Part shown: in pieces, positions 1 through 64,000 of the stretch | Layout of the letters: each line of letters opens with the position of its first letter | How positions within the stretch are numbered: position 1 is the stretch's first letter | NCBI RefSeq assembly: GCF_000732725.1 | Contig: NZ_JPNB01000001.1 | Location: 248,001 to 312,000, forward strand | Direction of reading: 5' to 3' | DNA: 64,000 bases | From: Kineothrix alysoides | GTDB lineage: Bacteria > Bacillota > Clostridia > Lachnospirales > Lachnospiraceae | Program-made: the position numbers and the translations under genes | Notes under the pieces: model-generated | Databases searched by the model: none | Seen by the model: the letters and a program-made list of their open reading frames with translations, nothing else | Told to the model about the DNA's origin: nothing

Positions 1-2534
1 AAAATGAAAGAGTTATGCTATTTACTTCCGACAGCCTTTTAGGCATTCCTTCTTATCAGAGCAACGACTCTAAGCAAGACTACTTTTTCATCCCCAGCTA
101 TATGGAAAATATGGAGGAGCATACGGAGATATTAAGGGGTGAGCTTTTTGCCGAAGCTGCGGACGATGAGGGCATATATGAATGTATCGTAAATGAGAAC
201 ATGGTCTTTAGCGACAATCTGTCTGTAGGGGAAGTGATTACCTTTCCGAAGACTCAGATGAAGGATGGAAAGGAGCTTAAAATCCGCATTGCAGGGATAT
301 TTAAGGAAAATGACAACCATGACAGTTATTGGGTAAGATTCCCTAACAGCTATGAAAACAATCTATTCCTTTCTCAGGCAGCCTTGGACGAAATCATGAG
401 TGGCAGGGAGGCGGCCGCAATAAATATGAGCCTTACCTATGATGTGTTTCTCGATTACGAGAGTATGAGCTTTAAGCAGGCGAACAAAACGATAGCCGGC
501 TTAGCGGATATAGCGGCTAAGCCTCCGGCAGTGAAGATGACGGTCAAGTCAGAACTGGGAGGGCTTCTTAGCAGCTATGTGGATGCACAGAATCAGGTAA
601 AGGCAACGATGAGAACCTTACAGATACCGCTTCTTGTGCTGCTGATGGTCTTCCTGTATATGGTATCTTCCCATGTGTTTGAGATGGAGCAGAATGAAAT
701 CGCTATGCTAAAGAGCAGAGGCGTAGGCAACGGACAGATACTTGGCGTCTATTTCACGCAATCCTTCCTCCTCGCCATAGCAGGGGCGGTGTTCGGCATC
801 CTGTTAGGCTGGGGCTTTGCCTCCCTTTTAGGAAGTGCTAATGCATTTATGGAATTTGTGGGAGGGCGGCGTTTGCGCATAGTGCCGGATATGGGACTTC
901 CTGTCTCCGTACTGGCGGCGATTCTGGCAGCAATATTGTTCATGACACTGCCTGTACTCAGATATACGGCGCTCAGCGTGGTGGAAATAAAGCATAAGAA
1001 AAATGCAACGGAAAAGTCGCTCTGGGAAAGATATTATCTGGATGTGGCGCTGCTCGCCCTTTCCCTCTATATAAGATACAGCCTGCTGAAACAGCAGGAG
1101 TCTCTGGCACAGCAAATTATACGGGGAGAGAGCATGGACCCCGTTCTTTTCCTAAGCTCAGGGATCTTTATGCTGGGCTGCGGAATGGTCTTTCTCAGGC
1201 TGCTTAAGCTTGTGGTCAAGGCCGTGTACCACATCGGAAGAAGTCGGTGGAAGCCTGCAGTCTACGTATCTTTTCTGCAAATCATACGAACCGGTAAGAA
1301 GCAGAACTTCATTTCTGTTTTCCTCATACTCACCATAGCTATGGGAATCTTTTACGCGAATACGGCTCGTACCATGAATACCAGCATCGAGGAAAGGATT
1401 CGTTACGACACGGGAGCAGATATCGTAAGCAGTGAGCAGTGGAAGAATAATTTGCCCTTCGCAAAGAAGAATAAAAAGCTGGTAACCTATGAGGAACCGA
1501 ATTTCCTCCGCTATGAGGAGTTGTCCGGGCAGGTGCAGGAGATGACCAAGGTCATTAGGGATACCGATGTGCGCATGTATTACGGCGATAAGGTATTCGA
1601 GAAGAATATGCTCATGGCGATTCACACGAAAGAGTTCGGGGAAACCGCCTGGATGAAGGAGAATGCTCTGGATAAGCATTGGTACTATTACCTGAACGAT
1701 ATTTCACAGGCAGCGGATGGCGTGCTGGTATCTTCTAATTTCCGCGATAAGATGGGAGCGCAGATTGGAGACAGCATCAAGTATACGCTATTCGACGAGC
1801 TGGGCAATGCAAGGGCTTTAGGCACCGCAACTATTTATGGTTTCGTGGATATATGGCCGGGATATTCCCCCTACCGGGAGGAAAGAACGGCGGATGGCAG
1901 TATCAGCTATACAGATAATTACTTAATTGTGGCCAATTACAGTCAGGTGGTAAGCATTTTTGGTGCCACGCCCTATGAGATGTGGGTTAAGACGGATAAG
2001 GGAACTGAGCTGATAAAGACTTTTGCTGAGGATAAAGGAATAGTGTTGACTAATGTAGTCGGCGTGAAGGACGAGCTGATACGGAGCAAAAATGACGCAT
2101 CTGTTCAGGTGACCAACGGTCTGCTCACCATAAGCTTCCTCATCATACTGATTCTTTGTACCGTCGGCTTTTTAATTCACTGGATTCTGGTCATCAAGAA
2201 GCGAGAGCTAATGTTCGGAATATACCGTGCGATGGGGCTTTCCATGGGAGAAGTGAAATACATGCTCGTTCACGAGCAGATTTTTTCCTCTCTGACAGCG
2301 ATAGCAGCAGGCGCCTTTGTAGGCTTCTTCGCCTCCTATCTCTATATTCCTCTGCTTATGATCGCTTATCTGCCTAAGAAGCATGCACTGGCTTTTGAGG
2401 TGGTGAGTGCTCCTCTCGATATGATAAGAATCGGCGGTGTACTTTCTGTTATGTTAACTATATGCTTCCTCATACTGGCGAAGGTAGTAGCCGGCATGAA
2501 GGTAGCTCAGGCGTTAAAACTCGGAGAAGATTAA
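1..2534 (+). CDS. FtsX-family ABC transporter permease, 5' end cut by window
   Basis: The reading frame is open to the window edge, so the first ATG at 15 is probably internal and the gene starts upstream. At least 839 residues are visible. A large extracytoplasmic region (about residues 1-200) is followed by membrane segments near 205-225, 250-275 and 295-315, further hydrophobic stretches near 345-360 and 380-400, a second transmembrane helix near 435-450, a second soluble domain (about 455-700), and three closing helices near 710-730, 755-780 and 805-825. This is the two-FtsX-domain layout of exporters of the MacB/LolC type. The first FtsX domain follows residue 205, so only an N-terminal helix seems to be missing. 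Two ATPase genes follow directly and probably power it. The substrate is unknown; peptide or antibiotic efflux and envelope remodelling are both possible. Confidence 0.85.
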   Translation, partial: NERVMLFTSDSLLGIPSYQSNDSKQDYFFIPSYMENMEEHTEILRGELFAEAADDEGIYECIVNENMVFSDNLSVGEVITFPKTQMKDGKELKIRIAGIFKENDNHDSYWVRFPNSYENNLFLSQAALDEIMSGREAAAINMSLTYDVFLDYESMSFKQANKTIAGLADIAAKPPAVKMTVKSELGGLLSSYVDAQNQVKATMRTLQIPLLVLLMVFLYMVSSHVFEMEQNEIAMLKSRGVGNGQILGVYFTQSFLLAIAGAVFGILLGWGFASLLGSANAFMEFVGGRRLRIVPDMGLPVSVLAAILAAILFMTLPVLRYTALSVVEIKHKKNATEKSLWERYYLDVALLALSLYIRYSLLKQQESLAQQIIRGESMDPVLFLSSGIFMLGCGMVFLRLLKLVVKAVYHIGRSRWKPAVYVSFLQIIRTGKKQNFISVFLILTIAMGIFYANTARTMNTSIEERIRYDTGADIVSSEQWKNNLPFAKKNKKLVTYEEPNFLRYEELSGQVQEMTKVIRDTDVRMYYGDKVFEKNMLMAIHTKEFGETAWMKENALDKHWYYYLNDISQAADGVLVSSNFRDKMGAQIGDSIKYTLFDELGNARALGTATIYGFVDIWPGYSPYREERTADGSISYTDNYLIVANYSQVVSIFGATPYEMWVKTDKGTELIKTFAEDKGIVLTNVVGVKDELIRSKNDASVQVTNGLLTISFLIILILCTVGFLIHWILVIKKRELMFGIYRAMGLSMGEVKYMLVHEQIFSSLTAIAAGAFVGFFASYLYIPLLMIAYLPKKHALAFEVVSAPLDMIRIGGVLSVMLTICFLILAKVVAGMKVAQALKLGED

Positions 2535-2551
2535 GGGAAAGGCGGTAGGGA

Positions 2552-3274
2552 ATGGAAGAAAAGAAAGTAATAATAAGCACTTCGGCGCTTACAAGAAAAT
2601 TTCCTCTTGCCGGAGGCAGTGAGATTACGGTTCTTAACGGTATTGATGTCGAGATAGAGGAAGGAACGCTTACCATACTGAAAGGGCGTTCCGGCTCTGG
2701 AAAGACTACACTGGTCAATATTCTCAGTGCGCTGGATCTGCCTACGGAAGGCAAGGTGTTTTTTGACGGGAAGGAAATGAACGCCATGTCGGAGCATCAG
2801 AGGGAGGAACTTCGAAGATATCATATGGGTTATATTTTTCAAGCGGTTGCCCTTGTTCCCGTTATGAATGTATATGAGAATGTAGAGTTTTCCTTAAGGC
2901 TTGCGGGCTATGGGAAGGATAGAAAAGAACGCGTGGAGGAATGCCTTAAGAAAGTGGGGCTTGTGAAACGCATGTATCACATGCCCGAGGAGCTTTCCGG
3001 CGGTGAGCAGCAGAGGGTGGCGATAGCCCGGGCATTGGCTCATAAGCCCAAGGTGGTGTTTGCGGATGAGCCTACCGGGGCGCTGGATACAGATAATGGA
3101 CTTTTGGTAGTAAAACTGTTTAAAGAGCTGGTGGAGCATGAGGGCGTAACGATCGTTATGACCACCCACGACCCCAGCCTGATGGAGCTTGGGGATGCGG
3201 TTTTCGAAATAGAGGATGGTGTGATTATTGGAAGAAATGATGATAGTTTGCGACGGATTGGTAAAAATATATAA
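2552..3274 (+). CDS. ABC transporter ATP-binding protein (first of two)
   Basis: This 240-aa nucleotide-binding subunit belongs to the FtsE/LolD/MacB-like class. The Walker A motif (GRSGSGKTT) lies near residues 45-53, the signature [15 protein letters not shown] near 145-159, and Walker B with VVFADEPTGALD near 165-177. It starts 17 bp after the permease stop with a GGCGG/GGGAATGG ribosome site, so it is co-transcribed with the permease. The full motif set indicates an active ATPase acting on the cytoplasmic face. The likely partner is the FtsX permease upstream, as a homodimer or as a heterodimer with the next gene. Confidence 0.93.
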   Translation: MEEKKVIISTSALTRKFPLAGGSEITVLNGIDVEIEEGTLTILKGRSGSGKTTLVNILSALDLPTEGKVFFDGKEMNAMSEHQREELRRYHMGYIFQAVALVPVMNVYENVEFSLRLAGYGKDRKERVEECLKKVGLVKRMYHMPEELSGGEQQRVAIARALAHKPKVVFADEPTGALDTDNGLLVVKLFKELVEHEGVTIVMTTHDPSLMELGDAVFEIEDGVIIGRNDDSLRRIGKNI

Positions 3275-4130
3275 GACGAACACGATAGAGGTCATGGCGT
3301 TGCAAGGACTTGACATGAACGTGGCAAAAGGCGAGCTGATGGCGGTGGTAGGCAACAGCGGCAGCGGGAAATCAACCTTTCTCAATATGGTCGGCGGCCT
3401 TATCAAGCCCTCGGCAGGGCAGCTTCTTGTGGATGGCAAGGATTTATTCCGCCTGAGCGAAAAACAGCTTGTGGAATACAAGAAAAATACGGTAGGATTC
3501 GTCTGGCAGAAGAATTCAAGAAATCTCTTCCCTTATCTGAGCGCAATCCGCAACGTGGAAGTGCCGATGCAGTTTTGCAGAGATAATAAAGCGATGAAAA
3601 GCGAGGCAAAGCGGCGGGAGAGAGCCTTGGAGCTTCTGGAGCTTGTAGGCATGTCCCATCGCAAGGACAGCCTTCTTCACCAATTATCGGGCGGTGAGCA
3701 GCAGAGGGTGGCTATTGCCATAGCCCTCGCCAACGGTCCAAAGCTTCTGTTAGCGGATGAGCCTACGGGAGCGGTGGATCAGAAAACCTCCCTGATGATT
3801 CAGGACATGTTCCGCATGCTGAACAGAGATTTGGGAGTAACTATTGTTATCGTTACCCACGATGTGAGTCTTGCCAAAAAGGTAGACCGGGTGGTCATGA
3901 TAAGAGACGGGAAAATCAGCAGTGAGCGCGTCATGAAGCAAGGTTATTTAGACAGGATGAAACATTTGGACGTAAGCGAGCTGGAAGCGGAGAATATACA
4001 GGAGGAATTTGCGATACTCGACAGAGCAGGGAGAGTACAGCTTACCAAGGGCATACTGGAGCAGGCGGGAATCGAAGGAAATCGCGTGCGGATAGAGGTT
4101 CAGGACGGAAAAATTATAATTTCCGTTTAA
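3240..4130 (+). CDS. ABC transporter ATP-binding protein (second of two), C-terminal extension
   Basis: This is a second complete ATPase: Walker [11 protein letters not shown], signature [15 protein letters not shown] and Walker [13 protein letters not shown]. The frame opens with a TTG at 3228 and has ATGs at 3237 and 3240. The ATG at 3240 is preferred because GGAAG lies about 5 bp upstream; the gene then overlaps the previous ATPase by about 35 bp, which suggests translational coupling. About 70 residues follow the conserved core (from roughly residue 225) and resemble no domain I know. Two different ATPases beside one double-FtsX permease suggest either a heterodimeric motor or a second permease upstream of the window. 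Confidence 0.9.
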
Positions 4131-4222
4131 CATTTTTTCTGTGAACTCTTTGACTGTTTCAAACAATTCCATAACACGGTGTATTCAGCCCTCTGCAAAC
4201 AATTTTCAGATATATTGCGGAA

Positions 4223-4237
4223 TGTGATTAAGTCACG
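4223..4237 (+). promoter_or_regulatory. Crp/Fnr-like dyad upstream of the CoA-disulfide reductase fusion
   Basis: The sequence reads TGTGA-TTAAG-TCACG, an inverted repeat of GTGA/TCAC about 65-75 bp before the start codon. Crp/Fnr family proteins generally bind TGTGA/TCACA dyads, usually with a 6-bp spacer; here the spacer is 5 bp. A Crp/Fnr regulator is encoded 3 kb downstream (7285-7959), which makes a local regulatory link plausible. The link is inferred, not shown. Confidence 0.35.
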
Positions 4238-4300
4238 GAAGAAAGTTTTTTCTTATGCTACTATGTATTCATAAAAACAGCATTCTGCTTTGAAAGGGGT

Positions 4301-6841
4301 ATGATTACTGATATGGAAAAGAAAAAATATGCAAAAACCGTAATTATAGGAGGTGTTGCCGGGGGCGCTACCGCGGCCGCACGCCTTAGAAGAATGGATG
4401 AACATATGGAAATCGTCATATTGGAGAGGGGGGAGTATATCTCCTACGCGAACTGCGGCCTCCCTTACTATATCGGCGATACGATAAAAGAGAGAGAGAA
4501 TCTTCTGCTGCAGACGCCGGGATTGATGAAAAGGAGATTCAACATCGAGGTACGCGTACAAAATGAGGTAACGGCAATCCATAAGGAAGAAAAAACGGTA
4601 GAGGTAAAGAACTTAAAGACAGGAGAAAGCTATGAGGAAAGCTACGATGCTCTCATCATCGCTACCGGCTCTTCACCCCTTAAGCCCCCTATTCCGGGAA
4701 TCGACGGGGCGAACATTTTTACTCTCTGGACCGTTCCTGATACGGATAGGATAAAGGAATATATAGATGTGAATAAACCGAAAAATGCAGCAGTCATCGG
4801 CGGCGGCTTTATCGGTTTGGAAATGGCGGAAAACCTTCATGCGGCAGGACTTAAGGTAAGCATCATCGAGATGCAGAATCAGGTCATGGCACCCATGGAT
4901 TATGAAATGGCACAGCTTCTCCACGAGAATCTGGAGCTGAACGGAGTCGAACTGATACTGGGAGACGGCGTTTCTTCTTTCGAGAATAAAGGTGATGAGA
5001 CGACAATTCATCTGACCAGCGGAAACGTGGTAGAAGCGGATATGGTAATTCTTTCTATCGGTATCCGTCCGAACAGCGCGCTTGCAAAAGAAGCAGGAAT
5101 CATGTTAAATGCGAGAGGCGGAGTAATAACCGACGAATATATGAGGACTTCCGAGCCGGATATCTATGCGGTAGGAGATGTGATAGAAACGGAAAATCAT
5201 ACGTTGAAGGAAAGAACCATGGTGCCTTTGGCAGGACCGGCTAACAAGCAGGCGAGAGTACTGGCTGACGTGATGACAGGGACGGACAGAACCTATAAAG
5301 GAGTACAGGCGACTTCCGTTGCTAAAGTATTCGATTTGACGGCAGCAGCAGTAGGTGTTAACGAAAAGACATTGATTGGAAAAGGCCTGAAAAGGGAAAA
5401 GGACTATTATTCGATTCTGGTCGATCAGAAATCTCATGCCGGCTATTATCCCGGCGCAGTTATGTTAACTATGAAACTGCTCTTTGATAAAGAGGGAAAG
5501 ATTCTGGGTTCACAGATTATCGGTGAGGATGGTGCAGATAAGAGAATCGACGTGCTGGCGACAGTTATGCGCCTGAATGGAACGGTATACGATTTGGCGG
5601 AATTGGAACTGGCATATGCGCCGCCCTATTCCTCGGCGAAGGACCCTGTGAATATGCTGGGCTTCGTGGCACAGAACGTGTTAGAAGGAAGGGTAAGCTT
5701 CATTTCATACGACGAGACGGACCGCATGCTGGCGGAGAAAATAGATGGTTTTACGGTCCTGGATGTAACGGAAGCGGTAGAGCGGGAGGTATTTTCCATC
5801 CCCGAATCCCACCATATTCCGCTGGGTCAGCTAAGAGAGCGCATGGAAGAACTCTCCAAGGATCAGTTGATTATCGTGTACTGTGCAATCGGCGTCCGCG
5901 CCTATAACGGAGCGAGGATATTGATGCAGAACGGTTTTTCTAATGTAAAGGTGCTTTCCGGAGGAATGACTTTCTACAAGTCCATGCATTACAAGGATAG
6001 AAACGAGAGTGCAGGAGGCGGGCAGCAGGAACTGAAGGCAGCACAGGAAAGCAAGGATGCCCCGGGAACGGAAGATATAATCGGAAAGGTAATTAAAAAC
6101 GTGGATTGCTGCGGAATGCAGTGCCCGGGACCTATCATGAAGGTGAACGAAGCCCTTTGTGAAATGAAGCCCGGAGAAATCCTTCAAGTCTGCGCCACCG
6201 ACATGGGATTTGTAAAAGATGTGGAGTCGTGGTGCCGCAGGACCGGCAATACGTTCCTTAAATCCGAGCCAAAAGAGAGCAAAACACTTAAGGAAAAAGG
6301 AAATGTGGTATTTATCAGAAAGGGTGCGGGGGAATGCAGGATAAAAGAAAACGCGCTCGCAGGCAGTGCAGCACAGGGAAAAACGATGGTAGTATTCAGC
6401 GGTGATCTGGATAAAGTGCTCGCCTCTTTTATCATCGCCAACGGAGCGGCGGCGATGGGACGTCCGGTTACGATGTTTTTCACCTTCTGGGGATTGAACG
6501 CCCTTCGCAAACCGGAAAAACAAAGCGTGAAAAAATCCTTCATCGAGAAGATGTTCGGAGCCATGATGCCTCGGGGCGTGAAGAAGCTTACGTTGTCCCG
6601 GATGAATATGGCAGGCATGGGAACGGCAATGATGAAGAAGGTAATGGCGGATAAGAATGTAGATTCTCTGGAAGAGCTGATGAAGCAAGCGATGGAAAAC
6701 GGCGTGAAGCTGGTGGCATGTACCATGTCCATGGACGTAATGGGGATTACGAAGGAGGAGCTGATCGACGGCGTAGAGCTGGCAGGTGTGGCTTCCTATC
6801 TGGGAGATGCGGAAGAATCGAATGTGAATTTGTTTATTTAA
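4301..6841 (+). CDS. CoA-disulfide reductase-like / rhodanese / TusA / DsrE fusion protein
   Basis: This 846-aa flavoprotein joins four modules. Residues about 10-450 form a pyridine-nucleotide disulfide oxidoreductase, with the FAD motif GGVAGGATAAARLRR, the CoADR/NADH-oxidase cysteine in SYANCGLPYY (Cys52) and the second dinucleotide site GGGFIGLEMAE. Residues about 455-550 are a rhodanese domain with Cys in YCAIGVRAYNGA. Residues about 590-660 are TusA-like, with CCGMQCPGPIMK. Residues about 695-846 are a DsrE/DrsE-like domain. The combination suggests that persulfide sulfur is reduced or relayed between cysteines. The start is either 4301 (AAAGGGG very close) or 4313 (spacing about 13). 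Thioredoxin follows 70 bp later and could be the reductant partner. Confidence 0.92.
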   Translation: MITDMEKKKYAKTVIIGGVAGGATAAARLRRMDEHMEIVILERGEYISYANCGLPYYIGDTIKERENLLLQTPGLMKRRFNIEVRVQNEVTAIHKEEKTVEVKNLKTGESYEESYDALIIATGSSPLKPPIPGIDGANIFTLWTVPDTDRIKEYIDVNKPKNAAVIGGGFIGLEMAENLHAAGLKVSIIEMQNQVMAPMDYEMAQLLHENLELNGVELILGDGVSSFENKGDETTIHLTSGNVVEADMVILSIGIRPNSALAKEAGIMLNARGGVITDEYMRTSEPDIYAVGDVIETENHTLKERTMVPLAGPANKQARVLADVMTGTDRTYKGVQATSVAKVFDLTAAAVGVNEKTLIGKGLKREKDYYSILVDQKSHAGYYPGAVMLTMKLLFDKEGKILGSQIIGEDGADKRIDVLATVMRLNGTVYDLAELELAYAPPYSSAKDPVNMLGFVAQNVLEGRVSFISYDETDRMLAEKIDGFTVLDVTEAVEREVFSIPESHHIPLGQLRERMEELSKDQLIIVYCAIGVRAYNGARILMQNGFSNVKVLSGGMTFYKSMHYKDRNESAGGGQQELKAAQESKDAPGTEDIIGKVIKNVDCCGMQCPGPIMKVNEALCEMKPGEILQVCATDMGFVKDVESWCRRTGNTFLKSEPKESKTLKEKGNVVFIRKGAGECRIKENALAGSAAQGKTMVVFSGDLDKVLASFIIANGAAAMGRPVTMFFTFWGLNALRKPEKQSVKKSFIEKMFGAMMPRGVKKLTLSRMNMAGMGTAMMKKVMADKNVDSLEELMKQAMENGVKLVACTMSMDVMGITKEELIDGVELAGVASYLGDAEESNVNLFI

Positions 6842-6911
6842 ATTTTGTTTGTCATAATTTTATTTGCTTAAATAAGGTTGAATTATAAAAAGAAAGGTTA
6901 AGGTAGAAAAT

Positions 6912-7217
6912 ATGAAAGAGATTAATTTGACGAAGGATAATTTTGATGCAGAAGTGTTAAGTTCCGATAAGCCTGTACTGGTAGATTTCTGGGCGCCGTG
7001 GTGCGGCCCCTGCCGTATGGTATTGCCTATCGTAGAGGAATTGGCAGAGGAACTTACCGACGTGAAGGTATGTAAGGTGAACGTAGATGAAGAGCAGGAG
7101 TTAGCAGCGCGTTTCCGCGTGATGACCATTCCTACGCTTATAGTATTTAAGGACGGCAATGCGGTAAATACCTCTATCGGAGCGAAATCCAAAGCTGAAA
7201 TTTTAAAAATGTTGTAA
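6912..7217 (+). CDS. trxA: thioredoxin
   Basis: This 101-aa thioredoxin has the canonical WCGPC active site (Cys31 and Cys34) and the cis-proline motif MTIPT. The size is normal for bacterial TrxA. It lies 70 bp downstream of the disulfide-reductase fusion on the same strand, so the two may share a transcript and a redox function. A 6-bp inverted repeat (GTTGTA/TACAAC) overlaps the stop codon at about 7211-7228 but has no clear U-tract, so a terminator here is doubtful. Confidence 0.96.
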   Translation: MKEINLTKDNFDAEVLSSDKPVLVDFWAPWCGPCRMVLPIVEELAEELTDVKVCKVNVDEEQELAARFRVMTIPTLIVFKDGNAVNTSIGAKSKAEILKML

Positions 7218-7284
7218 TTCTACAACAAAATATGATATTTCGGGATAAAATGTAATTCTCCAACAGTCCCTGGTAAATAGAATA

Positions 7285-7959
7285 TCAGACGAGAGTCGTC
7301 AGTTTTTTACGGTCAGTGATAAGGATTTCGCCGCGGGAAAGCCGCACGAGTCCTTCGGATGAGAAGTATTTCAGCATCCGGCTGACCACTTCTCTTGCGC
7401 TTCCCATGTATTTTGCAATTTCCTCATGAGTCATTCTAAGGCTTAGCGTACCGGTCTTGGACGTTTCGTCCAGCAGGAAAAGAGCCAGCCTTTTATCAAA
7501 ACTCATAAATAATATTTGCTGCATCGCCCACATGGCATCGGAGAAGCGTTCTGTCGCCTTCTTGTAGGCGAAGGCCTCCACATAAATATTCTCCTGCATA
7601 AGGGATAAAAAGGCGGCGGAATCTACCTGAAGGAGCTCACAGTCCGTTACGGCATCTATGGAGACGTCAAAGGTAATGCTTTGCAGGACGCAGGCGGCGG
7701 AAAGAATGCAGACACTGCCCGAGCGTATGCGGTATAAAGTAACCTCCCTTCCCTCCTCCGAGAGAATATAGACTCTGAGGGTACCGCTTTTGGGAAGCAT
7801 TAGACCGACACAGTCAAGGTCTGCGGTATGTATGGAGCTGTCCTTCTGATAGCGGACAACGGAAGTATGATTTATGAAACTGTCCTTTTGCTTATCCGTC
7901 AGTTTATTCCAAAATGTTAAATGTTTTTCAAATAACAATATCTCGTTTTTATTAAGCAT
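7285..7959 (-). CDS. Crp/Fnr family transcriptional regulator
   Basis: This 224-aa protein has an N-terminal cyclic-nucleotide-binding-like beta-barrel (about residues 25-130) and a C-terminal winged helix-turn-helix (THEEIAKYMGSAREVVSRML, about 165-185). The ATG at 7959 is preferred over an in-frame upstream start at 8025: AAAGGCGG lies about 8 bp before it, and the upstream stretch contains palindromes better read as operator DNA. No FNR-type N-terminal cysteine cluster is visible, so the ligand is not obvious. It converges on the CoADR-fusion/thioredoxin pair and may control it. Confidence 0.9.
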   Translation of the reverse strand: MLNKNEILLFEKHLTFWNKLTDKQKDSFINHTSVVRYQKDSSIHTADLDCVGLMLPKSGTLRVYILSEEGREVTLYRIRSGSVCILSAACVLQSITFDVSIDAVTDCELLQVDSAAFLSLMQENIYVEAFAYKKATERFSDAMWAMQQILFMSFDKRLALFLLDETSKTGTLSLRMTHEEIAKYMGSAREVVSRMLKYFSSEGLVRLSRGEILITDRKKLTTLV

Positions 7960-7989
7960 AGCGAACCGCCTTTCTCTGATCCGGTATAC

Positions 7990-8032
7990 ATTTGATATAG
8001 CGGTATCATATGATCGATATGACATATCAAAT
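7990..8032. promoter_or_regulatory. nested palindromes upstream of the Crp/Fnr gene
   Basis: ATTTGATAT (7990-7998) and ATATCAAAT (8024-8032) form a perfect 9-bp inverted repeat. Inside it is a perfect 10-bp palindrome, ATCATATGAT (8005-8014). Both lie 30-75 bp upstream of the regulator's start codon at 7959. This suits an operator, possibly for autoregulation; binding is inferred. Confidence 0.4.
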
Positions 8033-8116
8033 ATATTTCTATCATATATTGTACACGGAAACGTGCCAATTCACAACAAATCAGTTGAAAAATCCGCAAA
8101 AGGCTAGTACAATTGT

Positions 8117-8296
8117 GTTACTGTTCACCCCGTTCACAGTAACGCATGATTTCTGCATGCAGATTCGCTACGCGAAGCAGAAATCATCTCTTGAATCACG
8201 TTCTTACGCAGCTTAACAGCAAGTGTTAAGCTACTGTGTGAACAGTAACGCAGAATTAACCGCGATAGCCGAGTTTGGCGAGAACCCGGTTCGCGG
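8117..8296 (+). repeat. cloverleaf-like set of nested inverted repeats in the leader of the 77-aa gene
   Basis: The outer arms GTTACTGTTCAC (8117-8128) and GTGAACAGTAAC (8238-8249) are perfect complements. They enclose one hairpin with arms ATGATTTCTGC (8146-8156) and GCAGAAATCAT (8177-8187), itself capped by TTCGC/GCGAA (8164-8168 and 8172-8176), and a second with arms GCTTAACA (8211-8218) and TGTTAAGC (8224-8231). A further stem CCGCGA/TCGCGG (8260-8265 and 8291-8296) ends just before the ribosome site of the 77-aa gene. The 352-bp stretch 7960-8311 has no other gene. It could be a small non-autonomous mobile repeat or a structured RNA leader. Confidence 0.6.
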
Positions 8297-8311
8297 AAAG
8301 AGGAGATTTTT

Positions 8312-8545
8312 ATGCGGGAAATGGAATTTAAGATGGAGCGTCAGGGGCTGCTTAAGGAGGGCGATTCCGTTACAGTGACGGAAGGAGTTCTTCCCAGCAA
8401 CTATTATTATACGATAGACCCGGCGCTTGCTATGTCAGGTAACTATCCCTTCAATCAGCGGATGCTGGCAAGACAGGGCATGGTAACGCAGGTAATCGAG
8501 AACGACAGAGGCTTTTATGTGATGGCGCAGTTCGACGAGGGATAG
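8312..8545 (+). CDS. small conserved-looking hypothetical protein (77 aa)
   Basis: I do not recognise the family. The 77-aa product is soluble and acidic to neutral, with a central NYYYTIDPALAMSGNYPFNQR stretch and no signal peptide, membrane segment or cysteine. A good AGAGGAG ribosome site lies about 8 bp before the ATG, which supports real translation. It stands alone between the structured leader and a repeat-like spacer before ridA. The spacer (8546-8689) contains degenerate units of about 18-19 bp around CAGTRAAA/AATAAAGG and no other gene. Confidence 0.75.
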   Translation: MREMEFKMERQGLLKEGDSVTVTEGVLPSNYYYTIDPALAMSGNYPFNQRMLARQGMVTQVIENDRGFYVMAQFDEG

Positions 8546-8689
8546 CGTTATAGTGAATCGCGTTGCGGTAAATTATGTTGCAGTAAGTTACCGTAATGAG
8601 AAGCAGTGAAAGTAATAAAGGACTGAAATGCAATAAAAGGCAGTAAAAAATAAAAATAATAATATGTAACAGAATCAGGAGGAACGCAT

Positions 8690-9067
8690 ATGTTAAAAAA
8701 AGTATCTACAGATAAGGCACCGGCCGCGATAGGGCCCTATTCTCAAGGAATCATAGCAGGCGATATGCTGTTCGCATCGGGGCAGATTCCTATCGACCCG
8801 TCCACGGGCGATATCAAGGGAAGCGACATTATAGAACAAGCCGAACAGGTAATGAAAAATGTAGGAGCGATTCTTGCAGAGGCTAACACCGATTATACAA
8901 AGGTAGTAAAGACGACATGTTTCTTAGCAGATATGGCAGATTTTGCAGCTTTTAACGGCGTATATGAAAAGTATTTTACCGAGAAACCCGCACGTAGTTG
9001 TGTAGCGGTAAAACAACTTCCGAAAAATGTTCTCTGTGAGGTAGAGGTTATCGCATATCTTGGCTGA
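8690..9067 (+). CDS. ridA: RidA family enamine/imine deaminase
   Basis: This 125-aa protein is full length for the RidA/YjgF/YER057c family. Members hydrolyse reactive enamine and imine intermediates made by PLP enzymes such as threonine dehydratase. Family signatures are AIGPYSQG near residue 15, the SGQIPIDP segment, the conserved arginine in PARSCVAV and the C-terminal CEVEVIAY. The strong ribosome site AGGAGG is correctly placed before the ATG. Shikimate kinase follows 27 bp later, so they are probably co-transcribed. Confidence 0.95.
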   Translation: MLKKVSTDKAPAAIGPYSQGIIAGDMLFASGQIPIDPSTGDIKGSDIIEQAEQVMKNVGAILAEANTDYTKVVKTTCFLADMADFAAFNGVYEKYFTEKPARSCVAVKQLPKNVLCEVEVIAYLG

Positions 9068-9094
9068 TGCAGATGAAAGGCATATGGTTATAAG

Positions 9095-9592
9095 ATGAAT
9101 AATGTTATTTTGATCGGTATGCCGGGCTCAGGAAAGAGTACCATAGGTGTGGTACTCGCCAAGCGTCTGGGATACCGTTTTGTAGATTCCGACCTGGTCA
9201 TTCAGGAGAGGACGGGAAAGCTCCTGCATCAGATTATAGAGGAAAAGGGAATTGACGGATTTATCCGCGTGGAAAATGAGGTGAATGAGTCCCTCGACAT
9301 GGAGAAAACGGTCATTGCGACGGGAGGAAGTGCCGTTTACGGCAAGGAGGCCATGGTACACTTCAAAAGCATAGGAACGATAGTATACCTGAGGCTTTCC
9401 TGTGAATCGGTAGCCGATAGGCTGGGTGATTTGAACGAAAGAGGTGTTGCCGTTCGCCAAGGGCAGACGTTAGAGGATTTGTACGAGGAAAGAGTTCCCC
9501 TTTACCAGCGTTATGCAGATATCGTAATCGACTGTGAAGATAAAATGATAAAAGACATAGCAGCGGAGATAGAAGGTGCCTTGAAGAAATAA
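9095..9592 (+). CDS. aroK: shikimate kinase
   Basis: This 165-aa kinase phosphorylates shikimate at the 3-hydroxyl in the shikimate pathway, which feeds chorismate to the trp operon 2 kb away. The P-loop GMPGSGKST is at residues 8-16. The DSD motif of the shikimate site follows in RFVDSDLVIQ, and the GG of ATGGSAVY and the lid arginine region LNERGV are present. It has the recurring leader AAAGG-catATGGTTATAAG-ATG. The second ATG (9095) is the real start, because the first is out of frame. Confidence 0.93.
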   Translation: MNNVILIGMPGSGKSTIGVVLAKRLGYRFVDSDLVIQERTGKLLHQIIEEKGIDGFIRVENEVNESLDMEKTVIATGGSAVYGKEAMVHFKSIGTIVYLRLSCESVADRLGDLNERGVAVRQGQTLEDLYEERVPLYQRYADIVIDCEDKMIKDIAAEIEGALKK

Positions 9593-9708
9593 GAGACACA
9601 GCAAGGTCTATGAATAAAATATCGGGAGGACTGATCGGATAGGTTGGAAAGACAAGCTTTACAACTTTTAAAGTCAGTGTCTGCCGGATAGGACAGCGGA
9701 GTATTAAC

Positions 9709-10620
9709 ATGAAAAAAACAGCACTCACAAGCAGCCTGCTCTTATTTTTGGCAGCCTGCATCTGGGGCTTTGCTTTTGTGGCACAAAGCCTTGGCATGAA
9801 TTATATGGGGCCTCTGATTTTTAACGGCACCCGGTTTTTTTTAGGGGGAATCGTACTTTTGCCCGTAGTATTTATGGGACAGAGAAAAAGAGGCGAGGAG
9901 AGAGGAAAGACACCTTTCTCATTTGCATTAAAGGGTGGCGTATGCTGCGGGCTGGTGCTTTGCGCAGCTTCCATATTTCAACAGATAGGAATTAAATATA
10001 CAACAGTTGGGAAGGCTGGATTTATCACCACTTTGTATATCGTTATCGTGCCGGTTCTCGGCTTGTTCCTGCATAAAAAAGTGCGGGGAAGAGTTTGGAT
10101 AGCCGCCGCAGTTGCGGTATGCGGACTTTATATGTTATGTGTGGGCGAGAACTTTTCGCTGGGAAGAGGGGATATATTTACTTTCATATGTTCAGTCCTG
10201 TTTTCTGTGCATATTTTGCTGATCGATCACTTTGCGCCGAAGATGGACGGGGTGGTATTGTCCTGTATTCAATTTTTCACGGCGGGAGCGATTTGTACTG
10301 TTATGGGCCTTATTCTGGAGCAGCCCTCGTGGGGGCAGCTTCTTGCAGGAATCTGGCCGCTTTTGTATGCGGGTGTCATGTCCTGCGGAGTAGCATATAC
10401 CTTGCAGATCATGGCCCAGAAGAATGTGGAGCCTTCCATGGCTTCCCTCATACTGAGCATGGAGTCTTCGGTATCGCTGTTAGGCGGGTGGCTTATCCTT
10501 GGGCAGGCGTTGTCGCAAAAGGAGCTGTTTGGCTGTGCCCTCGTATTTTCAGCGGTGATCTTAGTACAGCTTCCGGAGAAGAGTCCGAAAGAAAGCGGAA
10601 TATATAAAGAGGCGGTCTGA
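9709..10620 (+). CDS. EamA/DMT family transporter (10-TM)
   Basis: This 303-aa integral membrane protein has two EamA repeats of about five helices each. The first repeat includes LAACIWGFAFVAQSLG near the N-terminus; the second ends in LLGGWLILGQALSQKELFG. These drug/metabolite transporters usually export amino acids, nucleotides or toxic metabolites, but nothing here defines the substrate. The spacing to shikimate kinase (116 bp) leaves operon membership open. Confidence 0.9.
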   Translation: MKKTALTSSLLLFLAACIWGFAFVAQSLGMNYMGPLIFNGTRFFLGGIVLLPVVFMGQRKRGEERGKTPFSFALKGGVCCGLVLCAASIFQQIGIKYTTVGKAGFITTLYIVIVPVLGLFLHKKVRGRVWIAAAVAVCGLYMLCVGENFSLGRGDIFTFICSVLFSVHILLIDHFAPKMDGVVLSCIQFFTAGAICTVMGLILEQPSWGQLLAGIWPLLYAGVMSCGVAYTLQIMAQKNVEPSMASLILSMESSVSLLGGWLILGQALSQKELFGCALVFSAVILVQLPEKSPKESGIYKEAV

Positions 10621-10750
10621 TTTTCCTTATGCAGTATTGACCAAGCCTCGATGCCCCGTTACACCTGCGTTTGTTCAATGCCATCTAAGAAAAATTATTC
10701 TCGGAACTATGCACAGGTATTTAGAAAACGTTGTACTAGGAGGTAACCTC

Positions 10751-11338
10751 ATGGATTGCGGTAAAGTGGGCAAATTGATTTACGATTTGCGAAGAGAAAA
10801 AGGAATGACACAGAAGCAATTGGCGGATGCCATGCACATCAGCGATAAGGCCATTTCGAAATGGGAACGAGGGATGGGCTGTCCGGACGTGTCTTTATTG
10901 CAGGAGTTATCGGGAATCCTGGAAGTTAACATTGAAAAAATTCTGCTGGGGGATTTGGAGCCTAACAGTGCTGAGGCAGGAAATATGAAAAAAGTTAAAT
11001 TTTATGTATGTCCTACCTGCGCAAATATCATAACCTCCGCCGGAGAGGCGCAGATATCCTGCTGCGGACGAAAGCTGACAGCTCTCGTTCCTCAAAAGGC
11101 GCAGGGAGCGCATAGTCTGAATGTGGAGACTGTGGAGGAGGACTATTATATTACGTTCTCTCACGAAATGAGCAAGGAGCATTTTCTTAATTTTATAGCT
11201 TTTGTTACTTTGGACAAGATACTGCTCATAAGGCTGTATCCCGAGCAAAGCGGCGAAGTGCGTTTCCCCAAGCTCAGAGGCAGGGGAACATTATATTTTG
11301 GATGCAGCCGTCACGGTTTGTGGGAAGAAAAATTATAA
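10751..11338 (+). CDS. XRE-family regulator with C-terminal cysteine (metal-binding-like) domain
   Basis: The 195-aa protein has an N-terminal Cro/C1 helix-turn-helix (about residues 8-60: MTQKQLADAMHISDKAISKWERG). A cysteine cluster follows at about residues 84-107 (CPTC and SCCG), resembling the zinc or iron knuckle of desulfoferrodoxin or rubredoxin-like domains. The ATG at 10751 is chosen because AGGAGG sits 7 bp upstream; an in-frame upstream opening at 10637 lacks a ribosome site. The C-terminal part (about 110-195) is unassigned. A metal- or redox-sensing role is inference from the cysteines. Confidence 0.85.
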   Translation: MDCGKVGKLIYDLRREKGMTQKQLADAMHISDKAISKWERGMGCPDVSLLQELSGILEVNIEKILLGDLEPNSAEAGNMKKVKFYVCPTCANIITSAGEAQISCCGRKLTALVPQKAQGAHSLNVETVEEDYYITFSHEMSKEHFLNFIAFVTLDKILLIRLYPEQSGEVRFPKLRGRGTLYFGCSRHGLWEEKL

Positions 11339-11347
11339 AATATAGTC

Positions 11348-11376
11348 TTGACATGAGCAAAATTCAGTGATAGAAT
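11348..11376 (+). promoter_or_regulatory. sigma-A-type promoter of the trp operon leader
   Basis: TTGACA (11348-11353) and TAGAAT (11371-11376) are separated by 17 bp. This is a near-consensus vegetative promoter just upstream of the T-box leader. Confidence 0.75.
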
Positions 11377-11399
11377 ACAGAAAATTAAATAAATCCATG

Positions 11400-11715
11400 A
11401 AAACCGTTGAAGTGGAGATAAAAACAGATGTTGCCCTTACAGAGAGCCGGGATTGCTGAGAACCGGCAGAATGCAGTTTGTTAAATGGACCACGGAGGGC
11501 GCAGTCAAAGGCTACCAGCAGTACAGCCGAGTATTCAGCGACGTAAAGCACACGTTAGTTGCTGGGAATATGATAGTATTCCTTAAAGAGCAGGAGATTT
11601 CGGCATATATTAAAACTTTTAGAATAGATGCTTCTCCTGAATCAAGGTGGCACCGCGGATAGAGATTCTAATCCGCCCTTGACAATATTTTTATATTGTC
11701 AAGGGCGGTTTTTTT
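11400..11715 (+). ncRNA. T-box riboswitch (tRNA-Trp type) controlling the trp operon
   Basis: The leader contains AGAGAGCCGGG with a GCTG/AGAACCGG stem I region (about 11435-11466) and a candidate UGG specifier at 11486-11488. The T-box core AAGGTGGCACCGCGG is at 11644-11658. The bulge UGGC would pair with an acceptor end whose discriminator is G, as tRNA-Trp has. GCGGAT (11655-11660) can pair with ATCCGC (11671-11676) as antiterminator, competing with the terminator at 11673-11708. Known biology: uncharged tRNA stabilises the antiterminator, so trp genes are read when tryptophan is short. A stretch without features (11716-11845) follows before the trpE ribosome site. Confidence 0.93.
11673..11715 (+). 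terminator. T-box attenuator terminator
   Basis: The hairpin has a perfect 16-bp stem (arms 11673-11688 and 11693-11708) with a TTTT loop, followed by seven T residues. This is a strong Rho-independent terminator whose 5' arm overlaps the antiterminator. Confidence 0.95.
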
Positions 11716-11861
11716 GTGTGATAGGAAAATGCTCCTAATTATATAAAAATGGATGCGCAGCACATTTTTGTTCCGTGCATAAGCGCAAATTCCCAAAACG
11801 TGTTACTCGTTGAAATGTGCAATAGCCCTGTTCATCAAAAAAGTAAAAGGAGGAACCCAAT

Positions 11862-13325
11862 ATGTACACACCAACCATGGAAGAAGCTAAGGCCTTTGCC
11901 AAAGATTACAAGATGGTCCCAATCAGCCGGGTCATTTATTCCGATTTCTGCACCCCGATAGAGGTGCTCAGAATATTGAAATCGGTAAGCTGCCACTGTT
12001 ATATGTTAGAAAGTCTTGAGGATACGGATCAATGGGGAAGATACACCTTCTTAGGTTACGACCCCAAATTGGAAATCACCTGCACGGACAGGACAGTGCG
12101 GATCAGCACGGGCACGGAATTAGTTATAAAGGATGCGAATCCTGCCCAGTATATCAGGCAGATTATCGAGGAGAACAAAAGCCCGCGGATCAAAGAGCTT
12201 CCCACTTTTACCGGAGGACTGGTAGGATATTTTTCCTACGATTATATAAAATACAGCGAACCTTCCTTGAATCTCGATGCCAAGGACGAGGAAAACTTCA
12301 AGGACGTGGATCTTATGCTTTTCGATAAGGTGATCGCCTTCGATAATCTGAAGCAGAAAATGATCTTGATCGTCAATATGAAGACGGATTCTCATGAGGA
12401 AAACTATAAGAAAGCAATAAGAGAACTTAACGATATGGAGGCGCTTATTACCAAGGGAACTCCGGCACAGATACAGCCCCTTCGTATCAAATCCGAGTTT
12501 CGTCCGCTTTTTAAGGAGAAGGAATATTGCTGGATGGTAGAAAAAGCGAAGCACTATATCAGAGAAGGAGACATCTTTCAGGTGGTGCTGTCCAACCGGT
12601 TGGAGGCAGATGTGGAAGGAAGCCTCTTCGATACTTACCGGGTGCTTCGAACGACCAATCCTTCCCCCTATATGTTCTACTTCAGCAGCGACGATATCGA
12701 AATAGCAGGCGCTTCGCCGGAGACTTTGGTAAAGCTGGAGAACGGCAGCTTATACACCTTCCCCTTAGCCGGAACGAGACCCAGGGGGAAGACGGAGGAA
12801 GAAGATGAGTCGCTGGAAAAAGAACTGCTTGCGGACCCTAAGGAGCTTGCCGAACATAATATGCTGGTGGACTTGGGCAGAAACGATATCGGTAAGGTCA
12901 GCCGCTTCGGTTCGGTTCATGTGGAGGAATACATGTCCATCGAGAAATTCTCTCATGTTATGCATATCGGTTCTACGGTAAAGGGGGAAATCAGACAAGA
13001 TAAAACACCCTTAGATGCGATAGGCGCGGTGCTCCCTGCAGGAACTCTTTCAGGAGCTCCCAAGATCAGGGCCTGCGAGATTATCAATGAGTTAGAGAAT
13101 AACAAGAGGGGAATATACGGCGGAGCCATAGGATATATCGATTTCACAGGAAATATGGATACCTGCATCGCCATAAGGATTGCATTTAAGAAAAACGGAA
13201 AGGTATTCATCCGCTCGGGAGCAGGAATTGTGGCGGACAGCGTACCTGAAAAAGAATATCAGGAGTGCATCAACAAAGCGAAGGCGGTAATGAACGCCTT
13301 GGAAACGGCAGAAGGAGGAGTCTAA
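11862..13325 (+). CDS. trpE: anthranilate synthase component I
   Basis: This 487-aa chorismate-binding enzyme makes anthranilate from chorismate using ammonia from TrpG. The chorismate-binding core covers about residues 220-480, with signatures ASPETLVKL, PLAGTRPRG, ELLADPKELAEHNMLVDLGRND and PAGTLSGAPK. The N-terminal domain carries the usual tryptophan feedback region, including LLESLEDT-like MLESLEDTDQWGRY. AAAAGGAGG lies upstream of the ATG. It is the first gene after the T-box and is followed by trpG after one base. Confidence 0.97.
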   Translation: MYTPTMEEAKAFAKDYKMVPISRVIYSDFCTPIEVLRILKSVSCHCYMLESLEDTDQWGRYTFLGYDPKLEITCTDRTVRISTGTELVIKDANPAQYIRQIIEENKSPRIKELPTFTGGLVGYFSYDYIKYSEPSLNLDAKDEENFKDVDLMLFDKVIAFDNLKQKMILIVNMKTDSHEENYKKAIRELNDMEALITKGTPAQIQPLRIKSEFRPLFKEKEYCWMVEKAKHYIREGDIFQVVLSNRLEADVEGSLFDTYRVLRTTNPSPYMFYFSSDDIEIAGASPETLVKLENGSLYTFPLAGTRPRGKTEEEDESLEKELLADPKELAEHNMLVDLGRNDIGKVSRFGSVHVEEYMSIEKFSHVMHIGSTVKGEIRQDKTPLDAIGAVLPAGTLSGAPKIRACEIINELENNKRGIYGGAIGYIDFTGNMDTCIAIRIAFKKNGKVFIRSGAGIVADSVPEKEYQECINKAKAVMNALETAEGGV

Positions 13326-13326
13326 A

Positions 13327-13893
13327 ATGATACTGCTAATCGACAATTACGATAGTTTTTCTTATAACTTATATCAGCTTATCGGCTCCATAGACCCCGG
13401 AATTAAGGTAATCCGTAACGACGAACTGACAATTCCCGAAATAGAGAAGCTGGATATCAGCCATATCGTTTTATCGCCCGGCCCGGGCAGACCGGCAGAT
13501 GCGGGAATCTGTGAGAAGGTGATCGAGCATTTTGCAGGGAAGATCCCGATACTCGGCGTATGCCTCGGACATCAGGCGATATGCGAAGTTTACGGCGCAC
13601 AGATATCCTATGCGAAGGAGCTTATGCATGGGAAACAGTCCCAGCTATCGGTGGAGAAGGACTGCAAGCTTTTTAAAGGGCTCCCTGAGATGATTAAAGC
13701 GGCAAGATACCATTCCCTCGCCGCAGTGGAAGAGACCATGCCGGAGGAGCTGCTCATAACGGCGAGAACCGAGGACGGAGAAATCATGGGAGTGAAACAC
13801 AGAGATTTCGAAGTATACGGCGTGCAGTTCCATCCCGAGTCCATCCTTACGCCGAATGGTGAAACGATACTCCGTAACTTTTTAAAGATGTAA
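13327..13893 (+). CDS. trpG: anthranilate synthase component II (glutamine amidotransferase)
   Basis: This 188-aa class I glutamine amidotransferase supplies ammonia to TrpE. The nucleophile Cys79 is in LGVCLGHQAI, and the His-Glu pair is in QFHPESILT. The oxyanion motif SPGPGRPADAG is also present. A free-standing TrpG is typical of Clostridia that do not fuse it to TrpD. Some such subunits serve both anthranilate and aminodeoxychorismate synthesis, but its place here favours tryptophan. Confidence 0.96.
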   Translation: MILLIDNYDSFSYNLYQLIGSIDPGIKVIRNDELTIPEIEKLDISHIVLSPGPGRPADAGICEKVIEHFAGKIPILGVCLGHQAICEVYGAQISYAKELMHGKQSQLSVEKDCKLFKGLPEMIKAARYHSLAAVEETMPEELLITARTEDGEIMGVKHRDFEVYGVQFHPESILTPNGETILRNFLKM

Positions 13894-13917
13894 GCAAATC
13901 TTTAGCGAATAAGAAGC

Positions 13918-14104
13918 AAATAAGCATAAGACACGAATAACTATAAGCTCCGAATAATCATAAGACGCGAATAGCTATAAGCTCTGAATAATCATAAGAC
14001 ACAAATAACTATAAGACGCGAATAATCATAAGAATTGAATAAGCATAAGAACTGGCTCAGCATAGAAATCGAATGAGTATTAAAACTGAATAGAATAGCA
14101 AAAA
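13918..14104 (+). repeat. eleven-unit 17-bp tandem repeat between trpG and trpD
   Basis: Eleven consecutive 17-bp units fill 13918-14104. The consensus is close to GAATAATCATAAGACGC, with alternation between TCATAAGACGC-like and CTATAAGCTCC-like 3' halves. Units at 13952, 13986 and 14020 are almost identical, and the array decays at the 3' end (14054-14104). The trpD ribosome site (GGAAGGGAG) follows immediately. No reading frame of note crosses it. The repeat sits inside the operon transcript. Confidence 0.93.
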
Positions 14105-14122
14105 CGGAAGGGAGATAAGAAG

Positions 14123-15130
14123 ATGATAAAGGAAGCGATTCAAAAGGTAGTAACTAAGCAGGACCTGAGCTATCAGGAGGCGGAAGCGGTAATGGATGAA
14201 ATTATGAGCGGCAGTGCCTCTCAGATTCAGATGTCCGCATACCTGACAGCACTGTCATTAAAGGGAGAGAATATTGAGGAAATCACCGCTTCGGCAGCAG
14301 GCATGAGAAAGCACTGCATTCGCTTGCTTCACGATATGGAAGTATTGGAAATCGTAGGTACGGGGGGAGATAAATCCAATTCCTTCAACATATCCACCAC
14401 CTCGGCAATCGTCGTATCGGCTATGGGAGTCCCTGTTGCCAAGCATGGCAACCGTGCAGCCAGCAGCAAATGCGGAGCGGCTGACGTGCTGGAGGCGTTA
14501 GGAGTGAACATCAATATCTCTCCGGAAAAGAGCAAGGAGCTTCTGGAGAAAATAGGAATCTGCTTTCTGTTCGCGCAGAACTATCATATAGCTATGAAAT
14601 ATGTGGCTCCGGTGAGAAAAGAACTGGGAATCCGCACTGTATTCAATATTCTTGGCCCTCTTTCCAATCCGGCGGGAGCTAATATGCAGCTTCTTGGTGT
14701 ATACGATGAGGAACTGGTGGAGCCCATGGCGAAGGTGCTTGCCAATCTGGGAGTCAAGAACGCAATGGTGGTGTTCGGTCAGGACGGCCTTGATGAGATT
14801 TCCATGAGTTCCCCTACCACCGTGTGTGAAGTAAGAAACAACGAGTTCAAAAAATATACGCTGGAGCCGGAGCAGTTTGGTATGGTAAGATGTAAAAAGG
14901 AAGAATTGCTTGGAGGAACTCCCGAGGAAAATGCGCAGATTACGCTCTCGATTCTGAAAGGAGAAAAGGGACCCAAAAGGGATGCCGTAGTGCTTAATTC
15001 GGCTGCGGCGCTTTATGTGGCGGACTCCTCTCTTACCTTACAGGAGGCGGTTTGCAAAGTGCGGGAAGCGATAGACGATGGAAGTGCATTTAAGCAACTG
15101 GAACGTTTTATATCCTTATCTAATTCCTGA
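14123..15130 (+). CDS. trpD: anthranilate phosphoribosyltransferase
   Basis: This 335-aa enzyme transfers phosphoribose from PRPP to anthranilate. Signatures are the [18 protein letters not shown] loop near residue 75, the [21 protein letters not shown] segment and the [10 protein letters not shown] motif. The length is normal. It begins after the tandem repeat and is separated from trpC by 160-170 bp, so the operon is unusually loose on both sides of this gene. Confidence 0.97.
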
Positions 15131-15220
15131 TATCTGATTTGCGGCAGAAGGAATTACAGGAAGAGATAAAGAGAATATAGAAATCGATTCAAAAACTGGT
15201 TTTAGAAAAAGGAGTTCACA

Positions 15221-15244
15221 GTGTGAAAAATGAATTTTTCACAC
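15221..15244 (+). repeat. perfect 11-bp dyad between trpD and trpC
   Basis: GTGTGAAAAAT (15221-15231) and ATTTTTCACAC (15234-15244) are exact complements around GA. As RNA the loop would open to about 6 nt. With no U-tract after it, it is more likely an operator, a processing site or a weak pause hairpin than a terminator. Confidence 0.6.
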
Positions 15245-15302
15245 GCAAATTTGTCTCTGCGGCCCAAAGTTTGCAGGTTATGAGAAAGGCATGGTTATTA
15301 TT

Positions 15303-16100
15303 ATGATATTAGAGGAAATTGCGGCAAAGACCCGTGTGAGAGTGGAGGAGCAGAAAAAAAAGAGAGACATTTATTCATTGCGAAGGGACGCGGAGGCAAT
15401 GGTCTCCGATATGGAAAAAAGAGGAGACTTTCCCTTTAAGAAGGCGCTATCTGCAGAAGGGATGTCCTTTATTTGTGAGGTGAAGAAGGCTTCTCCGTCG
15501 AAGGGTGTTATTGCTGAGGATTTTCCCTATCTGGATATCGCGAAGGAATATGAAGAGGCGGGAGCGGCGGCGATTTCTGTGCTGACAGAGCCCTGTTATT
15601 TCCTGGGCAGCGACAGCTATCTGGAGCAGATAGCATCGGCGGTGAAGATACCGGTGCTTAGAAAGGACTTTACGGTGGATGAGTATCAGATCTTCGAAGC
15701 GAAGCTGCTTGGTGCCTCCAGTGTTCTGCTGATTTGTACGCTTCTCGAGGAGAAGAGGTTAAAGGAATATCTGGAAATCGCGCATAATCTCGGATTGTCA
15801 GCCCTCGTGGAGGCACATACGGAGGCTGAGGTAGAAGCAGCGCTTCGCGCGGACGCCGGAATCATAGGGGTAAATAACCGGAATCTGAAAACCTTCGAGG
15901 TTGACATAACAACCAGCAATCGTCTGCGGAAACTTGTCCCCGAAGAAATCATCTTCGTATCGGAGAGCGGAATCAAGACGGCGCAGGATGTGGCAATACT
16001 TAAGCAGAATAAGACGGATGCTGTACTGATTGGAGAGACTTTTATGCGGAGTCCCGATAAGAAAAAGCAGCTTTCCATATTGCGGGGAGAAGAAATGTGA
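15303..16100 (+). CDS. trpC: indole-3-glycerol-phosphate synthase
   Basis: This 265-aa TIM-barrel enzyme ring-closes CdRP to indole-glycerol phosphate. Conserved pieces are FICEVKKASPSKG, VLRKDFTVDEYQI, ALVEAHTEAE, GVNNRNLKTFEVD and the phosphate-binding SESGIKTAQDV. An in-frame ATG at 15291 touches the AAAGG ribosome site too closely, so the ATG at 15303 (spacing 13) is preferred. It shares the AAAGG-c-ATGGTTATT tandem-ATG leader with several other genes here. Its stop overlaps the trpF GTG start. Confidence 0.96.
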   Translation: MILEEIAAKTRVRVEEQKKKRDIYSLRRDAEAMVSDMEKRGDFPFKKALSAEGMSFICEVKKASPSKGVIAEDFPYLDIAKEYEEAGAAAISVLTEPCYFLGSDSYLEQIASAVKIPVLRKDFTVDEYQIFEAKLLGASSVLLICTLLEEKRLKEYLEIAHNLGLSALVEAHTEAEVEAALRADAGIIGVNNRNLKTFEVDITTSNRLRKLVPEEIIFVSESGIKTAQDVAILKQNKTDAVLIGETFMRSPDKKKQLSILRGEEM

Positions 16101-16726
16101 AATCGAAAATAAAGATATGCGGACTTACGAGGGAATGCGATATCGATTATGTGAATGAGGCTGGCCCCGAGTATCTCGGCTTTGTGTTTGCAGGCAGCAG
16201 GAGACAGATAGACGAAGCAGGGGCAGCACGCCTTAAGTCCAGAACAAAAAGCGGGATAGCCGCCGTGGGCGTATTCGTGAATGCACCCGCAGAGCAGGTG
16301 ATCAGACTTATGGAGAACGGTATCATCGATATCGTACAGCTTCACGGGCAGGAAACGCCCTCCTATGTGGAAGAAATCAAGCGGCGGGCAAACGGCCCGG
16401 TCATCAAAGCAATTCGTGTTGGAGAAGAAGAATATCCTTCCGCCTTTTTCGAAGAATATGCCAATGCGGGAGCTGATTACTTCTTGTTCGATAGTGGTAC
16501 GTCAGGGGGTGGCTATGGAGGAACAGGAGTGGTCTTTGATTGGAACCGGATTCCAAAGACACCGCTTCCATATTTTCTTGCAGGTGGATTGCATGCAAAG
16601 AATATAGGGACTGCTATTTCTCATGCACAGCCCTATGCGGTGGACATAAGCAGCGGCGTAGAGACAAACGGAGTAAAGGATAGAGATAAAATATTGGAAA
16701 TCATAAGGAGAGTCAGAGATGTCTAA
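16097..16726 (+). CDS. trpF: phosphoribosylanthranilate isomerase
   Basis: This 209-aa TIM-barrel isomerase converts PRA to CdRP. The N-terminal [10 protein letters not shown] contains the catalytic cysteine; the aspartate lies in [16 protein letters not shown], and the phosphate site in [11 protein letters not shown]. The start is GTG at 16097, overlapping the trpC stop by 4 bp, which implies coupling. It runs 8 bp into trpB. Confidence 0.96.
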
Positions 16727-17903
16727 GGGAAGATTTGGCGTACACGGCGGACAATATGTACCGGAGACGCTTATGAATGAAGTGATTAAGTTAGAAGAAA
16801 GCTACGAGTTTTATAAAAACGATCCTGAATTTAATAGGGAACTCGACGATTTGCTTAAGAACTATGCGGGCCGCCCTTCCCTTCTGTATTATGCAGAGCG
16901 AATGACGAAGGATTTAGGGGGAGCTAAGATTTATTTAAAGAGAGAGGATTTGAATCATACCGGCTCTCACAAAATCAACAATGTATTAGGTCAGGTGCTC
17001 CTTGCGAAGAAAATGGGAAAAACGAGGGTCATCGCGGAAACCGGGGCAGGACAGCATGGCGTGGCTACAGCCACGGCAGCTGCGCTCCTGGGCATGGAAT
17101 GCGAGATTTTCATGGGAAAAGAGGATACGGACAGGCAGGCGTTGAACGTATACCGCATGGAGCTTCTGGGCGCGAAGGTACATCCGGTCACAAGCGGAAC
17201 GATGACGTTAAAGGATGCGGTAAACGAGACGATGCGGGAATGGACCAACAGAGTGAGCGATACCCACTACGTATTGGGCTCCGTTATGGGCCCCCATCCC
17301 TTTCCTACTATTGTCAGGGATTTTCAGAGCGTAATCAGCAAGGAAGCGAGAGAACAGATTCTGGAATACGAAGGAAAGCTGCCTGACGCTGTGGTTGCCT
17401 GTGTAGGCGGCGGAAGCAATGCCATGGGAATGTTTTATAATTTTATCGGAGATAAAGAAGTGGCACTGATAGGCTGCGAGGCGGCAGGACATGGGCTGAA
17501 TACGCAGAAGCATGCGGCGACCATCGCCAAGGGAACGCTAGGCGTATTCCATGGGATGAAATCCTACTTCTGTCAGGACGAATATGGACAGATTGCGCCG
17601 GTTTATTCCATATCTGCCGGTTTGGATTATCCGGGAATCGGGCCGGAGCACGCCAATCTGCACGACAGCGAACGTGCGCAGTATGTTCCCGTTACGGATG
17701 ATGAGGCGGTGGATGCATTTGAGTACCTGGCGAGGACGGAAGGCATTATATGCGCAATAGAGAGTGCCCATGCGGTTGCCCATGTAAGAAAGATAGCATC
17801 CACAATGAAGAAAGACGACGTGATTATTGTCTGTCTTTCCGGCAGAGGTGACAAAGACGTGGCGGCAATCGCCAGATATAAGGGGGTAAATATCCATGAA
17901 TAA
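16719..17903 (+). CDS. trpB: tryptophan synthase beta chain
   Basis: This 394-aa PLP enzyme condenses indole with serine. The PLP lysine is Lys85 in [11 protein letters not shown]; other signatures are [14 protein letters not shown], the [12 protein letters not shown] phosphate cup and CLSGRGDKD near the C-terminus. The length matches the TrpB1 type that pairs with TrpA. It overlaps both neighbours by 8 bp. Confidence 0.98.
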
Positions 17904-18672
17904 TATTCGTATACAAGACGCTTTCGATCACGGGAAAGCCTTTATCGGTTTTTTGACCGGCGGTGATCCGTCCATAGAGAAAAGTGAAGAATTTATTATG
18001 AAGATGGTGGAAGCCGGATGCGATTTGATAGAAATCGGAATTCCTTTTTCCGACCCTATAGCGGAAGGGCCGGTAATCCAGGAGGCCAATATCCGGGCAC
18101 TAACCGCAGGAACGACTACCGATAAGATATTTGAGCTGGCGAAGAATGTAAGGAAGAAGACAAAGGTACCCTTAGTGTTCCTTACCTATCTGAATCCTGT
18201 ATATAAATACGGATATGAGAAATTCTGTGTAAAATGCGAAGATGCAGGGGTAAATGGACTGATTATTCCCGATATGCCTTATGAAGAAAAGGGTGAGCTT
18301 TTGAAAGTGGCCGGAGAGTACGGAGTAGATATCATCTCTCTCATCGCGCCTACCTCGGAAGAAAGGATAAAAATGATAGCGAAGGATGCGAAAGGCTTTA
18401 TCTACGTAGTGTCTTCCATGGGAGTTACCGGGATGAGAAGCGAAATAAAAACGGATCTAGGAGCTATTTTGTCTTCCGTAAAAGAGGCATCGGATACGCC
18501 CGCTGCAGTCGGCTTTGGTGTCAGCACTCCCGAACAGGCGGAGAAAATAGCGAACATAGCGGACGGTGTTATCGTAGGAAGCGCCATAGTGAAGATCATA
18601 GGGAAATATGGCGAAGAAGCGGGGCAGCCTATTTTTGATTATGTAAAAAGTATGAAGGACGCCATCCGCTAA
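17896..18672 (+). CDS. trpA: tryptophan synthase alpha chain
   Basis: This 258-aa TIM-barrel cleaves indole-glycerol phosphate and channels indole to TrpB. The catalytic Glu is in [11 protein letters not shown] and the Asp in [14 protein letters not shown]; the loop [12 protein letters not shown] is also present. It ends the operon. No clear terminator follows: the 327-bp stretch 18673-18999 is A+T-rich with no gene, and I see only a weak GGAG/CTCC hairpin near 18762-18775 and a 6-bp dyad ATGTCC/GGACAT (18953-18969) before spoVAE. Confidence 0.97.
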
Positions 18673-18999
18673 AACATCTTTGAAAAGTCAGTGCCTGGAA
18701 ATGTAAGTATGTATAGTATGTAAGATAATTGCTGTCATTTGATTTATTGATACATAAGATTGGAGGGCTTTCTCCGCCGATATCTGCAATTATGTTACTA
18801 TTGAAATCTAAGCAGATGATTTCATTTATTTTAATAAGAAGATTTCCTAATTTACATAGATAAAATGGCTTTCAGAGGATTTTTCATTATTTAATCAATA
18901 AAAAATAATCGAATTGCACATAATATTCCATAAATAATTTTAATAAAAGCCTATGTCCATATAGGACATTCCGGCGGTAAAGAAAGGTATGGTTATTTT

Positions 19000-19356
19000 A
19001 TGGATTATGTCAATGCTTTTTGGGTGGGCGGACTTATATGCGCTTTGGTACAGATATTAATGGAAAAGACAAAGATGATGCCGGGGCGCATCATGGTGCT
19101 TCTCGTGTGTCTGGGAGCGGTCATCAGCGTATTTGGAATATATGAACCCTTTCAGGAATATGCGGGAGCGGGAGCTTCGGTGCCCCTTTTAGGATTTGGC
19201 AACGTATTGATGAAGGGAGTGAAGGAAGCGGTGGACAGCGCCGGCTTTATCGGCATATTTCAGGGAGGATTTAAGGCGGGAGCAGTAGGAACAAGCGCCG
19301 CTTTGATATTCGGCTATCTTGCGAGTCTTATATTCAATCCGAAGATGAAGAAATAA
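19000..19356 (+). CDS. spoVAE: stage V sporulation protein AE
   Basis: This 118-aa membrane protein matches SpoVAE: an N-terminal FWVGGLICALVQILMEKTK helix, a second helix near 32-50, the hallmark GAGASVPLLGFGN loop, and a C-terminal GGFKAGAVGTSAALIFGYL helix. SpoVA proteins form the channel that moves dipicolinic acid into and out of spores. The usual partners spoVAC and spoVAD are not adjacent. An AAAGG-t-ATGGTTATTTT leader precedes the start; the upstream ATG is out of frame. Confidence 0.87.
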   Translation: MDYVNAFWVGGLICALVQILMEKTKMMPGRIMVLLVCLGAVISVFGIYEPFQEYAGAGASVPLLGFGNVLMKGVKEAVDSAGFIGIFQGGFKAGAVGTSAALIFGYLASLIFNPKMKK

Positions 19357-19434
19357 AACGCTGCTATTTCAGACTTCCATATTTCTGTGTATCAATTGCG
19401 GCTATGAAGTCGCAGGATGAATGGTGACAATGAA

Positions 19435-19938
19435 TCAAATCTCTTCCCATAGAAGCTGGTTTTTTTCCATGAACTTTTGAAAAGCCTGATCCCAAAGCTG
19501 TTCCGGCGTTTTGTCCATAACGAAGGTATTCGTGGAGATTCCTGTCATCAAGGATGCCGTGTTCCCATCGTACTTTATCGTCAGAGTAAATGCCTTAAGC
19601 TGTTGCTCCCCGCCCTCGACAGCAGCGTCCGACATGATTTTCTTCATATGCTCGGGCAGAAGATGGAGTACAAATTTAAAGCTTAAGGGAGTGCGCTTTC
19701 CCTTTATGAGTTGAAGGCATATAGGGCGCATATCCTTCCATAAAGAGAAATCGTAAGGGCAGAGGGAGAAATCCTCCTGCTCTTCTTTCGTATAGAAATC
19801 CTTCTGGATGCGTCCGTCAATGCGAAACGTATTGTAGGTAACGATGGCGCCCTCCTCCAAGAGAAAATAATCGAAGCTTTCCGAGAGAAGGAGCTTATTC
19901 ATGAAGTTTTTTAAGTCGTTGATTCGATAGGCTTTCAT
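19435..19938 (-). CDS. conserved hypothetical protein (DUF5721-like)
   Basis: This 167-aa soluble protein starts MKAYRINDLKNFMNKLL and has no membrane segment or recognised catalytic motif. It resembles from memory the DUF5721 proteins of Lachnospiraceae, whose function is unknown. It is convergent with spoVAE. A modest ribosome site (AAAGAGGTAAG) lies upstream of the ATG at 19938. The 266-bp stretch 19939-20203 is A+T-rich and may hold promoters for this gene and for the divergent DegV gene. Confidence 0.7.
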   Translation of the reverse strand: MKAYRINDLKNFMNKLLLSESFDYFLLEEGAIVTYNTFRIDGRIQKDFYTKEEQEDFSLCPYDFSLWKDMRPICLQLIKGKRTPLSFKFVLHLLPEHMKKIMSDAAVEGGEQQLKAFTLTIKYDGNTASLMTGISTNTFVMDKTPEQLWDQAFQKFMEKNQLLWEEI

Positions 19939-20203
19939 ATCTTACCTCTTTTTAATGAAATTGTTTCTGTAATCACAAGCTATATTAATAATAGCATTAC
20001 TGCTATTATAGTTGAAAACAAAAAGTTAATCTATATAATTATAAAAAAAGCAGAAAGTATCTTTACAAGAAAATGGTAAGCGTGTTATTATAAGTAGTAA
20101 TCAATACTACGTGGAATGGTAATTGTTATACTGCATAGTGATTTGGCTTACAAATATATGCCTGCAGGGTATGCGGGCCGCGAAGAAAGGCATGGTTATT
20201 GAT

Positions 20204-21040
20204 ATGAGCTATAAAATCGTTGTGGACAGTTGTTGTGAACTGCCGGAAGAATACAAAAAGGATGCGAGATTCGAAATTGTTCCTCTCGGGCTTGAGGTAG
20301 GAGACTATCAGGTCATGGATGATGAGACTTTCAATCAAAAGGAATTCCTGGAAAAAGTTGCGGCATATCCCGGCTGCCCCAAATCCTCCTGTCCTTCCCC
20401 GGAAAGATACCGCGAGGCATATCATTGCGAGGCGCAGGACGTCTTCGTAGTTACCCTTTCCTCAAAGCTCAGCGGAAGTCATAATAGCGCAGTGCTGGGC
20501 AAGAATTTATATCATGAGAAATACGGAGATAAGAATATTTATATATGTGACTCCGAATCAGCGAGCTGCGGGGAGACACATATCGCATTAAAGGCCATGG
20601 AGTTAGAAGAAGCAGGCCTTTCCTTCGAGGAAATCGTGAAGGAGCTGGATGCGTTTAGGGATGCTATGCATACTTATTTTGTTCTCGATAATCTGGAAAC
20701 ACTTAGAAAAAATGGACGTCTTACAGGCGTGAAGGCTCTGGTAGCCTCGACCTTAAGCATAAAGCCCGTTATGGGCGCAATAGGGGGATCGATTGTTCAA
20801 AAGGGGCAGGCGATCGGTATTAAAAAGGCGCTTACCAAGCTGGCCGATATTCTGGCGAAGGAAGTTGTGAAGTCCGAAGAAAAGGTGCTTATGATCACAC
20901 ACTGCAATTGCCCTGAGCGAGCGGAGTTAATAAAGAGCATGATATTGGATAAGGTACGTGTCAAGGATGCTCTTGTGATGGACACCGCAGGCATCAGCAG
21001 CATGTATGCGAACGACGGAGGAATTATCGTCACCATTTGA
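20204..21040 (+). CDS. DegV family fatty-acid-binding protein
   Basis: This 278-aa protein has the DegV fold signatures: N-terminal YKIVVDSCCELP, the KSSCPSPERY segment, the TLSSKLSGSHNSA loop and the IKPVMGAIGG motif. Family members bind fatty acids and act as FakB-type partners of a fatty acid kinase. The ATG at 20204 is preferred over the longer frame from 20123, because it begins the conserved domain and follows the AAAGG-c-ATGGTTATTGAT leader. Confidence 0.93.
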   Translation: MSYKIVVDSCCELPEEYKKDARFEIVPLGLEVGDYQVMDDETFNQKEFLEKVAAYPGCPKSSCPSPERYREAYHCEAQDVFVVTLSSKLSGSHNSAVLGKNLYHEKYGDKNIYICDSESASCGETHIALKAMELEEAGLSFEEIVKELDAFRDAMHTYFVLDNLETLRKNGRLTGVKALVASTLSIKPVMGAIGGSIVQKGQAIGIKKALTKLADILAKEVVKSEEKVLMITHCNCPERAELIKSMILDKVRVKDALVMDTAGISSMYANDGGIIVTI

Positions 21041-21105
21041 CAAGAAATGTTAATAGAGAAATTTTTTGACTGGGATGGCCCGGACAATGTTTTTATTAAA
21101 GGAAT

Positions 21106-21157
21106 ATGGACTCATCGAAAGTATGCGTTGCATTACATTTGATGAGTCCATTTTGTA
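21106..21157 (+). terminator. probable terminator after the DegV gene
   Basis: ATGGACTCATC (21106-21116) and GATGAGTCCAT (21141-21151) form a perfect 11-bp stem with a 24-nt loop, followed by TTTTG-type sequence. The stem suits a Rho-independent terminator, although the loop is long and the T-tract short. Confidence 0.55.
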
Positions 21158-21252
21158 GTAATTATTTTTAATTCAGCGGCAACCCGCTATTATTTTTGCC
21201 CTGCTATTTCTTTTATCGAAAAAGTGGGGTAGTATTAGGAAGGAGTTAGTAT

Positions 21253-22098
21253 ATGAAATTAAAGATAATAGGTTCCGGAGGCTGCGTCAGTATACCGAGA
21301 CCGCTATGCCAGTGCAGTATATGTACGGAGGCAAGGAAAAAAGGCTTTCCTTATGCGAGATGCGGTTGCTCCTTGTATATAGAGGATGTTAATATATTGA
21401 TTGATTCGCCGGAAGATATTGCGTATGCACTTAATAATGCTGATATAAAGAATATCGATTATATCCTTTACAGTCATATAGACCCTGATCATACCATGGG
21501 CATGCGGGTAATCGAACAATTGCGGCTGGACTGGCTGGCAAATTCGATTGGAACAAACTGTAAAAATCCGATAACCGTAGCTTCTCTGCCGCCGATTATC
21601 AAAGATTTAAAATGTCAGGGCACGAAATACGGTTCGGCATTGGATTATTATGAAAGTATGAATTTAATAAATATCCGGGCATTTTCGGATATTGATCTTG
21701 CTTCCCTGCATATAGACTTGGTACCGGTTGATGAATCCGCAAGGGTAACTGTTTTTGTTTTTACAGAGGGTTTACATAAAGTGATTTATGCTCCATGTGA
21801 TGTAAAACCATTTCCTGAAAATGATATTTTTATGGATGCAGACTGCCTGATTATCGGAGACACAATTGTGGCCGATATATTAAAAGGAGGCTTTGTTCTC
21901 GGAAAAGATAATCCGCTCAGAGATGAGCTGTTTGTTATGGATGAAGTTATTGGATTAAAGAATAAGTATCATATTAAGAGAGTGATTATTACTCATCTGG
22001 AAGAGGATTGGGGAAAATCCTACGATGATTATAGAAATCTGCAAAAGCAATTGGATGGAATTGAATTTGCTTATGATGGTTTGGAGATTATTTTTTAG
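21253..22098 (+). CDS. metallo-beta-lactamase-fold hydrolase, PhnP-like
   Basis: This 281-aa protein has an N-terminal CQCSIC cysteine cluster (about residues 17-25), like the structural zinc site of PhnP phosphodiesterases, and a metal-binding SHIDPDHTMG that replaces the usual HxHxDH with HIDPDH. A late histidine lies in VIITHLEED. This suggests a phosphodiesterase or cyclic phosphate hydrolase with an altered first metal ligand. The gene begins an A+T-rich block and is followed 15 bp later by a Crp/Fnr regulator. Confidence 0.8.
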   Translation: MKLKIIGSGGCVSIPRPLCQCSICTEARKKGFPYARCGCSLYIEDVNILIDSPEDIAYALNNADIKNIDYILYSHIDPDHTMGMRVIEQLRLDWLANSIGTNCKNPITVASLPPIIKDLKCQGTKYGSALDYYESMNLINIRAFSDIDLASLHIDLVPVDESARVTVFVFTEGLHKVIYAPCDVKPFPENDIFMDADCLIIGDTIVADILKGGFVLGKDNPLRDELFVMDEVIGLKNKYHIKRVIITHLEEDWGKSYDDYRNLQKQLDGIEFAYDGLEIIF

Positions 22099-22113
22099 GG
22101 AGTCTTATCCTAT

Positions 22114-22713
22114 ATGTCAGAGGTGATTAATATAAATTATGATAAAATAAGTACCTGTTTAGAACAAGGATTGCAGATTAATATCAATGAGAATATTGCC
22201 GGAATGCTAAATAGTCAGGCATCTGTTGTTACCTTCCAGGCAAAAGAAGTAATTTTACATGAAGGCGAAAAGTCCTTGAATCTATATTATATTTTAAATG
22301 GAATTGTCAGGGGATATTATACTGACAATCAGGGAAATGATATTACGAAATGTTTTAGTTATGAAAATGGTTTTTTTTCATCAGAAGGTTTACGTACACG
22401 TGAATCATCCTCATTTTCGATTGAATGTTTAGAAATGTGTCAGTGTATTCGCCTTCCTTATTCTCTGATAGATGAGATAATACAAACGGACGATCATTTA
22501 AAGGAAATTTTTCATAGGTTATATATAATGGAAGTTGAAAAGTTAGAAAAGAGAGCAAAGAATCTTATCCTGATGAGTGCGGAAGAACGATATATTGACT
22601 TTTGCAGTCAATGTCCGGAACTTTTTAGAAGAATAGACTTACAGTATATTGCCTCCTATATTGGAATCAGGGCAGCTTCTTTAAGCAGGATACGGAAAGA
22701 AATGAAAAAATAA
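22114..22713 (+). CDS. Crp/Fnr-like transcriptional regulator (199 aa)
   Basis: The cNMP-binding-like barrel covers about residues 25-115 (HEGEKSLNLYYILNGIVRGYYTD). The C-terminal helix-turn-helix is short (about 165-199: LQYIASYIGIRAASLSRIRKEM), as in a group of Bacteroides- and Firmicute-type Crp-like regulators. No cysteine cluster for FNR-type iron-sulfur is visible. It is probably co-transcribed with the MBL hydrolase and may also control the SDR genes that follow. Confidence 0.87.
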   Translation: MSEVININYDKISTCLEQGLQININENIAGMLNSQASVVTFQAKEVILHEGEKSLNLYYILNGIVRGYYTDNQGNDITKCFSYENGFFSSEGLRTRESSSFSIECLEMCQCIRLPYSLIDEIIQTDDHLKEIFHRLYIMEVEKLEKRAKNLILMSAEERYIDFCSQCPELFRRIDLQYIASYIGIRAASLSRIRKEMKK

Positions 22714-22789
22714 GTTACAAATTAACATAGGTGAATTACAGGCAGGCTTCTTTCTGCTATATTATCGGTAAAGAAAGGAGAACTGTTTA

Positions 22790-23548
22790 ATGGAATATGT
22801 ATTAATCACTGGAGGAACAAGCGGAATCGGTTATGAATTAGCTCGTTGCTTTGCCAATAACTGCTATGGAATAATAATTGCAGCATCGGATATGACAAGA
22901 TTAGAAGATACAAAAGAGAAGTTAGAGAAAGAATTTGCTGCTCCGATACTAATATATCAGCAGGATTTGACAAGACTGGGAGCTGCTGCAAAGCTATACG
23001 AAAAGATAAAGAATGATAAATTAAAGATTTCCATACTGATAAATAATGCCGGCTTTGGTCTGGTTGGTGAAACGGCCGAAATTGATTTTCAGCAGGATGA
23101 AAATATGATGATATTAAATATGATTAGTCTGGTTGAACTTAGCAAATTATTTATATCTGATATGTATAAGCATGGGAATGGAAAAATATTAAATGTTGCT
23201 TCTACGGGTGCTTTTCAACCCGGCCCGTATACCAGCACTTATTTCGCCAGCAAAGCTTTTGTATTAAGTTACAGTCAGGCAATCCGCCATGAGGCGAAAT
23301 GGAAAGGTGTTCAGGTCTGCACGTTATGTCCCGGAGCGACTAAGACCAACTTTTTTAATTATGAAGGAACGGCAACCCCTAAAAATGCGATGCCACCGGA
23401 AATTGTTGCAAAATATTCTTATCACTATTTGATGAAGAATAAAGATATCATGATTCCGGGTCTGATCAATAACATAATGAAATTATTTCCGGTAAAGTTA
23501 AAAAGCTGCTGGGTAGCAAGAATGAAGAGTGTAAAAAAAAGCGAATGA
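22790..23548 (+). CDS. short-chain dehydrogenase/reductase (SDR)
   Basis: This 252-aa classical SDR has the nucleotide-binding ITGGTSGIGYELAR, the NNAGFGL motif and the catalytic YFASK (Tyr-x-x-x-Lys), with an upstream serine in NVASTGAF. The C-terminal segment resembles SDRs acting on lipid or fatty-acyl substrates, but the substrate is unknown. AAAGGAG precedes the ATG. A TetR regulator and a second SDR follow. Confidence 0.92.
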   Translation: MEYVLITGGTSGIGYELARCFANNCYGIIIAASDMTRLEDTKEKLEKEFAAPILIYQQDLTRLGAAAKLYEKIKNDKLKISILINNAGFGLVGETAEIDFQQDENMMILNMISLVELSKLFISDMYKHGNGKILNVASTGAFQPGPYTSTYFASKAFVLSYSQAIRHEAKWKGVQVCTLCPGATKTNFFNYEGTATPKNAMPPEIVAKYSYHYLMKNKDIMIPGLINNIMKLFPVKLKSCWVARMKSVKKSE

Positions 23549-23557
23549 CAAAAAGTC

Positions 23558-23574
23558 ATTGACAATCAGTCAAT
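23558..23574. promoter_or_regulatory. candidate TetR operator before the tetR-like gene
   Basis: ATTGAC-AATCA-GTCAAT is a perfect 6-bp inverted repeat 32 bp before the TetR start. TGACAAAAAGTCA just upstream adds another imperfect dyad. The same half-sites recur at 24236-24254 before the second SDR, which suggests one shared regulator. Confidence 0.5.
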
Positions 23575-23605
23575 CAAATAATATACTTATTATCGGAGGT
23601 GAAAC

Positions 23606-24169
23606 ATGAGGATTTCAAAGGAGCCAGAGGTTCGAAAACGTGAAATTGCAGATACTGCGATGAGACTATTTGCAGAAAAAGGATATGAAGCAACTTCGAT
23701 AAAAGATATTGCCAAAGCAGTCAATGTTGTACCTGGTCTATGTTATAATTATTTTAAATCAAAATATGAATTATTTGAATATGCAATAACATTATATGCA
23801 AGCGAATGTACCGCTCCTTTAGTGGCAGTTTTAGAAAGGGATGAAGAATCTGTAGAGGCATATCTTGAGAAAATATTTGATATATTTATTAAGAATGACG
23901 GAAAAGAAAAGTACCATGATTTTTATCATAAAGACGGAAATCAATTGTTCCATAAACAGCTGGAAATAGTTATGAATGATAAATTTCATCCATATATGAA
24001 AAAATTTATCATTCGATTAAATGAGAGAGGTTTATTACATGTGGAAGATCCGGATACTGTTTCAAAATTTATCGTATACGGACAGGCCCCTATTATAAAC
24101 GATGATTCTCTGATGCCGGAAGAAAAAGCAGAAAAGGTTATGTCAATGATTAAATTATTATTGGAATAA
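23606..24169 (+). CDS. TetR/AcrR family regulator
   Basis: This 187-aa protein has an N-terminal TetR helix-turn-helix (about residues 10-55: IADTAMRLFAEKGYEATSIKDIAKAVNV, then YNYFKSKYELF). The C-terminal ligand domain is divergent. Its position between two SDR genes with shared GTCAAT/ATTGAC sites suggests that it represses both. A perfect 8-bp hairpin, TACCCCAG/CTGGGGTA (24174-24195), follows the gene without a T-tract. Confidence 0.92.
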   Translation: MRISKEPEVRKREIADTAMRLFAEKGYEATSIKDIAKAVNVVPGLCYNYFKSKYELFEYAITLYASECTAPLVAVLERDEESVEAYLEKIFDIFIKNDGKEKYHDFYHKDGNQLFHKQLEIVMNDKFHPYMKKFIIRLNERGLLHVEDPDTVSKFIVYGQAPIINDDSLMPEEKAEKVMSMIKLLLE

Positions 24170-24235
24170 TGAATACCCCAGAAAAATCTGGGGTAAAAAT
24201 ATGAAAAACGAATGAATAAGTATCAATGATTAACG

Positions 24236-24254
24236 GTCAATGACGAAGATTGAC
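24236..24254. promoter_or_regulatory. second candidate TetR operator before the second SDR gene
   Basis: GTCAAT-GACGAAG-ATTGAC carries the same hexamers as the 23558 site, in the opposite order, and overlaps the ribosome-site region of the next gene. Confidence 0.4.
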
Positions 24255-24270
24255 ATGGAGGAGATTAGAA

Positions 24271-25065
24271 ATGACAAATGCAGTATTAATAACAGGAGCA
24301 ACAAGTGGTCTTGGTTTGGCATATGCAAGAGAGTATGCCAAGGAAGGATATAATCTTATTATTACCGGAAGAAGGAAAGAGAAGATTAAGGATAATGCAA
24401 ACGATATAGAACATACATATCATGTTAAAGTTAAAGTATTAATTGTAGATTTAGCAAATCAGGAAGGATTGGATTATCTTCTCGATGAAATTAAGGATGA
24501 TGAGATTGAGGTGCTGGTAAACAATGCAGGATTTGGACTAAAGCCGGTATTGGCAGAAACGGCAAGAGAAGAGATGGATAGAATTATGTTTCTGCAAATG
24601 AATGCAGTAGTTATTTTAACACAATGTATTCTTAAAAAAATGTTGATAAAAAATACCGGAACAATCATTAACATATCATCGGACGGTGCTTTTGCAGTAA
24701 TGCCGCGAAATGTTTTGTATTCTTCAACAAAGCTATTTATTATTAATCTTACAGAAGGACTGCATATGGAACTGGAAAAGTCTAATATTAAGGTTCAGGT
24801 GGTATGCCCGGGTTTCATAGATACTGATTTTCATGAAAGTGCAGGAATGAATGTTATTAAGAAGAAAAAGGGATTCTTGAAATTTTCTTCACCGGAGGAT
24901 ATTGTCCGTATGGCGATAAAAGATTTGAAAAAAGGAAGAGTTGTATGTGTGCCTGGGATAGAAGCAAAGATAGTTCGCCTGATGGTTTATTTTCTTCCAA
25001 GAAAAATGTTTTATAAAATAGCAATTAATTTTACGAAAAAGAGAAATAAAAAAATGAATAGATAA
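24271..25065 (+). CDS. short-chain dehydrogenase/reductase (SDR), second copy
   Basis: This 264-aa SDR has ITGATSGLGLAYARE, NNAGFGL and the catalytic YSSTK, with SDGAF preceding it. It is clearly related to the SDR at 22790. A TTG at 24250 opens the frame, but the ATG at 24271 with GGAGGAG upstream is the natural start. The C-terminus is strongly basic and hydrophobic, with membrane-binding character (YFLPRKMFYKIAINFTKKRN). Its terminator appears to lie inside the convergent LytTR gene. Confidence 0.91.
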   Translation: MTNAVLITGATSGLGLAYAREYAKEGYNLIITGRRKEKIKDNANDIEHTYHVKVKVLIVDLANQEGLDYLLDEIKDDEIEVLVNNAGFGLKPVLAETAREEMDRIMFLQMNAVVILTQCILKKMLIKNTGTIINISSDGAFAVMPRNVLYSSTKLFIINLTEGLHMELEKSNIKVQVVCPGFIDTDFHESAGMNVIKKKKGFLKFSSPEDIVRMAIKDLKKGRVVCVPGIEAKIVRLMVYFLPRKMFYKIAINFTKKRNKKMNR

Positions 25066-25129
25066 ATGCAACGTGGAATTGATATAAGGGCTGTCTTAGT
25101 GAATAGATGTGGTGTAATCCTGCAACTAT

Positions 25130-25879
25130 TTATAGCTCTTCGGCGGATTGCCGGAGAGCTTTTTTAATGTCCATGGAATAAGAGGGAGAAGTACGGATTA
25201 CCGTACCATCCGTAAGTGTGAGCTTGGTTAAGGTCACCTTTTTTAAATAGATAACATTCACCATGGAAGAGCGGGAAACGGCAGCATAATGAGTATAAGC
25301 GGCAAGCTGGGAATATAAGTTCGTAATAGAACTGAGAACACTTATGATGCTTCCATCCTTCAGATAGACGTGAACATATCTGCCATCTGCCTTTGCGTAG
25401 ACGATATCATCCTCTTCCACATAGCGTGTAATCGTTTCACCACGCAGCTCTATGGTAGGCATGATTTGATTTTTCAGTGCGGACATTTGATCGATAGAAG
25501 CGGATAATTCTTCCTTTTTAATCGGCTTGTCCAAGAAAAAGATATTGCGCCTTTCCACTTCGGAGTAAGCGCAAAATAGTTCCCGATAATCGACGGAAGA
25601 GACGCACAGCACGATAGGTGCGGTTACGCCTGCATCGCGAAGCAAAAGTGCCAGCGCGGCACCGTTTGTCTCTCCGGAAGCCATATCTATATAAAAAGCA
25701 TCATAGATCATCGGAGAACGCATAATTGCGGGAATGCTGCCGTAGGAGTCCACGTAGAGGACATTGTTATCCTTTGCCCGTTTATCGGCTTCCCGCTGTA
25801 ATAGCCTTTCCATTTGCTTGCGATCGCCTACGTTGGCGTCACAGATCGCTATATGAAGTGTAAAGCTTTCCGTTTGCAT
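25130..25879 (-). CDS. LytTR-domain response regulator-like protein
   Basis: This 249-aa protein has a receiver-like N-terminus (HIAICDANVGDRKQMERLL, with YDAFYIDMASGE near the phosphoacceptor position) and a C-terminal LytTR DNA-binding domain (about residues 145-245, with DIVYAKADGRYVHVYLKDG). The ATG at 25879 has GGGAGGT at good spacing, so it is preferred over the GTG at 25894. The matching histidine kinase is not nearby. Some receiver residues look altered, so phosphorylation is uncertain. Confidence 0.87.
   Translation of the reverse strand: MQTESFTLHIAICDANVGDRKQMERLLQREADKRAKDNNVLYVDSYGSIPAIMRSPMIYDAFYIDMASGETNGAALALLLRDAGVTAPIVLCVSSVDYRELFCAYSEVERRNIFFLDKPIKKEELSASIDQMSALKNQIMPTIELRGETITRYVEEDDIVYAKADGRYVHVYLKDGSIISVLSSITNLYSQLAAYTHYAAVSRSSMVNVIYLKKVTLTKLTLTDGTVIRTSPSYSMDIKKALRQSAEEL
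25134..25165 (+). terminator. plus-strand terminator nested in the 3' end of the LytTR gene
   Basis: AGCTCTTCGGC (25134-25144) pairs with GCCGGAGAGCT (25150-25160) through one G-U pair, with a 5-nt loop and TTTTT after it. It would stop plus-strand transcripts from the SDR operon while lying in the coding region of the opposite gene. Confidence 0.75.
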
Positions 25880-25894
25880 GATGAGACCTCCCAC

Positions 25895-26188
25895 TTACAT
25901 AATCTTGATTTGAACCGGAGAATATAGAATCGCCAGAATAAGGATTATCTGCAAAAGCAGAATCGCAGGCATGCCGTAGACGAAATACCAGTGCCTTGTT
26001 TTATGGCGGAAAGCATACATGCCCAGTATACAGCCGATGCTTCCGCCGATAATTGCCATAATGAAAAGGGTAGATTCAGGAATTCTCCATGCTTGTTTCT
26101 TTGCCTTATATTTGTCTAGTCCCATGAGACATAAGCCTGTGATGTTCACAGCTGCAAAATATACGAGTAATAAGGTTATGACGTCCAT
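25895..26188 (-). CDS. DUF1294 family membrane protein
   Basis: This 97-aa protein has three hydrophobic helices (about residues 3-22, 40-58 and 74-93) with the DUF1294 core: GLDKYKAKKQAWRIPE, GGSIGCILGMYAFRHKTRHW. The family function is unknown. It lies between argG and the LytTR gene on the same strand, with only a few bases before the latter. Confidence 0.88.
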   Translation of the reverse strand: MDVITLLLVYFAAVNITGLCLMGLDKYKAKKQAWRIPESTLFIMAIIGGSIGCILGMYAFRHKTRHWYFVYGMPAILLLQIILILAILYSPVQIKIM

Positions 26189-26235
26189 GGGCGGAACTCC
26201 TCTCTGTAACCGTCTGTCGATGATTACAGACCGGT

Positions 26236-27456
26236 TTATTTGGTTTTGCTTGCTTCCTGCATCTTCATTGCGCGTACCTTGCAGGAAAGACCGAATAAAT
26301 TGATAAAGCCCTCCGCATCGTGATGGTCATATAAATCGCCGGTAGTAAAGGATGCTATGCTTTCATTATAAAGAGAATAAGGGGAAGTTGTGCCGGCCTT
26401 GGTGATATTGCCCTTGTAAAGTTTCAGCTTTACTTCTCCGGTTACGTACTGCTGAGTGGATTCGATAAAAGCCTGCACCGCTTCGCGAAGAGGAGTGAAC
26501 CATTTTCCTTCGTAAACGATCTGCGCCAGTTTATTACCCATATCCGTTTTCAATGCGTAGGTATCGCGGTCGAGGATAAGCTCCTCCAACTGCTGATGGG
26601 CTTCGTAGAGAATGGTACCGCCCGGGGTCTCGTAGACGCCGCGGGATTTCATGCCTACTACGCGGTTTTCAACGATATCAATAATGCCTATGCCGTGTTT
26701 CCCGCCCAGAACGTTGAGTTCGCGGATGATGTCCGACACCTTCATCTTCTTACCGTTTACGGAAACGGGGATGCCCTTTTCAAAGGTCAGGGTTACGTAT
26801 TCGCCTTCATTGGGAGCTTTCTCCGGTGTAGTGCCAAGTACGAGAAGGTGCTCGAAGTTCGGCTCGTTAGCAGGATCTTCCAACTCCAGCCCCTCATGGC
26901 TGATGTGCCACAAATTACGGTCGCGGCTGTAAGAGGAATCGGCAGAAAAGGGAAGGTCGATGCCGTGTGCTTTGCAGTATTCGATTTCCGATTCGCGGGA
27001 ATCCATCGTCCATTTATCGTTTCTCCAGGCAGCAATAATCTTCAGGTCGGGAGCGAGAGCCTTGATTCCGAGCTCGAAACGAATCTGATCGTTTCCCTTG
27101 CCGGTAGCGCCGTGGCAAATGGCAGTAGCGCCTTCTTTGCGGGCGATTTCTACCAGCCTCTTTGCAATAACGGGCCTTGCCATGGAGGTGCCGAGGAGAT
27201 ATTTATTCTCATATACCGCATGTGCCTGAACGCAGGGAACGATATATTCGTCACAGAATTCATCCGTAACATCTTCGATGTATAATTTTTCAGCGCCGCA
27301 GAACTTCGCCCTTTCTTCCAGGCCGTCCAATTCTTCGCCCTGACCGCAGTCAACGCATACACAGATAACTTCATAATCGAAATTTTCCTTTAACCAAGGA
27401 ATAATGGCGGTAGTATCGAGTCCGCCGGAGTAAGCCAGGATAACCTTTTCTTTCAT
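26236..27456 (-). CDS. argG: argininosuccinate synthase
   Basis: This 406-aa enzyme joins citrulline and aspartate with ATP. The N-terminal ATP site [25 protein letters not shown] and [13 protein letters not shown] are all present. The TTG at 27471 is not needed; the ATG at 27456 has GGAGG 8 bp upstream. It is divergent from argC, and the shared intergenic region holds arginine-box-like sites. argH is not seen in the window. Confidence 0.97.
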
Positions 27457-27838
27457 TATTATTGCCTCCAAATATGATTAAAATGTGAATAAAAACGATG
27501 CACAGTTGTGCGCGGAACAAAATTGCTATGCAAACAATATACAACATTATTTTCTGAAATGCAAGAGTGAATTTATGTATAAAAACACATACAAACCATA
27601 AAAATATGAATAAAATAAAAAAATGATTGAATATTATGCAAATAAGATGTATACTTATGCGAAAACAAAGATAAAAGTTGCTAGTGTGTCCGGCGAAATA
27701 TAAAACAGTTGAGATTTCATAAGGGAAATAGTATTATTTACCTTATGTATAGTATAAACGAGTGGAGCGAGTAAAAGAAATTCATAAAAAACTTGTGTGA
27801 ATTTGCCGGACGTATATTGAGAAGAAGAGGTGAGACGG
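27457..27838. promoter_or_regulatory. argG-argC divergent control region with ARG-box-like sites
   Basis: This 382-bp A+T-rich stretch has no gene. Sequences close to the ArgR/AhrC box (TGAATWWWWATTCA) occur at 27628-27640 (TGAATATTATGCA), 27568-27580 (TGAATTTATGTAT) and about 27607-27620 (TGAATAAAATAAAA), with a weaker one near 27485-27500. Several weak boxes between divergent arg promoters is the classical arrangement for ArgR. No ArgR gene lies in the window. Confidence 0.55.
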
Positions 27839-28786
27839 ATGAAAACGAAAATTTTTATCGACGGAAGCGAAGGAACTACCGGACTGAGAATACATGAGCG
27901 TTTTATGGGACGCGAGGATATTGAAATACTTTCCATTTCCCAGGAGCTTAGAAAGGATGAAGAGGAAAGAAGACGATTGATCAATTCCTCGGACATATCG
28001 ATTCTTTGCCTTCCTGATGCGGCGGCCAGAGAATCCGTCAGCTTGATTGAAAATGAAAGTGTAAGGATCATCGATACTTCTACTGCACACAGGACGAAGG
28101 ACGATTGGTCCTATGGCTTCCCGGAGCTATCCGCAAAGCATAGGCAGGCGGTGGAAAAGGGAAAACGAATAGCGGTGCCGGGCTGCCATGCTACGGGCTT
28201 CATTTCCTTATTGTATCCTATCGTTTCGGAAGGAATATTATCCTCAGAATATCCGATCAGCGGCTTTTCCATTACTGGTTACAGCGGAGGAGGTAAATCC
28301 ATGATTGCCCAGTACGAGGATGAGAACAGGGCGGAGGAATTCGACTCGCCGAGGGAATATGCGCTTAGTCAGCAGCACAAGCATTTAAAAGAAGTGAAAA
28401 AAATAGCAGGACTTTCAAGAGAACCTCTGTTTTCTCCGATCGTTGCGGATTATTACAGCGGAATGGTTGTTTCCGTTCCGGTATATACGGAGTTTTTAAA
28501 GGGCTGTCATACGCCGGATAAGCTTCGGTTATTTTTTAATGATTATTATGCAGGACAGAAATTGATTCGCGTGATGCCTCAGTCGGCGGAGGAAGAAATA
28601 AAGGGAATGATGGCAGGCAACGGCTGCTCCGGCTGGGATGGTCTGAAGCTTTATGTGACGGGCAACGAGGAGCGGGCGGTGCTCACCGCACAGTTCGATA
28701 ACCTGGGTAAAGGAGCGTCGGGTGCGGCGATACAATGCCTGAATATCATGCTGGGTTGTGAAGAAGAAAAAGGATTGAATTTGTGA
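27839..28786 (+). CDS. argC: N-acetyl-gamma-glutamyl-phosphate reductase
   Basis: This 315-aa NADPH enzyme reduces N-acetylglutamyl phosphate to the semialdehyde. The catalytic cysteine is in VPGCHATGFISLLYP, with the GSEGTTGLRI nucleotide motif at the N-terminus and the ITGYSGGGKSMI segment. The length and the GSEGTTGLRIHER start are those of the shorter type-2 ArgC. GTG at 27830 opens the frame, but the ATG at 27839 with AGAGGTGAG upstream is preferred. Confidence 0.95.
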   Translation: MKTKIFIDGSEGTTGLRIHERFMGREDIEILSISQELRKDEEERRRLINSSDISILCLPDAAARESVSLIENESVRIIDTSTAHRTKDDWSYGFPELSAKHRQAVEKGKRIAVPGCHATGFISLLYPIVSEGILSSEYPISGFSITGYSGGGKSMIAQYEDENRAEEFDSPREYALSQQHKHLKEVKKIAGLSREPLFSPIVADYYSGMVVSVPVYTEFLKGCHTPDKLRLFFNDYYAGQKLIRVMPQSAEEEIKGMMAGNGCSGWDGLKLYVTGNEERAVLTAQFDNLGKGASGAAIQCLNIMLGCEEEKGLNL

Positions 28787-28799
28787 GAGGTAAAAAGTT

Positions 28800-29375
28800 A
28801 TGAGCGATAAGAACGAAATCGCCCCTGATATGACAATTTATAAAGGGAAGCCTTCCCCGGAAGGGCGGCTGCTTAGAGAGACAGCGGTTTACGAGCTTTT
28901 AGAGAAGCTGAACATTCCATATGAAAGGCTGGACCACGAGGCGGTGGCGACCATAGAGGCATGTCAGGGAGTCGATAAGATTTTGGATATAAAATTATGT
29001 AAAAACCTATTTTTATGCAATGCCCAGAGGACGAAATTCTATCTTCTGCTAATGCCCGGAGAAAAGAAATTCAGCACGAAGGAAGTATGCAGACAGATAC
29101 AAAGCGCCAGATTATCCTTCGCCCCTGAGCAGTACATGGAAAAGTTTCTGAATATATCCCCCGGAGCGGTAAGTGTTATGGGGCTGATGAATGATAAGGA
29201 TAACGAGGTGCGCTTGCTTATCGACAGAGAAGTTCTGGAATCGGAATATTTAGGCTGCCATCCGTGTGTGAATACCACCAGCCTGAAGCTTAAGCTGGCG
29301 GATGTCATATCCCGCTTCCTCCCATATACAGGGCACGATTATACGGTGGTCGAGCTGACTGACGATGAAAGCTAG
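28800..29375 (+). CDS. YbaK/ProX-type aminoacyl-tRNA deacylase
   Basis: This 191-aa protein resembles the stand-alone prolyl-tRNA editing domain (ProX/YbaK), which hydrolyses mischarged Ala- or Cys-tRNA(Pro). Matching segments are the LDHEAVATIEACQ start, the conserved lysine in KNLFLCN, and GAVSVMGLMND near the C-terminus. It lies 13 bp after argC inside the arg cluster, which is a passenger position with no obvious pathway link. Confidence 0.87.
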   Translation: MSDKNEIAPDMTIYKGKPSPEGRLLRETAVYELLEKLNIPYERLDHEAVATIEACQGVDKILDIKLCKNLFLCNAQRTKFYLLLMPGEKKFSTKEVCRQIQSARLSFAPEQYMEKFLNISPGAVSVMGLMNDKDNEVRLLIDREVLESEYLGCHPCVNTTSLKLKLADVISRFLPYTGHDYTVVELTDDES

Positions 29376-29386
29376 GAGGAAAAGGG

Positions 29387-29830
29387 ATGGTTCGGACAAT
29401 GACAATAGAGGATTATGAGGAAGTGCATGCGCTTTGGATGAGTATCAAGGGGTTTTCCATACGCAGCATCGATGATTCCATGGAAAGTGTGGAACGCTTC
29501 CTTAAGAGAAATCCTGAAACCAGCGTAGTAGCGGTGGAGGACGGAAAAATCGTAGGCACTATTCTTTGCGGGCACGATGGGAGAAGGGGCTGCATGTACC
29601 ATGTATGCGTACACGAATCCTACCGCAGAAGAAGCATCGGAGAATCTATGGTGGAGGCAGCGGTGAAGGCTCTTAAGGCGGAGCATATTAGTAAGGTATC
29701 GCTGATTGCCTTTACACAAAACAGCACGGGAAACGCTTTTTGGAGCCGTATCGGCTGGACGAAGCGCGAGGATTTGAATTATTATGATTTTGTTTTGGAT
29801 GAAGAAAATACAGAATCTATTAACAAATAA
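29387..29830 (+). CDS. GNAT family N-acetyltransferase
   Basis: This 147-aa GNAT has the acetyl-CoA motif VHESYRRRSIGESMVEAA, preceded by VAVEDGKIVGTILCGHDG, and ends with the FWSRIGWTKRED motif. The substrate is not evident. Its location in an arginine cluster raises the option of an ArgA-like glutamate acetyltransferase, but ArgJ can supply acetylglutamate, and the sequence does not settle it. Confidence 0.88.
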   Translation: MVRTMTIEDYEEVHALWMSIKGFSIRSIDDSMESVERFLKRNPETSVVAVEDGKIVGTILCGHDGRRGCMYHVCVHESYRRRSIGESMVEAAVKALKAEHISKVSLIAFTQNSTGNAFWSRIGWTKREDLNYYDFVLDEENTESINK

Positions 29831-29919
29831 CAAGTGATCGGCAAATAAAGGATATGGACTTATGGCAATGCTTAAGGAAACATCCAAATTTGCAGGCACC
29901 GAAAACATGGAGGATTGAG

Positions 29920-31143
29920 ATGGAGATTATTTCGGGAGGAGTAACTGCCGCAAAAGGATTCGAGGCAGCAGGCGCGGAAGCGAACGTTAAATATAAGAAC
30001 AGGAAGGATATGGCACTCATATACAGCCAGATCCCTTGTAAGGCGGCGGGAGTGTTTACAAGCAACGTAGTAAAGGCAGCACCTGTCTTGTGGGATAAAA
30101 ATGTAGTGACCACCTCGCCCTATGCGCAGGCAGTAATTATAAATTCTGGGATCGCCAACGCCTGCACCGGTGTAAAGGGCTACGAATACTGCAAGCAGAC
30201 GGCACAATGCGCGGCAAAAGAACTGGGAATACCTGAGGACGCCGTGTTGGTGGCTTCCACCGGTGTTATCGGCAAGCAGCTTCCCATAGATAAGATAACG
30301 GACGGAGTGTGCAAGCTGGCACAAGGAAAGGAGCGCAGCGAGTGCGCAGGAACGATGGCGGCAGAAGCGATTATGACCACGGATACCGTTTCCAAACAGG
30401 CGGCCGTAACTATCGAAATTGACGGCGTGACTGTTACGGTAGGCGGTATGTGCAAGGGCTCCGGTATGATACATCCTGATATGTGTACGATGCTTGGCTT
30501 TGTGACTACTGACATTGCAATTTCCAAGGAGCTTTTGCAGGAGGCGCTAAGCGAGGATGTTCAGGATACCTTCAACATGATCTCGGTTGACGGAGATACC
30601 TCGACAAACGACACGTTGGTCGTGCTGGCTAACGGCATGGCGGGCAATCGGGAAATTGTGAGCAAGGATGAGAATTATTATAAATTCACACAAGCCCTTC
30701 ATTATATCGACGAAACCCTGGCGAAAAAGATGGCAGGAGACGGAGAAGGCGCGACCGCATTATTCGAGACAAAGGTCATCCGCGCGGCATCGAAAAAGGA
30801 CGCGAAAATACTTAGCAAGGCGGTAATTTGTTCCAGCCTGACAAAAGCCGCCATCTTCGGACACGACGCTAACTGGGGAAGAATACTCTGTGCACTGGGC
30901 TACTCAGGAGTGAACTTCGACCCGGAAAAAATCGAGCTTTTCTTCGAGGGCGATGACAAAAGGATGCAGATATATAAAGACGGGGCAGCGGTGGATTACA
31001 GCGAGGAAGAAGCTACGGCAATCCTTTCGGAGCCGGAAGTCAGAGTACTTGTAGATATGAAAATGGGCGATGCCGAAGCGACGGCATGGGGCTGCGACTT
31101 GACTTATGATTATGTAAAGATAAATGCGGACTACCGGTCTTAA
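29920..31143 (+). CDS. argJ: bifunctional ornithine acetyltransferase / N-acetylglutamate synthase
   Basis: This 407-aa self-cleaving enzyme recycles the acetyl group from acetylornithine to glutamate. The autoproteolysis site is the threonine in MCTMLGFVTTD, preceded by KGSGMIHPDM. Conserved NSGIANACTG and the GHDANWGRIL motif are present. The ATG at 29920 has GGAGG 6 bp upstream; the longer frame from 29854 has no good ribosome site. Whether it is mono- or bifunctional cannot be read from sequence alone. Confidence 0.95.
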   Translation: MEIISGGVTAAKGFEAAGAEANVKYKNRKDMALIYSQIPCKAAGVFTSNVVKAAPVLWDKNVVTTSPYAQAVIINSGIANACTGVKGYEYCKQTAQCAAKELGIPEDAVLVASTGVIGKQLPIDKITDGVCKLAQGKERSECAGTMAAEAIMTTDTVSKQAAVTIEIDGVTVTVGGMCKGSGMIHPDMCTMLGFVTTDIAISKELLQEALSEDVQDTFNMISVDGDTSTNDTLVVLANGMAGNREIVSKDENYYKFTQALHYIDETLAKKMAGDGEGATALFETKVIRAASKKDAKILSKAVICSSLTKAAIFGHDANWGRILCALGYSGVNFDPEKIELFFEGDDKRMQIYKDGAAVDYSEEEATAILSEPEVRVLVDMKMGDAEATAWGCDLTYDYVKINADYRS

Positions 31144-31287
31144 GCGCGTATAAAAATGCGGCTCTCAGGCGATAGGACTGGAAGAAAAAGAGGGAAAAGC
31201 AGAGAGTGTGCAGAAGCGTAAGCGCGAAGTATCGGGCGAGCAGTAAGAATGAAAGCAAGGAAAAAGAGAAAATCAGGAGATGGAACA

Positions 31288-32196
31288 ATGGATAAAGATA
31301 TGACAGAGGTGTTAAAAAAAGCGGAGGTCTTAATAGAGGCTCTTCCCTACATACAGCGGTTTAACCGCAAGGTAATCGTAGTAAAATACGGCGGAAGCGC
31401 TATGAGCAATGAAGAGCTTCAAAGGAACGTAATCAAAGACGTTGCCCTGCTCAAGCTCGTAGGTTTCAAGCCGATTATCGTACACGGCGGAGGAAAGGAA
31501 ATCAGCCGCTGGGTAGGAAAAGTAGGCAAAGAAGCAGAATTTGTAAACGGTCTTCGCGTTACCGACGAAGAGACCATGGAAATCGCAGAAATGGTACTAT
31601 CCAAAGTAAATAAAAGCCTTGTAACAATGGTTCAGGAGTTAGGCGTAAAAGCAGTAGGCATCAGCGGTAAAGATGGCTGCCTCCTAAAAGTAGACCGCAA
31701 ATATTCGGATGGCAAAGACATCGGCTTTGTAGGAGATGTCAAAGAAGTCAACCCCGATTTGTTGTACGATTTGCTGGAAAAAGACTTCCTTCCCATCGTA
31801 GCGCCTATCGGTCTGGACGATAATTTTCAGACTTACAATATCAATGCCGATGATGCAGCCTGCGCTATTGCCAAAGCGGTACACGCGGAGAAACTGGCTT
31901 TTCTTACCGATATTGAAGGAATATACAAAGACATCAATGATAAGGACTCCTTCCTCTCCCGTATGAAGGCATCCGAAGCGGATAAACTGATAGAAGAAGG
32001 CTTTATAGGCGGAGGTATGCTGCCCAAGCTGGCTAACTGTACCTCGGCAATAAGAAACGGAGTGAACAGAGTCCATATTTTAGATGGAAGAATACCGCAC
32101 TGCCTGCTCCTCGAAATCTTTACCTATCACGGAGTAGGAACCGCAATCCTCCACGACGACGACCAGCTCAATGACGTACCGGTGTCGGAGTCATAA
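31288..32196 (+). CDS. argB: acetylglutamate kinase
   Basis: This 302-aa amino-acid kinase phosphorylates N-acetylglutamate. The VVKYGGSAM phosphate loop, [10 protein letters not shown] and the GGGMLPKL motif are all present. The ATG at 31288 has AGGAG upstream, so the N-terminal extension opening at 31249 is discarded. The N-terminal helix ([16 protein letters not shown]) is of the kind that forms arginine-sensitive hexamers, so feedback inhibition is plausible. argD follows after 37 bp. Confidence 0.96.
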
Positions 32197-32233
32197 TATT
32201 GTGTATTCCCAAAAACAGAAAGGAGCCTCCATT

Positions 32234-33430
32234 ATGAACCAGTCAGGAATGAAAGAATATATTGAAGAAGCTGAGAAAGCGCTTCTTCATACATACAATA
32301 GATACCAAATCGTGCTCGATAAAGGCGAAGGTGTCCACCTCTACGATATCGAGGGAAAGAAATATCTCGATTTCGTTTCAGGAATCGCAGTGTTCGCTCT
32401 CGGATATTGCAACAAGGCTTATAACGACGCGCTGAAAGAACAAATCGACAAGCTCATCCATACTTCCAACTACTACTACAACGTGCCTGCAATTGAAGCT
32501 GCCAAAAAAATAAAGAAAGTCTCCGGAATGGACAGAGTATTCTTTACCAACAGCGGAACCGAAGCGGTGGAGGGAGCGATCAAGGCGGCCAGAAAATATG
32601 CTTATTTAAAGGACGGCACCACGGATCATGAAATAATCGCCATGGAGCATTCTTTTCATGGAAGGACAATGGGTGCGCTCTCCATAACCGGAACTCCGAA
32701 ATACAGAGAACCTTTTCAGCCCATGATTGGAAATATAAAGTTTGCACAGATGAATGACTTTGAAAGTGTAAAAAATCTTGTAACTGATAAAACCTGCGCC
32801 GTTATATTCGAAACCATACAAGGTGAAGGCGGTATTTATCCCGCAGAGAAAGAATTCATGGAACAGATAAAGGCCCTTTGCGGGGAAAAGGATATCCTTC
32901 TGATTCTTGATGAGATTCAGTGCGGAATGGGACGTACCGGGGAGATGTTTGCCTGGCAGCGCTACGGCGTGAAGCCCGATATCATGATGACGGCGAAGGC
33001 ATTAGGGGGCGGCGTTCCGGTAGGAGCATTCCTCATGACAGAGCGCGTGGCACAGCAATCTCTCACCAGCGGAGACCACGGAACTACCTACGGAGGAAAT
33101 CCTCTGGCAGCAGCCGCAATTAATAAAGTGCTTGATTTATTTGAGGAGAGCCATATAATAGAAAATGTGAATTCGGTTGCGCCCTATTTGGAAAAGAAGC
33201 TGGATGAACTGATAGAAAAATATGATTTTATTAAGATGCGGCGCGGTGCCGGTTTCATGCAGGGGCTTGAATTTACGAGGCCGGTAGGGGAAACTATCCA
33301 AAAGGCGCTGGATAACGGTTTGATTTTGATAAATGCAGGAACGCACGTTATCCGCTTCGTACCGCCTCTTATTATAACGAAAGCGGACGTAGACAATATG
33401 ATTGCGATATTGGAACGGAGCCTTTCATAA
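32234..33430 (+). CDS. argD: acetylornithine aminotransferase
   Basis: This 398-aa class III PLP aminotransferase makes acetylornithine. The PLP lysine is in MMTAKALGGGVP; FTNSGTEAVEGAIKAAR and the LILDEIQCGMGRTG motif match ArgD. AAAGGAG lies before the ATG at 32234, which is preferred over the upstream opening at 32171 that overlaps argB. It completes the argC-J-B-D run. Confidence 0.96.
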   Translation: MNQSGMKEYIEEAEKALLHTYNRYQIVLDKGEGVHLYDIEGKKYLDFVSGIAVFALGYCNKAYNDALKEQIDKLIHTSNYYYNVPAIEAAKKIKKVSGMDRVFFTNSGTEAVEGAIKAARKYAYLKDGTTDHEIIAMEHSFHGRTMGALSITGTPKYREPFQPMIGNIKFAQMNDFESVKNLVTDKTCAVIFETIQGEGGIYPAEKEFMEQIKALCGEKDILLILDEIQCGMGRTGEMFAWQRYGVKPDIMMTAKALGGGVPVGAFLMTERVAQQSLTSGDHGTTYGGNPLAAAAINKVLDLFEESHIIENVNSVAPYLEKKLDELIEKYDFIKMRRGAGFMQGLEFTRPVGETIQKALDNGLILINAGTHVIRFVPPLIITKADVDNMIAILERSLS

Positions 33431-33445
33431 ACGCGGAGGATTAGT

Positions 33446-35047
33446 ATGAGTCTTAAAAAAAGACTTTTAGGAACAGCAGTGATTTTGTGTGCGGCGGCAG
33501 CCGTTGCAGTAATCGGTTTTTCAGGAAGAACGATCAGTCAGGAGAAAGAAGAAACGATTTTTGCCAAAAAAGAAGACACTATATATTTCTGGTATACGGA
33601 TGAAGCGCTCACCGATTATTTACACAGCGCTGCGGTAGCCTACAATAAAGAACATGAGGTCCGGGTGATTCCGGTTCTTTCTTCCGGGCTGGAATATCTG
33701 GAGAATATAAATAAATCTTCCATTCAGGCAGAGAACGTGCCGGATTTGTATATTATCAGTAACGATTCCCTGGAGAAGGCATATCTTGCCGGCCTTGCTT
33801 CCCCTATAGACGAAGGGAAGTGGGAGGCCATTAAGGAAGGCTATCCCGATGCTGCCAGACTGGCGGTGACGTATAAAGGAGAGGTAATAGGCTACCCCTT
33901 CTATTTCGAAACGAGCGCGTTACTGTATAACAAGACTTATTTGGAGGATTTTGCTAAAGCGCAGATTGAGGCAGAAGCGGATGCGGCGCTGGGAGAAGAG
34001 ACGATGGCTGAAATCCAGGCGAGTGAGCCGAAGGAAACGGATCAGGAAGCCGCCGGTGTATCCTTAGATGAGGGAGATATGCCCGATATCACAGATGGGA
34101 ACACAGGCGAAGAGACCGTGGTAGATGCCGCTACGCAGGAAAAAATCGATGAGAGGATAAAGACGATTCTTCCAGCGACCATCGACGATATTTTGAACTT
34201 CGCTAATGAATACGACGCGCCGGAGCAGGTAGAAGCAGTCTTCAAATGGGACGTAACGGATATTTTCTATAATTATTTTTTTGCGGGAAATTATATGATC
34301 GTAGGCGGCGAGTCAGGAGACAGCACGGCGAACATGAATATTTACAATCAGGATGCTATCGATTGCCTGAAGGTATATCAGGATTTGAACCAGTTCTTTT
34401 CCATCGATACGAAGGAGATCAGCTATAAGGACATTATAGATGATTTCATCGCCGGCAAGATCGTATACACGGTGGCGACCACCGATGTTGTAGCCAAGCT
34501 GGAAGAGGCCAGGGAAAACGGAACCTTCGCTTACGATTACAGCATAGCTCCGGTGCCGGATATCAATAAAAACCTATTGACAAGATCTCTTTCGGTAACG
34601 AGCTGCGTGGTGGTGAACGGCTATTCCGATAAGCAGGATATTGCGAGCGATTTCGCGAAGTTCTTAACCTGTGAATATACCGATACGCTGTATGCGAGAA
34701 CCGGGAAGGTAGCTTCCCGCTACGATGTGGATTACGGAAATATCAATCTTCAGGAATTCGTGAACGAATACGAGATTTCAGTTCCGATGCCCAAGATGAT
34801 AGAAACAAGCAACTTCTGGGTGGAGTTAGAAATTGCCTTTGCACAAATATGGGACGGCGCAGATGTGAACGACAGGCTGCGAGAGCTGTCGGAGAAGATC
34901 ATGACGCAGGTCACCGGTGAGCCTTATACGGAGACAGCCATAGAGGAAGCCGAGGAAGAGTCTGAACAAATCGAATATTTGGATGAAAACGCGCTCAGGC
35001 AGGAGGCTCAGGAGAGCGGCGAGAGTACAGGCAATACCGGCGATTGA
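33446..35047 (+). CDS. extracellular solute-binding protein, orphan
   Basis: This 533-aa exported protein has an N-terminal signal-like helix (KKRLLGTAVILCAAAAVAVIG) without a lipobox cysteine, so the mature protein may stay membrane-anchored. The body resembles family 1 carbohydrate-binding ABC receptors (YFWYTDEAL, NVPDLYIISND). An acidic, Ala/Glu-rich insert spans about residues 175-235, and the C-terminus is also acidic. No permease or ATPase is adjacent, so its transporter partner is elsewhere or it has a different role. Confidence 0.8.
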   Translation: MSLKKRLLGTAVILCAAAAVAVIGFSGRTISQEKEETIFAKKEDTIYFWYTDEALTDYLHSAAVAYNKEHEVRVIPVLSSGLEYLENINKSSIQAENVPDLYIISNDSLEKAYLAGLASPIDEGKWEAIKEGYPDAARLAVTYKGEVIGYPFYFETSALLYNKTYLEDFAKAQIEAEADAALGEETMAEIQASEPKETDQEAAGVSLDEGDMPDITDGNTGEETVVDAATQEKIDERIKTILPATIDDILNFANEYDAPEQVEAVFKWDVTDIFYNYFFAGNYMIVGGESGDSTANMNIYNQDAIDCLKVYQDLNQFFSIDTKEISYKDIIDDFIAGKIVYTVATTDVVAKLEEARENGTFAYDYSIAPVPDINKNLLTRSLSVTSCVVVNGYSDKQDIASDFAKFLTCEYTDTLYARTGKVASRYDVDYGNINLQEFVNEYEISVPMPKMIETSNFWVELEIAFAQIWDGADVNDRLRELSEKIMTQVTGEPYTETAIEEAEEESEQIEYLDENALRQEAQESGESTGNTGD

Positions 35048-35084
35048 TTTAGGATTCCATTTTAGGTGTTCATTGAATATTTTT

Positions 35085-35159
35085 CCAATCATATGGGTAA
35101 GAATATCAGAGAAGAAGTTTTAAAAACTCTTTTGGTATACGGAGGACCCATATGATTGG
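35085..35159 (+). promoter_or_regulatory. 14-bp inverted repeat that buries the start codon of the YdcZ-like gene
   Basis: The arms CCAATCATATGGGT (35085-35098) and ACCCATATGATTGG (35146-35159) are perfect complements 47 nt apart. The second arm contains the ATG at 35152, and GGAGG (35141-35145) sits just before it in the loop. A smaller AGTTTT/AAAACT hairpin lies inside. If the arms pair in RNA, initiation would be blocked. Confidence 0.7.
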
Positions 35160-35583
35160 ATTTTTTATTGCACTTATTTCAGGCGCTTTGATGAGCATAC
35201 AAGGTGTTTTTAACACGCAGGTTACAAAGGATTCGGGAATCTGGGTGGCCAACGCTTTTGTACAGCTTACGGCTCTCCTTGTCTGTCTGGGCGCATGGCT
35301 TCTTACGGACAGGTCATCCTTCGGCGCGCTGCTGAAGGTGGAACCGAAATATATGCTGTTGGGCGGAGCTATCGGAGCCTTCATCACCTATACGGTAATT
35401 AAGAGCATGGATATGCTCGGACCTGCGCGGGCGGTAATGCTAATCGTGGTGGCCCAGCTTCTTGTGGCATATGTGATAGAGCTCTTTGGCTGGTTCGGCG
35501 TGGATAAGCAGCCGTTTGAAATGCGCAAAGTGATAGGAATGCTCATAACAATTGTAGGAATTATTACTTTTAAATGGAAATAG
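35152..35583 (+). CDS. YdcZ/DUF606-type DMT transporter
   Basis: This 143-aa protein has five predicted helices (about residues 2-22, 31-51, 67-85, 92-112 and 123-141) and the compact YdcZ layout, half of an EamA protein. Such proteins probably function as dimers; the substrate is unknown. Its start codon lies in the 3' arm of a perfect 14-bp inverted repeat, suggesting translational control. Confidence 0.87.
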   Translation: MIGFFIALISGALMSIQGVFNTQVTKDSGIWVANAFVQLTALLVCLGAWLLTDRSSFGALLKVEPKYMLLGGAIGAFITYTVIKSMDMLGPARAVMLIVVAQLLVAYVIELFGWFGVDKQPFEMRKVIGMLITIVGIITFKWK

Positions 35584-35636
35584 GAAGAAAAGGCACTTGT
35601 AAATGCCGGATAATTATCTTACAATAAAACTACAGT

Positions 35637-35715
35637 CGCATAGAGGGGTCTTCCTCATACGGTTGAAAGCTTTACGAAAAGCTTTCAATATAGGAATATG
35701 AAAGGAAACTATGCG
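35637..35715 (+). promoter_or_regulatory. leader hairpin plus outer stem covering the comEA start codon
   Basis: TTGAAAGCTTT (35663-35673) and AAAGCTTTCAA (35678-35688) form a perfect 11-bp hairpin with an ACGA loop. Outside it, CGCATAG (35637-35643) complements CTATGCG (35709-35715), which contains the ATG at 35711. The design repeats that seen 560 bp upstream. Confidence 0.55.
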
Positions 35716-36439
35716 GATGAACAACAGAATAATAAATAGGATGAAAAGCGGTATCGCAGCCGGAGCTTGCAGAAGACTTCTTGTGCTTTTTCTTCTATCC
35801 CTTTGTCTGCTTACTGCCGGAGGCTGTGAAAGCAAGGAGGCGGTTCTCTTGGAAACGGAAGATCTCGTATACAATGAACCGGAACCGGCAAAAGAGGATG
35901 GGCAGGAAGAACGAGAGGCTGAGTCGGCAGCGAAGGAACAGATGGAGGAAGCCCATCTGTTTGTACATATATGCGGAGCGGTGCGAAATCCCGGGGTCTA
36001 TGAGCTGGAACAGGGAAGTCGTATTTTTGAGGCAGTAGAGGCAGCAGGCGGATTCCGTGAGGACGCATGCGAGAATTATGTGAATATGGCACTGCAGTTG
36101 GAGGACGGCTGGAAAATCGTCATCCCGACGGTGGAGGAAAGCGAAGTCATGCTGGCGGCGGGCGACACATCAGAAGCTGCTTTTTCATACGGTTTGCCGG
36201 ATGGTGCAGTCATTTCCGGTTCCGGGACGAAGGGAGCCGAAAGCGGGCTTGTCAATATCAATACTGCTTCCGGGGAGGAGCTTTGTTCTTTGCCCGGTAT
36301 TGGAGAGAGCAGGGCGGACAGCATTATCGCATATAGGGAAAAAAGCGGCGGGTTTGCAAAGCCCGAGGATATTATGCAGGTGGAGGGAATCAAAGAGGGA
36401 ATGTTCTCAAAACTGAAGGATAAGATTTGTGTCAAGTAA
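35711..36439 (+). CDS. comEA: ComEA-like DNA-binding competence lipoprotein
   Basis: This 242-aa protein has a signal segment ending LCLLTAGGC (probable lipidation cysteine), an acidic linker, a SLBB domain (about residues 78-140: ICGAVRNPGVYELEQGSRIFE) and two helix-hairpin-helix motifs at the C-terminus (INTASGEELCSLPGIGESRA and EDIMQVEGIKEG). ComEA binds transforming DNA outside the membrane and passes it to the ComEC channel. comEC lies 3.3 kb downstream, but is broken by the inserted element. Confidence 0.92.
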   Translation: MRMNNRIINRMKSGIAAGACRRLLVLFLLSLCLLTAGGCESKEAVLLETEDLVYNEPEPAKEDGQEEREAESAAKEQMEEAHLFVHICGAVRNPGVYELEQGSRIFEAVEAAGGFREDACENYVNMALQLEDGWKIVIPTVEESEVMLAAGDTSEAAFSYGLPDGAVISGSGTKGAESGLVNINTASGEELCSLPGIGESRADSIIAYREKSGGFAKPEDIMQVEGIKEGMFSKLKDKICVK

Positions 36440-36486
36440 GCAGATATACTTTGGATAAATATTAAAAGGGGATAACGAGGTGTGAG

Positions 36487-37173
36487 ATGAGCAAAAGGGT
36501 ATTGGTAGTAGATGATGAAAAATTGATAGTAAAGGGTATACGGTTCAGTCTGGAACAGGACGGTATGGAAGTGGACTGCGCCTATGACGGCGAAGAGGCG
36601 CTTTCCTATGCCAGAAGTAAGAATTATGATATTATTCTTCTGGATATAATGCTTCCGAAGTTTACCGGCTTCGAGGTATGCCAGCAGATTAGGGAATTTT
36701 CCAATGTTCCCATTGTTATGCTGACCGCAAAAGGGGATGATATGGATAAAATTCTCGGACTGGAATACGGTGCGGACGATTATATTACCAAGCCCTTTAA
36801 CATTCTGGAGGTAAAGGCAAGAATCCGTGCAATCATGCGTAGAACGGAGAGAAAGGAAAAGGCGGAGGAAGCAGCGAAGATCATAGAGAGCAAGGATGTA
36901 AAGCTTGACTGTGAAGGACGGCGGGTATACATTGCGGGAAAGGAAATCAATCTGACGGCGAAGGAATTCGAGGTACTGGAGCTCCTTATGCTGAATCCCA
37001 ACAAGGTATACAGCAGAGAAGGCCTTCTGAAAATTGTATGGGGCGCGGATTATCCCGGGGATGTTCGTACGGTGGACGTTCACATCAGAAGACTGCGCGA
37101 GAAGATAGAAGTGAACCCGAGCGAGCCGAAATATGTGCATACAAAGTGGGGAGTAGGATACTATTATGCCTGA
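36487..37173 (+). CDS. OmpR/PhoB-family response regulator
   Basis: This 228-aa regulator has a receiver domain with phosphoacceptor Asp53 (IILLDIMLPKFTG), acidic pair DD at residues 9-10, and Lys in ITKPFN. A C-terminal winged helix (about residues 130-226) ends with VRTVDVHIRRLREKIE and the WGVGYYY motif. It pairs with the histidine kinase starting 18 bp downstream. The target genes are unknown. Confidence 0.96.
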   Translation: MSKRVLVVDDEKLIVKGIRFSLEQDGMEVDCAYDGEEALSYARSKNYDIILLDIMLPKFTGFEVCQQIREFSNVPIVMLTAKGDDMDKILGLEYGADDYITKPFNILEVKARIRAIMRRTERKEKAEEAAKIIESKDVKLDCEGRRVYIAGKEINLTAKEFEVLELLMLNPNKVYSREGLLKIVWGADYPGDVRTVDVHIRRLREKIEVNPSEPKYVHTKWGVGYYYA

Positions 37174-37190
37174 CTTGACGGGGTCTTATC

Positions 37191-38675
37191 ATGGAAATTA
37201 AGATAAAAAGTTTACTGCATCAATTGAAAATTCTTAAGAGTCTTAAGGCACGAATCTTTGTTATTGTTTTTTTGATAGGCATTATTCCGAGTTTTATTAT
37301 ACGTTTTGCCATATTAGAGAGCTATGAAGACCGTGCTGTCAGTTTGCGCACTTCGGATGTGCAGAACCAGCTAAAGATTATAGCTAATCATCTGATTACA
37401 TACAACTATCTTAAGGACACCTCTTCAGAGGTAATAAGCGCGGAGTTAGAGCAGTTGTCCAACCTTTACGACGGGCGTGTAATCATTATCAATTCCAATT
37501 TGAAGGTAATAAAGGATACGTATGCGATCAGCGAAGGAAAGACGATCATTACCGAAGAGGTTATTAAATGCTTTAAAGAGGGTAAGGGCGTATCCAATTA
37601 TGACAGGGAGAATGGCTACATTGAAATGACCACTCCTATCATAGAGACGTCTGGTGTTGCGCATGCGGAGGCTGGAGATTCCAAGACTTCCGATATTGTG
37701 AGCGGAGTGATGCTGACGGGTGTTTCCACGGACAGCATTATGACAACTATGGATATTTTGAATAGAAAAGCGTCGATTATGGGCATTCTCATGATGTTCA
37801 TCATCTTTGTGATCGCTATGGTATTGGCCAATGTGCTGATAAAACCCTTTGACCGTGTAACAAAAGCAATCAGTGAGGTAAAAGAGGGCTTTACGGACGA
37901 ACCCGTTTCCGTATCGGATTATCTGGAAACGGAGCATATCGTGGATGCCTTCAATCAGTTGATAAATCGGATGAAAGTGCTCGATACCTCCAGACAGGAA
38001 TTCGTTTCCAACGTGTCGCACGAGCTGAAGACGCCCATCACTTCCATGAAGGTGCTGGCGGACTCGCTTTTGACGCAGGAGGAGGTGCCGGCGGAGCTGT
38101 ATCGGGAATTTCTGGTAGACATTGCGGCTGAAATAGACAGAGAGGATAAGATCATTAACGATTTACTTGCTCTTGTGAAGATGGACAAAAAAGCGTCGTC
38201 CTTAAATATCAGCGTAGTGGATATTAATGCGCTGACGGAGATCATATTGAAGCGCCTCCGCCCTATCGCGAGAAAGCGCGATATCGAGGTGGTATTCGAA
38301 AGCAAGCGTCCGGTGGTGGCGGAAGTGGACGAAGTAAAGCTTACGCTCATCATTACTAATCTGGTGGAAAATGCTATTAAGTACAATAACGAGCAGGGTT
38401 GGGTAAAGGTAATACTGGATGCGGATTACCAGTTTTTTACGCTGGATATTATGGACTCGGGGATAGGAATACCGGAAGATTCCCTGGAGCATATTTATGA
38501 GCGGTTCTATCGTGCGGACAAGTCCCACTCGAGAGAAATCGGAGGAACCGGTCTCGGGCTTTCCATTGCGAGAAATGCGGTGCTTATGCATAGGGGCTCT
38601 ATAAAAGTGTTCAGCGTAGAAGGGGAAGGAACAACTTTTACGGTGAAGCTCCCGTTGGGCTACATTTCAGCGTAG
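37191..38675 (+). CDS. sensor histidine kinase
   Basis: This 494-aa membrane kinase has TM1 at about residues 20-42, an extracytoplasmic sensor of about 150 residues, TM2 at about 196-216, HAMP (about 217-270), HisKA with His277 in FVSNVSHELKTP, and an ATPase domain with N-box NLVENAIKYNNE and G-boxes SGIGIPEDS and GGTGLGLSIA. All catalytic motifs are intact. It lies between comEA and a GerMN lipoprotein, which may be part of its regulon or sensing. Confidence 0.96.
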   Translation: MEIKIKSLLHQLKILKSLKARIFVIVFLIGIIPSFIIRFAILESYEDRAVSLRTSDVQNQLKIIANHLITYNYLKDTSSEVISAELEQLSNLYDGRVIIINSNLKVIKDTYAISEGKTIITEEVIKCFKEGKGVSNYDRENGYIEMTTPIIETSGVAHAEAGDSKTSDIVSGVMLTGVSTDSIMTTMDILNRKASIMGILMMFIIFVIAMVLANVLIKPFDRVTKAISEVKEGFTDEPVSVSDYLETEHIVDAFNQLINRMKVLDTSRQEFVSNVSHELKTPITSMKVLADSLLTQEEVPAELYREFLVDIAAEIDREDKIINDLLALVKMDKKASSLNISVVDINALTEIILKRLRPIARKRDIEVVFESKRPVVAEVDEVKLTLIITNLVENAIKYNNEQGWVKVILDADYQFFTLDIMDSGIGIPEDSLEHIYERFYRADKSHSREIGGTGLGLSIARNAVLMHRGSIKVFSVEGEGTTFTVKLPLGYISA

Positions 38676-38801
38676 GAGGCGCATAAAACAAGATACGAAG
38701 TATGATGCCAAACACGGCGAGAACACTTGTTTCGCGTTTGCGGCAACTGTGAAGATAATGAGTGGAAAATGCTCAAAAAACAGTGATATAAGGAGAAGGT
38801 A

Positions 38802-39734
38802 ATGAAGAAAAAGTTAATATTTGTGCTCATGATCTTCTGTTTATTTTTAACGGCGGCCTGCAGCGGAGAAGAGCAGGTGGATAAGAGCAGAATATATAAG
38901 ATCTATGGTATAAATAAAAACGAAACAAAGATTTTTTTCAATGAATATGTAGCAGAGAATACGGAGGAGGAGGCGTTGATCGACGAGCTGCTGACACAGC
39001 TTGCAGCTACTCCTGAAAAACTGGAATACAAGGCTCCCTTAGCCGGTGAATTTAAGTTGTTAAGCTATTCTGTGGAGGAGGGCCAGCTCATCCTTAATTT
39101 TGACGAGCATTACAAGAATCAGCCGGTTACGACAGAGGTTCTGGTACGTGCGGCAATCGTCAGGACGATGACGCAGATAGAGGGAATCAGCCACGTTTCT
39201 TTTTATGTGAAAAATGATCCTTTGACGGACAGGGAAGGAAATGTGCTGGGGACGATGTCTGCGGATATGTTTGTGGATAATTCCGGAAGTGAGATCAACG
39301 CTTATGAAAAGGCGACACTTCGCCTTTATTTTGCGAACAAAGAAGGCAATAGGCTGATAGAGACGAACCGGAAGCTCATTTATAATACGAATATTTCCAT
39401 GGAGAAGCTCATCGTCGAGCAGCTTATCGACGGTCCCAGCGAGCAGGTAAAGGGGGAGGTTTATCCGACCATCAATCCTGATACGAAAGTTATAAGCGTT
39501 ACGGTAAAGGATGGAACATGTTATGTAAATCTAAGCGAGAATTTTTTAACTGTTGCAGGTAATGTGACCTCCGATGTAACCATATATTCTCTTGCCAATT
39601 CTCTTGTGGAACTGGCTAATGTGAATAAGGTGCAGATCGCGGTAGAGGGGGAGACGAATATTATGTTCCGGGAGAATACGAGTCTCGTTACCTCGTTCGA
39701 GAGGAATCTGGACATCGTTACGCCGGCGGAGTAG
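38802..39734 (+). CDS. GerMN-domain lipoprotein
   Basis: This 310-aa protein has a lipoprotein signal ending LFLTAAC (Cys20) and two GerMN repeats (about residues 55-160 and 185-290), each with the family pattern of an LTQLAATP or LIDGPSEQ segment followed by a short beta-strand region. GerM-type proteins take part in sporulation and germination or envelope assembly. It lies 126 bp after the kinase, with no recognisable terminator between, so it may be the third gene of that operon. Confidence 0.87.
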   Translation: MKKKLIFVLMIFCLFLTAACSGEEQVDKSRIYKIYGINKNETKIFFNEYVAENTEEEALIDELLTQLAATPEKLEYKAPLAGEFKLLSYSVEEGQLILNFDEHYKNQPVTTEVLVRAAIVRTMTQIEGISHVSFYVKNDPLTDREGNVLGTMSADMFVDNSGSEINAYEKATLRLYFANKEGNRLIETNRKLIYNTNISMEKLIVEQLIDGPSEQVKGEVYPTINPDTKVISVTVKDGTCYVNLSENFLTVAGNVTSDVTIYSLANSLVELANVNKVQIAVEGETNIMFRENTSLVTSFERNLDIVTPAE

Positions 39735-39762
39735 GTGAGCAGCTTATAGAAGGAGGAGGTTT

Positions 39763-40437
39763 ATGCGAAGGCCTCTATGTCTGTTTTGCCTGACATTTGT
39801 GGTTGTGCTGGTTTGTTGTATGCGGTTTATACCGATGCCCGTCCCCGATTACGGAAGTCTGGATGGGCGGCAGCTTTTACTGGAGGGTCAGGTCTATCAA
39901 AAGGAGTACCGGGTATTTGAAGACGGTAATAGCGTCAAAAAGGTTCTTATTCTCTATCTCAAATCAATTCATATTCCGAGCAAGTCGGAGCATTCTATTA
40001 AAATTCCACAAAAAAGATTACACAATATTATATGTTATATGGAATCCGGGACGGAGCCTGCCATCGGAAGTACGGTACGAGTGGAAGGGACCGTACAGTG
40101 TTTTCGCGAGGCTTCCAATCCAGGAGAATTCGATGTGCGCGCTTACTACCGCATCATGAAGCTGGATTTTAAGCTGAACAAGGCGAGGTTAACAGCTCGC
40201 AGCCTGGAATATGACAAGCTGCGGGAGGGGTTGTATCTCATAAAAAAGAAGCTGGGAGTTTCACTGGATAACTGCTTTAATAAAGAGGATGCCTCCATTA
40301 TGAAGGCGATGCTTTTGGGAGATACGGGCAATATGGATGAAGAAATAAAGGAGCTTTATAAGCGAAGCGGAATCATTCATATTCTGGCGATTTCCGGTGT
40401 TAAGACTTTAAACTTGGTATCCCCAGCCACCTCATAA
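39763..40437 (+). pseudogene. comEC: comEC, 5' fragment interrupted by an inserted element
   Basis: The first 213 residues match the N-terminus of ComEC/Rec2: a membrane helix at residues 5-25, the DUF4131-type OB-like domain (EGTVQCFREASNPGEFDVRAYY), and the start of the Competence domain (MLLGDTGNMDEEIKELYKRSG, HILAISG). After VKTL the frame runs into unrelated sequence and stops at 40437. Full ComEC is usually 700 residues or more. The break falls at the strongly conserved HxLAISGLH motif, so the DNA uptake channel is not made from this locus unless the element excises. Confidence 0.88.
40390..40405. other. inferred left attachment junction (attL) of the element in comEC
   Basis: Coding similarity to ComEC ends at ATTTCCGGTGTT (40390-40401), exactly in the ISG motif, and A+T-rich foreign sequence follows. 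A large serine recombinase lies 11-13 kb inside. The exact crossover bases cannot be set without the empty site or attR. Confidence 0.55.
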
Positions 40438-40468
40438 AACCCCATGGATTGGGCATTCTTGCTAGTGT

Positions 40469-40618
40469 GTTTTGCTAAAATGCACATTCATAAAGAGTAA
40501 ATATTGCGTGCATTTTAACCCATTGTCGCTTACAGATGTTCAGGGGGGGCAGAATCCAAGTAAATAAAATGGCAAAACTATACATCGTTCAGCAAAACTA
40601 TGAACGATATAGCAAAAC
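40469..40618. repeat. left-end repeats: 10-bp inverted repeat and 20-bp-spaced GCAAAAC direct repeats
   Basis: TAAAATGCAC (40476-40485) and GTGCATTTTA (40508-40517) are exact complements. GCAAAAC occurs at 40572, 40592 and 40612, spaced exactly 20 bp, and inverted as GTTTTGC at 40469. ATCGTTC/GAACGAT (40584-40590 and 40602-40608) adds a further dyad. The 372-bp stretch 40438-40809 has no gene. Its structure suits protein-binding repeats near an element end. Confidence 0.6.
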
Positions 40619-40750
40619 GTTAATTGTCTGGCGAGGGGATAGAATATATATTTTTGTTATAGAAACAAAGGGGGTAATCTGTTGATATCTTATGCTTTTG
40701 AAAGAAAATGCATCAGTGGAGATTAGGCAGCAAAATAGCGGCAGATTTGA

Positions 40751-40779
40751 TTGTAAAAAATGGTAGTCTGTACTATAAT
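40751..40779 (+). promoter_or_regulatory. promoter of the degraded restriction-like gene
   Basis: TTGTAA (40751-40756) and TATAAT (40774-40779) are separated by 17 bp. AGGAGG follows at 40800-40805, just before the ATG at 40810. Confidence 0.65.
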
Positions 40780-40809
40780 AAAATGCATACATATCTTTAG
40801 GAGGTTGCT

Positions 40810-41881
40810 ATGGGACTGATTGAAGAATTTCAGAGTAGCTCTCAGAATATTTTAGAAAAAAAAACTTAGACAAATTATAGCATGGTCTGGAAACGGCAAT
40901 ATTCTAGAAGATTCTACATACCAAGAGTTAAGGATGTTTTTTTCGGAGATTCCCACTGTTGTGTTAATAAAATATATAGATGAATGCCTAAGTAGCAGTG
41001 AGAAATTCGATGGCAATGGATACGTTTTACAGGATTTAATAAATGAGATTGGTAAACGATTAGGCTATTCGGTTATCCACGGAAGATTCAAAGGTAAGAA
41101 GGGGGAAAATGGATTTGATGGTTTATGGACTGCGCCAGATGGTTCATCAATCGTCATGGAATCCAAAACAACAGATATATATAGCATAAGCCTTGATACA
41201 ATTGCCAATTATCGACAGCAATTAATTTAGGAAAGAAAAATAGATAAAGGAAATTCATCTGTACTTATTGTTGTTGGAAGATACGATAAGGGAGATTGGG
41301 TTAATTTAATTCGTGGTTCAAAATATGCATGGAATATGAGGGTGATTAGTGTAGAATCATTGCTGGCACTTCTTAATATCATGGAAGCCACAGAGTCTGT
41401 TGTTACGAAAAACCAAATTGTACAGCTGTTAAAACCACAAGAATTTACTCAATTAGATAGACTGGTTGAATTAATATTTCCACCAAAAGATTATGCTACT
41501 GTGGAGGAAAGAATAACAAATAAAGTATCAATAGTTGAAATTCCGCCATTACCAGATATGAACTTAAAGGTAGGCGCTTTCATAAAGACCGCCATGAGAC
41601 AGTTGAGTGACAGTGGATATGTTTTTTCAAAGCAACAACTAGAAAAATTGACATCTAAAGAATGGAGTAAACAAACATTTAATACGAATTGGCCGTTCGT
41701 CCAGATATATAGTCCAAATGAGCATAATGGTATTACAGATGCAAACGGCAGGGTTCGTTATTGGACAGGTCTTTTTTCTTTTGGAGATGTTAAATTGTAT
41801 GTTACAAAGGAATTATATTTAAAAGATCATAACAAAGAAAAATTTGTGGAATGGTATAAAACGTTAGAAGCCGCTCTGTGA
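40810..41881 (+). pseudogene. degraded restriction-endonuclease-like gene (frameshift plus amber stop)
   Basis: Translation from the ATG at 40810, which has a strong AGGAGG site, stops after 19 codons. Skipping one base in the run of nine A residues at 40856-40864 joins it to the frame that continues through 40934-41230. An in-frame TAG at 41228 interrupts this, and the same frame goes on to 41881. The joined product would be about 356 aa. The middle part has a PD-(D/E)xK-like pattern (GFDGLW, then VMESKTT). This fits a type II or IV nuclease inactivated by two lesions, unless slippage at the A-run restores some product. Confidence 0.72.
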
Positions 41882-41968
41882 TGAGTGGCTTCTGTGTAAT
41901 AAAATTGTGTAGGATAACATAATAAGAATATGATTTCCATCAAAATGGATTGGAAAGGCGGATGACAT

Positions 41969-42415
41969 ATGTTTACAAATGTAGCAATTAAAGAATTAAG
42001 TGCTGTGGAAGTAAATAACTGGACAAGTAATCAACACGAATTTCACGGGGTTGCAGCTTTAAAAAAATTATTTGGTTATAACCGTCAATATCTTGATGCG
42101 CAGTTTTTCTATTTATCCAATAATGGAACTGAAGTCAAAGAGAGTGGAGATCTGACTTGGTATGATGCAAGAGCAAATTCAATAGACCGCACAGAGTTTC
42201 GTTTATATTATACAGCAAATGGTGCAGTTCTTAGAGCACAGGCAGGACATACCTTAATTGTAGGATGCTGTAGTGATGGAAGTGTTAAAATTATAATTGT
42301 AAAAAAAGGGACGCAATTGATAAATTATATTATTAATTCTCTTGGGATGCCAATTGGGACTTCTTATAAATTTGTTAATGAAGCACAAGCGACGCAATTT
42401 GATGCTTTGTTATGA
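41969..42415 (+). CDS. 148-aa protein of a defence island, possible DNA-binding domain
   Basis: I do not recognise this protein with certainty. It is soluble, with EFHGVAALKKLFGY and RTEFRLYYTANGAVLRAQAGHTLIVG segments that recall the B3-like effector domain at the N-terminus of EcoRII-type enzymes; this resemblance is from memory and weak. AAAGGCGG lies upstream of the ATG. It lies between the broken restriction-like gene and vsr, so a role in the same restriction-modification set is likely. Confidence 0.6.
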   Translation: MFTNVAIKELSAVEVNNWTSNQHEFHGVAALKKLFGYNRQYLDAQFFYLSNNGTEVKESGDLTWYDARANSIDRTEFRLYYTANGAVLRAQAGHTLIVGCCSDGSVKIIIVKKGTQLINYIINSLGMPIGTSYKFVNEAQATQFDALL

Positions 42416-42438
42416 TAAATAAGTTTTGAGGTGGTAAA

Positions 42439-42918
42439 GTGGATTGTTTAACAAAAGAACAACGCCATAAAAACATGTCGCATATAAAAAGTAAGGATAC
42501 AAGAATTGAAGTTGTGTTGCGACATGCACTTTGGAAAAGTGGATATCGGTATAGAAAAAATTACAATGACTTACCTGGAAAACCCGACATTGCAATTACA
42601 AAGTACAAAATTGCAGTTTTCTGTGATAGTGAATTTTGGCATGGAAAGGATTGGGAAGTATTGAAATCACGTTTGAATAAAAGTAATAACTCGGAGTTTT
42701 GGATTACTAAAATAGCTCGTAACCGTGAAAGGGATGATGAAGTTAACAAAAAACTTTTATTTATGGGTTGGACAATCATTCGTTTCTGGGGACAGGACAT
42801 TATAAAAAGTACAGAAGCATGTATTAAGGTTATTGATGAAACAGTGCATGATATTCTTTTTGGGACCGATGTATTTGATAGCGAAGATGATATTCTGACT
42901 GGAAAGGCGAAGGAGTGA
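42439..42918 (+). CDS. vsr: very short patch repair endonuclease
   Basis: This 159-aa Vsr-type nuclease nicks T:G mismatches formed by deamination of 5-methylcytosine. Segments are the N-terminal RHKNMSHIKSKDTRIE, catalytic Asp50 in LPGKPDIAI, the FWHG histidine (His68) and MGWTIIRFWGQDI. The usual HGCFWH motif is changed to CDSEFWHG. The start is GTG with GAGGTGG upstream. A cytosine-C5 methyltransferase 3 kb downstream is the expected partner. Confidence 0.94.
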   Translation: MDCLTKEQRHKNMSHIKSKDTRIEVVLRHALWKSGYRYRKNYNDLPGKPDIAITKYKIAVFCDSEFWHGKDWEVLKSRLNKSNNSEFWITKIARNRERDDEVNKKLLFMGWTIIRFWGQDIIKSTEACIKVIDETVHDILFGTDVFDSEDDILTGKAKE

Positions 42919-42922
42919 AACG

Positions 42923-44614
42923 ATGAAAGACTTAAATGAATTAGCATTAACATTGCAGCGTTCATACAAGGAAGAATTTGATTCAAAGGAGATTCTATTA
43001 TCTGATTCCTTTAAAGAGACGTATGGAACTTTTTTGAGAAGTATATCGCAGGATATTGATTATACACAGCATACGGCAACAATTACCTCTGCAGGTAATT
43101 TGAAGATGTATATTCCGAATCAATGGTTTAGGGCAGCAGCGTTTATGGTCCCATATGTATCCGAAATAGTAGAATATAAAAAATTAGCTGAAAAGATTTT
43201 GTCAGAGAAGTTTGAATCGGTCAAAGATAAAAAGCAGTATTACTCTGACATGAAAAATACTAAAGACACTGATGCTATAGAAAGGCTGAGAAAATGGATT
43301 ACTGACTATTGTGATATAAATGCTATTTCTGATGATGGGATTGTGGCAGAGCAATTAACTTCTTTTATATCAAATTATGAATGGTGGTTTGGTAGTAAAA
43401 CTATTGATCGTGGAGATTATTACGTATCCCCAGTGTTAGCACTATTAGGTGTGGTGAATGCATCTCAGAGCTATATAGCAGATATTAGCTATAATTTAGC
43501 AACCCATGCGGAACTTGCAGTTGCTTCGGAAGAAATGTTAAAATCCGTTTCAGAAGAAGATGAAGAGGGAGAAATATTTGCTCCAGCTGAAATAATTAAT
43601 AGTGAAGTTGAACGAAAAAAGGGTGGCATAAATGAGATTGTGTATGGTGCGCCTGGAACTGGAAAGAGTCGTTATCTGGCTGACAAATATAAATCGGCAC
43701 CACTAACTCGCAGGGTAGTGTTTCATTCGGAATATTCATATTATGATTTTATCGGAGTGTATAAGCCCGTTCCTATTTATAAGAATTCAAATGATATTTT
43801 TAATACAATTGATGGACAAGTCTTTACACAGGGGGAACCATATATTGATTACCAATTTGTTCCAGGTCCATTTATCCGTGTGTTGGTTGAAGCTTGGCTG
43901 GATCCAGGCAGAATGCATACATTACTTATTGAAGAGATAAATAGAGCAGATGCGGCAGCCGTGTTTGGCGAGATATTCCAATTATTAGATAGAGATGTGG
44001 ATGGAAACAGCGAGTATTCATTTGAGCCATCTAGGGATTTAAAAGAGTACTTGGCGTCAATAGTTGGCATGAAATTTTATATTGAGAAAGGAATTTCCAT
44101 ACCATCCAATATGAATATCGTAGCTACAATGAATAGTGCAGACCAAGGTGTAAAGCCGATGGATTCTGCTTTTAAGAGACGTTGGAATTTTCACTATGTT
44201 CGTATCAACATTAAAGGTGCTGTCCATGAAAATGCAAAAATCAGATATGCCGGAAGAGAATGTTACTGGGGTACATTAATCAGTATTATTAATCAAAAAT
44301 TAGCCGGTGGTACGATACAATTAGAGGAAGATAAATTAATCGGACCGTACTTTATCAAGCCAGATGAGGTTGGAAAAAAACGTGCAATAGATAAACTTCT
44401 GTTGTATTTATGGGATGATGTGCTGAGACACTACAGGGATTCCTTTTTTAGCAATGAAATAAAAACATTTGCGAGCTTGTCAGAAAAGTTTGAAGAAGAA
44501 GATGTATTGGATATTATTCATCCTCCATTTGATATTGATATGCTCATTTCGGACAGTATTGAATTGAATGTAGAAGCGCAGATTGTAAATGAAGAGGAAG
44601 ATGCAAACGAATAG
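42923..44614 (+). CDS. mcrB: McrB-type GTPase subunit of a modification-dependent restriction system
   Basis: This 563-aa AAA+ motor has Walker A GAPGTGKS near residue 240, the McrB-type Walker B LLIEEINRADAAAVFGEIFQLLDR, and sensor VATMNSADQGVKPMDSAFKRRW. The N-terminal 230 residues are the target-recognition part and do not look like the E. coli McrB DNA-binding domain, so the modification recognised may differ. It starts 4 bp after vsr, and mcrC follows 11 bp later. Confidence 0.93.
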   Translation: MKDLNELALTLQRSYKEEFDSKEILLSDSFKETYGTFLRSISQDIDYTQHTATITSAGNLKMYIPNQWFRAAAFMVPYVSEIVEYKKLAEKILSEKFESVKDKKQYYSDMKNTKDTDAIERLRKWITDYCDINAISDDGIVAEQLTSFISNYEWWFGSKTIDRGDYYVSPVLALLGVVNASQSYIADISYNLATHAELAVASEEMLKSVSEEDEEGEIFAPAEIINSEVERKKGGINEIVYGAPGTGKSRYLADKYKSAPLTRRVVFHSEYSYYDFIGVYKPVPIYKNSNDIFNTIDGQVFTQGEPYIDYQFVPGPFIRVLVEAWLDPGRMHTLLIEEINRADAAAVFGEIFQLLDRDVDGNSEYSFEPSRDLKEYLASIVGMKFYIEKGISIPSNMNIVATMNSADQGVKPMDSAFKRRWNFHYVRINIKGAVHENAKIRYAGRECYWGTLISIINQKLAGGTIQLEEDKLIGPYFIKPDEVGKKRAIDKLLLYLWDDVLRHYRDSFFSNEIKTFASLSEKFEEEDVLDIIHPPFDIDMLISDSIELNVEAQIVNEEEDANE

Positions 44615-44625
44615 GAGGTACAGGC

Positions 44626-45912
44626 ATGGAGATGAGTCCTATTTGTCTGAGCGACTCTCAATTATACAGTCTATATATGTTTCCACAAATTGCAGAATAT
44701 TTAAAGAATTATCCAGATATTTGCGTTGTTTATAACCACACTTTTCAATTTAAATTTACCGGAGTACTAATTATTAATAATCTTCCAGTTATTGTGTTTC
44801 CAAAGAATTACAAGATACAAGAATCCCTACAGATACAAATTGAGGAAGCAAGTATTTTGACAAGAACTTTGATTCGATATCGCAACGAACCAGTGCATGA
44901 GATCGAGGAGAATAGGTATTTGTTTGGAGATTCAGCAAATTGCAATGCACGAATAACAACTGCGATTCGGATCATTGAGGACTACAAAATGTATGGGTAT
45001 CTTCACCGTAATCTTGAAACCTTTTCAACAACAAGAAAAGGAAAAGTCGAGTGGGCAAAAACGATTAATAAAACGATTCCAAGCATAAATCATGGACGCG
45101 TTGCCTATAGCAATCCTGTCATGAAAAGTAGCAGGGACGACAGCCGAAATACCATTTGTAGAATACACCGCTATATCGTTTCTGATGCAGTACAAATATG
45201 GGGGTGGTTAACTGGAATGCATATAGACTATGAAATGTCTGAAGCAACAATGCCGTGCCCTGCAGAAGATGGAATTTTTGTTTTGCAACAAGAATTAAGA
45301 AATGTATATGTACAAAGAGAGATTGGACTAATCAAAATGATGATTGCCTATCTTAGGGCAAAGGCAGGAGTGGAACAGAACTTCAATAAAGAGATTCTTG
45401 GAACACAATATTTTAGCTTTGTATGGGAGGCTATTTGTGGATATATGTTTTATAATAAATATCCAGTATTAAATTCTTTGGTCCCCCAGCCGGAATGGGA
45501 AAGTGATATTGTGGAAGGTAGAATATCACAAAGGCCAGATGTGTTTACTGTGCACAAGGATGTTCTCTATATTTTGGATGCAAAGTATTATAATTTCAAT
45601 TCAAATCTTCCGGGATGGCACGATGTTGTTAAACAAATGTTTTATCGGCATACAGTAATGTTGAACTTAAAAACACCACATGGAAGACGAATGCTGCCAA
45701 AGAGTACAGAAGTTAAGAATGCATTTTTATTCCCAGGAAGCGAAAAAACATCTTTACAATATGTTGGGAAGGTTTTTGTTAAAGGAATTGATGATTTGGG
45801 GGAAGTCAAGGCTTTTGCGGTGAATCAACGTGATGCTATGAGAATCTATGCATACAGAAATGATGATGTTTATCGTAATGAAATTGTGAATCAACTTGCG
45901 ACACAGTGCTAA
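44626..45912 (+). CDS. mcrC: McrC-type nuclease subunit
   Basis: This 428-aa protein is the endonuclease partner of McrB. The PD-(D/E)xK site is visible as SQRPDVFTVHKDVLYILDAKYY (catalytic residues about 301-320). The N-terminal region should contact McrB. The tight spacing with mcrB indicates one operon. Confidence 0.92.
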   Translation: MEMSPICLSDSQLYSLYMFPQIAEYLKNYPDICVVYNHTFQFKFTGVLIINNLPVIVFPKNYKIQESLQIQIEEASILTRTLIRYRNEPVHEIEENRYLFGDSANCNARITTAIRIIEDYKMYGYLHRNLETFSTTRKGKVEWAKTINKTIPSINHGRVAYSNPVMKSSRDDSRNTICRIHRYIVSDAVQIWGWLTGMHIDYEMSEATMPCPAEDGIFVLQQELRNVYVQREIGLIKMMIAYLRAKAGVEQNFNKEILGTQYFSFVWEAICGYMFYNKYPVLNSLVPQPEWESDIVEGRISQRPDVFTVHKDVLYILDAKYYNFNSNLPGWHDVVKQMFYRHTVMLNLKTPHGRRMLPKSTEVKNAFLFPGSEKTSLQYVGKVFVKGIDDLGEVKAFAVNQRDAMRIYAYRNDDVYRNEIVNQLATQC

Positions 45913-46000
45913 TTCACACATGAATCTATCTCAAAACCGCTTTACTTCAAGGGTGAAATGTGATAAAATCAGGACAAATTGACCTGAGATGGGGGACGAG

Positions 46001-47161
46001 ATGAGTACAAACATATTAATAAAAGAAAAGAGAAACAAATTAGGCCTTACCCAGAAGGATTTTTCTGATGCACTAGGGATGGGAAGAAACGGAGAAAGAA
46101 CCCTTAGAAGATGGGAAAATGGAGAGTCCTCTCCCTCAAATATTGAATTGAATCACGTGTTGAATTTTGCTTCTGAAGTTCCCTTTGAAAAGAAAAAAGA
46201 TATGAGATTCAAGTTTATCGATTTGTTTGCGGGAATAGGTGGAATACGCATCCCTTTTCAGGAATTAGGAGGGGAATGTGTTTTTACATCAGAATGGGAT
46301 AAGTTTTCTCAGAAAACTTACAGAATTAATTTTGGAGAAGAGCCATCGGGTGATATTACTAAAATCACTGATACTAAGGAACACATTGAGCAGATTCCGG
46401 ATTTTGATGTATTATTGGCAGGATTTCCATGCCAACCATTTTCGCAGGCTGGATTAAAAAAAGGCTTTGCAGATACAAGAGGAACTTTATTCTTTGAGAT
46501 TGAGAGAATCATAGAGAAAAAAAAGCCCAAAGCTTTTCTGCTAGAAAATGTTAAACAGCTGCGAGGTCACGATAAAGGAAGAACCTTAAAAGTGATTTTG
46601 CAGCACTTGGTAGCCCTTGGATATTTTGTGGATTATAGTGTGCTGAGAGCAGCTGATTATGGAGTACCACAGAACAGAGAGCGAATTTACATTGTTGGAT
46701 TCGATAAAAAACAAATAGACATACCTAGCCATTATAGTTTTCCATATCCACAGCCGACGCATGAAATTACGAGGGTTGGCAGCATTTTGGAGACGAATGT
46801 CGACGAAAAGTACACTATTAGTGATAAACTGTGGGAAGGTCATTTGCGAAGAAAGAAAGAGCATCAGGAAAAGGGAAATGGCTTTGGTTTTTCGCTAGTG
46901 AATGCAGATTCCGAATATACGAATACAATTAGCGCGAGATATTATAAAGATGGAAGTGAAATACTGGTTGAACAGGAGGGATTGAACCCGAGAAAGTTGA
47001 CACCAAGAGAATGTGCAAGATTACAGGGATTTCCAGAAGAATTTATTATTCCGGTGTCAGATACACAGGCATATAAACAGTTTGGTAATTCGGTGGCGAT
47101 TCCTGTTATACGAGCTGTAGCAAAACAGGTAATTAGTGAAATGAATAGACTCAAGAAATAA
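46001..47161 (+). CDS. DNA (cytosine-5-)-methyltransferase with N-terminal HTH
   Basis: This 386-aa C5-methyltransferase has FKFIDLFAGIGGIR (AdoMet), the catalytic GFPCQPFSQAG (Cys144), FLLENVKQL, the RERIYIVGF motif and the C-terminal FGNSVAIPVI. Residues about 5-50 form an XRE-like helix-turn-helix (LTQKDFSDALGMGRNGERTLRRW), a fusion seen in methyltransferases that control their own operon. The ATG at 46001 has GGGGG 5 bp upstream, so it is preferred over that at 45989. The vsr gene upstream is its natural repair partner. Confidence 0.94.
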   Translation: MSTNILIKEKRNKLGLTQKDFSDALGMGRNGERTLRRWENGESSPSNIELNHVLNFASEVPFEKKKDMRFKFIDLFAGIGGIRIPFQELGGECVFTSEWDKFSQKTYRINFGEEPSGDITKITDTKEHIEQIPDFDVLLAGFPCQPFSQAGLKKGFADTRGTLFFEIERIIEKKKPKAFLLENVKQLRGHDKGRTLKVILQHLVALGYFVDYSVLRAADYGVPQNRERIYIVGFDKKQIDIPSHYSFPYPQPTHEITRVGSILETNVDEKYTISDKLWEGHLRRKKEHQEKGNGFGFSLVNADSEYTNTISARYYKDGSEILVEQEGLNPRKLTPRECARLQGFPEEFIIPVSDTQAYKQFGNSVAIPVIRAVAKQVISEMNRLKK

Positions 47162-47164
47162 GAG

Positions 47165-47197
47165 AAGTGGGACTGTTGTAAATGGTCCCACTTCCTT
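47165..47197. terminator. bidirectional terminator between the methyltransferase and the convergent nuclease-like gene
   Basis: AAGTGGGAC (47165-47173) and GTCCCACTT (47185-47193) form a perfect 9-bp stem with an 11-nt loop, followed by CCTTTT. Confidence 0.8.
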
Positions 47198-47878
47198 TTA
47201 GAGATTTTCGATTTTTAATAGAATATTATCAGTTTTGACTACCTTTTTTAAATCTTTAGAGAAATTAGCTATATCACGTAGAAAAGGTTTGTCATAAATG
47301 TTTTTCACATTAGTTACTGGATGTCCTTTTCCTGTTTTGCTCGAAAGCGCATCATATATATCATGAGGAATATAGATTGCCACAAACCCACGATGCTTAT
47401 ATTGACTTACACGGCTTGGATTCCATTCAGCAATGTCTTTAAACAGACCAAATCCAACAACTGGGGCAGCCATCTGTCCTGTACCACTTACAATTAATCT
47501 TTCCTTTGCATAATAGCTCTTTACCGATATGTACAAATTAAACGGTAAACCTGTAACAGCAAAATCTCCAAGCCACTTCCAGTTTTTTGGAAGCTGAGAG
47601 TAACGAGTTTCATCACAAACTGCTTTAATACCAATCTCGCAAATTTTTTCTGTTAGTGATCCAATTAAACTAACATCTTCCTTTAATCCAGCTGATGCAA
47701 TTTCATCAGTAATGGAGTTACGAGCATTTAAAATATCATAAAGATGTTCATATTGCACTGAAGGTGGCGTGCTATCTTGTCCACTTCGAAGAAGCATTTC
47801 TTTAAATATTAAATCAGTTTGAGTAATTGATTTGTCGGTTTTGTTTTGAACACTCCTTAGTCTGTCTATAAATGGCAT
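47198..47878 (-). CDS. probable restriction endonuclease (unrecognised family)
   Basis: This 226-aa protein matches no family I can name. A GDF-(x)n-SVKSYY arrangement (about residues 103-121: WLGDFAVTGLPFNLYISVKSY) resembles the D-(x)n-(D/E)xK core of restriction nucleases, with serine at the usual acidic position. It converges on the C5-methyltransferase, which is typical of a type II pair. GGAGG precedes the ATG at 47878. Assignment as the cognate nuclease is inferred. Confidence 0.6.
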   Translation of the reverse strand: MPFIDRLRSVQNKTDKSITQTDLIFKEMLLRSGQDSTPPSVQYEHLYDILNARNSITDEIASAGLKEDVSLIGSLTEKICEIGIKAVCDETRYSQLPKNWKWLGDFAVTGLPFNLYISVKSYYAKERLIVSGTGQMAAPVVGFGLFKDIAEWNPSRVSQYKHRGFVAIYIPHDIYDALSSKTGKGHPVTNVKNIYDKPFLRDIANFSKDLKKVVKTDNILLKIENL

Positions 47879-47995
47879 TTTTCATCCTCCGCAAATATAT
47901 TCATATTATTATATCACGGAAAAAGAGATTTGAATATAGTGCTTAGAAAAGTAAATATTATTCCGAAATATTACAGCGAAAGAGGGAGTATCTGA

Positions 47996-48130
47996 TTGAC
48001 AAAACCTTATGTTCGGTTCATTTTTGAGGATGATGAAGAGAAAGCCAAACAGCAATTAACTGAAGAAATAAAGCAAGTTTTTAATAATATAAAAATTAAG
48101 CCGCCTTTGAGAACCATAGACATCAGCTAA
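47996..48130 (+). CDS. small ORF, 44 aa, TTG start
   Basis: A TTG codon with GGGAG 6-8 bp upstream opens a 44-residue frame rich in charged residues (FIFEDDEEKAKQQLTEEI). It may be a real small protein or the remnant of a longer gene. Nothing about function can be said. Confidence 0.4.
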   Translation: MTKPYVRFIFEDDEEKAKQQLTEEIKQVFNNIKIKPPLRTIDIS

Positions 48131-48194
48131 CTAATACGGTTGTTGTCGGAAATAATTTGTCGAATCTATTCTTTTGCTATTTTAATAATAAAAG

Positions 48195-48250
48195 AACTCC
48201 TTTTGGATTAGAATTGGTCTATCATAATTCTTTCTAAAAGGAGTTTTTTC
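48195..48250. terminator. hairpin with flanking A and T tracts
   Basis: AACTCCTTTT (48195-48204) and AAAAGGAGTT (48236-48245) pair perfectly, with an inner AGAATT/AATTCT extension and TTTTT after the right arm. It could terminate transcription from the left on the plus strand. Confidence 0.7.
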
Positions 48251-48313
48251 TTTTAAGGCATGTACTTTTTAGTTCTTAATTGTGAGCTTGGCCCAGACTT
48301 TCGTAGCCGTCAA

Positions 48314-48604
48314 TCACTCCAAATTGCCTAGTTGCATGAGCAGAGAAAAGCAGCACTGCATTGCCATACGAAACATTACCATAGAATAGGCAGCATTCTG
48401 AGTGTGAATGCTAGCAACCCACTTCTTAATAATATCTCTTTCTTCTTCTGATAAGGCGAGATTTTCAAATTGTATACAAAGCTCGGCTTCTGCTTTTGTG
48501 GCTTCCAGATAATCCTCATCATGCTTCAAATTTTGATACACATTATTATAATCACGTTCTTCAATATGGGTGTAGAGTAGGTGGAAGAAATCAGAATTCA
48601 TCAT
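48314..48604 (-). CDS. small element protein, DUF6809-like
   Basis: This 96-aa protein is largely helical, with acidic helices and a C-terminal MAMQCCFSLLMQLG segment. It resembles from memory the DUF6809 proteins found in Clostridia mobile elements; the function is unknown. The ATG at 48604 has AAAGGAGGTG about 8 bp upstream, an excellent site. It is the last gene of the recombinase-led minus strand, separated from the ParB-like gene by about 140 bp without features. Confidence 0.7.
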   Translation of the reverse strand: MMNSDFFHLLYTHIEERDYNNVYQNLKHDEDYLEATKAEAELCIQFENLALSEEERDIIKKWVASIHTQNAAYSMVMFRMAMQCCFSLLMQLGNLE

Positions 48605-48744
48605 TGATTCGCACCTCCTTTCTGACACCACATGTTACTGCAAAAATCAGAAATTATCCAGTCATAGAATCCACTAAAAAGCATAGCTGAATATATGGCA
48701 TAGTAAACAAAATAGTATTTAGGGTAGCCTTCAATAAGACTGTG

Positions 48745-49647
48745 CTATTCGGAGGGGGAAAGGCTTTGAAAGATATCTATTTGCCCCTCCACATTTTCTT
48801 CCGGTTCAGAATCCAAAACACCTTCATCCAAGGTACCTTCCTGATTGAAAGTTCTTTTAGGAGCTTTATGTTTATAGAGGGTTTCCCATTTCAGGGGATA
48901 GTGCGATTTCTTATTATAAAAGATGAGTATTGCTTCAGCATAGCCTAGAGATCCAGCCCTGCGCTCTTTGGCAGTACGGCTGATTTCTTTGACGGACACA
49001 CGCCCGAGTTTTTCCTTAAACACGCTATCTTTTATTGCGTCCCCATAAGCAAATATTAATCGTGCTACACCATTCATCATATTGGCACTAAGGGATTGCT
49101 GTGCCCCTTCCCATGTCCCAATACAAAGTCGTAGAACATGATCCAAGACGTGGAAGCCATATTTGTCATGAATGTTTTCCAGTGTTGAAACGGCACAAAT
49201 GCCGTTGGGAGTAACGGTAGATGAAATGGTCATATCGTAGGATTCCACAAGGTCTTTTATAATCAGTTGTTTATCATTTTCGGCCTCTATATTTGCCATA
49301 AAAATTTCATATGGCAGCAGAGGTTTTACATATTTCATCTGATTGGCAAAGATATCTGCCTCATGGGAATATTCTAAATCGTCGTAAATCATGCACCACA
49401 CGGGAGTCTCTCTTGAACCCGACACCAAAGAAATGATTTCTATAGTATGCTGACCGTTGAATACATAATTTACTCCGTCCCGACGGCTGACTTTTACGGG
49501 ATTAATCTGATAAAGGTCAAAATGTGTAGCCGCCCGCTGTACATGATGCATTGAAAGATTTCTCTGATATTCCTGATTAGATACAAGGTTTTTTATTGGT
49601 ATCTGTTCAAAGTGTACGTTAGGAACGTACTGTTGTAAATCGTCCAT
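48745..49647 (-). CDS. ParB-like protein, DUF6551-like
   Basis: This 300-aa protein starts with a ParB/sulfiredoxin-like domain: IPIKNLVSNQEYQRNLSMHH, then FNGQHTIEIISLV at about residues 65-77 in place of the classical DGxHR. The remainder is helical with no clear HTH. It resembles from memory DUF6551 proteins. The ATG overlaps the upstream stop by one base (TAATG), so translation is coupled. A DNA-binding or NTP-dependent clamp role is inferred from the fold only. Confidence 0.75.
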   Translation of the reverse strand: MDDLQQYVPNVHFEQIPIKNLVSNQEYQRNLSMHHVQRAATHFDLYQINPVKVSRRDGVNYVFNGQHTIEIISLVSGSRETPVWCMIYDDLEYSHEADIFANQMKYVKPLLPYEIFMANIEAENDKQLIIKDLVESYDMTISSTVTPNGICAVSTLENIHDKYGFHVLDHVLRLCIGTWEGAQQSLSANMMNGVARLIFAYGDAIKDSVFKEKLGRVSVKEISRTAKERRAGSLGYAEAILIFYNKKSHYPLKWETLYKHKAPKRTFNQEGTLDEGVLDSEPEENVEGQIDIFQSLSPSE

Positions 49648-50585
49648 TACTTAGCCTCCTCAATTTGCTTTAATATAGATTTTATTGCTTCTTCTAAAAT
49701 GAATAATTGTTTTGTTACTTTTGTTTTGGCAGAGGTAGAAATACTAGCAAAATCAGTAGTATCGCCAGAACGCTTTATGGAGCTTACCCAGGAAGGGATT
49801 GTCAGAGACAGGCTTGATATTTCTGCATCTGGGTCATATTTTGGAATTTTCTTTAAAGGAAGATTCACAGTCACTTTTATCCTTGGAACGGATACAGGTA
49901 TTCGTTTCCATTGTAATTCGTGGCGGATTTCCGAATAGCCAATATGGTCCATTTTATTATTGGTAAAAATATCTCTAAGACACTTCAGATCTTCCTTTGG
50001 AAGTCTGGACAATTCCACGGTATTCTCATGAGAAACCTTGACTTTACCAGACAGAATCCTGGATGCAATGGCCGGTTCTCTTTGCTTTATGAAATCAACA
50101 GCAGATGCAAAGGCATCATATTTCATAACTGTTGCATGGGATATAGAAAAGTCTGAACCAATTATCCGGGCGGTTTCATGTTTATTGCATGCTATATTAT
50201 TGCGAAAGACATAGGATGAATTCTGTGGCGAAGCATCTCGTTGGCGTATTTCTGATTCAGCTTGATATTTTTTCCCAATCAGATACTTCATCATTTCCAT
50301 TACAAGGTCAGGACGTTTCAATTGCGTGGAGCAGATGTAGGAAATGGCATCCATTCGTTCTCTAAATTCCATCTGTTTTACATCAAAAGGGATATTCCAT
50401 TTTTGACATACGCCATAACGTTTGTGACCGTCAATGATTAAACTATTCCATGTCAATAGGGGTTCATGACACCCATTATTAAAAATGTCCTCCTCTAGAT
50501 TTGTATAATAGGCAGTATCACATGACTGAATAAGCTCCGAGAATTCGGTATCAATACGGAAGGTGAGTTGTTTTATATCAATCAT
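49647..50585 (-). CDS. ParB/Spo0J-like protein
   Basis: This 312-aa protein has an N-terminal ParB domain (LEEDIFNNGCHEPLLTWNSLIIDGHKRYGVCQKWNI, about residues 35-70). A central helical part follows with a probable helix-turn-helix (ETARIIGSDFSISHATVMKYDAFASAV, about 140-165), and then a basic C-terminus. Such proteins often bind DNA and act in partition, in nuclease activity or as transcription co-factors. The ATG at 50585 overlaps the upstream stop by 8 bp. No ParA is encoded nearby, so plasmid-type partition is uncertain. Confidence 0.8.
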   Translation of the reverse strand: MIDIKQLTFRIDTEFSELIQSCDTAYYTNLEEDIFNNGCHEPLLTWNSLIIDGHKRYGVCQKWNIPFDVKQMEFRERMDAISYICSTQLKRPDLVMEMMKYLIGKKYQAESEIRQRDASPQNSSYVFRNNIACNKHETARIIGSDFSISHATVMKYDAFASAVDFIKQREPAIASRILSGKVKVSHENTVELSRLPKEDLKCLRDIFTNNKMDHIGYSEIRHELQWKRIPVSVPRIKVTVNLPLKKIPKYDPDAEISSLSLTIPSWVSSIKRSGDTTDFASISTSAKTKVTKQLFILEEAIKSILKQIEEAK

Positions 50586-50982
50586 TGGTGGGCACCTGTA
50601 CAACTGCATTCAGTAATTCGTCAACTAAAACGCTATCCTTCATAGAAAATTGTGCAATTTTTGCAGTTTGGTTCAAAAATCCGTAGATTCGGTAGGAGCA
50701 GTCAGTCAGCCAATTGTTGTCAACACTTTTTAATGTCCGTATGAGGTTAGTACTGTAGAGTTCATAGCAGTTTCCTTCTGCAAGCTGATATTGTTTGATA
50801 CGATGAGCAAGGTTATCTTCACGACAGCTTCTACGAATGGCTATCATTCGTGAAGAGGGGTTTACGAGTAACTGTATATATTCTGGGTCACCGAGCATAT
50901 GTAATGTCATTTTATGAATGCGAATACGGTTCTTTTTTAAATCAATACAAAGGATTGGTTGTAAAGATGTCTGACTGTTCAT
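50578..50982 (-). CDS. 134-aa stand-alone copy of the recombinase C-terminal module
   Basis: This protein has no family I know, but it aligns by eye with the C-terminus of the recombinase at 51654 and with the 239-aa neighbour. Shared features are IQLLVNPSSRMIAIRRSC, a late W before a CSYRIYGFL strand and a closing acidic/hydrophobic segment. AGGAGGAG lies 10 bp before the ATG at 50982. The gene overlaps the upstream gene by 41 bp. Its role may be to bind DNA or the integrase. Confidence 0.75.
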   Translation of the reverse strand: MNSQTSLQPILCIDLKKNRIRIHKMTLHMLGDPEYIQLLVNPSSRMIAIRRSCREDNLAHRIKQYQLAEGNCYELYSTNLIRTLKSVDNNWLTDCSYRIYGFLNQTAKIAQFSMKDSVLVDELLNAVVQVPTND

Positions 50983-51661
50983 GGGTTTTATTCTCCTCCT
51001 GTTCTTCGGGTGTTATTGGCTTTGGCTCTTTCCTTGGTTCTTGAATACCAAAGACGGTATATCCATCAAAGGTATTTATCTGCAGACTGCGTTGGTGCTC
51101 TTCCACAGGGATACCGAACTGGTTCTGCCATTCAGCAGGGTAGGTGGGCGTACGGGATGTTTTTAGTGGTTCTCCTTCTTTTGCTGTTTTCATGTATATT
51201 TCTGGAGTGGTTAAATCAAATATGAAGAGGAGTTCATCCCCGGATTGGATTAATTTGCCGAGCAGTTTATACTTGTAAGACGGATTCCAATTCATAAGAG
51301 ATATTATTTTGGAAAAGAAAATACGGCAGGTTATTTGTTTAGGCCCACGTTTTTTACCATTGGTGATCCAACGGAAGGAATCCTTTTCATTTTCCGTACA
51401 TGGCCGGATGCCAAGTTTCTTATCATCGGAATTAACCAATATCTGTACGAACTCAACATCTGGCAGCTTTCTGATACAGGCGGTATTGACGGATACCTTG
51501 TAGTTATGAAAGGCAAAGGATGGTTCAAACACGTGAGCAAAGAACTCGCCACGGACGACCTGATAACCTTCATAACTAAAGTCATTATCCTGTTGGATTT
51601 CCATATCTTTTGCAGAGGAAGGAGATATGGCAGTTTGTGAATTAATTTCTGATTCATTCAT
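50942..51661 (-). CDS. 239-aa stand-alone copy of the recombinase C-terminal module
   Basis: This protein shares with the recombinase C-terminus the GYQVVRGEFF start (GYEIARAQFF there), an LVNSDDKKLGIRPC block, the MNWNPSYKYKLLG block (LNWKEECKYRVIG there), FIFDLTTPEI (LIFNLQETEI) and TYPAEWQNQFG (AYPPNWMNGFG). It therefore looks like the same domain without the catalytic part. Its start overlaps the recombinase stop by 8 bp. It may be an accessory factor for target choice or direction of recombination. Confidence 0.8.
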   Translation of the reverse strand: MNESEINSQTAISPSSAKDMEIQQDNDFSYEGYQVVRGEFFAHVFEPSFAFHNYKVSVNTACIRKLPDVEFVQILVNSDDKKLGIRPCTENEKDSFRWITNGKKRGPKQITCRIFFSKIISLMNWNPSYKYKLLGKLIQSGDELLFIFDLTTPEIYMKTAKEGEPLKTSRTPTYPAEWQNQFGIPVEEHQRSLQINTFDGYTVFGIQEPRKEPKPITPEEQEENKTHEQSDIFTTNPLY

Positions 51662-53546
51662 TGATAGTCTCCTTTATATCATTTATAATTTGGTGTATTT
51701 CCTGACCGACAATACTTATGTCAGTCACATTAATATCAGGACTTTTATACGGCTTACTTTCCATGGATGCCGACCATGTGGTATTCCCATAAAATTCAGC
51801 CAGTTCCTTTGCCTGTGCATGTGTGTAGAAATCCTTTCCAAATCCATTCATCCAGTTGGGTGGATAGGCCAGTATATTTTTCTTTACCCCTCTTGTGAAC
51901 GGATTCATTCCGTTGTACAGAGAGCCATTAGAGTCTGTTTCTGAATTCCCGGTATTAAGCATATTATTGGGAATCAGAATCTCGGTCTCCTGAAGGTTAA
52001 AGATAAGTATGTTCTCGGATTCTTTTTGATGATGTACACCGATTACCCGATATTTGCATTCCTCCTTCCAATTCAAGAGTTCATACAATGTCGGAAGACA
52101 GGCAGCCCCCCTGATTGGAATGGGTACGATTGTATCATTATGAAGTCTACATGCCTGTACTCCGTTGCGGTTCTCTGTGCCACAGGAACGGACTGCAAAC
52201 AATAACTTGTCCGGATGAATCAACATTTCTATACGCATATCTTTACCTATTTTACGAATGGCTTCCGTAGCTAAAATAAGAGTATCTCGTGAAAAGGTAA
52301 CAGTGATTTTGTTCGAAGTATCAAAGAACTGTGCTCGAGCAATTTCATATCCCCTCAAGTCAAAATCTCCAGACTGTGCCTTGAATTCTACAGGAGCGGT
52401 CGGAAACTTTACGATCCCACCATCATATGCACTATACGAGGCATCCCTGTAATCATCCGGCTTAAAACCTGCCCATCGGGGATTGATGGAAACGAATCCT
52501 CTCAGCGGACCATTTGAAATCACATGGAGTTCCGGTAGAAATTTCTGATTGCCATACTTGGCATTATTAATCAGTCGCTGGACAGCAATGAAATCGTCGC
52601 GGGAAATGATGGATTCATGATGGTTTTTCATGAGATACTGATTTCTGTCCTGACGATTCTTCTTTGATTTATGATCCAGATAGTTAGGAGTCCATGTTTT
52701 TCTGGATAGGACATCGCCACAGTGTCGCTCATTCTGAAGAATCTGCAGTATGCTCCCGACTGCCCAGGAGGTATTTCCCTTTTTTGTCCGGCATCCAAGT
52801 TCTGTCAGGGTTTCTGCTATCTGCTTGCAGGTATAGCCATACAAATACATGAAGAAGATGAGCCGGACGACTTTTGCTTCTTCTTCATTGATGATGAGAT
52901 TCCCATCTTCATCCTTGTCATAACCCAGAAGTGAAGGGGTAAGGAAGATACCTCGTTTAAAGCGCATTTCGATGGAAGCATTCATGATTTCACTTTTTGT
53001 ATGGCTCTCTTCCTGTGCAAGTGTAGAAATAAATGATAGGCTCATCTCACTGTTGGGATTGAGGGTATATATGTTCTCTGTCTCAAAGAAAACACCGATT
53101 GGTGGCTGCATGGCAGCAAGCTGTCTGACATAGCCAATACAATCGAGAACATTACGGGCAAAACGAGACACGCTTTTCGTAACTACTAAATCAATCTTTC
53201 TAGCTCTGCAGTCATCAATCATTTTTATAAAAGCAGTCCGGTGCTGAAGGGAAGTGCCGGATATTCCTTCGTCTGCATAAATCCCGACTAAATTCCAATC
53301 CTCACGTTTGCTCACCATATCCATATAATGATTTTTTTGCAATTCATAGGAGGAAGTCTGCCTCGGGTCATCGGTGGATACTCTGGCATACACGGCTACC
53401 CGCTTTGCAGAAGTTGTATGATAAAAATCTTCTTTTGGTATGGCCGGTATCACGTCAAGGGCATCGGAATCCACGCCTTTATATCGTTCTCTGATTTTTG
53501 ATTTTGGGTCTTTTGTATTTCCTAATTCTTTTTCATTTTCTATCAT
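51654..53546 (-). CDS. large serine recombinase (integrase) with unusual C-terminal module
   Basis: This 630-aa recombinase has a resolvase domain (about residues 48-200) with catalytic Ser57 in VYARVSTDD and the KSVSRFARN arginine motif. A Recombinase domain follows (about 205-320: SLLGYDKDEDGNLIINEEEAKVVRLIFFMYLYG). The usual zinc-ribbon/coiled-coil C-terminus is replaced by a module (about 360-600) lacking CxxC and repeated in the next two genes. The ATG at 53546 has AAAGGGTG upstream. Known biology: such integrases join attP and attB with a 2-bp crossover. It is the likely enzyme that inserted this element in comEC. Confidence 0.92.
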   Translation of the reverse strand: MIENEKELGNTKDPKSKIRERYKGVDSDALDVIPAIPKEDFYHTTSAKRVAVYARVSTDDPRQTSSYELQKNHYMDMVSKREDWNLVGIYADEGISGTSLQHRTAFIKMIDDCRARKIDLVVTKSVSRFARNVLDCIGYVRQLAAMQPPIGVFFETENIYTLNPNSEMSLSFISTLAQEESHTKSEIMNASIEMRFKRGIFLTPSLLGYDKDEDGNLIINEEEAKVVRLIFFMYLYGYTCKQIAETLTELGCRTKKGNTSWAVGSILQILQNERHCGDVLSRKTWTPNYLDHKSKKNRQDRNQYLMKNHHESIISRDDFIAVQRLINNAKYGNQKFLPELHVISNGPLRGFVSINPRWAGFKPDDYRDASYSAYDGGIVKFPTAPVEFKAQSGDFDLRGYEIARAQFFDTSNKITVTFSRDTLILATEAIRKIGKDMRIEMLIHPDKLLFAVRSCGTENRNGVQACRLHNDTIVPIPIRGAACLPTLYELLNWKEECKYRVIGVHHQKESENILIFNLQETEILIPNNMLNTGNSETDSNGSLYNGMNPFTRGVKKNILAYPPNWMNGFGKDFYTHAQAKELAEFYGNTTWSASMESKPYKSPDINVTDISIVGQEIHQIINDIKETINE

Positions 53547-53670
53547 AATTTTCACCCTTTTCTGAAACATATGGGTTCATTATATTTTTTTCATAAACGA
53601 AAGAAAATAGACTACAGGGATATATGTAGACCTGTAGTCTATTTACAAGTGAATACAACTATGTTCTAAT

Positions 53671-54051
53671 TTAATTTTTTTTGTGTCGATTTGGATTTTC
53701 ATGAATTACGCAACCAATATTGCGCAGACTTATTTTGGTTGCGCTTATGATTTCAAAAATAAAGCGCCTTTCATATTTTGAGCAGTCTGCCATGAGCAAA
53801 TCTATATCCGTCTGATACTCTGTTGGATTATAAAGCTGATTGCCATTAAGCAATTCATCGACAGTTACACCGAGAGAATCGGATATGCGTATGAGCGATT
53901 CCAGACTTGCTTGTTTGTAGGCAGTTTCGATATGGCTGATATAAGATATTGATAACTCCGTCATTTCCGCAAGCATTGCCTGTGTAATACGTTGTCCGCA
54001 GCGTATTTCCTTTATGCGTTTACCGATTAGTACAAAATTTACAGTCGTCAT
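53671..54051 (-). CDS. XRE-family repressor-like protein
   Basis: This 126-aa protein has a Cro/C1 helix-turn-helix at about residues 7-62 (RIKEIRCGQRITQAMLAEMTELSISYISHIE) and a short helical tail. GGAGGTG precedes the ATG at 54051. It is divergent from another XRE gene, with a small ORF between, as in phage lysogeny switches. Confidence 0.9.
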   Translation of the reverse strand: MTTVNFVLIGKRIKEIRCGQRITQAMLAEMTELSISYISHIETAYKQASLESLIRISDSLGVTVDELLNGNQLYNPTEYQTDIDLLMADCSKYERRFIFEIISATKISLRNIGCVIHENPNRHKKN

Positions 54052-54093
54052 AATATTCACCTCCTTCCCGAATGATTGAAGGCGGGTGGAGAT

Positions 54094-54270
54094 TTATCTC
54101 ATTATGTATCGTCTGCCATACGGAATAGTTGTGATAATAAATTGCGTATGGTCTTGTAATATTACTTTGATTTCATTTTTACGATCGTTTGTTTCGATAT
54201 CAGCTATGGGTAATACTTCTGTTTCATTCAAAATGTCAAAAAGTTTGTCTTTAAATTCATCATGTGTCAT
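54094..54270 (-). CDS. 58-aa element protein
   Basis: This short gene reads MTHDEFKDKLFDILNETEV at the N-terminus and ends IPYGRRYIMR. AAAGGAT lies about 10 bp before the ATG at 54270, and the frame stops at 54094. It precedes the XRE gene on the same strand with 42 bp between them and is probably co-transcribed. I do not know its function. Confidence 0.6.
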   Translation of the reverse strand: MTHDEFKDKLFDILNETEVLPIADIETNDRKNEIKVILQDHTQFIITTIPYGRRYIMR

Positions 54271-54293
54271 TATTTAATATCCTTTGTAAAAGT

Positions 54294-54361
54294 GGACTAA
54301 TATCAGCCCCATTATATCATAAGTTTTTCGTAAACTAAATATAATTTAGGACTAATTTCAG
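54294..54361. promoter_or_regulatory. divergent promoter region with direct-repeat operators
   Basis: GGACTAATATCAG (54294-54306) and GGACTAATTTCAG (54349-54361) are direct repeats (12 of 13 identical) that frame the space between the leftward 58-aa/XRE genes and the rightward XRE gene. TATAAT at 54340-54345 could serve the rightward gene. The layout suits repressor control of both directions. Confidence 0.6.
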
Positions 54362-54382
54362 TTCGGAATGGAAGGATATGTG

Positions 54383-54619
54383 ATGGAGCAAAAAATCAAG
54401 CAGGATGACAAAATTCATATTGGAGAGAATGTCCGTGAGATTCGCCTACAAAGAGGCTATAAACAGACTGAAGTGGTGCGTCGAATGCAGTTAATTGGTG
54501 AAACCATGACTCGAGAAAGTTACGTTAAAATTGAACGGGGTATACAGCATATATCGGCATCTCAACTGAGGGCAATCAAAGAGGTCTTAAAAACAACATA
54601 TGATGAACTGCTAAAGTAA
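54383..54619 (+). CDS. XRE-family regulator (78 aa)
   Basis: This is a single helix-turn-helix protein (GENVREIRLQRGYKQTEVVRRM, then YVKIERGIQHISASQLRAI). An ATG at 54368 also opens the frame, but AAGGA lies 6-10 bp before the ATG at 54383. As the rightward gene of the divergent pair, it is the Cro-like candidate. The ImmA/IrrE-like gene follows 57 bp later. Confidence 0.88.
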   Translation: MEQKIKQDDKIHIGENVREIRLQRGYKQTEVVRRMQLIGETMTRESYVKIERGIQHISASQLRAIKEVLKTTYDELLK

Positions 54620-54676
54620 AGGGGTATTTTGGCTGTTCGCAAGAAACACGCTTGATTAGGGGAAAGGGCGAGTGAC

Positions 54677-56593
54677 ATGAAAGAGTTTAGTTCGTTTGAG
54701 AAGTACGCAGGAGATTTACTTTACAATGAGATTTTCCAGAGATTGGATAGTTATATTTACGGCAACAAGGACAGACTGGATTTGGCCACATACGAGGTGC
54801 CTGCCCCAAGCTATGTTAAACTAGAGGATTTTGAAGTTATCAGTGCATGGTTTGATAATGCTCCGGGATACCAGTTGGTATTTGATCTTATCTGCTCCAC
54901 AGAAGTGGAAGTAAGTGGACGTGGAAAATATGATTATGAGACAGATACGGCAACTCCCAGATTTGTGGTTTCGTGTATCGGAGTTTTGAAAGATGGATTA
55001 CACGATGTCAGGATTACGAAGGTTGATACATATTGTGAAAAAAAGTTTGATTTACAAAAGAGACTTTCAAAGAATCTAGTCCCCTATGTCTTTGCTAAGA
55101 ACCTGAATGAGATTGCTGAGGATTTTCTTGCAAGATATTGTCCGAAAGCATTACAAACACCAATGAAGCTTCCGCTTGATGAAATTATTAAGCATATGGG
55201 ACTTAGGATGGTAGAAGCCAATATAACAAAAAACTGTGATATATTCGGACAAATCTATTTTTCGGATGCCGAAATCAATGTTTATGATAAAGAGAAAGAT
55301 AAATATGTCCCAATGTCAATAAAAGCCGGGACAATTCTTGTTGACCCCGAAGTTTTCTTTATGAGAAATATCGGCTCTCTGAATAATACGATAATGCATG
55401 AGTGTGTGCATTGGGATAAACATAAAAAATATTTTGAACTGCAGAAACTGTTTCGGAACAAAGTAAGTTCAATCAGCTGTCATGTTGTGGAGGGAGTTCA
55501 ACCGGAAGGAAAGCGTACCGATTTACAATGGATGGAATGGCAGGCCAATGCTCTGGCACCAAGAATACTAATGCCAGCTAAGATGACAAAAAAGAAAATT
55601 GAAGAGCTTCTTATACAGTATCACATGGAATACGGACGGTTAGGTGAGGCCGATATTATGGAAATGGTTATTATGGAGTTGTCGGATTTCTTTGGGGTAT
55701 CCCTATTTGCCGCAAAACTCCGTGCCATAGACCTTGGATATGATCAGGCAGTTGGTGTGCTGAATTATTATGATTACAGATATCTTCCCAATTACTCATT
55801 TAAGCAGGGGGCATTGAAAAAAGCTCAGACATTTGTCATTAAGGTACAGGATGCCATATATGAAACTGCTTCAAATCCCGAATTTGCTGAAATGGTAGGG
55901 GATGGCACGTTTATTTATACAGGATGCATGTTCTGCATTAATCAGTCTAAATATATAGAGGAAGATGAAGATGGAAATGCCAGATTGACGGAGTATGCTA
56001 GAAACCATGTGGATGAATGTTGTATTAAATTTGATATAATAGAAAGAAAGAATAGCCGCTATGGAACGCAACATTACCGTGAGTGCTATTTATGTCGAGA
56101 TATTATATCGGATTCTTTTACGGAAACTAAGTTTATAGATACTTCTGGAAATCAGGATGTAAAACAACGTGCCGAAGAATTAAAAAAACTGCGGGACATA
56201 ACTGCAGAGATAAAAAGAATCCAAAAGGAGGTGCCACCTACTTTTGGAGCAGCGTTAATATATCACATGAGAAGAAGGGGCTATACTGTGGAGGCACTTT
56301 CTTCATCTTCCCTTATTGGACCAAAGACTATTCAAAACATGAGAAATCAAGATGATTATCCTTTTTCTCTTCCCGTAGTAGCAGCTTTGTGCATCGGAAT
56401 GCATCTTCACCCCGTTTATAGTGAAGATTTACTTGGAAAGGCAGGAATCGGGTTGATAAAGTATAATGAAGAACATATCGTGTATAAGTATCTTTTGACT
56501 GAATACTATAAAGCTTCCATACACGAATGTAATGAGGTGTTGGCAGCGTATGATATGCCTGTCATGGGGACAGAGCGGTTAGTGGAAGCATAA
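54677..56593 (+). CDS. large ImmA/IrrE-like metallopeptidase with Cys cluster and C-terminal region
   Basis: This 638-aa protein is several times longer than the usual 150-250-aa ImmA. An N-terminal domain of unknown function (about residues 1-160) is followed by an IrrE-like zinc peptidase with HECVH at about 241-245 and WQANALAPRILMP downstream. A cysteine region (about 414-475) contains CMFC, ECC and CYLC, like a zinc-binding module. The last 130 residues include a helix-turn-helix-like stretch (YTVEALSSSSLIGPKTIQNMRN). ImmA proteases cleave phage repressors; here the XRE proteins next to it are the natural candidates. Confidence 0.85.
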   Translation: MKEFSSFEKYAGDLLYNEIFQRLDSYIYGNKDRLDLATYEVPAPSYVKLEDFEVISAWFDNAPGYQLVFDLICSTEVEVSGRGKYDYETDTATPRFVVSCIGVLKDGLHDVRITKVDTYCEKKFDLQKRLSKNLVPYVFAKNLNEIAEDFLARYCPKALQTPMKLPLDEIIKHMGLRMVEANITKNCDIFGQIYFSDAEINVYDKEKDKYVPMSIKAGTILVDPEVFFMRNIGSLNNTIMHECVHWDKHKKYFELQKLFRNKVSSISCHVVEGVQPEGKRTDLQWMEWQANALAPRILMPAKMTKKKIEELLIQYHMEYGRLGEADIMEMVIMELSDFFGVSLFAAKLRAIDLGYDQAVGVLNYYDYRYLPNYSFKQGALKKAQTFVIKVQDAIYETASNPEFAEMVGDGTFIYTGCMFCINQSKYIEEDEDGNARLTEYARNHVDECCIKFDIIERKNSRYGTQHYRECYLCRDIISDSFTETKFIDTSGNQDVKQRAEELKKLRDITAEIKRIQKEVPPTFGAALIYHMRRRGYTVEALSSSSLIGPKTIQNMRNQDDYPFSLPVVAALCIGMHLHPVYSEDLLGKAGIGLIKYNEEHIVYKYLLTEYYKASIHECNEVLAAYDMPVMGTERLVEA

Positions 56594-56608
56594 ATTAAAA
56601 ATTTTTTC

Positions 56609-56643
56609 AAAGAACCGGAAACAAAACTTCCGGTTCTTTTTTT
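56609..56643 (+). terminator. Rho-independent terminator after the IrrE-like gene
   Basis: A perfect 12-bp stem (56609-56620 with 56628-56639, loop ACAAAAC) is followed by TTTT. It separates the regulatory unit from the replication genes. Confidence 0.92.
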
Positions 56644-56815
56644 ACGCAAAATGGGGTGTTATATGATTTGGCAAAAGTACCAGATCATTGAAACATCCCG
56701 TTTTTACGTTCAAGACCAGAAATTCTGCTTCCGGGAAATGAGTTTATTTCAGCAGTAGTATATAGCCATAAGTTAGCGCTGACTTAAATAAGACCCAGAA
56801 GAAAGGTTCAAAGAT

Positions 56816-57214
56816 ATGACTAAAAAAATTTATGTAATCAGTAAGTACCGTGGTAACACGGAAGAAAACATCCGAGTAGCAAAATTTGCAGGAGACATTA
56901 TTATTGCCTGTGACAACATCCCGGTAATCCCACATCTGTATTTCCCCAATTTTTTGAATGACGATGTGCCGGAGGAAAGAGTCAAAGCCATTAATCTTGG
57001 TGTGGAACTCATGAAAGGGTGCGACCAGATATGGATTGTCGGAACGGAAATCTCAAATGGTATGGAATTTGAGATTGAAGCAACAAAGAAGTTAAGAATT
57101 CCGACCCGTCTGTATGATTTGAAGCTGGGACAGATTTATTACCGCAACTTATTGATTGATGATCGTGTGGATGACAGATACAGACAAATTGTCCGTGGTC
57201 TCAAATGTGAATAG
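56816..57214 (+). CDS. DUF4406-like protein (nucleoside deoxyribosyltransferase-like fold)
   Basis: This 132-aa protein has KIYVISKYRGNTEENIRVAKFAG, IPHLYFPNFLND and WIVGTEISNGMEFEIEAT, which fit the DUF4406/deoxyribosyltransferase-like Rossmann group. Phages use such proteins in nucleotide metabolism or signalling, but the reaction is unknown. It is the first gene of the replication cluster. Confidence 0.8.
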   Translation: MTKKIYVISKYRGNTEENIRVAKFAGDIIIACDNIPVIPHLYFPNFLNDDVPEERVKAINLGVELMKGCDQIWIVGTEISNGMEFEIEATKKLRIPTRLYDLKLGQIYYRNLLIDDRVDDRYRQIVRGLKCE

Positions 57215-57225
57215 GAGGAGAAGCC

Positions 57226-57522
57226 ATGAAAAAGGAAGCATTAAGCAAAATTGCAGAAGGACACAAGCTGATTCAGGAAGGGTATCTCCTTCTGGCACAG
57301 GATAACAAGGGTATGACGTCTATTCCGAAAGCAGAGGAAGAACTGATGTCGGAAGGACCAGAGGTTACGGTCGAGGATGTCCGTGCTGTACTGGCGGTCA
57401 AAACCCGGGACGGCAAGACCCAGCAGGTCAAGGAACTCCTGAATCAAATGGGAGCGGACAAACTCTCCAGTGTTCCGAAGGACAAGCTGACAGAACTGAA
57501 GGCAAAGGCGGAGGTGCTATAG
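57226..57522 (+). CDS. 98-aa hypothetical phage protein
   Basis: This helical protein starts with ALSKIAEGHKLIQEGYLLLAQ and ends with a domain (VEDVRAVLAVKTRDGKTQQVKELLNQMGADKLSSVPKDKLTELKAKAE) that resembles short LEM/SAP-like or rRNA-biogenesis-like repeats of phage proteins. GGAGG precedes the ATG. Its stop touches the next start (TAGATG), so it is co-translated with the DUF2800 gene. Confidence 0.8.
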   Translation: MKKEALSKIAEGHKLIQEGYLLLAQDNKGMTSIPKAEEELMSEGPEVTVEDVRAVLAVKTRDGKTQQVKELLNQMGADKLSSVPKDKLTELKAKAEVL

Positions 57523-58647
57523 ATGGGAGTTCATTCTCGTTTATCTCCCTCAGCGGCAAAGCAGATATTGAACTGCACTCCCTCGTTAACAACGGGGGAA
57601 CGGTTCAAGGATGAGGAAAGCCCTTATGCAGCAGAAGGCAGTGCGGGGCATGCTCTAGCAGAGTATTTGGTAAAGCGATACTTGAAAATCCGTACCAGAC
57701 GACCGACCTCCGATTATTACACGGAGGAACTGGTGGAGGCAGTGGAGGAGTATGTTGCTTATGTCATAGAGCAGATTGAAGAAGCAAAGAAAATGTGCAA
57801 ATATCCAATTCTGACTGTGGAGCAAAGGGTAGACCTATCCATCTATGTGGAAGGATGCTTTGGAACAGCGGATATGGTCATTGTAACCGATACGAAAGTC
57901 CACATTATTGATCTGAAGCTGGGCAAGGGCGTGGAGGTATCTGCAGAGGGAAATTATCAGTTGATGATTTATGCTCTTGGGGTGGTGGCAACGGTAGAGA
58001 TGCTCTTTGAGATTGAAACTGTGGAGTTGACGATTGTACAGCCCCGGTTATGTAATTTCAGTACGTGGGAAATGTCCGTAGCTGACCTGAAGCGGTGGGC
58101 AGAGGAAGAGTTCGTTCCAAAAGCAAAAATGGCACTCGCCGGAGAGGGAGAGTTTCATGCTGGGGACTGGTGCAGATTCTGTAAGGCACGATTCCAATGT
58201 AGGGAACGGGCGCAGGAGTACTTAAAAATAGCTCAAATGGAATTCAAAGACCCACCACTCCTTACAGATGAGGAAATGGCAGAGGTGCTACTTAAGACGG
58301 ATGGTCTGAAAAAGTGGGTGGAGGAGGTTTACACCTATGCACAGAGCGAGGCTGCAAACAATCATAGGGAATGGCCGGGATTCAAACTGGTAGAAGGCAG
58401 GGCAAACCGTAAGTATACGGATGAAGAGAAAGTGGTAGAAGCCGCCAAATCAGCCGGATATACGGATGTTTTCAAACAGACACTCATCGGTATTACAGAG
58501 ATGGAACGGCTGATGGGAAAGAAACAATTTAATGAAATTCTGGGAGGTTTGATATATAAGCCACAAGGCAAAGTTACCTTAGTCCCGGAATCTGATAAAC
58601 GAGAACCTATAAACTTAGCAACGGCAAGTGATGACTTTGCCGAATGA
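57523..58647 (+). CDS. DUF2800 family protein (Cas4/RecB-like nuclease)
   Basis: This 374-aa protein has the SPSAAKQILNCTPS start, EGSAGHALAEYLV, GTADMVIV and IIDLKLGKG (PD-(D/E)xK core, about residues 115-145), and a late cysteine pair region CRFCKARFQCRER (about 219-231). This is the DUF2800 pattern found in Firmicute phages next to DUF2815. It likely processes DNA ends during phage replication or recombination. Confidence 0.92.
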   Translation: MGVHSRLSPSAAKQILNCTPSLTTGERFKDEESPYAAEGSAGHALAEYLVKRYLKIRTRRPTSDYYTEELVEAVEEYVAYVIEQIEEAKKMCKYPILTVEQRVDLSIYVEGCFGTADMVIVTDTKVHIIDLKLGKGVEVSAEGNYQLMIYALGVVATVEMLFEIETVELTIVQPRLCNFSTWEMSVADLKRWAEEEFVPKAKMALAGEGEFHAGDWCRFCKARFQCRERAQEYLKIAQMEFKDPPLLTDEEMAEVLLKTDGLKKWVEEVYTYAQSEAANNHREWPGFKLVEGRANRKYTDEEKVVEAAKSAGYTDVFKQTLIGITEMERLMGKKQFNEILGGLIYKPQGKVTLVPESDKREPINLATASDDFAE

Positions 58648-58663
58648 TTAGGAGGATTTAATT

Positions 58664-59215
58664 ATGAGTACAACAAATAACAACGATGCAACAAAGGTAG
58701 TAATTCCATGCAGATTTTCTTATTTTAACGGTTGGGAGCCGCAGTCTATCAATGGGTCAGACCCTAAGTATTCCGTATCAGCAATCATTGATAAAAATGA
58801 TACGGAGACCATTGCCAAGATTAAGGCAGCCATTGAAATTGCGAAAAAGGAGGCTCTTGCAAAATGGGGAGGTAAAATTCCTGCCAACTTGAAGCTTCCT
58901 CTTAGGGACGGAGACATTGACCGCCCAGAGAACCCAGAGTATGCCAACAGTTACTTCATCAACGCCAACAGTAAACAGGCACCTCAGATTGTGGATAAGC
59001 AGGTACAGCCAATTCTCGACCAGAGTGAAGTGTACAGCGGATGCTACGGTAGAATTTCCGTTACCTTCTATGGCTACAACAGTAACGGCAATCGTGGAAT
59101 TGCAGCAGGATGGGGCAATTGTCAGTTCCTCAAAGCAGGAGAACCACTTGGTAGCAGAACAACCGCAGCAGCAGATTTTGATGCAGTTGATGGCGAAGAT
59201 GATTTTCTCGGCTAA
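58664..59215 (+). CDS. DUF2815 family protein (single-strand DNA-binding-like)
   Basis: This 183-aa protein has the DUF2815 pattern: VVIPCRFSYFNGWEPQSI, the KYSVSAIIDKND segment, ANSKQAPQIVDKQ and the acidic tail DAVDGEDDF. Acidic tails on OB-fold proteins commonly recruit partners to single-stranded DNA, and phage DUF2815 proteins are thought to act like SSB. GGAGG precedes the start. Confidence 0.92.
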   Translation: MSTTNNNDATKVVIPCRFSYFNGWEPQSINGSDPKYSVSAIIDKNDTETIAKIKAAIEIAKKEALAKWGGKIPANLKLPLRDGDIDRPENPEYANSYFINANSKQAPQIVDKQVQPILDQSEVYSGCYGRISVTFYGYNSNGNRGIAAGWGNCQFLKAGEPLGSRTTAAADFDAVDGEDDFLG

Positions 59216-59223
59216 TGAATAAT

Positions 59224-59255
59224 ATGAGAGGGCGGTTTTACAGCCGCCCTCTCAT
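59224..59255 (+). repeat. 12-bp perfect hairpin between DUF2815 and DNA polymerase
   Basis: ATGAGAGGGCGG (59224-59235) and CCGCCCTCTCAT (59244-59255) form a G+C-rich 12-bp stem with an 8-nt loop. AAAACGGAAAGG, not a T-tract, follows, so RNA processing or partial attenuation is more likely than full termination. Confidence 0.75.
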
Positions 59256-59274
59256 AAAACGGAAAGGATATATT

Positions 59275-61215
59275 ATGGCAAAACAACTGGCAATAGATAT
59301 AGAAACATATTCTGATGAAGACCTGATTTCAGGCGGAGTCTATCGGTATACGGATTCTGATAACTTTGAGATTCTGCTGTTTGCATATTCCATTGATGAT
59401 GCCGAGGCACAGATTGTTGATCTTGCCTGTGGGGAAGTGATTCCACTTGTGATTGTAAAAATGCTGACTGATGATTCCGTGATAAAGACAGCTTTTAACG
59501 CTAATTTTGAACGTACTTGTTTATCAAAATATATGAGCATGAAGCTACAACCGGAAAGCTGGAGATGTACCGCAGTGCAGTCGGCAATGCTTGCCCTTCC
59601 TTTATCATTGGAGGCTGTCGGAACGGTCCTGGGACTGGATAAGCAGAAGATGTCTGAAGGAAAGGAACTGATTAAGTATTTCTGTTGTCCATGCAAAGCC
59701 ACAAAAGTAAATGGCGGTCGGACAAGAAATCTCCCGGAGAATGCCCCGGACAAATGGGAGTTGTTTAAATCGTATTGTATAAGGGATGTGGACGTAGAAA
59801 GGCAGATACGAGCAAAACTGCAGAAATACCCTATATCTGATAGAGAGCAACAAATGTACTGTATGGATCAGAGGATAAATGACAGAGGAATTATGGTAGA
59901 CAGAAATCTTGTGGAACATGCTATTACCTGTGACCTTCTGTATAAAGAAACGGCTACGAAAAGAGCCTATGAGCTTTCAGAACTGGATAATCCGAACAGT
60001 GTGTCTCAGTTAAAAGGATGGCTTCAATCGAGAGGTTTATCGGTGGATTCCCTTGCCAAGGATGCAGTCAGAGATTTGATAAAGGAGACGGACGGTGAGG
60101 TGGCAGAACTTCTTACGTTAAGGCTTCGGATGTCAAAGACATCGGTTAAGAAATATGAAGCCATAGACCGAGCGGTATGTCATGAAAACAGGGTACATGG
60201 ATTGTTGCAGTTTTACGGAGCAAACAGGACCGGCAGATGGGCAGGACGCTTGGTTCAGATACACAACCTACCCCAGAATCATATCGAGGACTTGGAACTT
60301 GCGAGGTCTCTTGTGGAAACAGGACGATACGGAGATGTGGAACTTTTCTACGAAAGTACCCCAGAGGTATTGTCGGAGTTAATCAGGACAGCATTTATTG
60401 CAAAGCCGGGATGCAGATTTATCATATCGGATTTTAGTGCGATAGAAGCGAGGGTTCTTTCCTGGATGGCAGGAGAGTCATGGCGTATGGAGGTATTCAC
60501 TACTCATGGGAAGATTTATGAGGCCTCCGCCTCTGCCATGTTCCATGTTCCGATTGAAGAGATTACAAAAACTTCTCCGCTAAGAGCCAAAGGAAAGATT
60601 GCAGAACTGGCACTCGGATATGGGGGTTCGGTAGGAGCGCTCACGGCAATGGGAGCGTTGGAGATGGGATTAAGCGAAGAGGAGTTGCAACCGCTAGTAA
60701 ATGTTTGGAGAAGTGCCAATCCAAACATTGTTAAATTCTGGTGGCAAGTAGATGAGGCTGCAGTTACAGCAGTTAAGGAAAAGACAATAAAAAGAGTGGG
60801 AATGCTTACCTTTGAATATCAGGGCGGTATCCTGTTCGTTACACTTCCGTCAGGAAGAAAGCTGTCATACATCAAGCCTCGGATAGGAATTAATAAGTTC
60901 GGCAGAGAAGGGCTTACCTATGAGGGAATTGGGGAATCCAAGAAGTGGATGCGGATTGAAACGTATGGACCTAAGTTAGTAGAAAATGTAATTCAGGCCA
61001 CAAGCAGGGATATCCTTGCGGAGGCAATGCTGAGGCTTGAAACCGCAGGATTTGACATTGTCTGCCATGTGCATGATGAGGTAGTACTGGAAGTGCCGGA
61101 GGGAACAGCATCGGTAGAAGAAATAAATGAAATTATGGCGGTTAATCTGGCATGGACTAAAGGACTGCCTCTAAAGGCGGACGGATTTGAAAGTCTATTT
61201 TATAAGAAAGAGTAG
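59275..61215 (+). CDS. phage family A DNA polymerase
   Basis: This 646-aa polymerase has an N-terminal 3'-5' exonuclease-like domain (AIDIETYSDED, then FNANFERTCL) and a C-terminal Pol I domain with FSAIEARVLSWMAGE (motif A), the O-helix segment RAKGKIAELALGYGG (motif B) and CHVHDEVVLEVPE (motif C). The ATG at 59275 has GGAAAGG upstream, so the longer frame from 59215 is not used. It probably copies the element or phage genome. Confidence 0.95.
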   Translation: MAKQLAIDIETYSDEDLISGGVYRYTDSDNFEILLFAYSIDDAEAQIVDLACGEVIPLVIVKMLTDDSVIKTAFNANFERTCLSKYMSMKLQPESWRCTAVQSAMLALPLSLEAVGTVLGLDKQKMSEGKELIKYFCCPCKATKVNGGRTRNLPENAPDKWELFKSYCIRDVDVERQIRAKLQKYPISDREQQMYCMDQRINDRGIMVDRNLVEHAITCDLLYKETATKRAYELSELDNPNSVSQLKGWLQSRGLSVDSLAKDAVRDLIKETDGEVAELLTLRLRMSKTSVKKYEAIDRAVCHENRVHGLLQFYGANRTGRWAGRLVQIHNLPQNHIEDLELARSLVETGRYGDVELFYESTPEVLSELIRTAFIAKPGCRFIISDFSAIEARVLSWMAGESWRMEVFTTHGKIYEASASAMFHVPIEEITKTSPLRAKGKIAELALGYGGSVGALTAMGALEMGLSEEELQPLVNVWRSANPNIVKFWWQVDEAAVTAVKEKTIKRVGMLTFEYQGGILFVTLPSGRKLSYIKPRIGINKFGREGLTYEGIGESKKWMRIETYGPKLVENVIQATSRDILAEAMLRLETAGFDIVCHVHDEVVLEVPEGTASVEEINEIMAVNLAWTKGLPLKADGFESLFYKKE

Positions 61216-61217
61216 GG

Positions 61218-61415
61218 ATGCTGATGTCTGGAAAAAACAAGGAAGGATATTCTGATCCGACAGCCACAGAGGCGTTGTGCAGAATCATGCAGGAAGAAAA
61301 ACAAAGGTTGAAGGACATGTGCAACAGTTGTATGCACCGTTGGTATTGTGGTGCGGCATATAAAAAAGATACATGGTGTGGAAACCATACGGAAAGAGGG
61401 GGCAAGTTTATATGA
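61218..61415 (+). CDS. small Cys-containing protein (65 aa)
   Basis: It has four cysteines at the C-terminal half (CNSCMHRWYC, TWCG), like a short zinc finger. It begins 2 bp after the polymerase stop and its end overlaps the VirE-like start at 61412, so it sits in a fully packed operon. No homologue is recognised. Confidence 0.65.
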   Translation: MLMSGKNKEGYSDPTATEALCRIMQEEKQRLKDMCNSCMHRWYCGAAYKKDTWCGNHTERGGKFI

Positions 61416-63796
61416 AGCTATATGTATCGGTAGGAAACTCAAGAATGGATAAAAGATGGAATGGGTTGGAAATGGAGCTTAAGGATTTCGCTGACAGGCT
61501 TTCTCATACGAACCGTACTGCAGAAACCGTGGAGCAGTATAAAAAAATGACAAAGGCACAGCAGGACTCCATTAAGGACGTGGGAGGCTTTGTCCTTGGA
61601 AAACTAAAGGGTGGAAGACGTAAGAAAGATACGGTTGTATCCCGTTCAGCAATTACGTTGGATATGGATTACGGAACACCGGATATTATTGACGAACTGG
61701 AAATGCTCCATGATATGCATTGTATCGTTTACGCCACCCATAAGCATACTGCAGAGAATCCAAGGCTTCGAGTTATCCTGCCTCTTACAAGAGAGGTTAC
61801 CCCGGATGAGTATGCTGCCGTAGCAAGGAAGATTGCTGATGCAATTGGGATAGAACTGTTTGATGATTCCACCTATGAGCCGAGCCGTCTCATGTATTGG
61901 CCGAGTACTTCCTCAGATGGAGAATTCATTTTCAAGGAAATTGAAGGTCAGGTTGTTAACCCTGATACGGTGCTGGCATCTTACACGGACTGGCATGATG
62001 CAAGTTCATGGCCGGTATCAACCAGACAGGAAACCATCGTAAATCGTACCATTTCCAAACAGTCTGATCCGCTTACGAAAGGAGGTATCATTGGAGCATT
62101 CAATCGGACATATTCGGTTACGGCAGCCATTGACAGGTTTATCCCGGATGTATATAGACCGAGCGCGATGACAGGCAGATATGATTATGTTCCGGCAGAT
62201 TCCTCTGCAGGAGTCGTAATATACGAAGACCGCTTTGCATATAGCCATCACAGTACAGACCCCTGTTGCGGAAAGCTGATGAATGCATTTGATGTAGTAC
62301 GTCTTCATAAATTCGGTGACCTTGATGCAAAGGCATCAGAGGATACAGATTCCGCAAAACTGCCTTCATTCAAAGCCATGCAGGAGTTTGCCTCCAAGCA
62401 GGAAGCTGTGAAGGAAACCCTGGTAAAGGAGAGGGAAAAGGCTGCCAAGTCGGATTTTGAAGATACGTCTAACGGTTGGCAGACAAAACTTGACATTGAC
62501 CGTCAGGGAAAAATTAAGGATACTTTATCCAATATTGCGCTCGTTGTCAGATATGATAAGAATCTGAAGTCCATTGTATATAACCAGTTGAAGAACTGCG
62601 TGGATGTTGTGGGAGAACTTCCGTGGAAACAGGTTAAGAACGGATGGGGAGACACAGACCTCGCCTGTGCGAAGCTGTACTTTGAAAAGGTATACGGTCT
62701 GTGGTCTCCGTCAAAGTTCAAGGATGCCCTGCTTGCCGTTATTTCATCCGAGAGACTGTATCATCCCATCAAGGAATATTTTGAAACCCTTACATGGGAT
62801 GGAGTGGAGCGGGTAGATACGTTGCTCATCAATTACCTGGGAGCAGAAGATACACCTTATGTCAGGGCAGTTACCAGAAAGACGATTGTTGCAGCTGTGG
62901 CAAGAGTGTTCGAACCGGGAATAAAGTTTGATTCCATACTTGTTCTGAATGGTCCGCAGGGTATCGGTAAGTCTACCTTTTTCTCCATCTTGGGAAGAGA
63001 ATGGTATTCGGATTCCCTGTCTATCTCAGATATGAAGGATAAAACAGCAGCGGAAAAGTTGCAGGGGTATTGGATTCTGGAACTTGGAGAACTTGCCGGA
63101 ATCAAAAAGGTTGATGTGGAAGTAGTAAAAGGCTTTGTTACCAGAACGGATGATAAGTTTCGTCAGTCATATGGTGTCAATGTAGAAAGCCATCCCAGAA
63201 CCTGTATCATAGTCGGAAGCACTAACTCCGAGGGCGGATTCTTACGTGATGTCACGGGTAACCGAAGATTCTGGCCGGTTCATGTTAGCGGTAAAGGAAA
63301 GTATCATGCATGGGAACTTCGTGAGATTGACCAGATATGGGCAGAGGCAATCCATAAATATCATGAAGGTGAAGCACTGTATCTGACAGGCAAAGAAGCT
63401 GCAGAAGCATATGCTGCACAGCAGGATGCAATGGAGTCTGATGACCGAGAGGGTATCATCATAGATTATCTAAACCGATTGCTCCCTATCGACTGGGACA
63501 AGATGGACTTGTATCAGAGAAGGGCATTCCTTGGTGGCGGAGAGTTTGAAACAAGCGGATTAACAGGAGTTGTGGAGCGTGACCGTTGCTGTGTTATGGA
63601 GATATGGTGCGAGTGTTTCGGTAAAGAGCGACAGAATTTAAAGAAGATTGACTCCTATGAAATCGAGGGCATCATAAACAAAATAGGTGGATGGTCAAAG
63701 TACGAAGGGAGTAAATCTGGGAAGTCAAGGATACCCCAGTACGGGATTCAAAAGACTTTTTTCAGAGTTTCCGAGGAAACAGACGGAAACAAATAG
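61412..63796 (+). CDS. virulence-associated E (VirE)-like replication ATPase
   Basis: This 794-aa protein has an N-terminal region with primase-like character (ITLDMDYGTPDIIDELEML, then RVILPLTREVTPDEYAAVAR, about residues 80-170). A P-loop ATPase domain has NGPQGIGKSTFF near residue 513, followed by WILELGELAGI and the SHPRTCIIVGSTN motif. Such fusions prime and open DNA in Firmicute phages and plasmids. The ATG at 61412 overlaps the preceding gene. The 204 bp after the stop hold no gene, only small G+C-rich inverted repeats near 63815-63885 (AAGGGG/CCCCTT). Confidence 0.92.
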   Translation: MKLYVSVGNSRMDKRWNGLEMELKDFADRLSHTNRTAETVEQYKKMTKAQQDSIKDVGGFVLGKLKGGRRKKDTVVSRSAITLDMDYGTPDIIDELEMLHDMHCIVYATHKHTAENPRLRVILPLTREVTPDEYAAVARKIADAIGIELFDDSTYEPSRLMYWPSTSSDGEFIFKEIEGQVVNPDTVLASYTDWHDASSWPVSTRQETIVNRTISKQSDPLTKGGIIGAFNRTYSVTAAIDRFIPDVYRPSAMTGRYDYVPADSSAGVVIYEDRFAYSHHSTDPCCGKLMNAFDVVRLHKFGDLDAKASEDTDSAKLPSFKAMQEFASKQEAVKETLVKEREKAAKSDFEDTSNGWQTKLDIDRQGKIKDTLSNIALVVRYDKNLKSIVYNQLKNCVDVVGELPWKQVKNGWGDTDLACAKLYFEKVYGLWSPSKFKDALLAVISSERLYHPIKEYFETLTWDGVERVDTLLINYLGAEDTPYVRAVTRKTIVAAVARVFEPGIKFDSILVLNGPQGIGKSTFFSILGREWYSDSLSISDMKDKTAAEKLQGYWILELGELAGIKKVDVEVVKGFVTRTDDKFRQSYGVNVESHPRTCIIVGSTNSEGGFLRDVTGNRRFWPVHVSGKGKYHAWELREIDQIWAEAIHKYHEGEALYLTGKEAAEAYAAQQDAMESDDREGIIIDYLNRLLPIDWDKMDLYQRRAFLGGGEFETSGLTGVVERDRCCVMEIWCECFGKERQNLKKIDSYEIEGIINKIGGWSKYEGSKSGKSRIPQYGIQKTFFRVSEETDGNK

Positions 63797-64000
63797 ACTG
63801 TTTCCCGATGTGTTTCATAAAGGGGTAAGCAACGGTAGTTGGAAACCATCGTAGCCCCTTGCCTTATAAGGGGTTGCGAGTTGTTGTTTCCTATGTTTCC
63901 TATTTTTACTATTGAGTATGTAGAAGTAATAGAAAACAGGCACGGATGTACGTGTATATACGCATATAGAGAGAATAGAGTTTTTAGGACAGGAAACAAA

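Follow-up and report, generated by a model that had tools for sequence, protein, structure and literature searches.

Natural transformation in gut Clostridia is largely an open question. In Kineothrix alysoides it is posed by comEC, the gene of the DNA-uptake channel protein, which an initial annotation had described as interrupted at its HxLAISGLH motif by a mobile element. What has entered this gene, at which bases, and what would the insertion mean for the bacterium and for the element? The window analysed here is a stretch of 64,000 nucleotides (C1:248001-312000, where C1 is the contig bearing both parts of comEC; the genome, G000, comprises 4.68 Mb in 3 contigs), and the element is followed beyond its right edge along C1.

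A prophage within comEC

The features to which we refer are the following (window positions, unless preceded by C1):

35711-36439, + strand: intact comEA-like gene, with SLBB (PF10531) and helix-hairpin-helix (HHH_3, PF12836) domains
39763-40395, + strand: ORF of the comEC 5' part, ending in HILAIS (PF13567/PF03772 positions 1-31; in-frame continuation at C1:346442)
40396-40397, + strand: attL core GG (crossover), from comparison with intact relatives and five other lysogens; the attR core GG is C1:346442-346443
40398-40437, + strand: phage-derived tail of the truncated comEC frame, corresponding to the attP right arm TGTTAAGACTTTAAACTTGG; a similar arm occurs in other lysogens
40398-64000, + strand: left 23.6 kb of the 58,046-bp prophage, the remainder of which runs to C1:346443
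42439-42918, + strand: Vsr-type endonuclease, cargo (PF03852)
42923-44614, + strand: McrB-like AAA restriction subunit, cargo (PF07728; PADLOC REase_II)
44626-45912, + strand: LlaJI-type restriction endonuclease subunit, cargo (PF09563, E=3e-59)
45989-47161, + strand: C-5 cytosine DNA methylase, cargo (PF00145, E=1e-111)
48745-51661, - strand: four small genes, one ParB-like/DUF6551, which adjoin the third recombinase in relatives too
51654-53570, - strand: third large serine recombinase, LSR3, 638 aa (PF00239 and PF07508; relatives 51-63% identical)
53671-54060, - strand: HTH repressor-like protein (PF01381; PHROG transcription regulators)
59215-61215, + strand: phage DNA polymerase (phrog_17)
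61373-63796, + strand: phage helicase/primase (phrog_256)
C1:338721-340268: Int1, large serine recombinase, overlapping Int2 in a tandem pair near the right end
C1:340153-341583: Int2, large serine recombinase, overlapping Int1 in the same pair

Judged by its gene content, the element in comEC is a complete-looking tailed prophage, with genes for structure, packaging and lysis (terminase, portal, head protease, capsid, tape measure and endolysin) and a G+C content of 40.5%, lower than the 43.6% and 43.3% of the flanking stretches used for comparison. The domain scan covered 38 of its 67 ORFs, against Pfam or PHROGs; Int1 and Int2 each combine Resolvase, Recombinase and zinc-ribbon domains. The genes at 42439-47161 form a LlaJI-type restriction-modification set that is carried as cargo beside attL. 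Between Int2 and attR (C1:342195-346268, i.e. L004:14195 to L005:1268) lies candidate defence cargo, namely a DUF5131/PDC-M30-like pair and a protein kinase matched best in PADLOC by mad6 and PD-T4-6. The block comprising LSR3 and the repressor (48745-54060) is at the left end here and beside Int2 at the right end in the related loci L053-L056 (see below), which places attP at a different point of the circular gene order.

Some other components expected of a competence system are present. The gene at 35711-36439, which we take to be comEA from its pair of SLBB and helix-hairpin-helix domains, is intact, as had been noted initially, and the genome also encodes DprA and four PF00437 ATPases. Two of the latter (C1:1194607 and C1:1191506) are 3 kb apart, as PilB- and PilT-like genes would be, and by their length are presumably such genes.

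The junctions and the restored frame

Read from its start at 39763, the comEC frame passes through SGIIHILAISG into 12 phage-encoded residues and stops at 40435-40437, the cut falling at 40396-40397 within HILAISG|MH. Its comEC portion keeps DUF4131 at the N-terminus and, of PF03772, no more than positions 1-31. A search of the whole genome with PF03772 gave two matches, this frame and positions 30-265 at C1:346442-347167, so that the sole comEC of the genome consists of these two separated halves. The codons that were expected past position 64000 are thus in place: the 3' part, a 536-aa ORF with a metallo-β-lactamase domain, follows after 58,046 bp, its contig and strand being those of the 5' part. 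The gene following it encodes DNA polymerase III delta; the ORFs after comEC in L053 and L055 resemble this downstream ORF, as judged by eye. An assembly artefact or contig end as the cause of the split was rejected, both halves being on one 2.3-Mb contig.

The left junction reads ATTTCC-GG-TGTTAAGACTTTAAACTTGG (in short, attL ATTTCC-GG-TGTTAAG) and the right junction ATAAAGATTCAGACG-GG-CATGCATATTTC (attR CAGACG-GG-CATGCAT), where the intact comEC of the congeneric genome G009 has ATTTCCGGCATGCACATTTC. The two junctions share a core of 2 bp, GG, with differing flanks and no long direct repeat at the true attR, as expected for a serine integrase; the positions of GG at 40396-40397 and C1:346442-346443 define an element of 58,046 bp. 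The initial annotation had anticipated a repeat of the bases at 40390-40401 at the far end. Such a copy of the 12-bp word ATTTCCGGTGTT does exist, at C1:346248-346259 (L005:1248-1259), at the end of the right-end kinase gene and 180-190 bp inside attR. It is not the junction: the right junction is GACG-GG in five other lysogens, and in K. alysoides this sequence lies about 190 bp beyond the second copy. In a chance test, 8 of 2000 random 52-mers shared at least 12 bases with the same 400-bp stretch, and the second copy is possibly a scar of earlier recombination at an attL.

Joining the two flanks in silico yields an open ComEC of 748 aa, in accord with the original proposal that precise excision would restore the gene. 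Its alignment with the G009 protein is free of gaps, with 643 of 739 aligned residues identical (87%). The motif is intact in 14 of the 15 other genomes of the genus that were fetched. The exception is G007, where comEC is broken at contig ends with an 8-bp overlap; we did not accept it as a lysogen, for these ends lie 8-16 bp short of the core on its upstream side, and a search at E 1e-60 gave no Int2 match. Against G009, dN/dS is 0.11 and 0.09 for the two comEC halves, values near 0.1 that mostly reflect the time before integration; beyond G009 dS is saturated in most comparisons, and dN/dS is accordingly little informative.

The same cut in other hosts

Relatives of Int2 were sought in a genome collection, giving 23 loci. 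The four at 69-73% identity come from [Ruminococcus] torques ATCC 27756 (L053), a Mediterraneibacter MAG (L054), a Ruminococcus MAG (L055) and Lachnoclostridium An131 (L056). In all four host genomes comEC is split near position 29-32 of PF03772, attR reads GACG-GG, and attL reads GG-TGTTAAGACT or GG-TGTTCAAACT. Five host genomes besides that of K. alysoides show the same split with related arms (G080, G081, G082, G083 and G387), and all five lysogens have, like it, a GG core with differing flanks; G230 is the same genome as G082, that of L055, with identical places and values. G387, a single 3.08-Mb contig, has an insert of 68 kb whose attL and attR are the same and whose Int2 is 71% identical to ours; an assembly artefact or contig end was rejected there too. 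At 51-53% identity (L057, L058 and L063) the host comEC is one open frame in each of three cases, which indicates that the target varies within the wider recombinase family. The integration site was traced for the four loci at 69-73% and for the Butyrivibrio locus L059 (below), as distinct from L065 (59%, on a 3.2-kb contig) and the other loci that are below 50% or partial.

A census of 396 genomes of the family of K. alysoides (completeness at least 90, one per species) found PF03772 in 388, with two matches in 15, G000 included. We reopened 26 genomes: the other 14 with two matches, ten with weak single matches, G241 with a short frame, and G007. On this basis comEC is broken at the ISG motif in at least 6 of the 396, a lower bound because single matches stronger than about 1e-39 were left closed, apart from G241. 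In three of the six the phage is on the contig (G000, G230 and G387), in two the break coincides with contig ends (G198 and G228), and G321 carries another insertion. Of the 32 genomes in which Int2 was sought, 15 gave some match at E 1e-60, and matches of 69% or more were confined to those with a split comEC (G000, G080, G081, G082/G230, G083 and G387). G233 and G187, where contig ends interrupt comEC at other points of the domain (PF03772 positions ~47-59 and 58, respectively), were not counted.

G228 and G198 each have comEC on two contigs whose ends overlap by precisely the 2 bp of the core, GG in the former (..TCAGG / GGATTA..) and TC in the latter (..TCATC / TCACTT..). The break at TC suggests an element with a TC core in G198. 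In its genus, represented by G198 (L145, L146) and a second genome, G421 (L201), AISSLH stands in place of the usual motif and TC occupies the core. The insertion in G321 (L149, L150) lies 6-8 bp upstream of the GG core, has an ATA core and apparently represents a different element.

Phage records that end in comEC

A tblastn search with Int2 matched 390 phage records, and among the best 40 of these the top matches are labelled Ca. Heliusvirales. We opened 15 records with this label (PV036410, 411, 415, 418, 422, 424, 432, 434, 435, 436, 437, 442, 443, 446 and 453). They possess the recombinase pair and the third recombinase as in the window prophage, with Int2 58-72% identical in 14 and 52% in PV036453, and LSR3 50-64% identical across the 15 PV0364xx records. 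In ten, comEC lies at an edge and is severed at the identical codon (PV036410, 415, 418, 424, 434, 435, 436, 437, 442 and 443); PV036446 stops precisely at the attR-arm core, and comEC was not found in the remaining 4 of the 15. Both junctions are present in PV036415, and PV036436 and PV036437 have a different base beside the core (AAAC-AGG vs AAACG-GG in relatives). In five of the phage records seen the comEC piece is labelled 'hypothetical protein', the comEC C-terminal halves in PV036418, PV036424, PV036434, PV036435 and PV036442 being so named. By its recombinases, on which alone the relationship was judged, the prophage is related to these Ca. Heliusvirales records. The latter would in turn be linked to the Ca. 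Heliusviridae of PMC9226167, the main text of which has no occurrence of comEC, competence, integrase or recombinase.

PF03772 was absent from all 13 IMG/VR records searched. One of the IMG/VR records, IMGVR_UViG_2806310979 (L193, 113.5 kb), joins a Blautia-type attR arm to a torques-type attL arm at position 56731, and is probably a tandem lysogen in which two phages of this type occupy a single site. The attP right arm, sought in 25 phage records, gave three matches, namely a true attL (PV036443), this phage-phage junction and a chance match inside comEC (PV036442).

Other comEC sites and known systems

The phage of Butyrivibrio sp. MB2005 (L059), with Int2 53% and Int1 39% identical to those of K. 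alysoides, interrupts comEC further along, in the lactamase domain at VGQG|DG. Its junctions are GGACAG-GG-TGTCTTACTG on the left and GTGCTCGACG-GG-AGACGG on the right, and it has the attP core GACG-GG-TGT in common with the window prophage.

That prophages can occupy competence genes, comEC of streptococci among them, was already known. According to the part of PMC4260502 considered here, the Streptococcus pyogenes phages phi1207.3, phi10394.4 and phi29862 are likewise prophages (52-59 kb) inside comEC, with three serine recombinases, two of them in tandem at the right end, and a dinucleotide core duplicated on integration. Their attachment site is a different one: that of phi29862, for which the two flanks were read apart, has a GA core in the THADTDH region of the metallo-β-lactamase domain, whereas the site here is ISG|MH with GG. 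Identity to Int2 in their Int2-like protein is no higher than 44%, over 433 residues, and the macrolide-efflux genes that they carry are absent from the 38 of 67 ORFs scanned in our element. Phages with related recombinase pairs are thus found at three places in comEC: ISG|MH, VGQG|DG (Butyrivibrio) and the THADTDH region (phi29862). Streptococcal relatives of Int2 at ~50% include phages named for rum, which means that targeting of comEC does not extend to all of the wider family.

Elements in comYC, comFA, comM and comEC likewise inactivate competence genes site-specifically, with one pneumococcal case in comEC; these involve other genes and integrases, and Lachnospiraceae are not mentioned in the portion of text at hand (PMC4774983). 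ComEC is reported as a phage protein in two Paenibacillus larvae prophages in the section of PMC9341999 consulted; on the present analogy, these might represent host genes split by the phages. The ISG|MH site and the Lachnospiraceae host range of comEC phages were not found in print in the mostly open-access literature covered.

Which recombinase integrates?

The foreign sequence had been said to contain an integrase. A serine recombinase does lie in the window (LSR3, 51654-53570), but it is probably not the enzyme that made the comEC insertion; the likelier integrase is the Int1/Int2 pair at C1:338721-341583, beyond the window. This preference draws on Butyrivibrio sp. MB2005, where a comEC phage with the same attP core has Int1 and Int2 and the only LSR3 matches in the genome are cross-matches to this pair, which points to the pair as the integrase. 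LSR3 also occurs in L057 and L058, whose hosts have an intact comEC. That LSR3 rather than the pair acts on comEC would fit its presence in every ISG-site phage checked (that of K. alysoides, L053-L056, PV036410, G387 and nine other comEC-bearing records) and its 40.8% identical relative in phi1207.3, likewise in comEC; set against the Butyrivibrio, L057 and L058 cases, we regard this as very unlikely.

In an Int2 tree of 22 chosen rows with a midpoint root, the 6 resolved ISG-site phages fall within one 10-row clade (support 100/99), which also holds the tandem record and three unresolved viral contigs. The phi1207.3 branch is long and its placement unsure.

Consequences for transformation

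Taken jointly, a temperate tailed phage, an attachment site in comEC and serine-recombinase integration by the pair make up a reading of which we are highly confident. A phage related to the Ca. Heliusvirales would use comEC as its attachment site, the tandem Int1/Int2 recombining attP (...CAGACG-GG-TGTTAAGAC...) with attB in comEC (...ATTTCC-GG-CATGCAT...). Integration would sever the channel protein after Ser211 from most of the Competence domain and from the metallo-β-lactamase domain. With these domains gone, ComEC function would be lost, and lysogens should not be transformable. Since integration is precise, excision would restore the 748-aa ComEC.

Why should a phage choose this gene? 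Disruption of competence genes has been argued to benefit mobile elements (PMC4774983, in part), and the curing model of Croucher et al., as far as set out in the parts of PMC4774983 and PMC12637031 used here, provides the basis for a benefit to the phage: a non-transformable host could not delete the prophage by importing an empty allele. A motif so conserved would, moreover, offer the phage many hosts. Of the reasons considered for the choice of site, such a benefit to the phage is the most probable, though the selective benefit of disabling transformation, taken by itself, has in our judgement about even odds.

The motif could also serve simply as a conserved DNA word found in many hosts, with loss of competence as a by-product in bacteria that perhaps do not transform. 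SG.H is present in 42 of 44 intact-gene loci scanned, always with L or M, and proof of transformation in Lachnospiraceae was not found in the literature searched. Such neutrality nevertheless fits poorly with phages with related recombinase pairs striking comEC at three different places and with the apparently different element 6-8 bp away in G321, which make the gene, and not one DNA word, the shared factor; we find the neutral account doubtful.

A further possibility, by analogy with comK in Listeria, is active lysogeny, in which non-lytic excision would restore comEC and permit DNA uptake before re-integration, making the phage a regulated switch. There, as the part of PMC6872733 considered here describes, the A118-like prophage phi10403S likewise interrupts a competence gene precisely and excision restores it; its target is the regulator comK and its regulated non-lytic excision was demonstrated, whereas our case is read from sequence. 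The precise 2-bp junction and the in-frame restoration in silico agree with a switch, as do the comEC parts in six phage-bearing host genomes, the 3' parts being open over ~535-590 aa without stops and the 5' parts open up to their phage-derived ends; open halves are, however, equally expected after recent integration. The contig ends at the 2-bp overlap in G228 and G198 hint at a graph fork between co-occurring integrated and empty alleles, but they could arise from two different elements at the site or from a mixture of strains with and without a prophage; searches of both genomes for Int2 (at E 1e-60) and LSR3 (at E 1e-30) gave no match. A search of IMG/VR with GACGGGTGTTMARACT returned 15 stretches fitting the predicted attP, and in these fetched stretches no phage circle or excised attP was seen, none of the 15 matching comEC or the 32 element ORFs compared (all but ORFs 18-52). 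A switch of the comK kind thus seems unlikely, and a benefit from disabling transformation is the likelier reading of the two.

Several consequences follow for the Lachnospiraceae and their phages. The comEC fragments labelled as hypothetical proteins in phage records are explained, recombinase pairs with a defined chromosomal target are on offer, and concrete species, sites and recombinases are named for study, with the sharp prediction that non-lysogens transform and lysogens do not. If the switch reading were true, lysogens would regain DNA uptake only on phage excision. The boldest extension, to which we give little credence, is that widespread gut phages hold transformation of Lachnospiraceae in a reversible switch, recombinase pairs having evolved repeatedly toward different comEC motifs, so that these commensals would be competent under phage control. 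Related phages that cut comEC at distinct motifs in several genera are what would be expected if uptake through ComEC threatens prophages there, and the recurrence of this cut in gut bacteria suggests that phages gain from switching off DNA uptake by their hosts.
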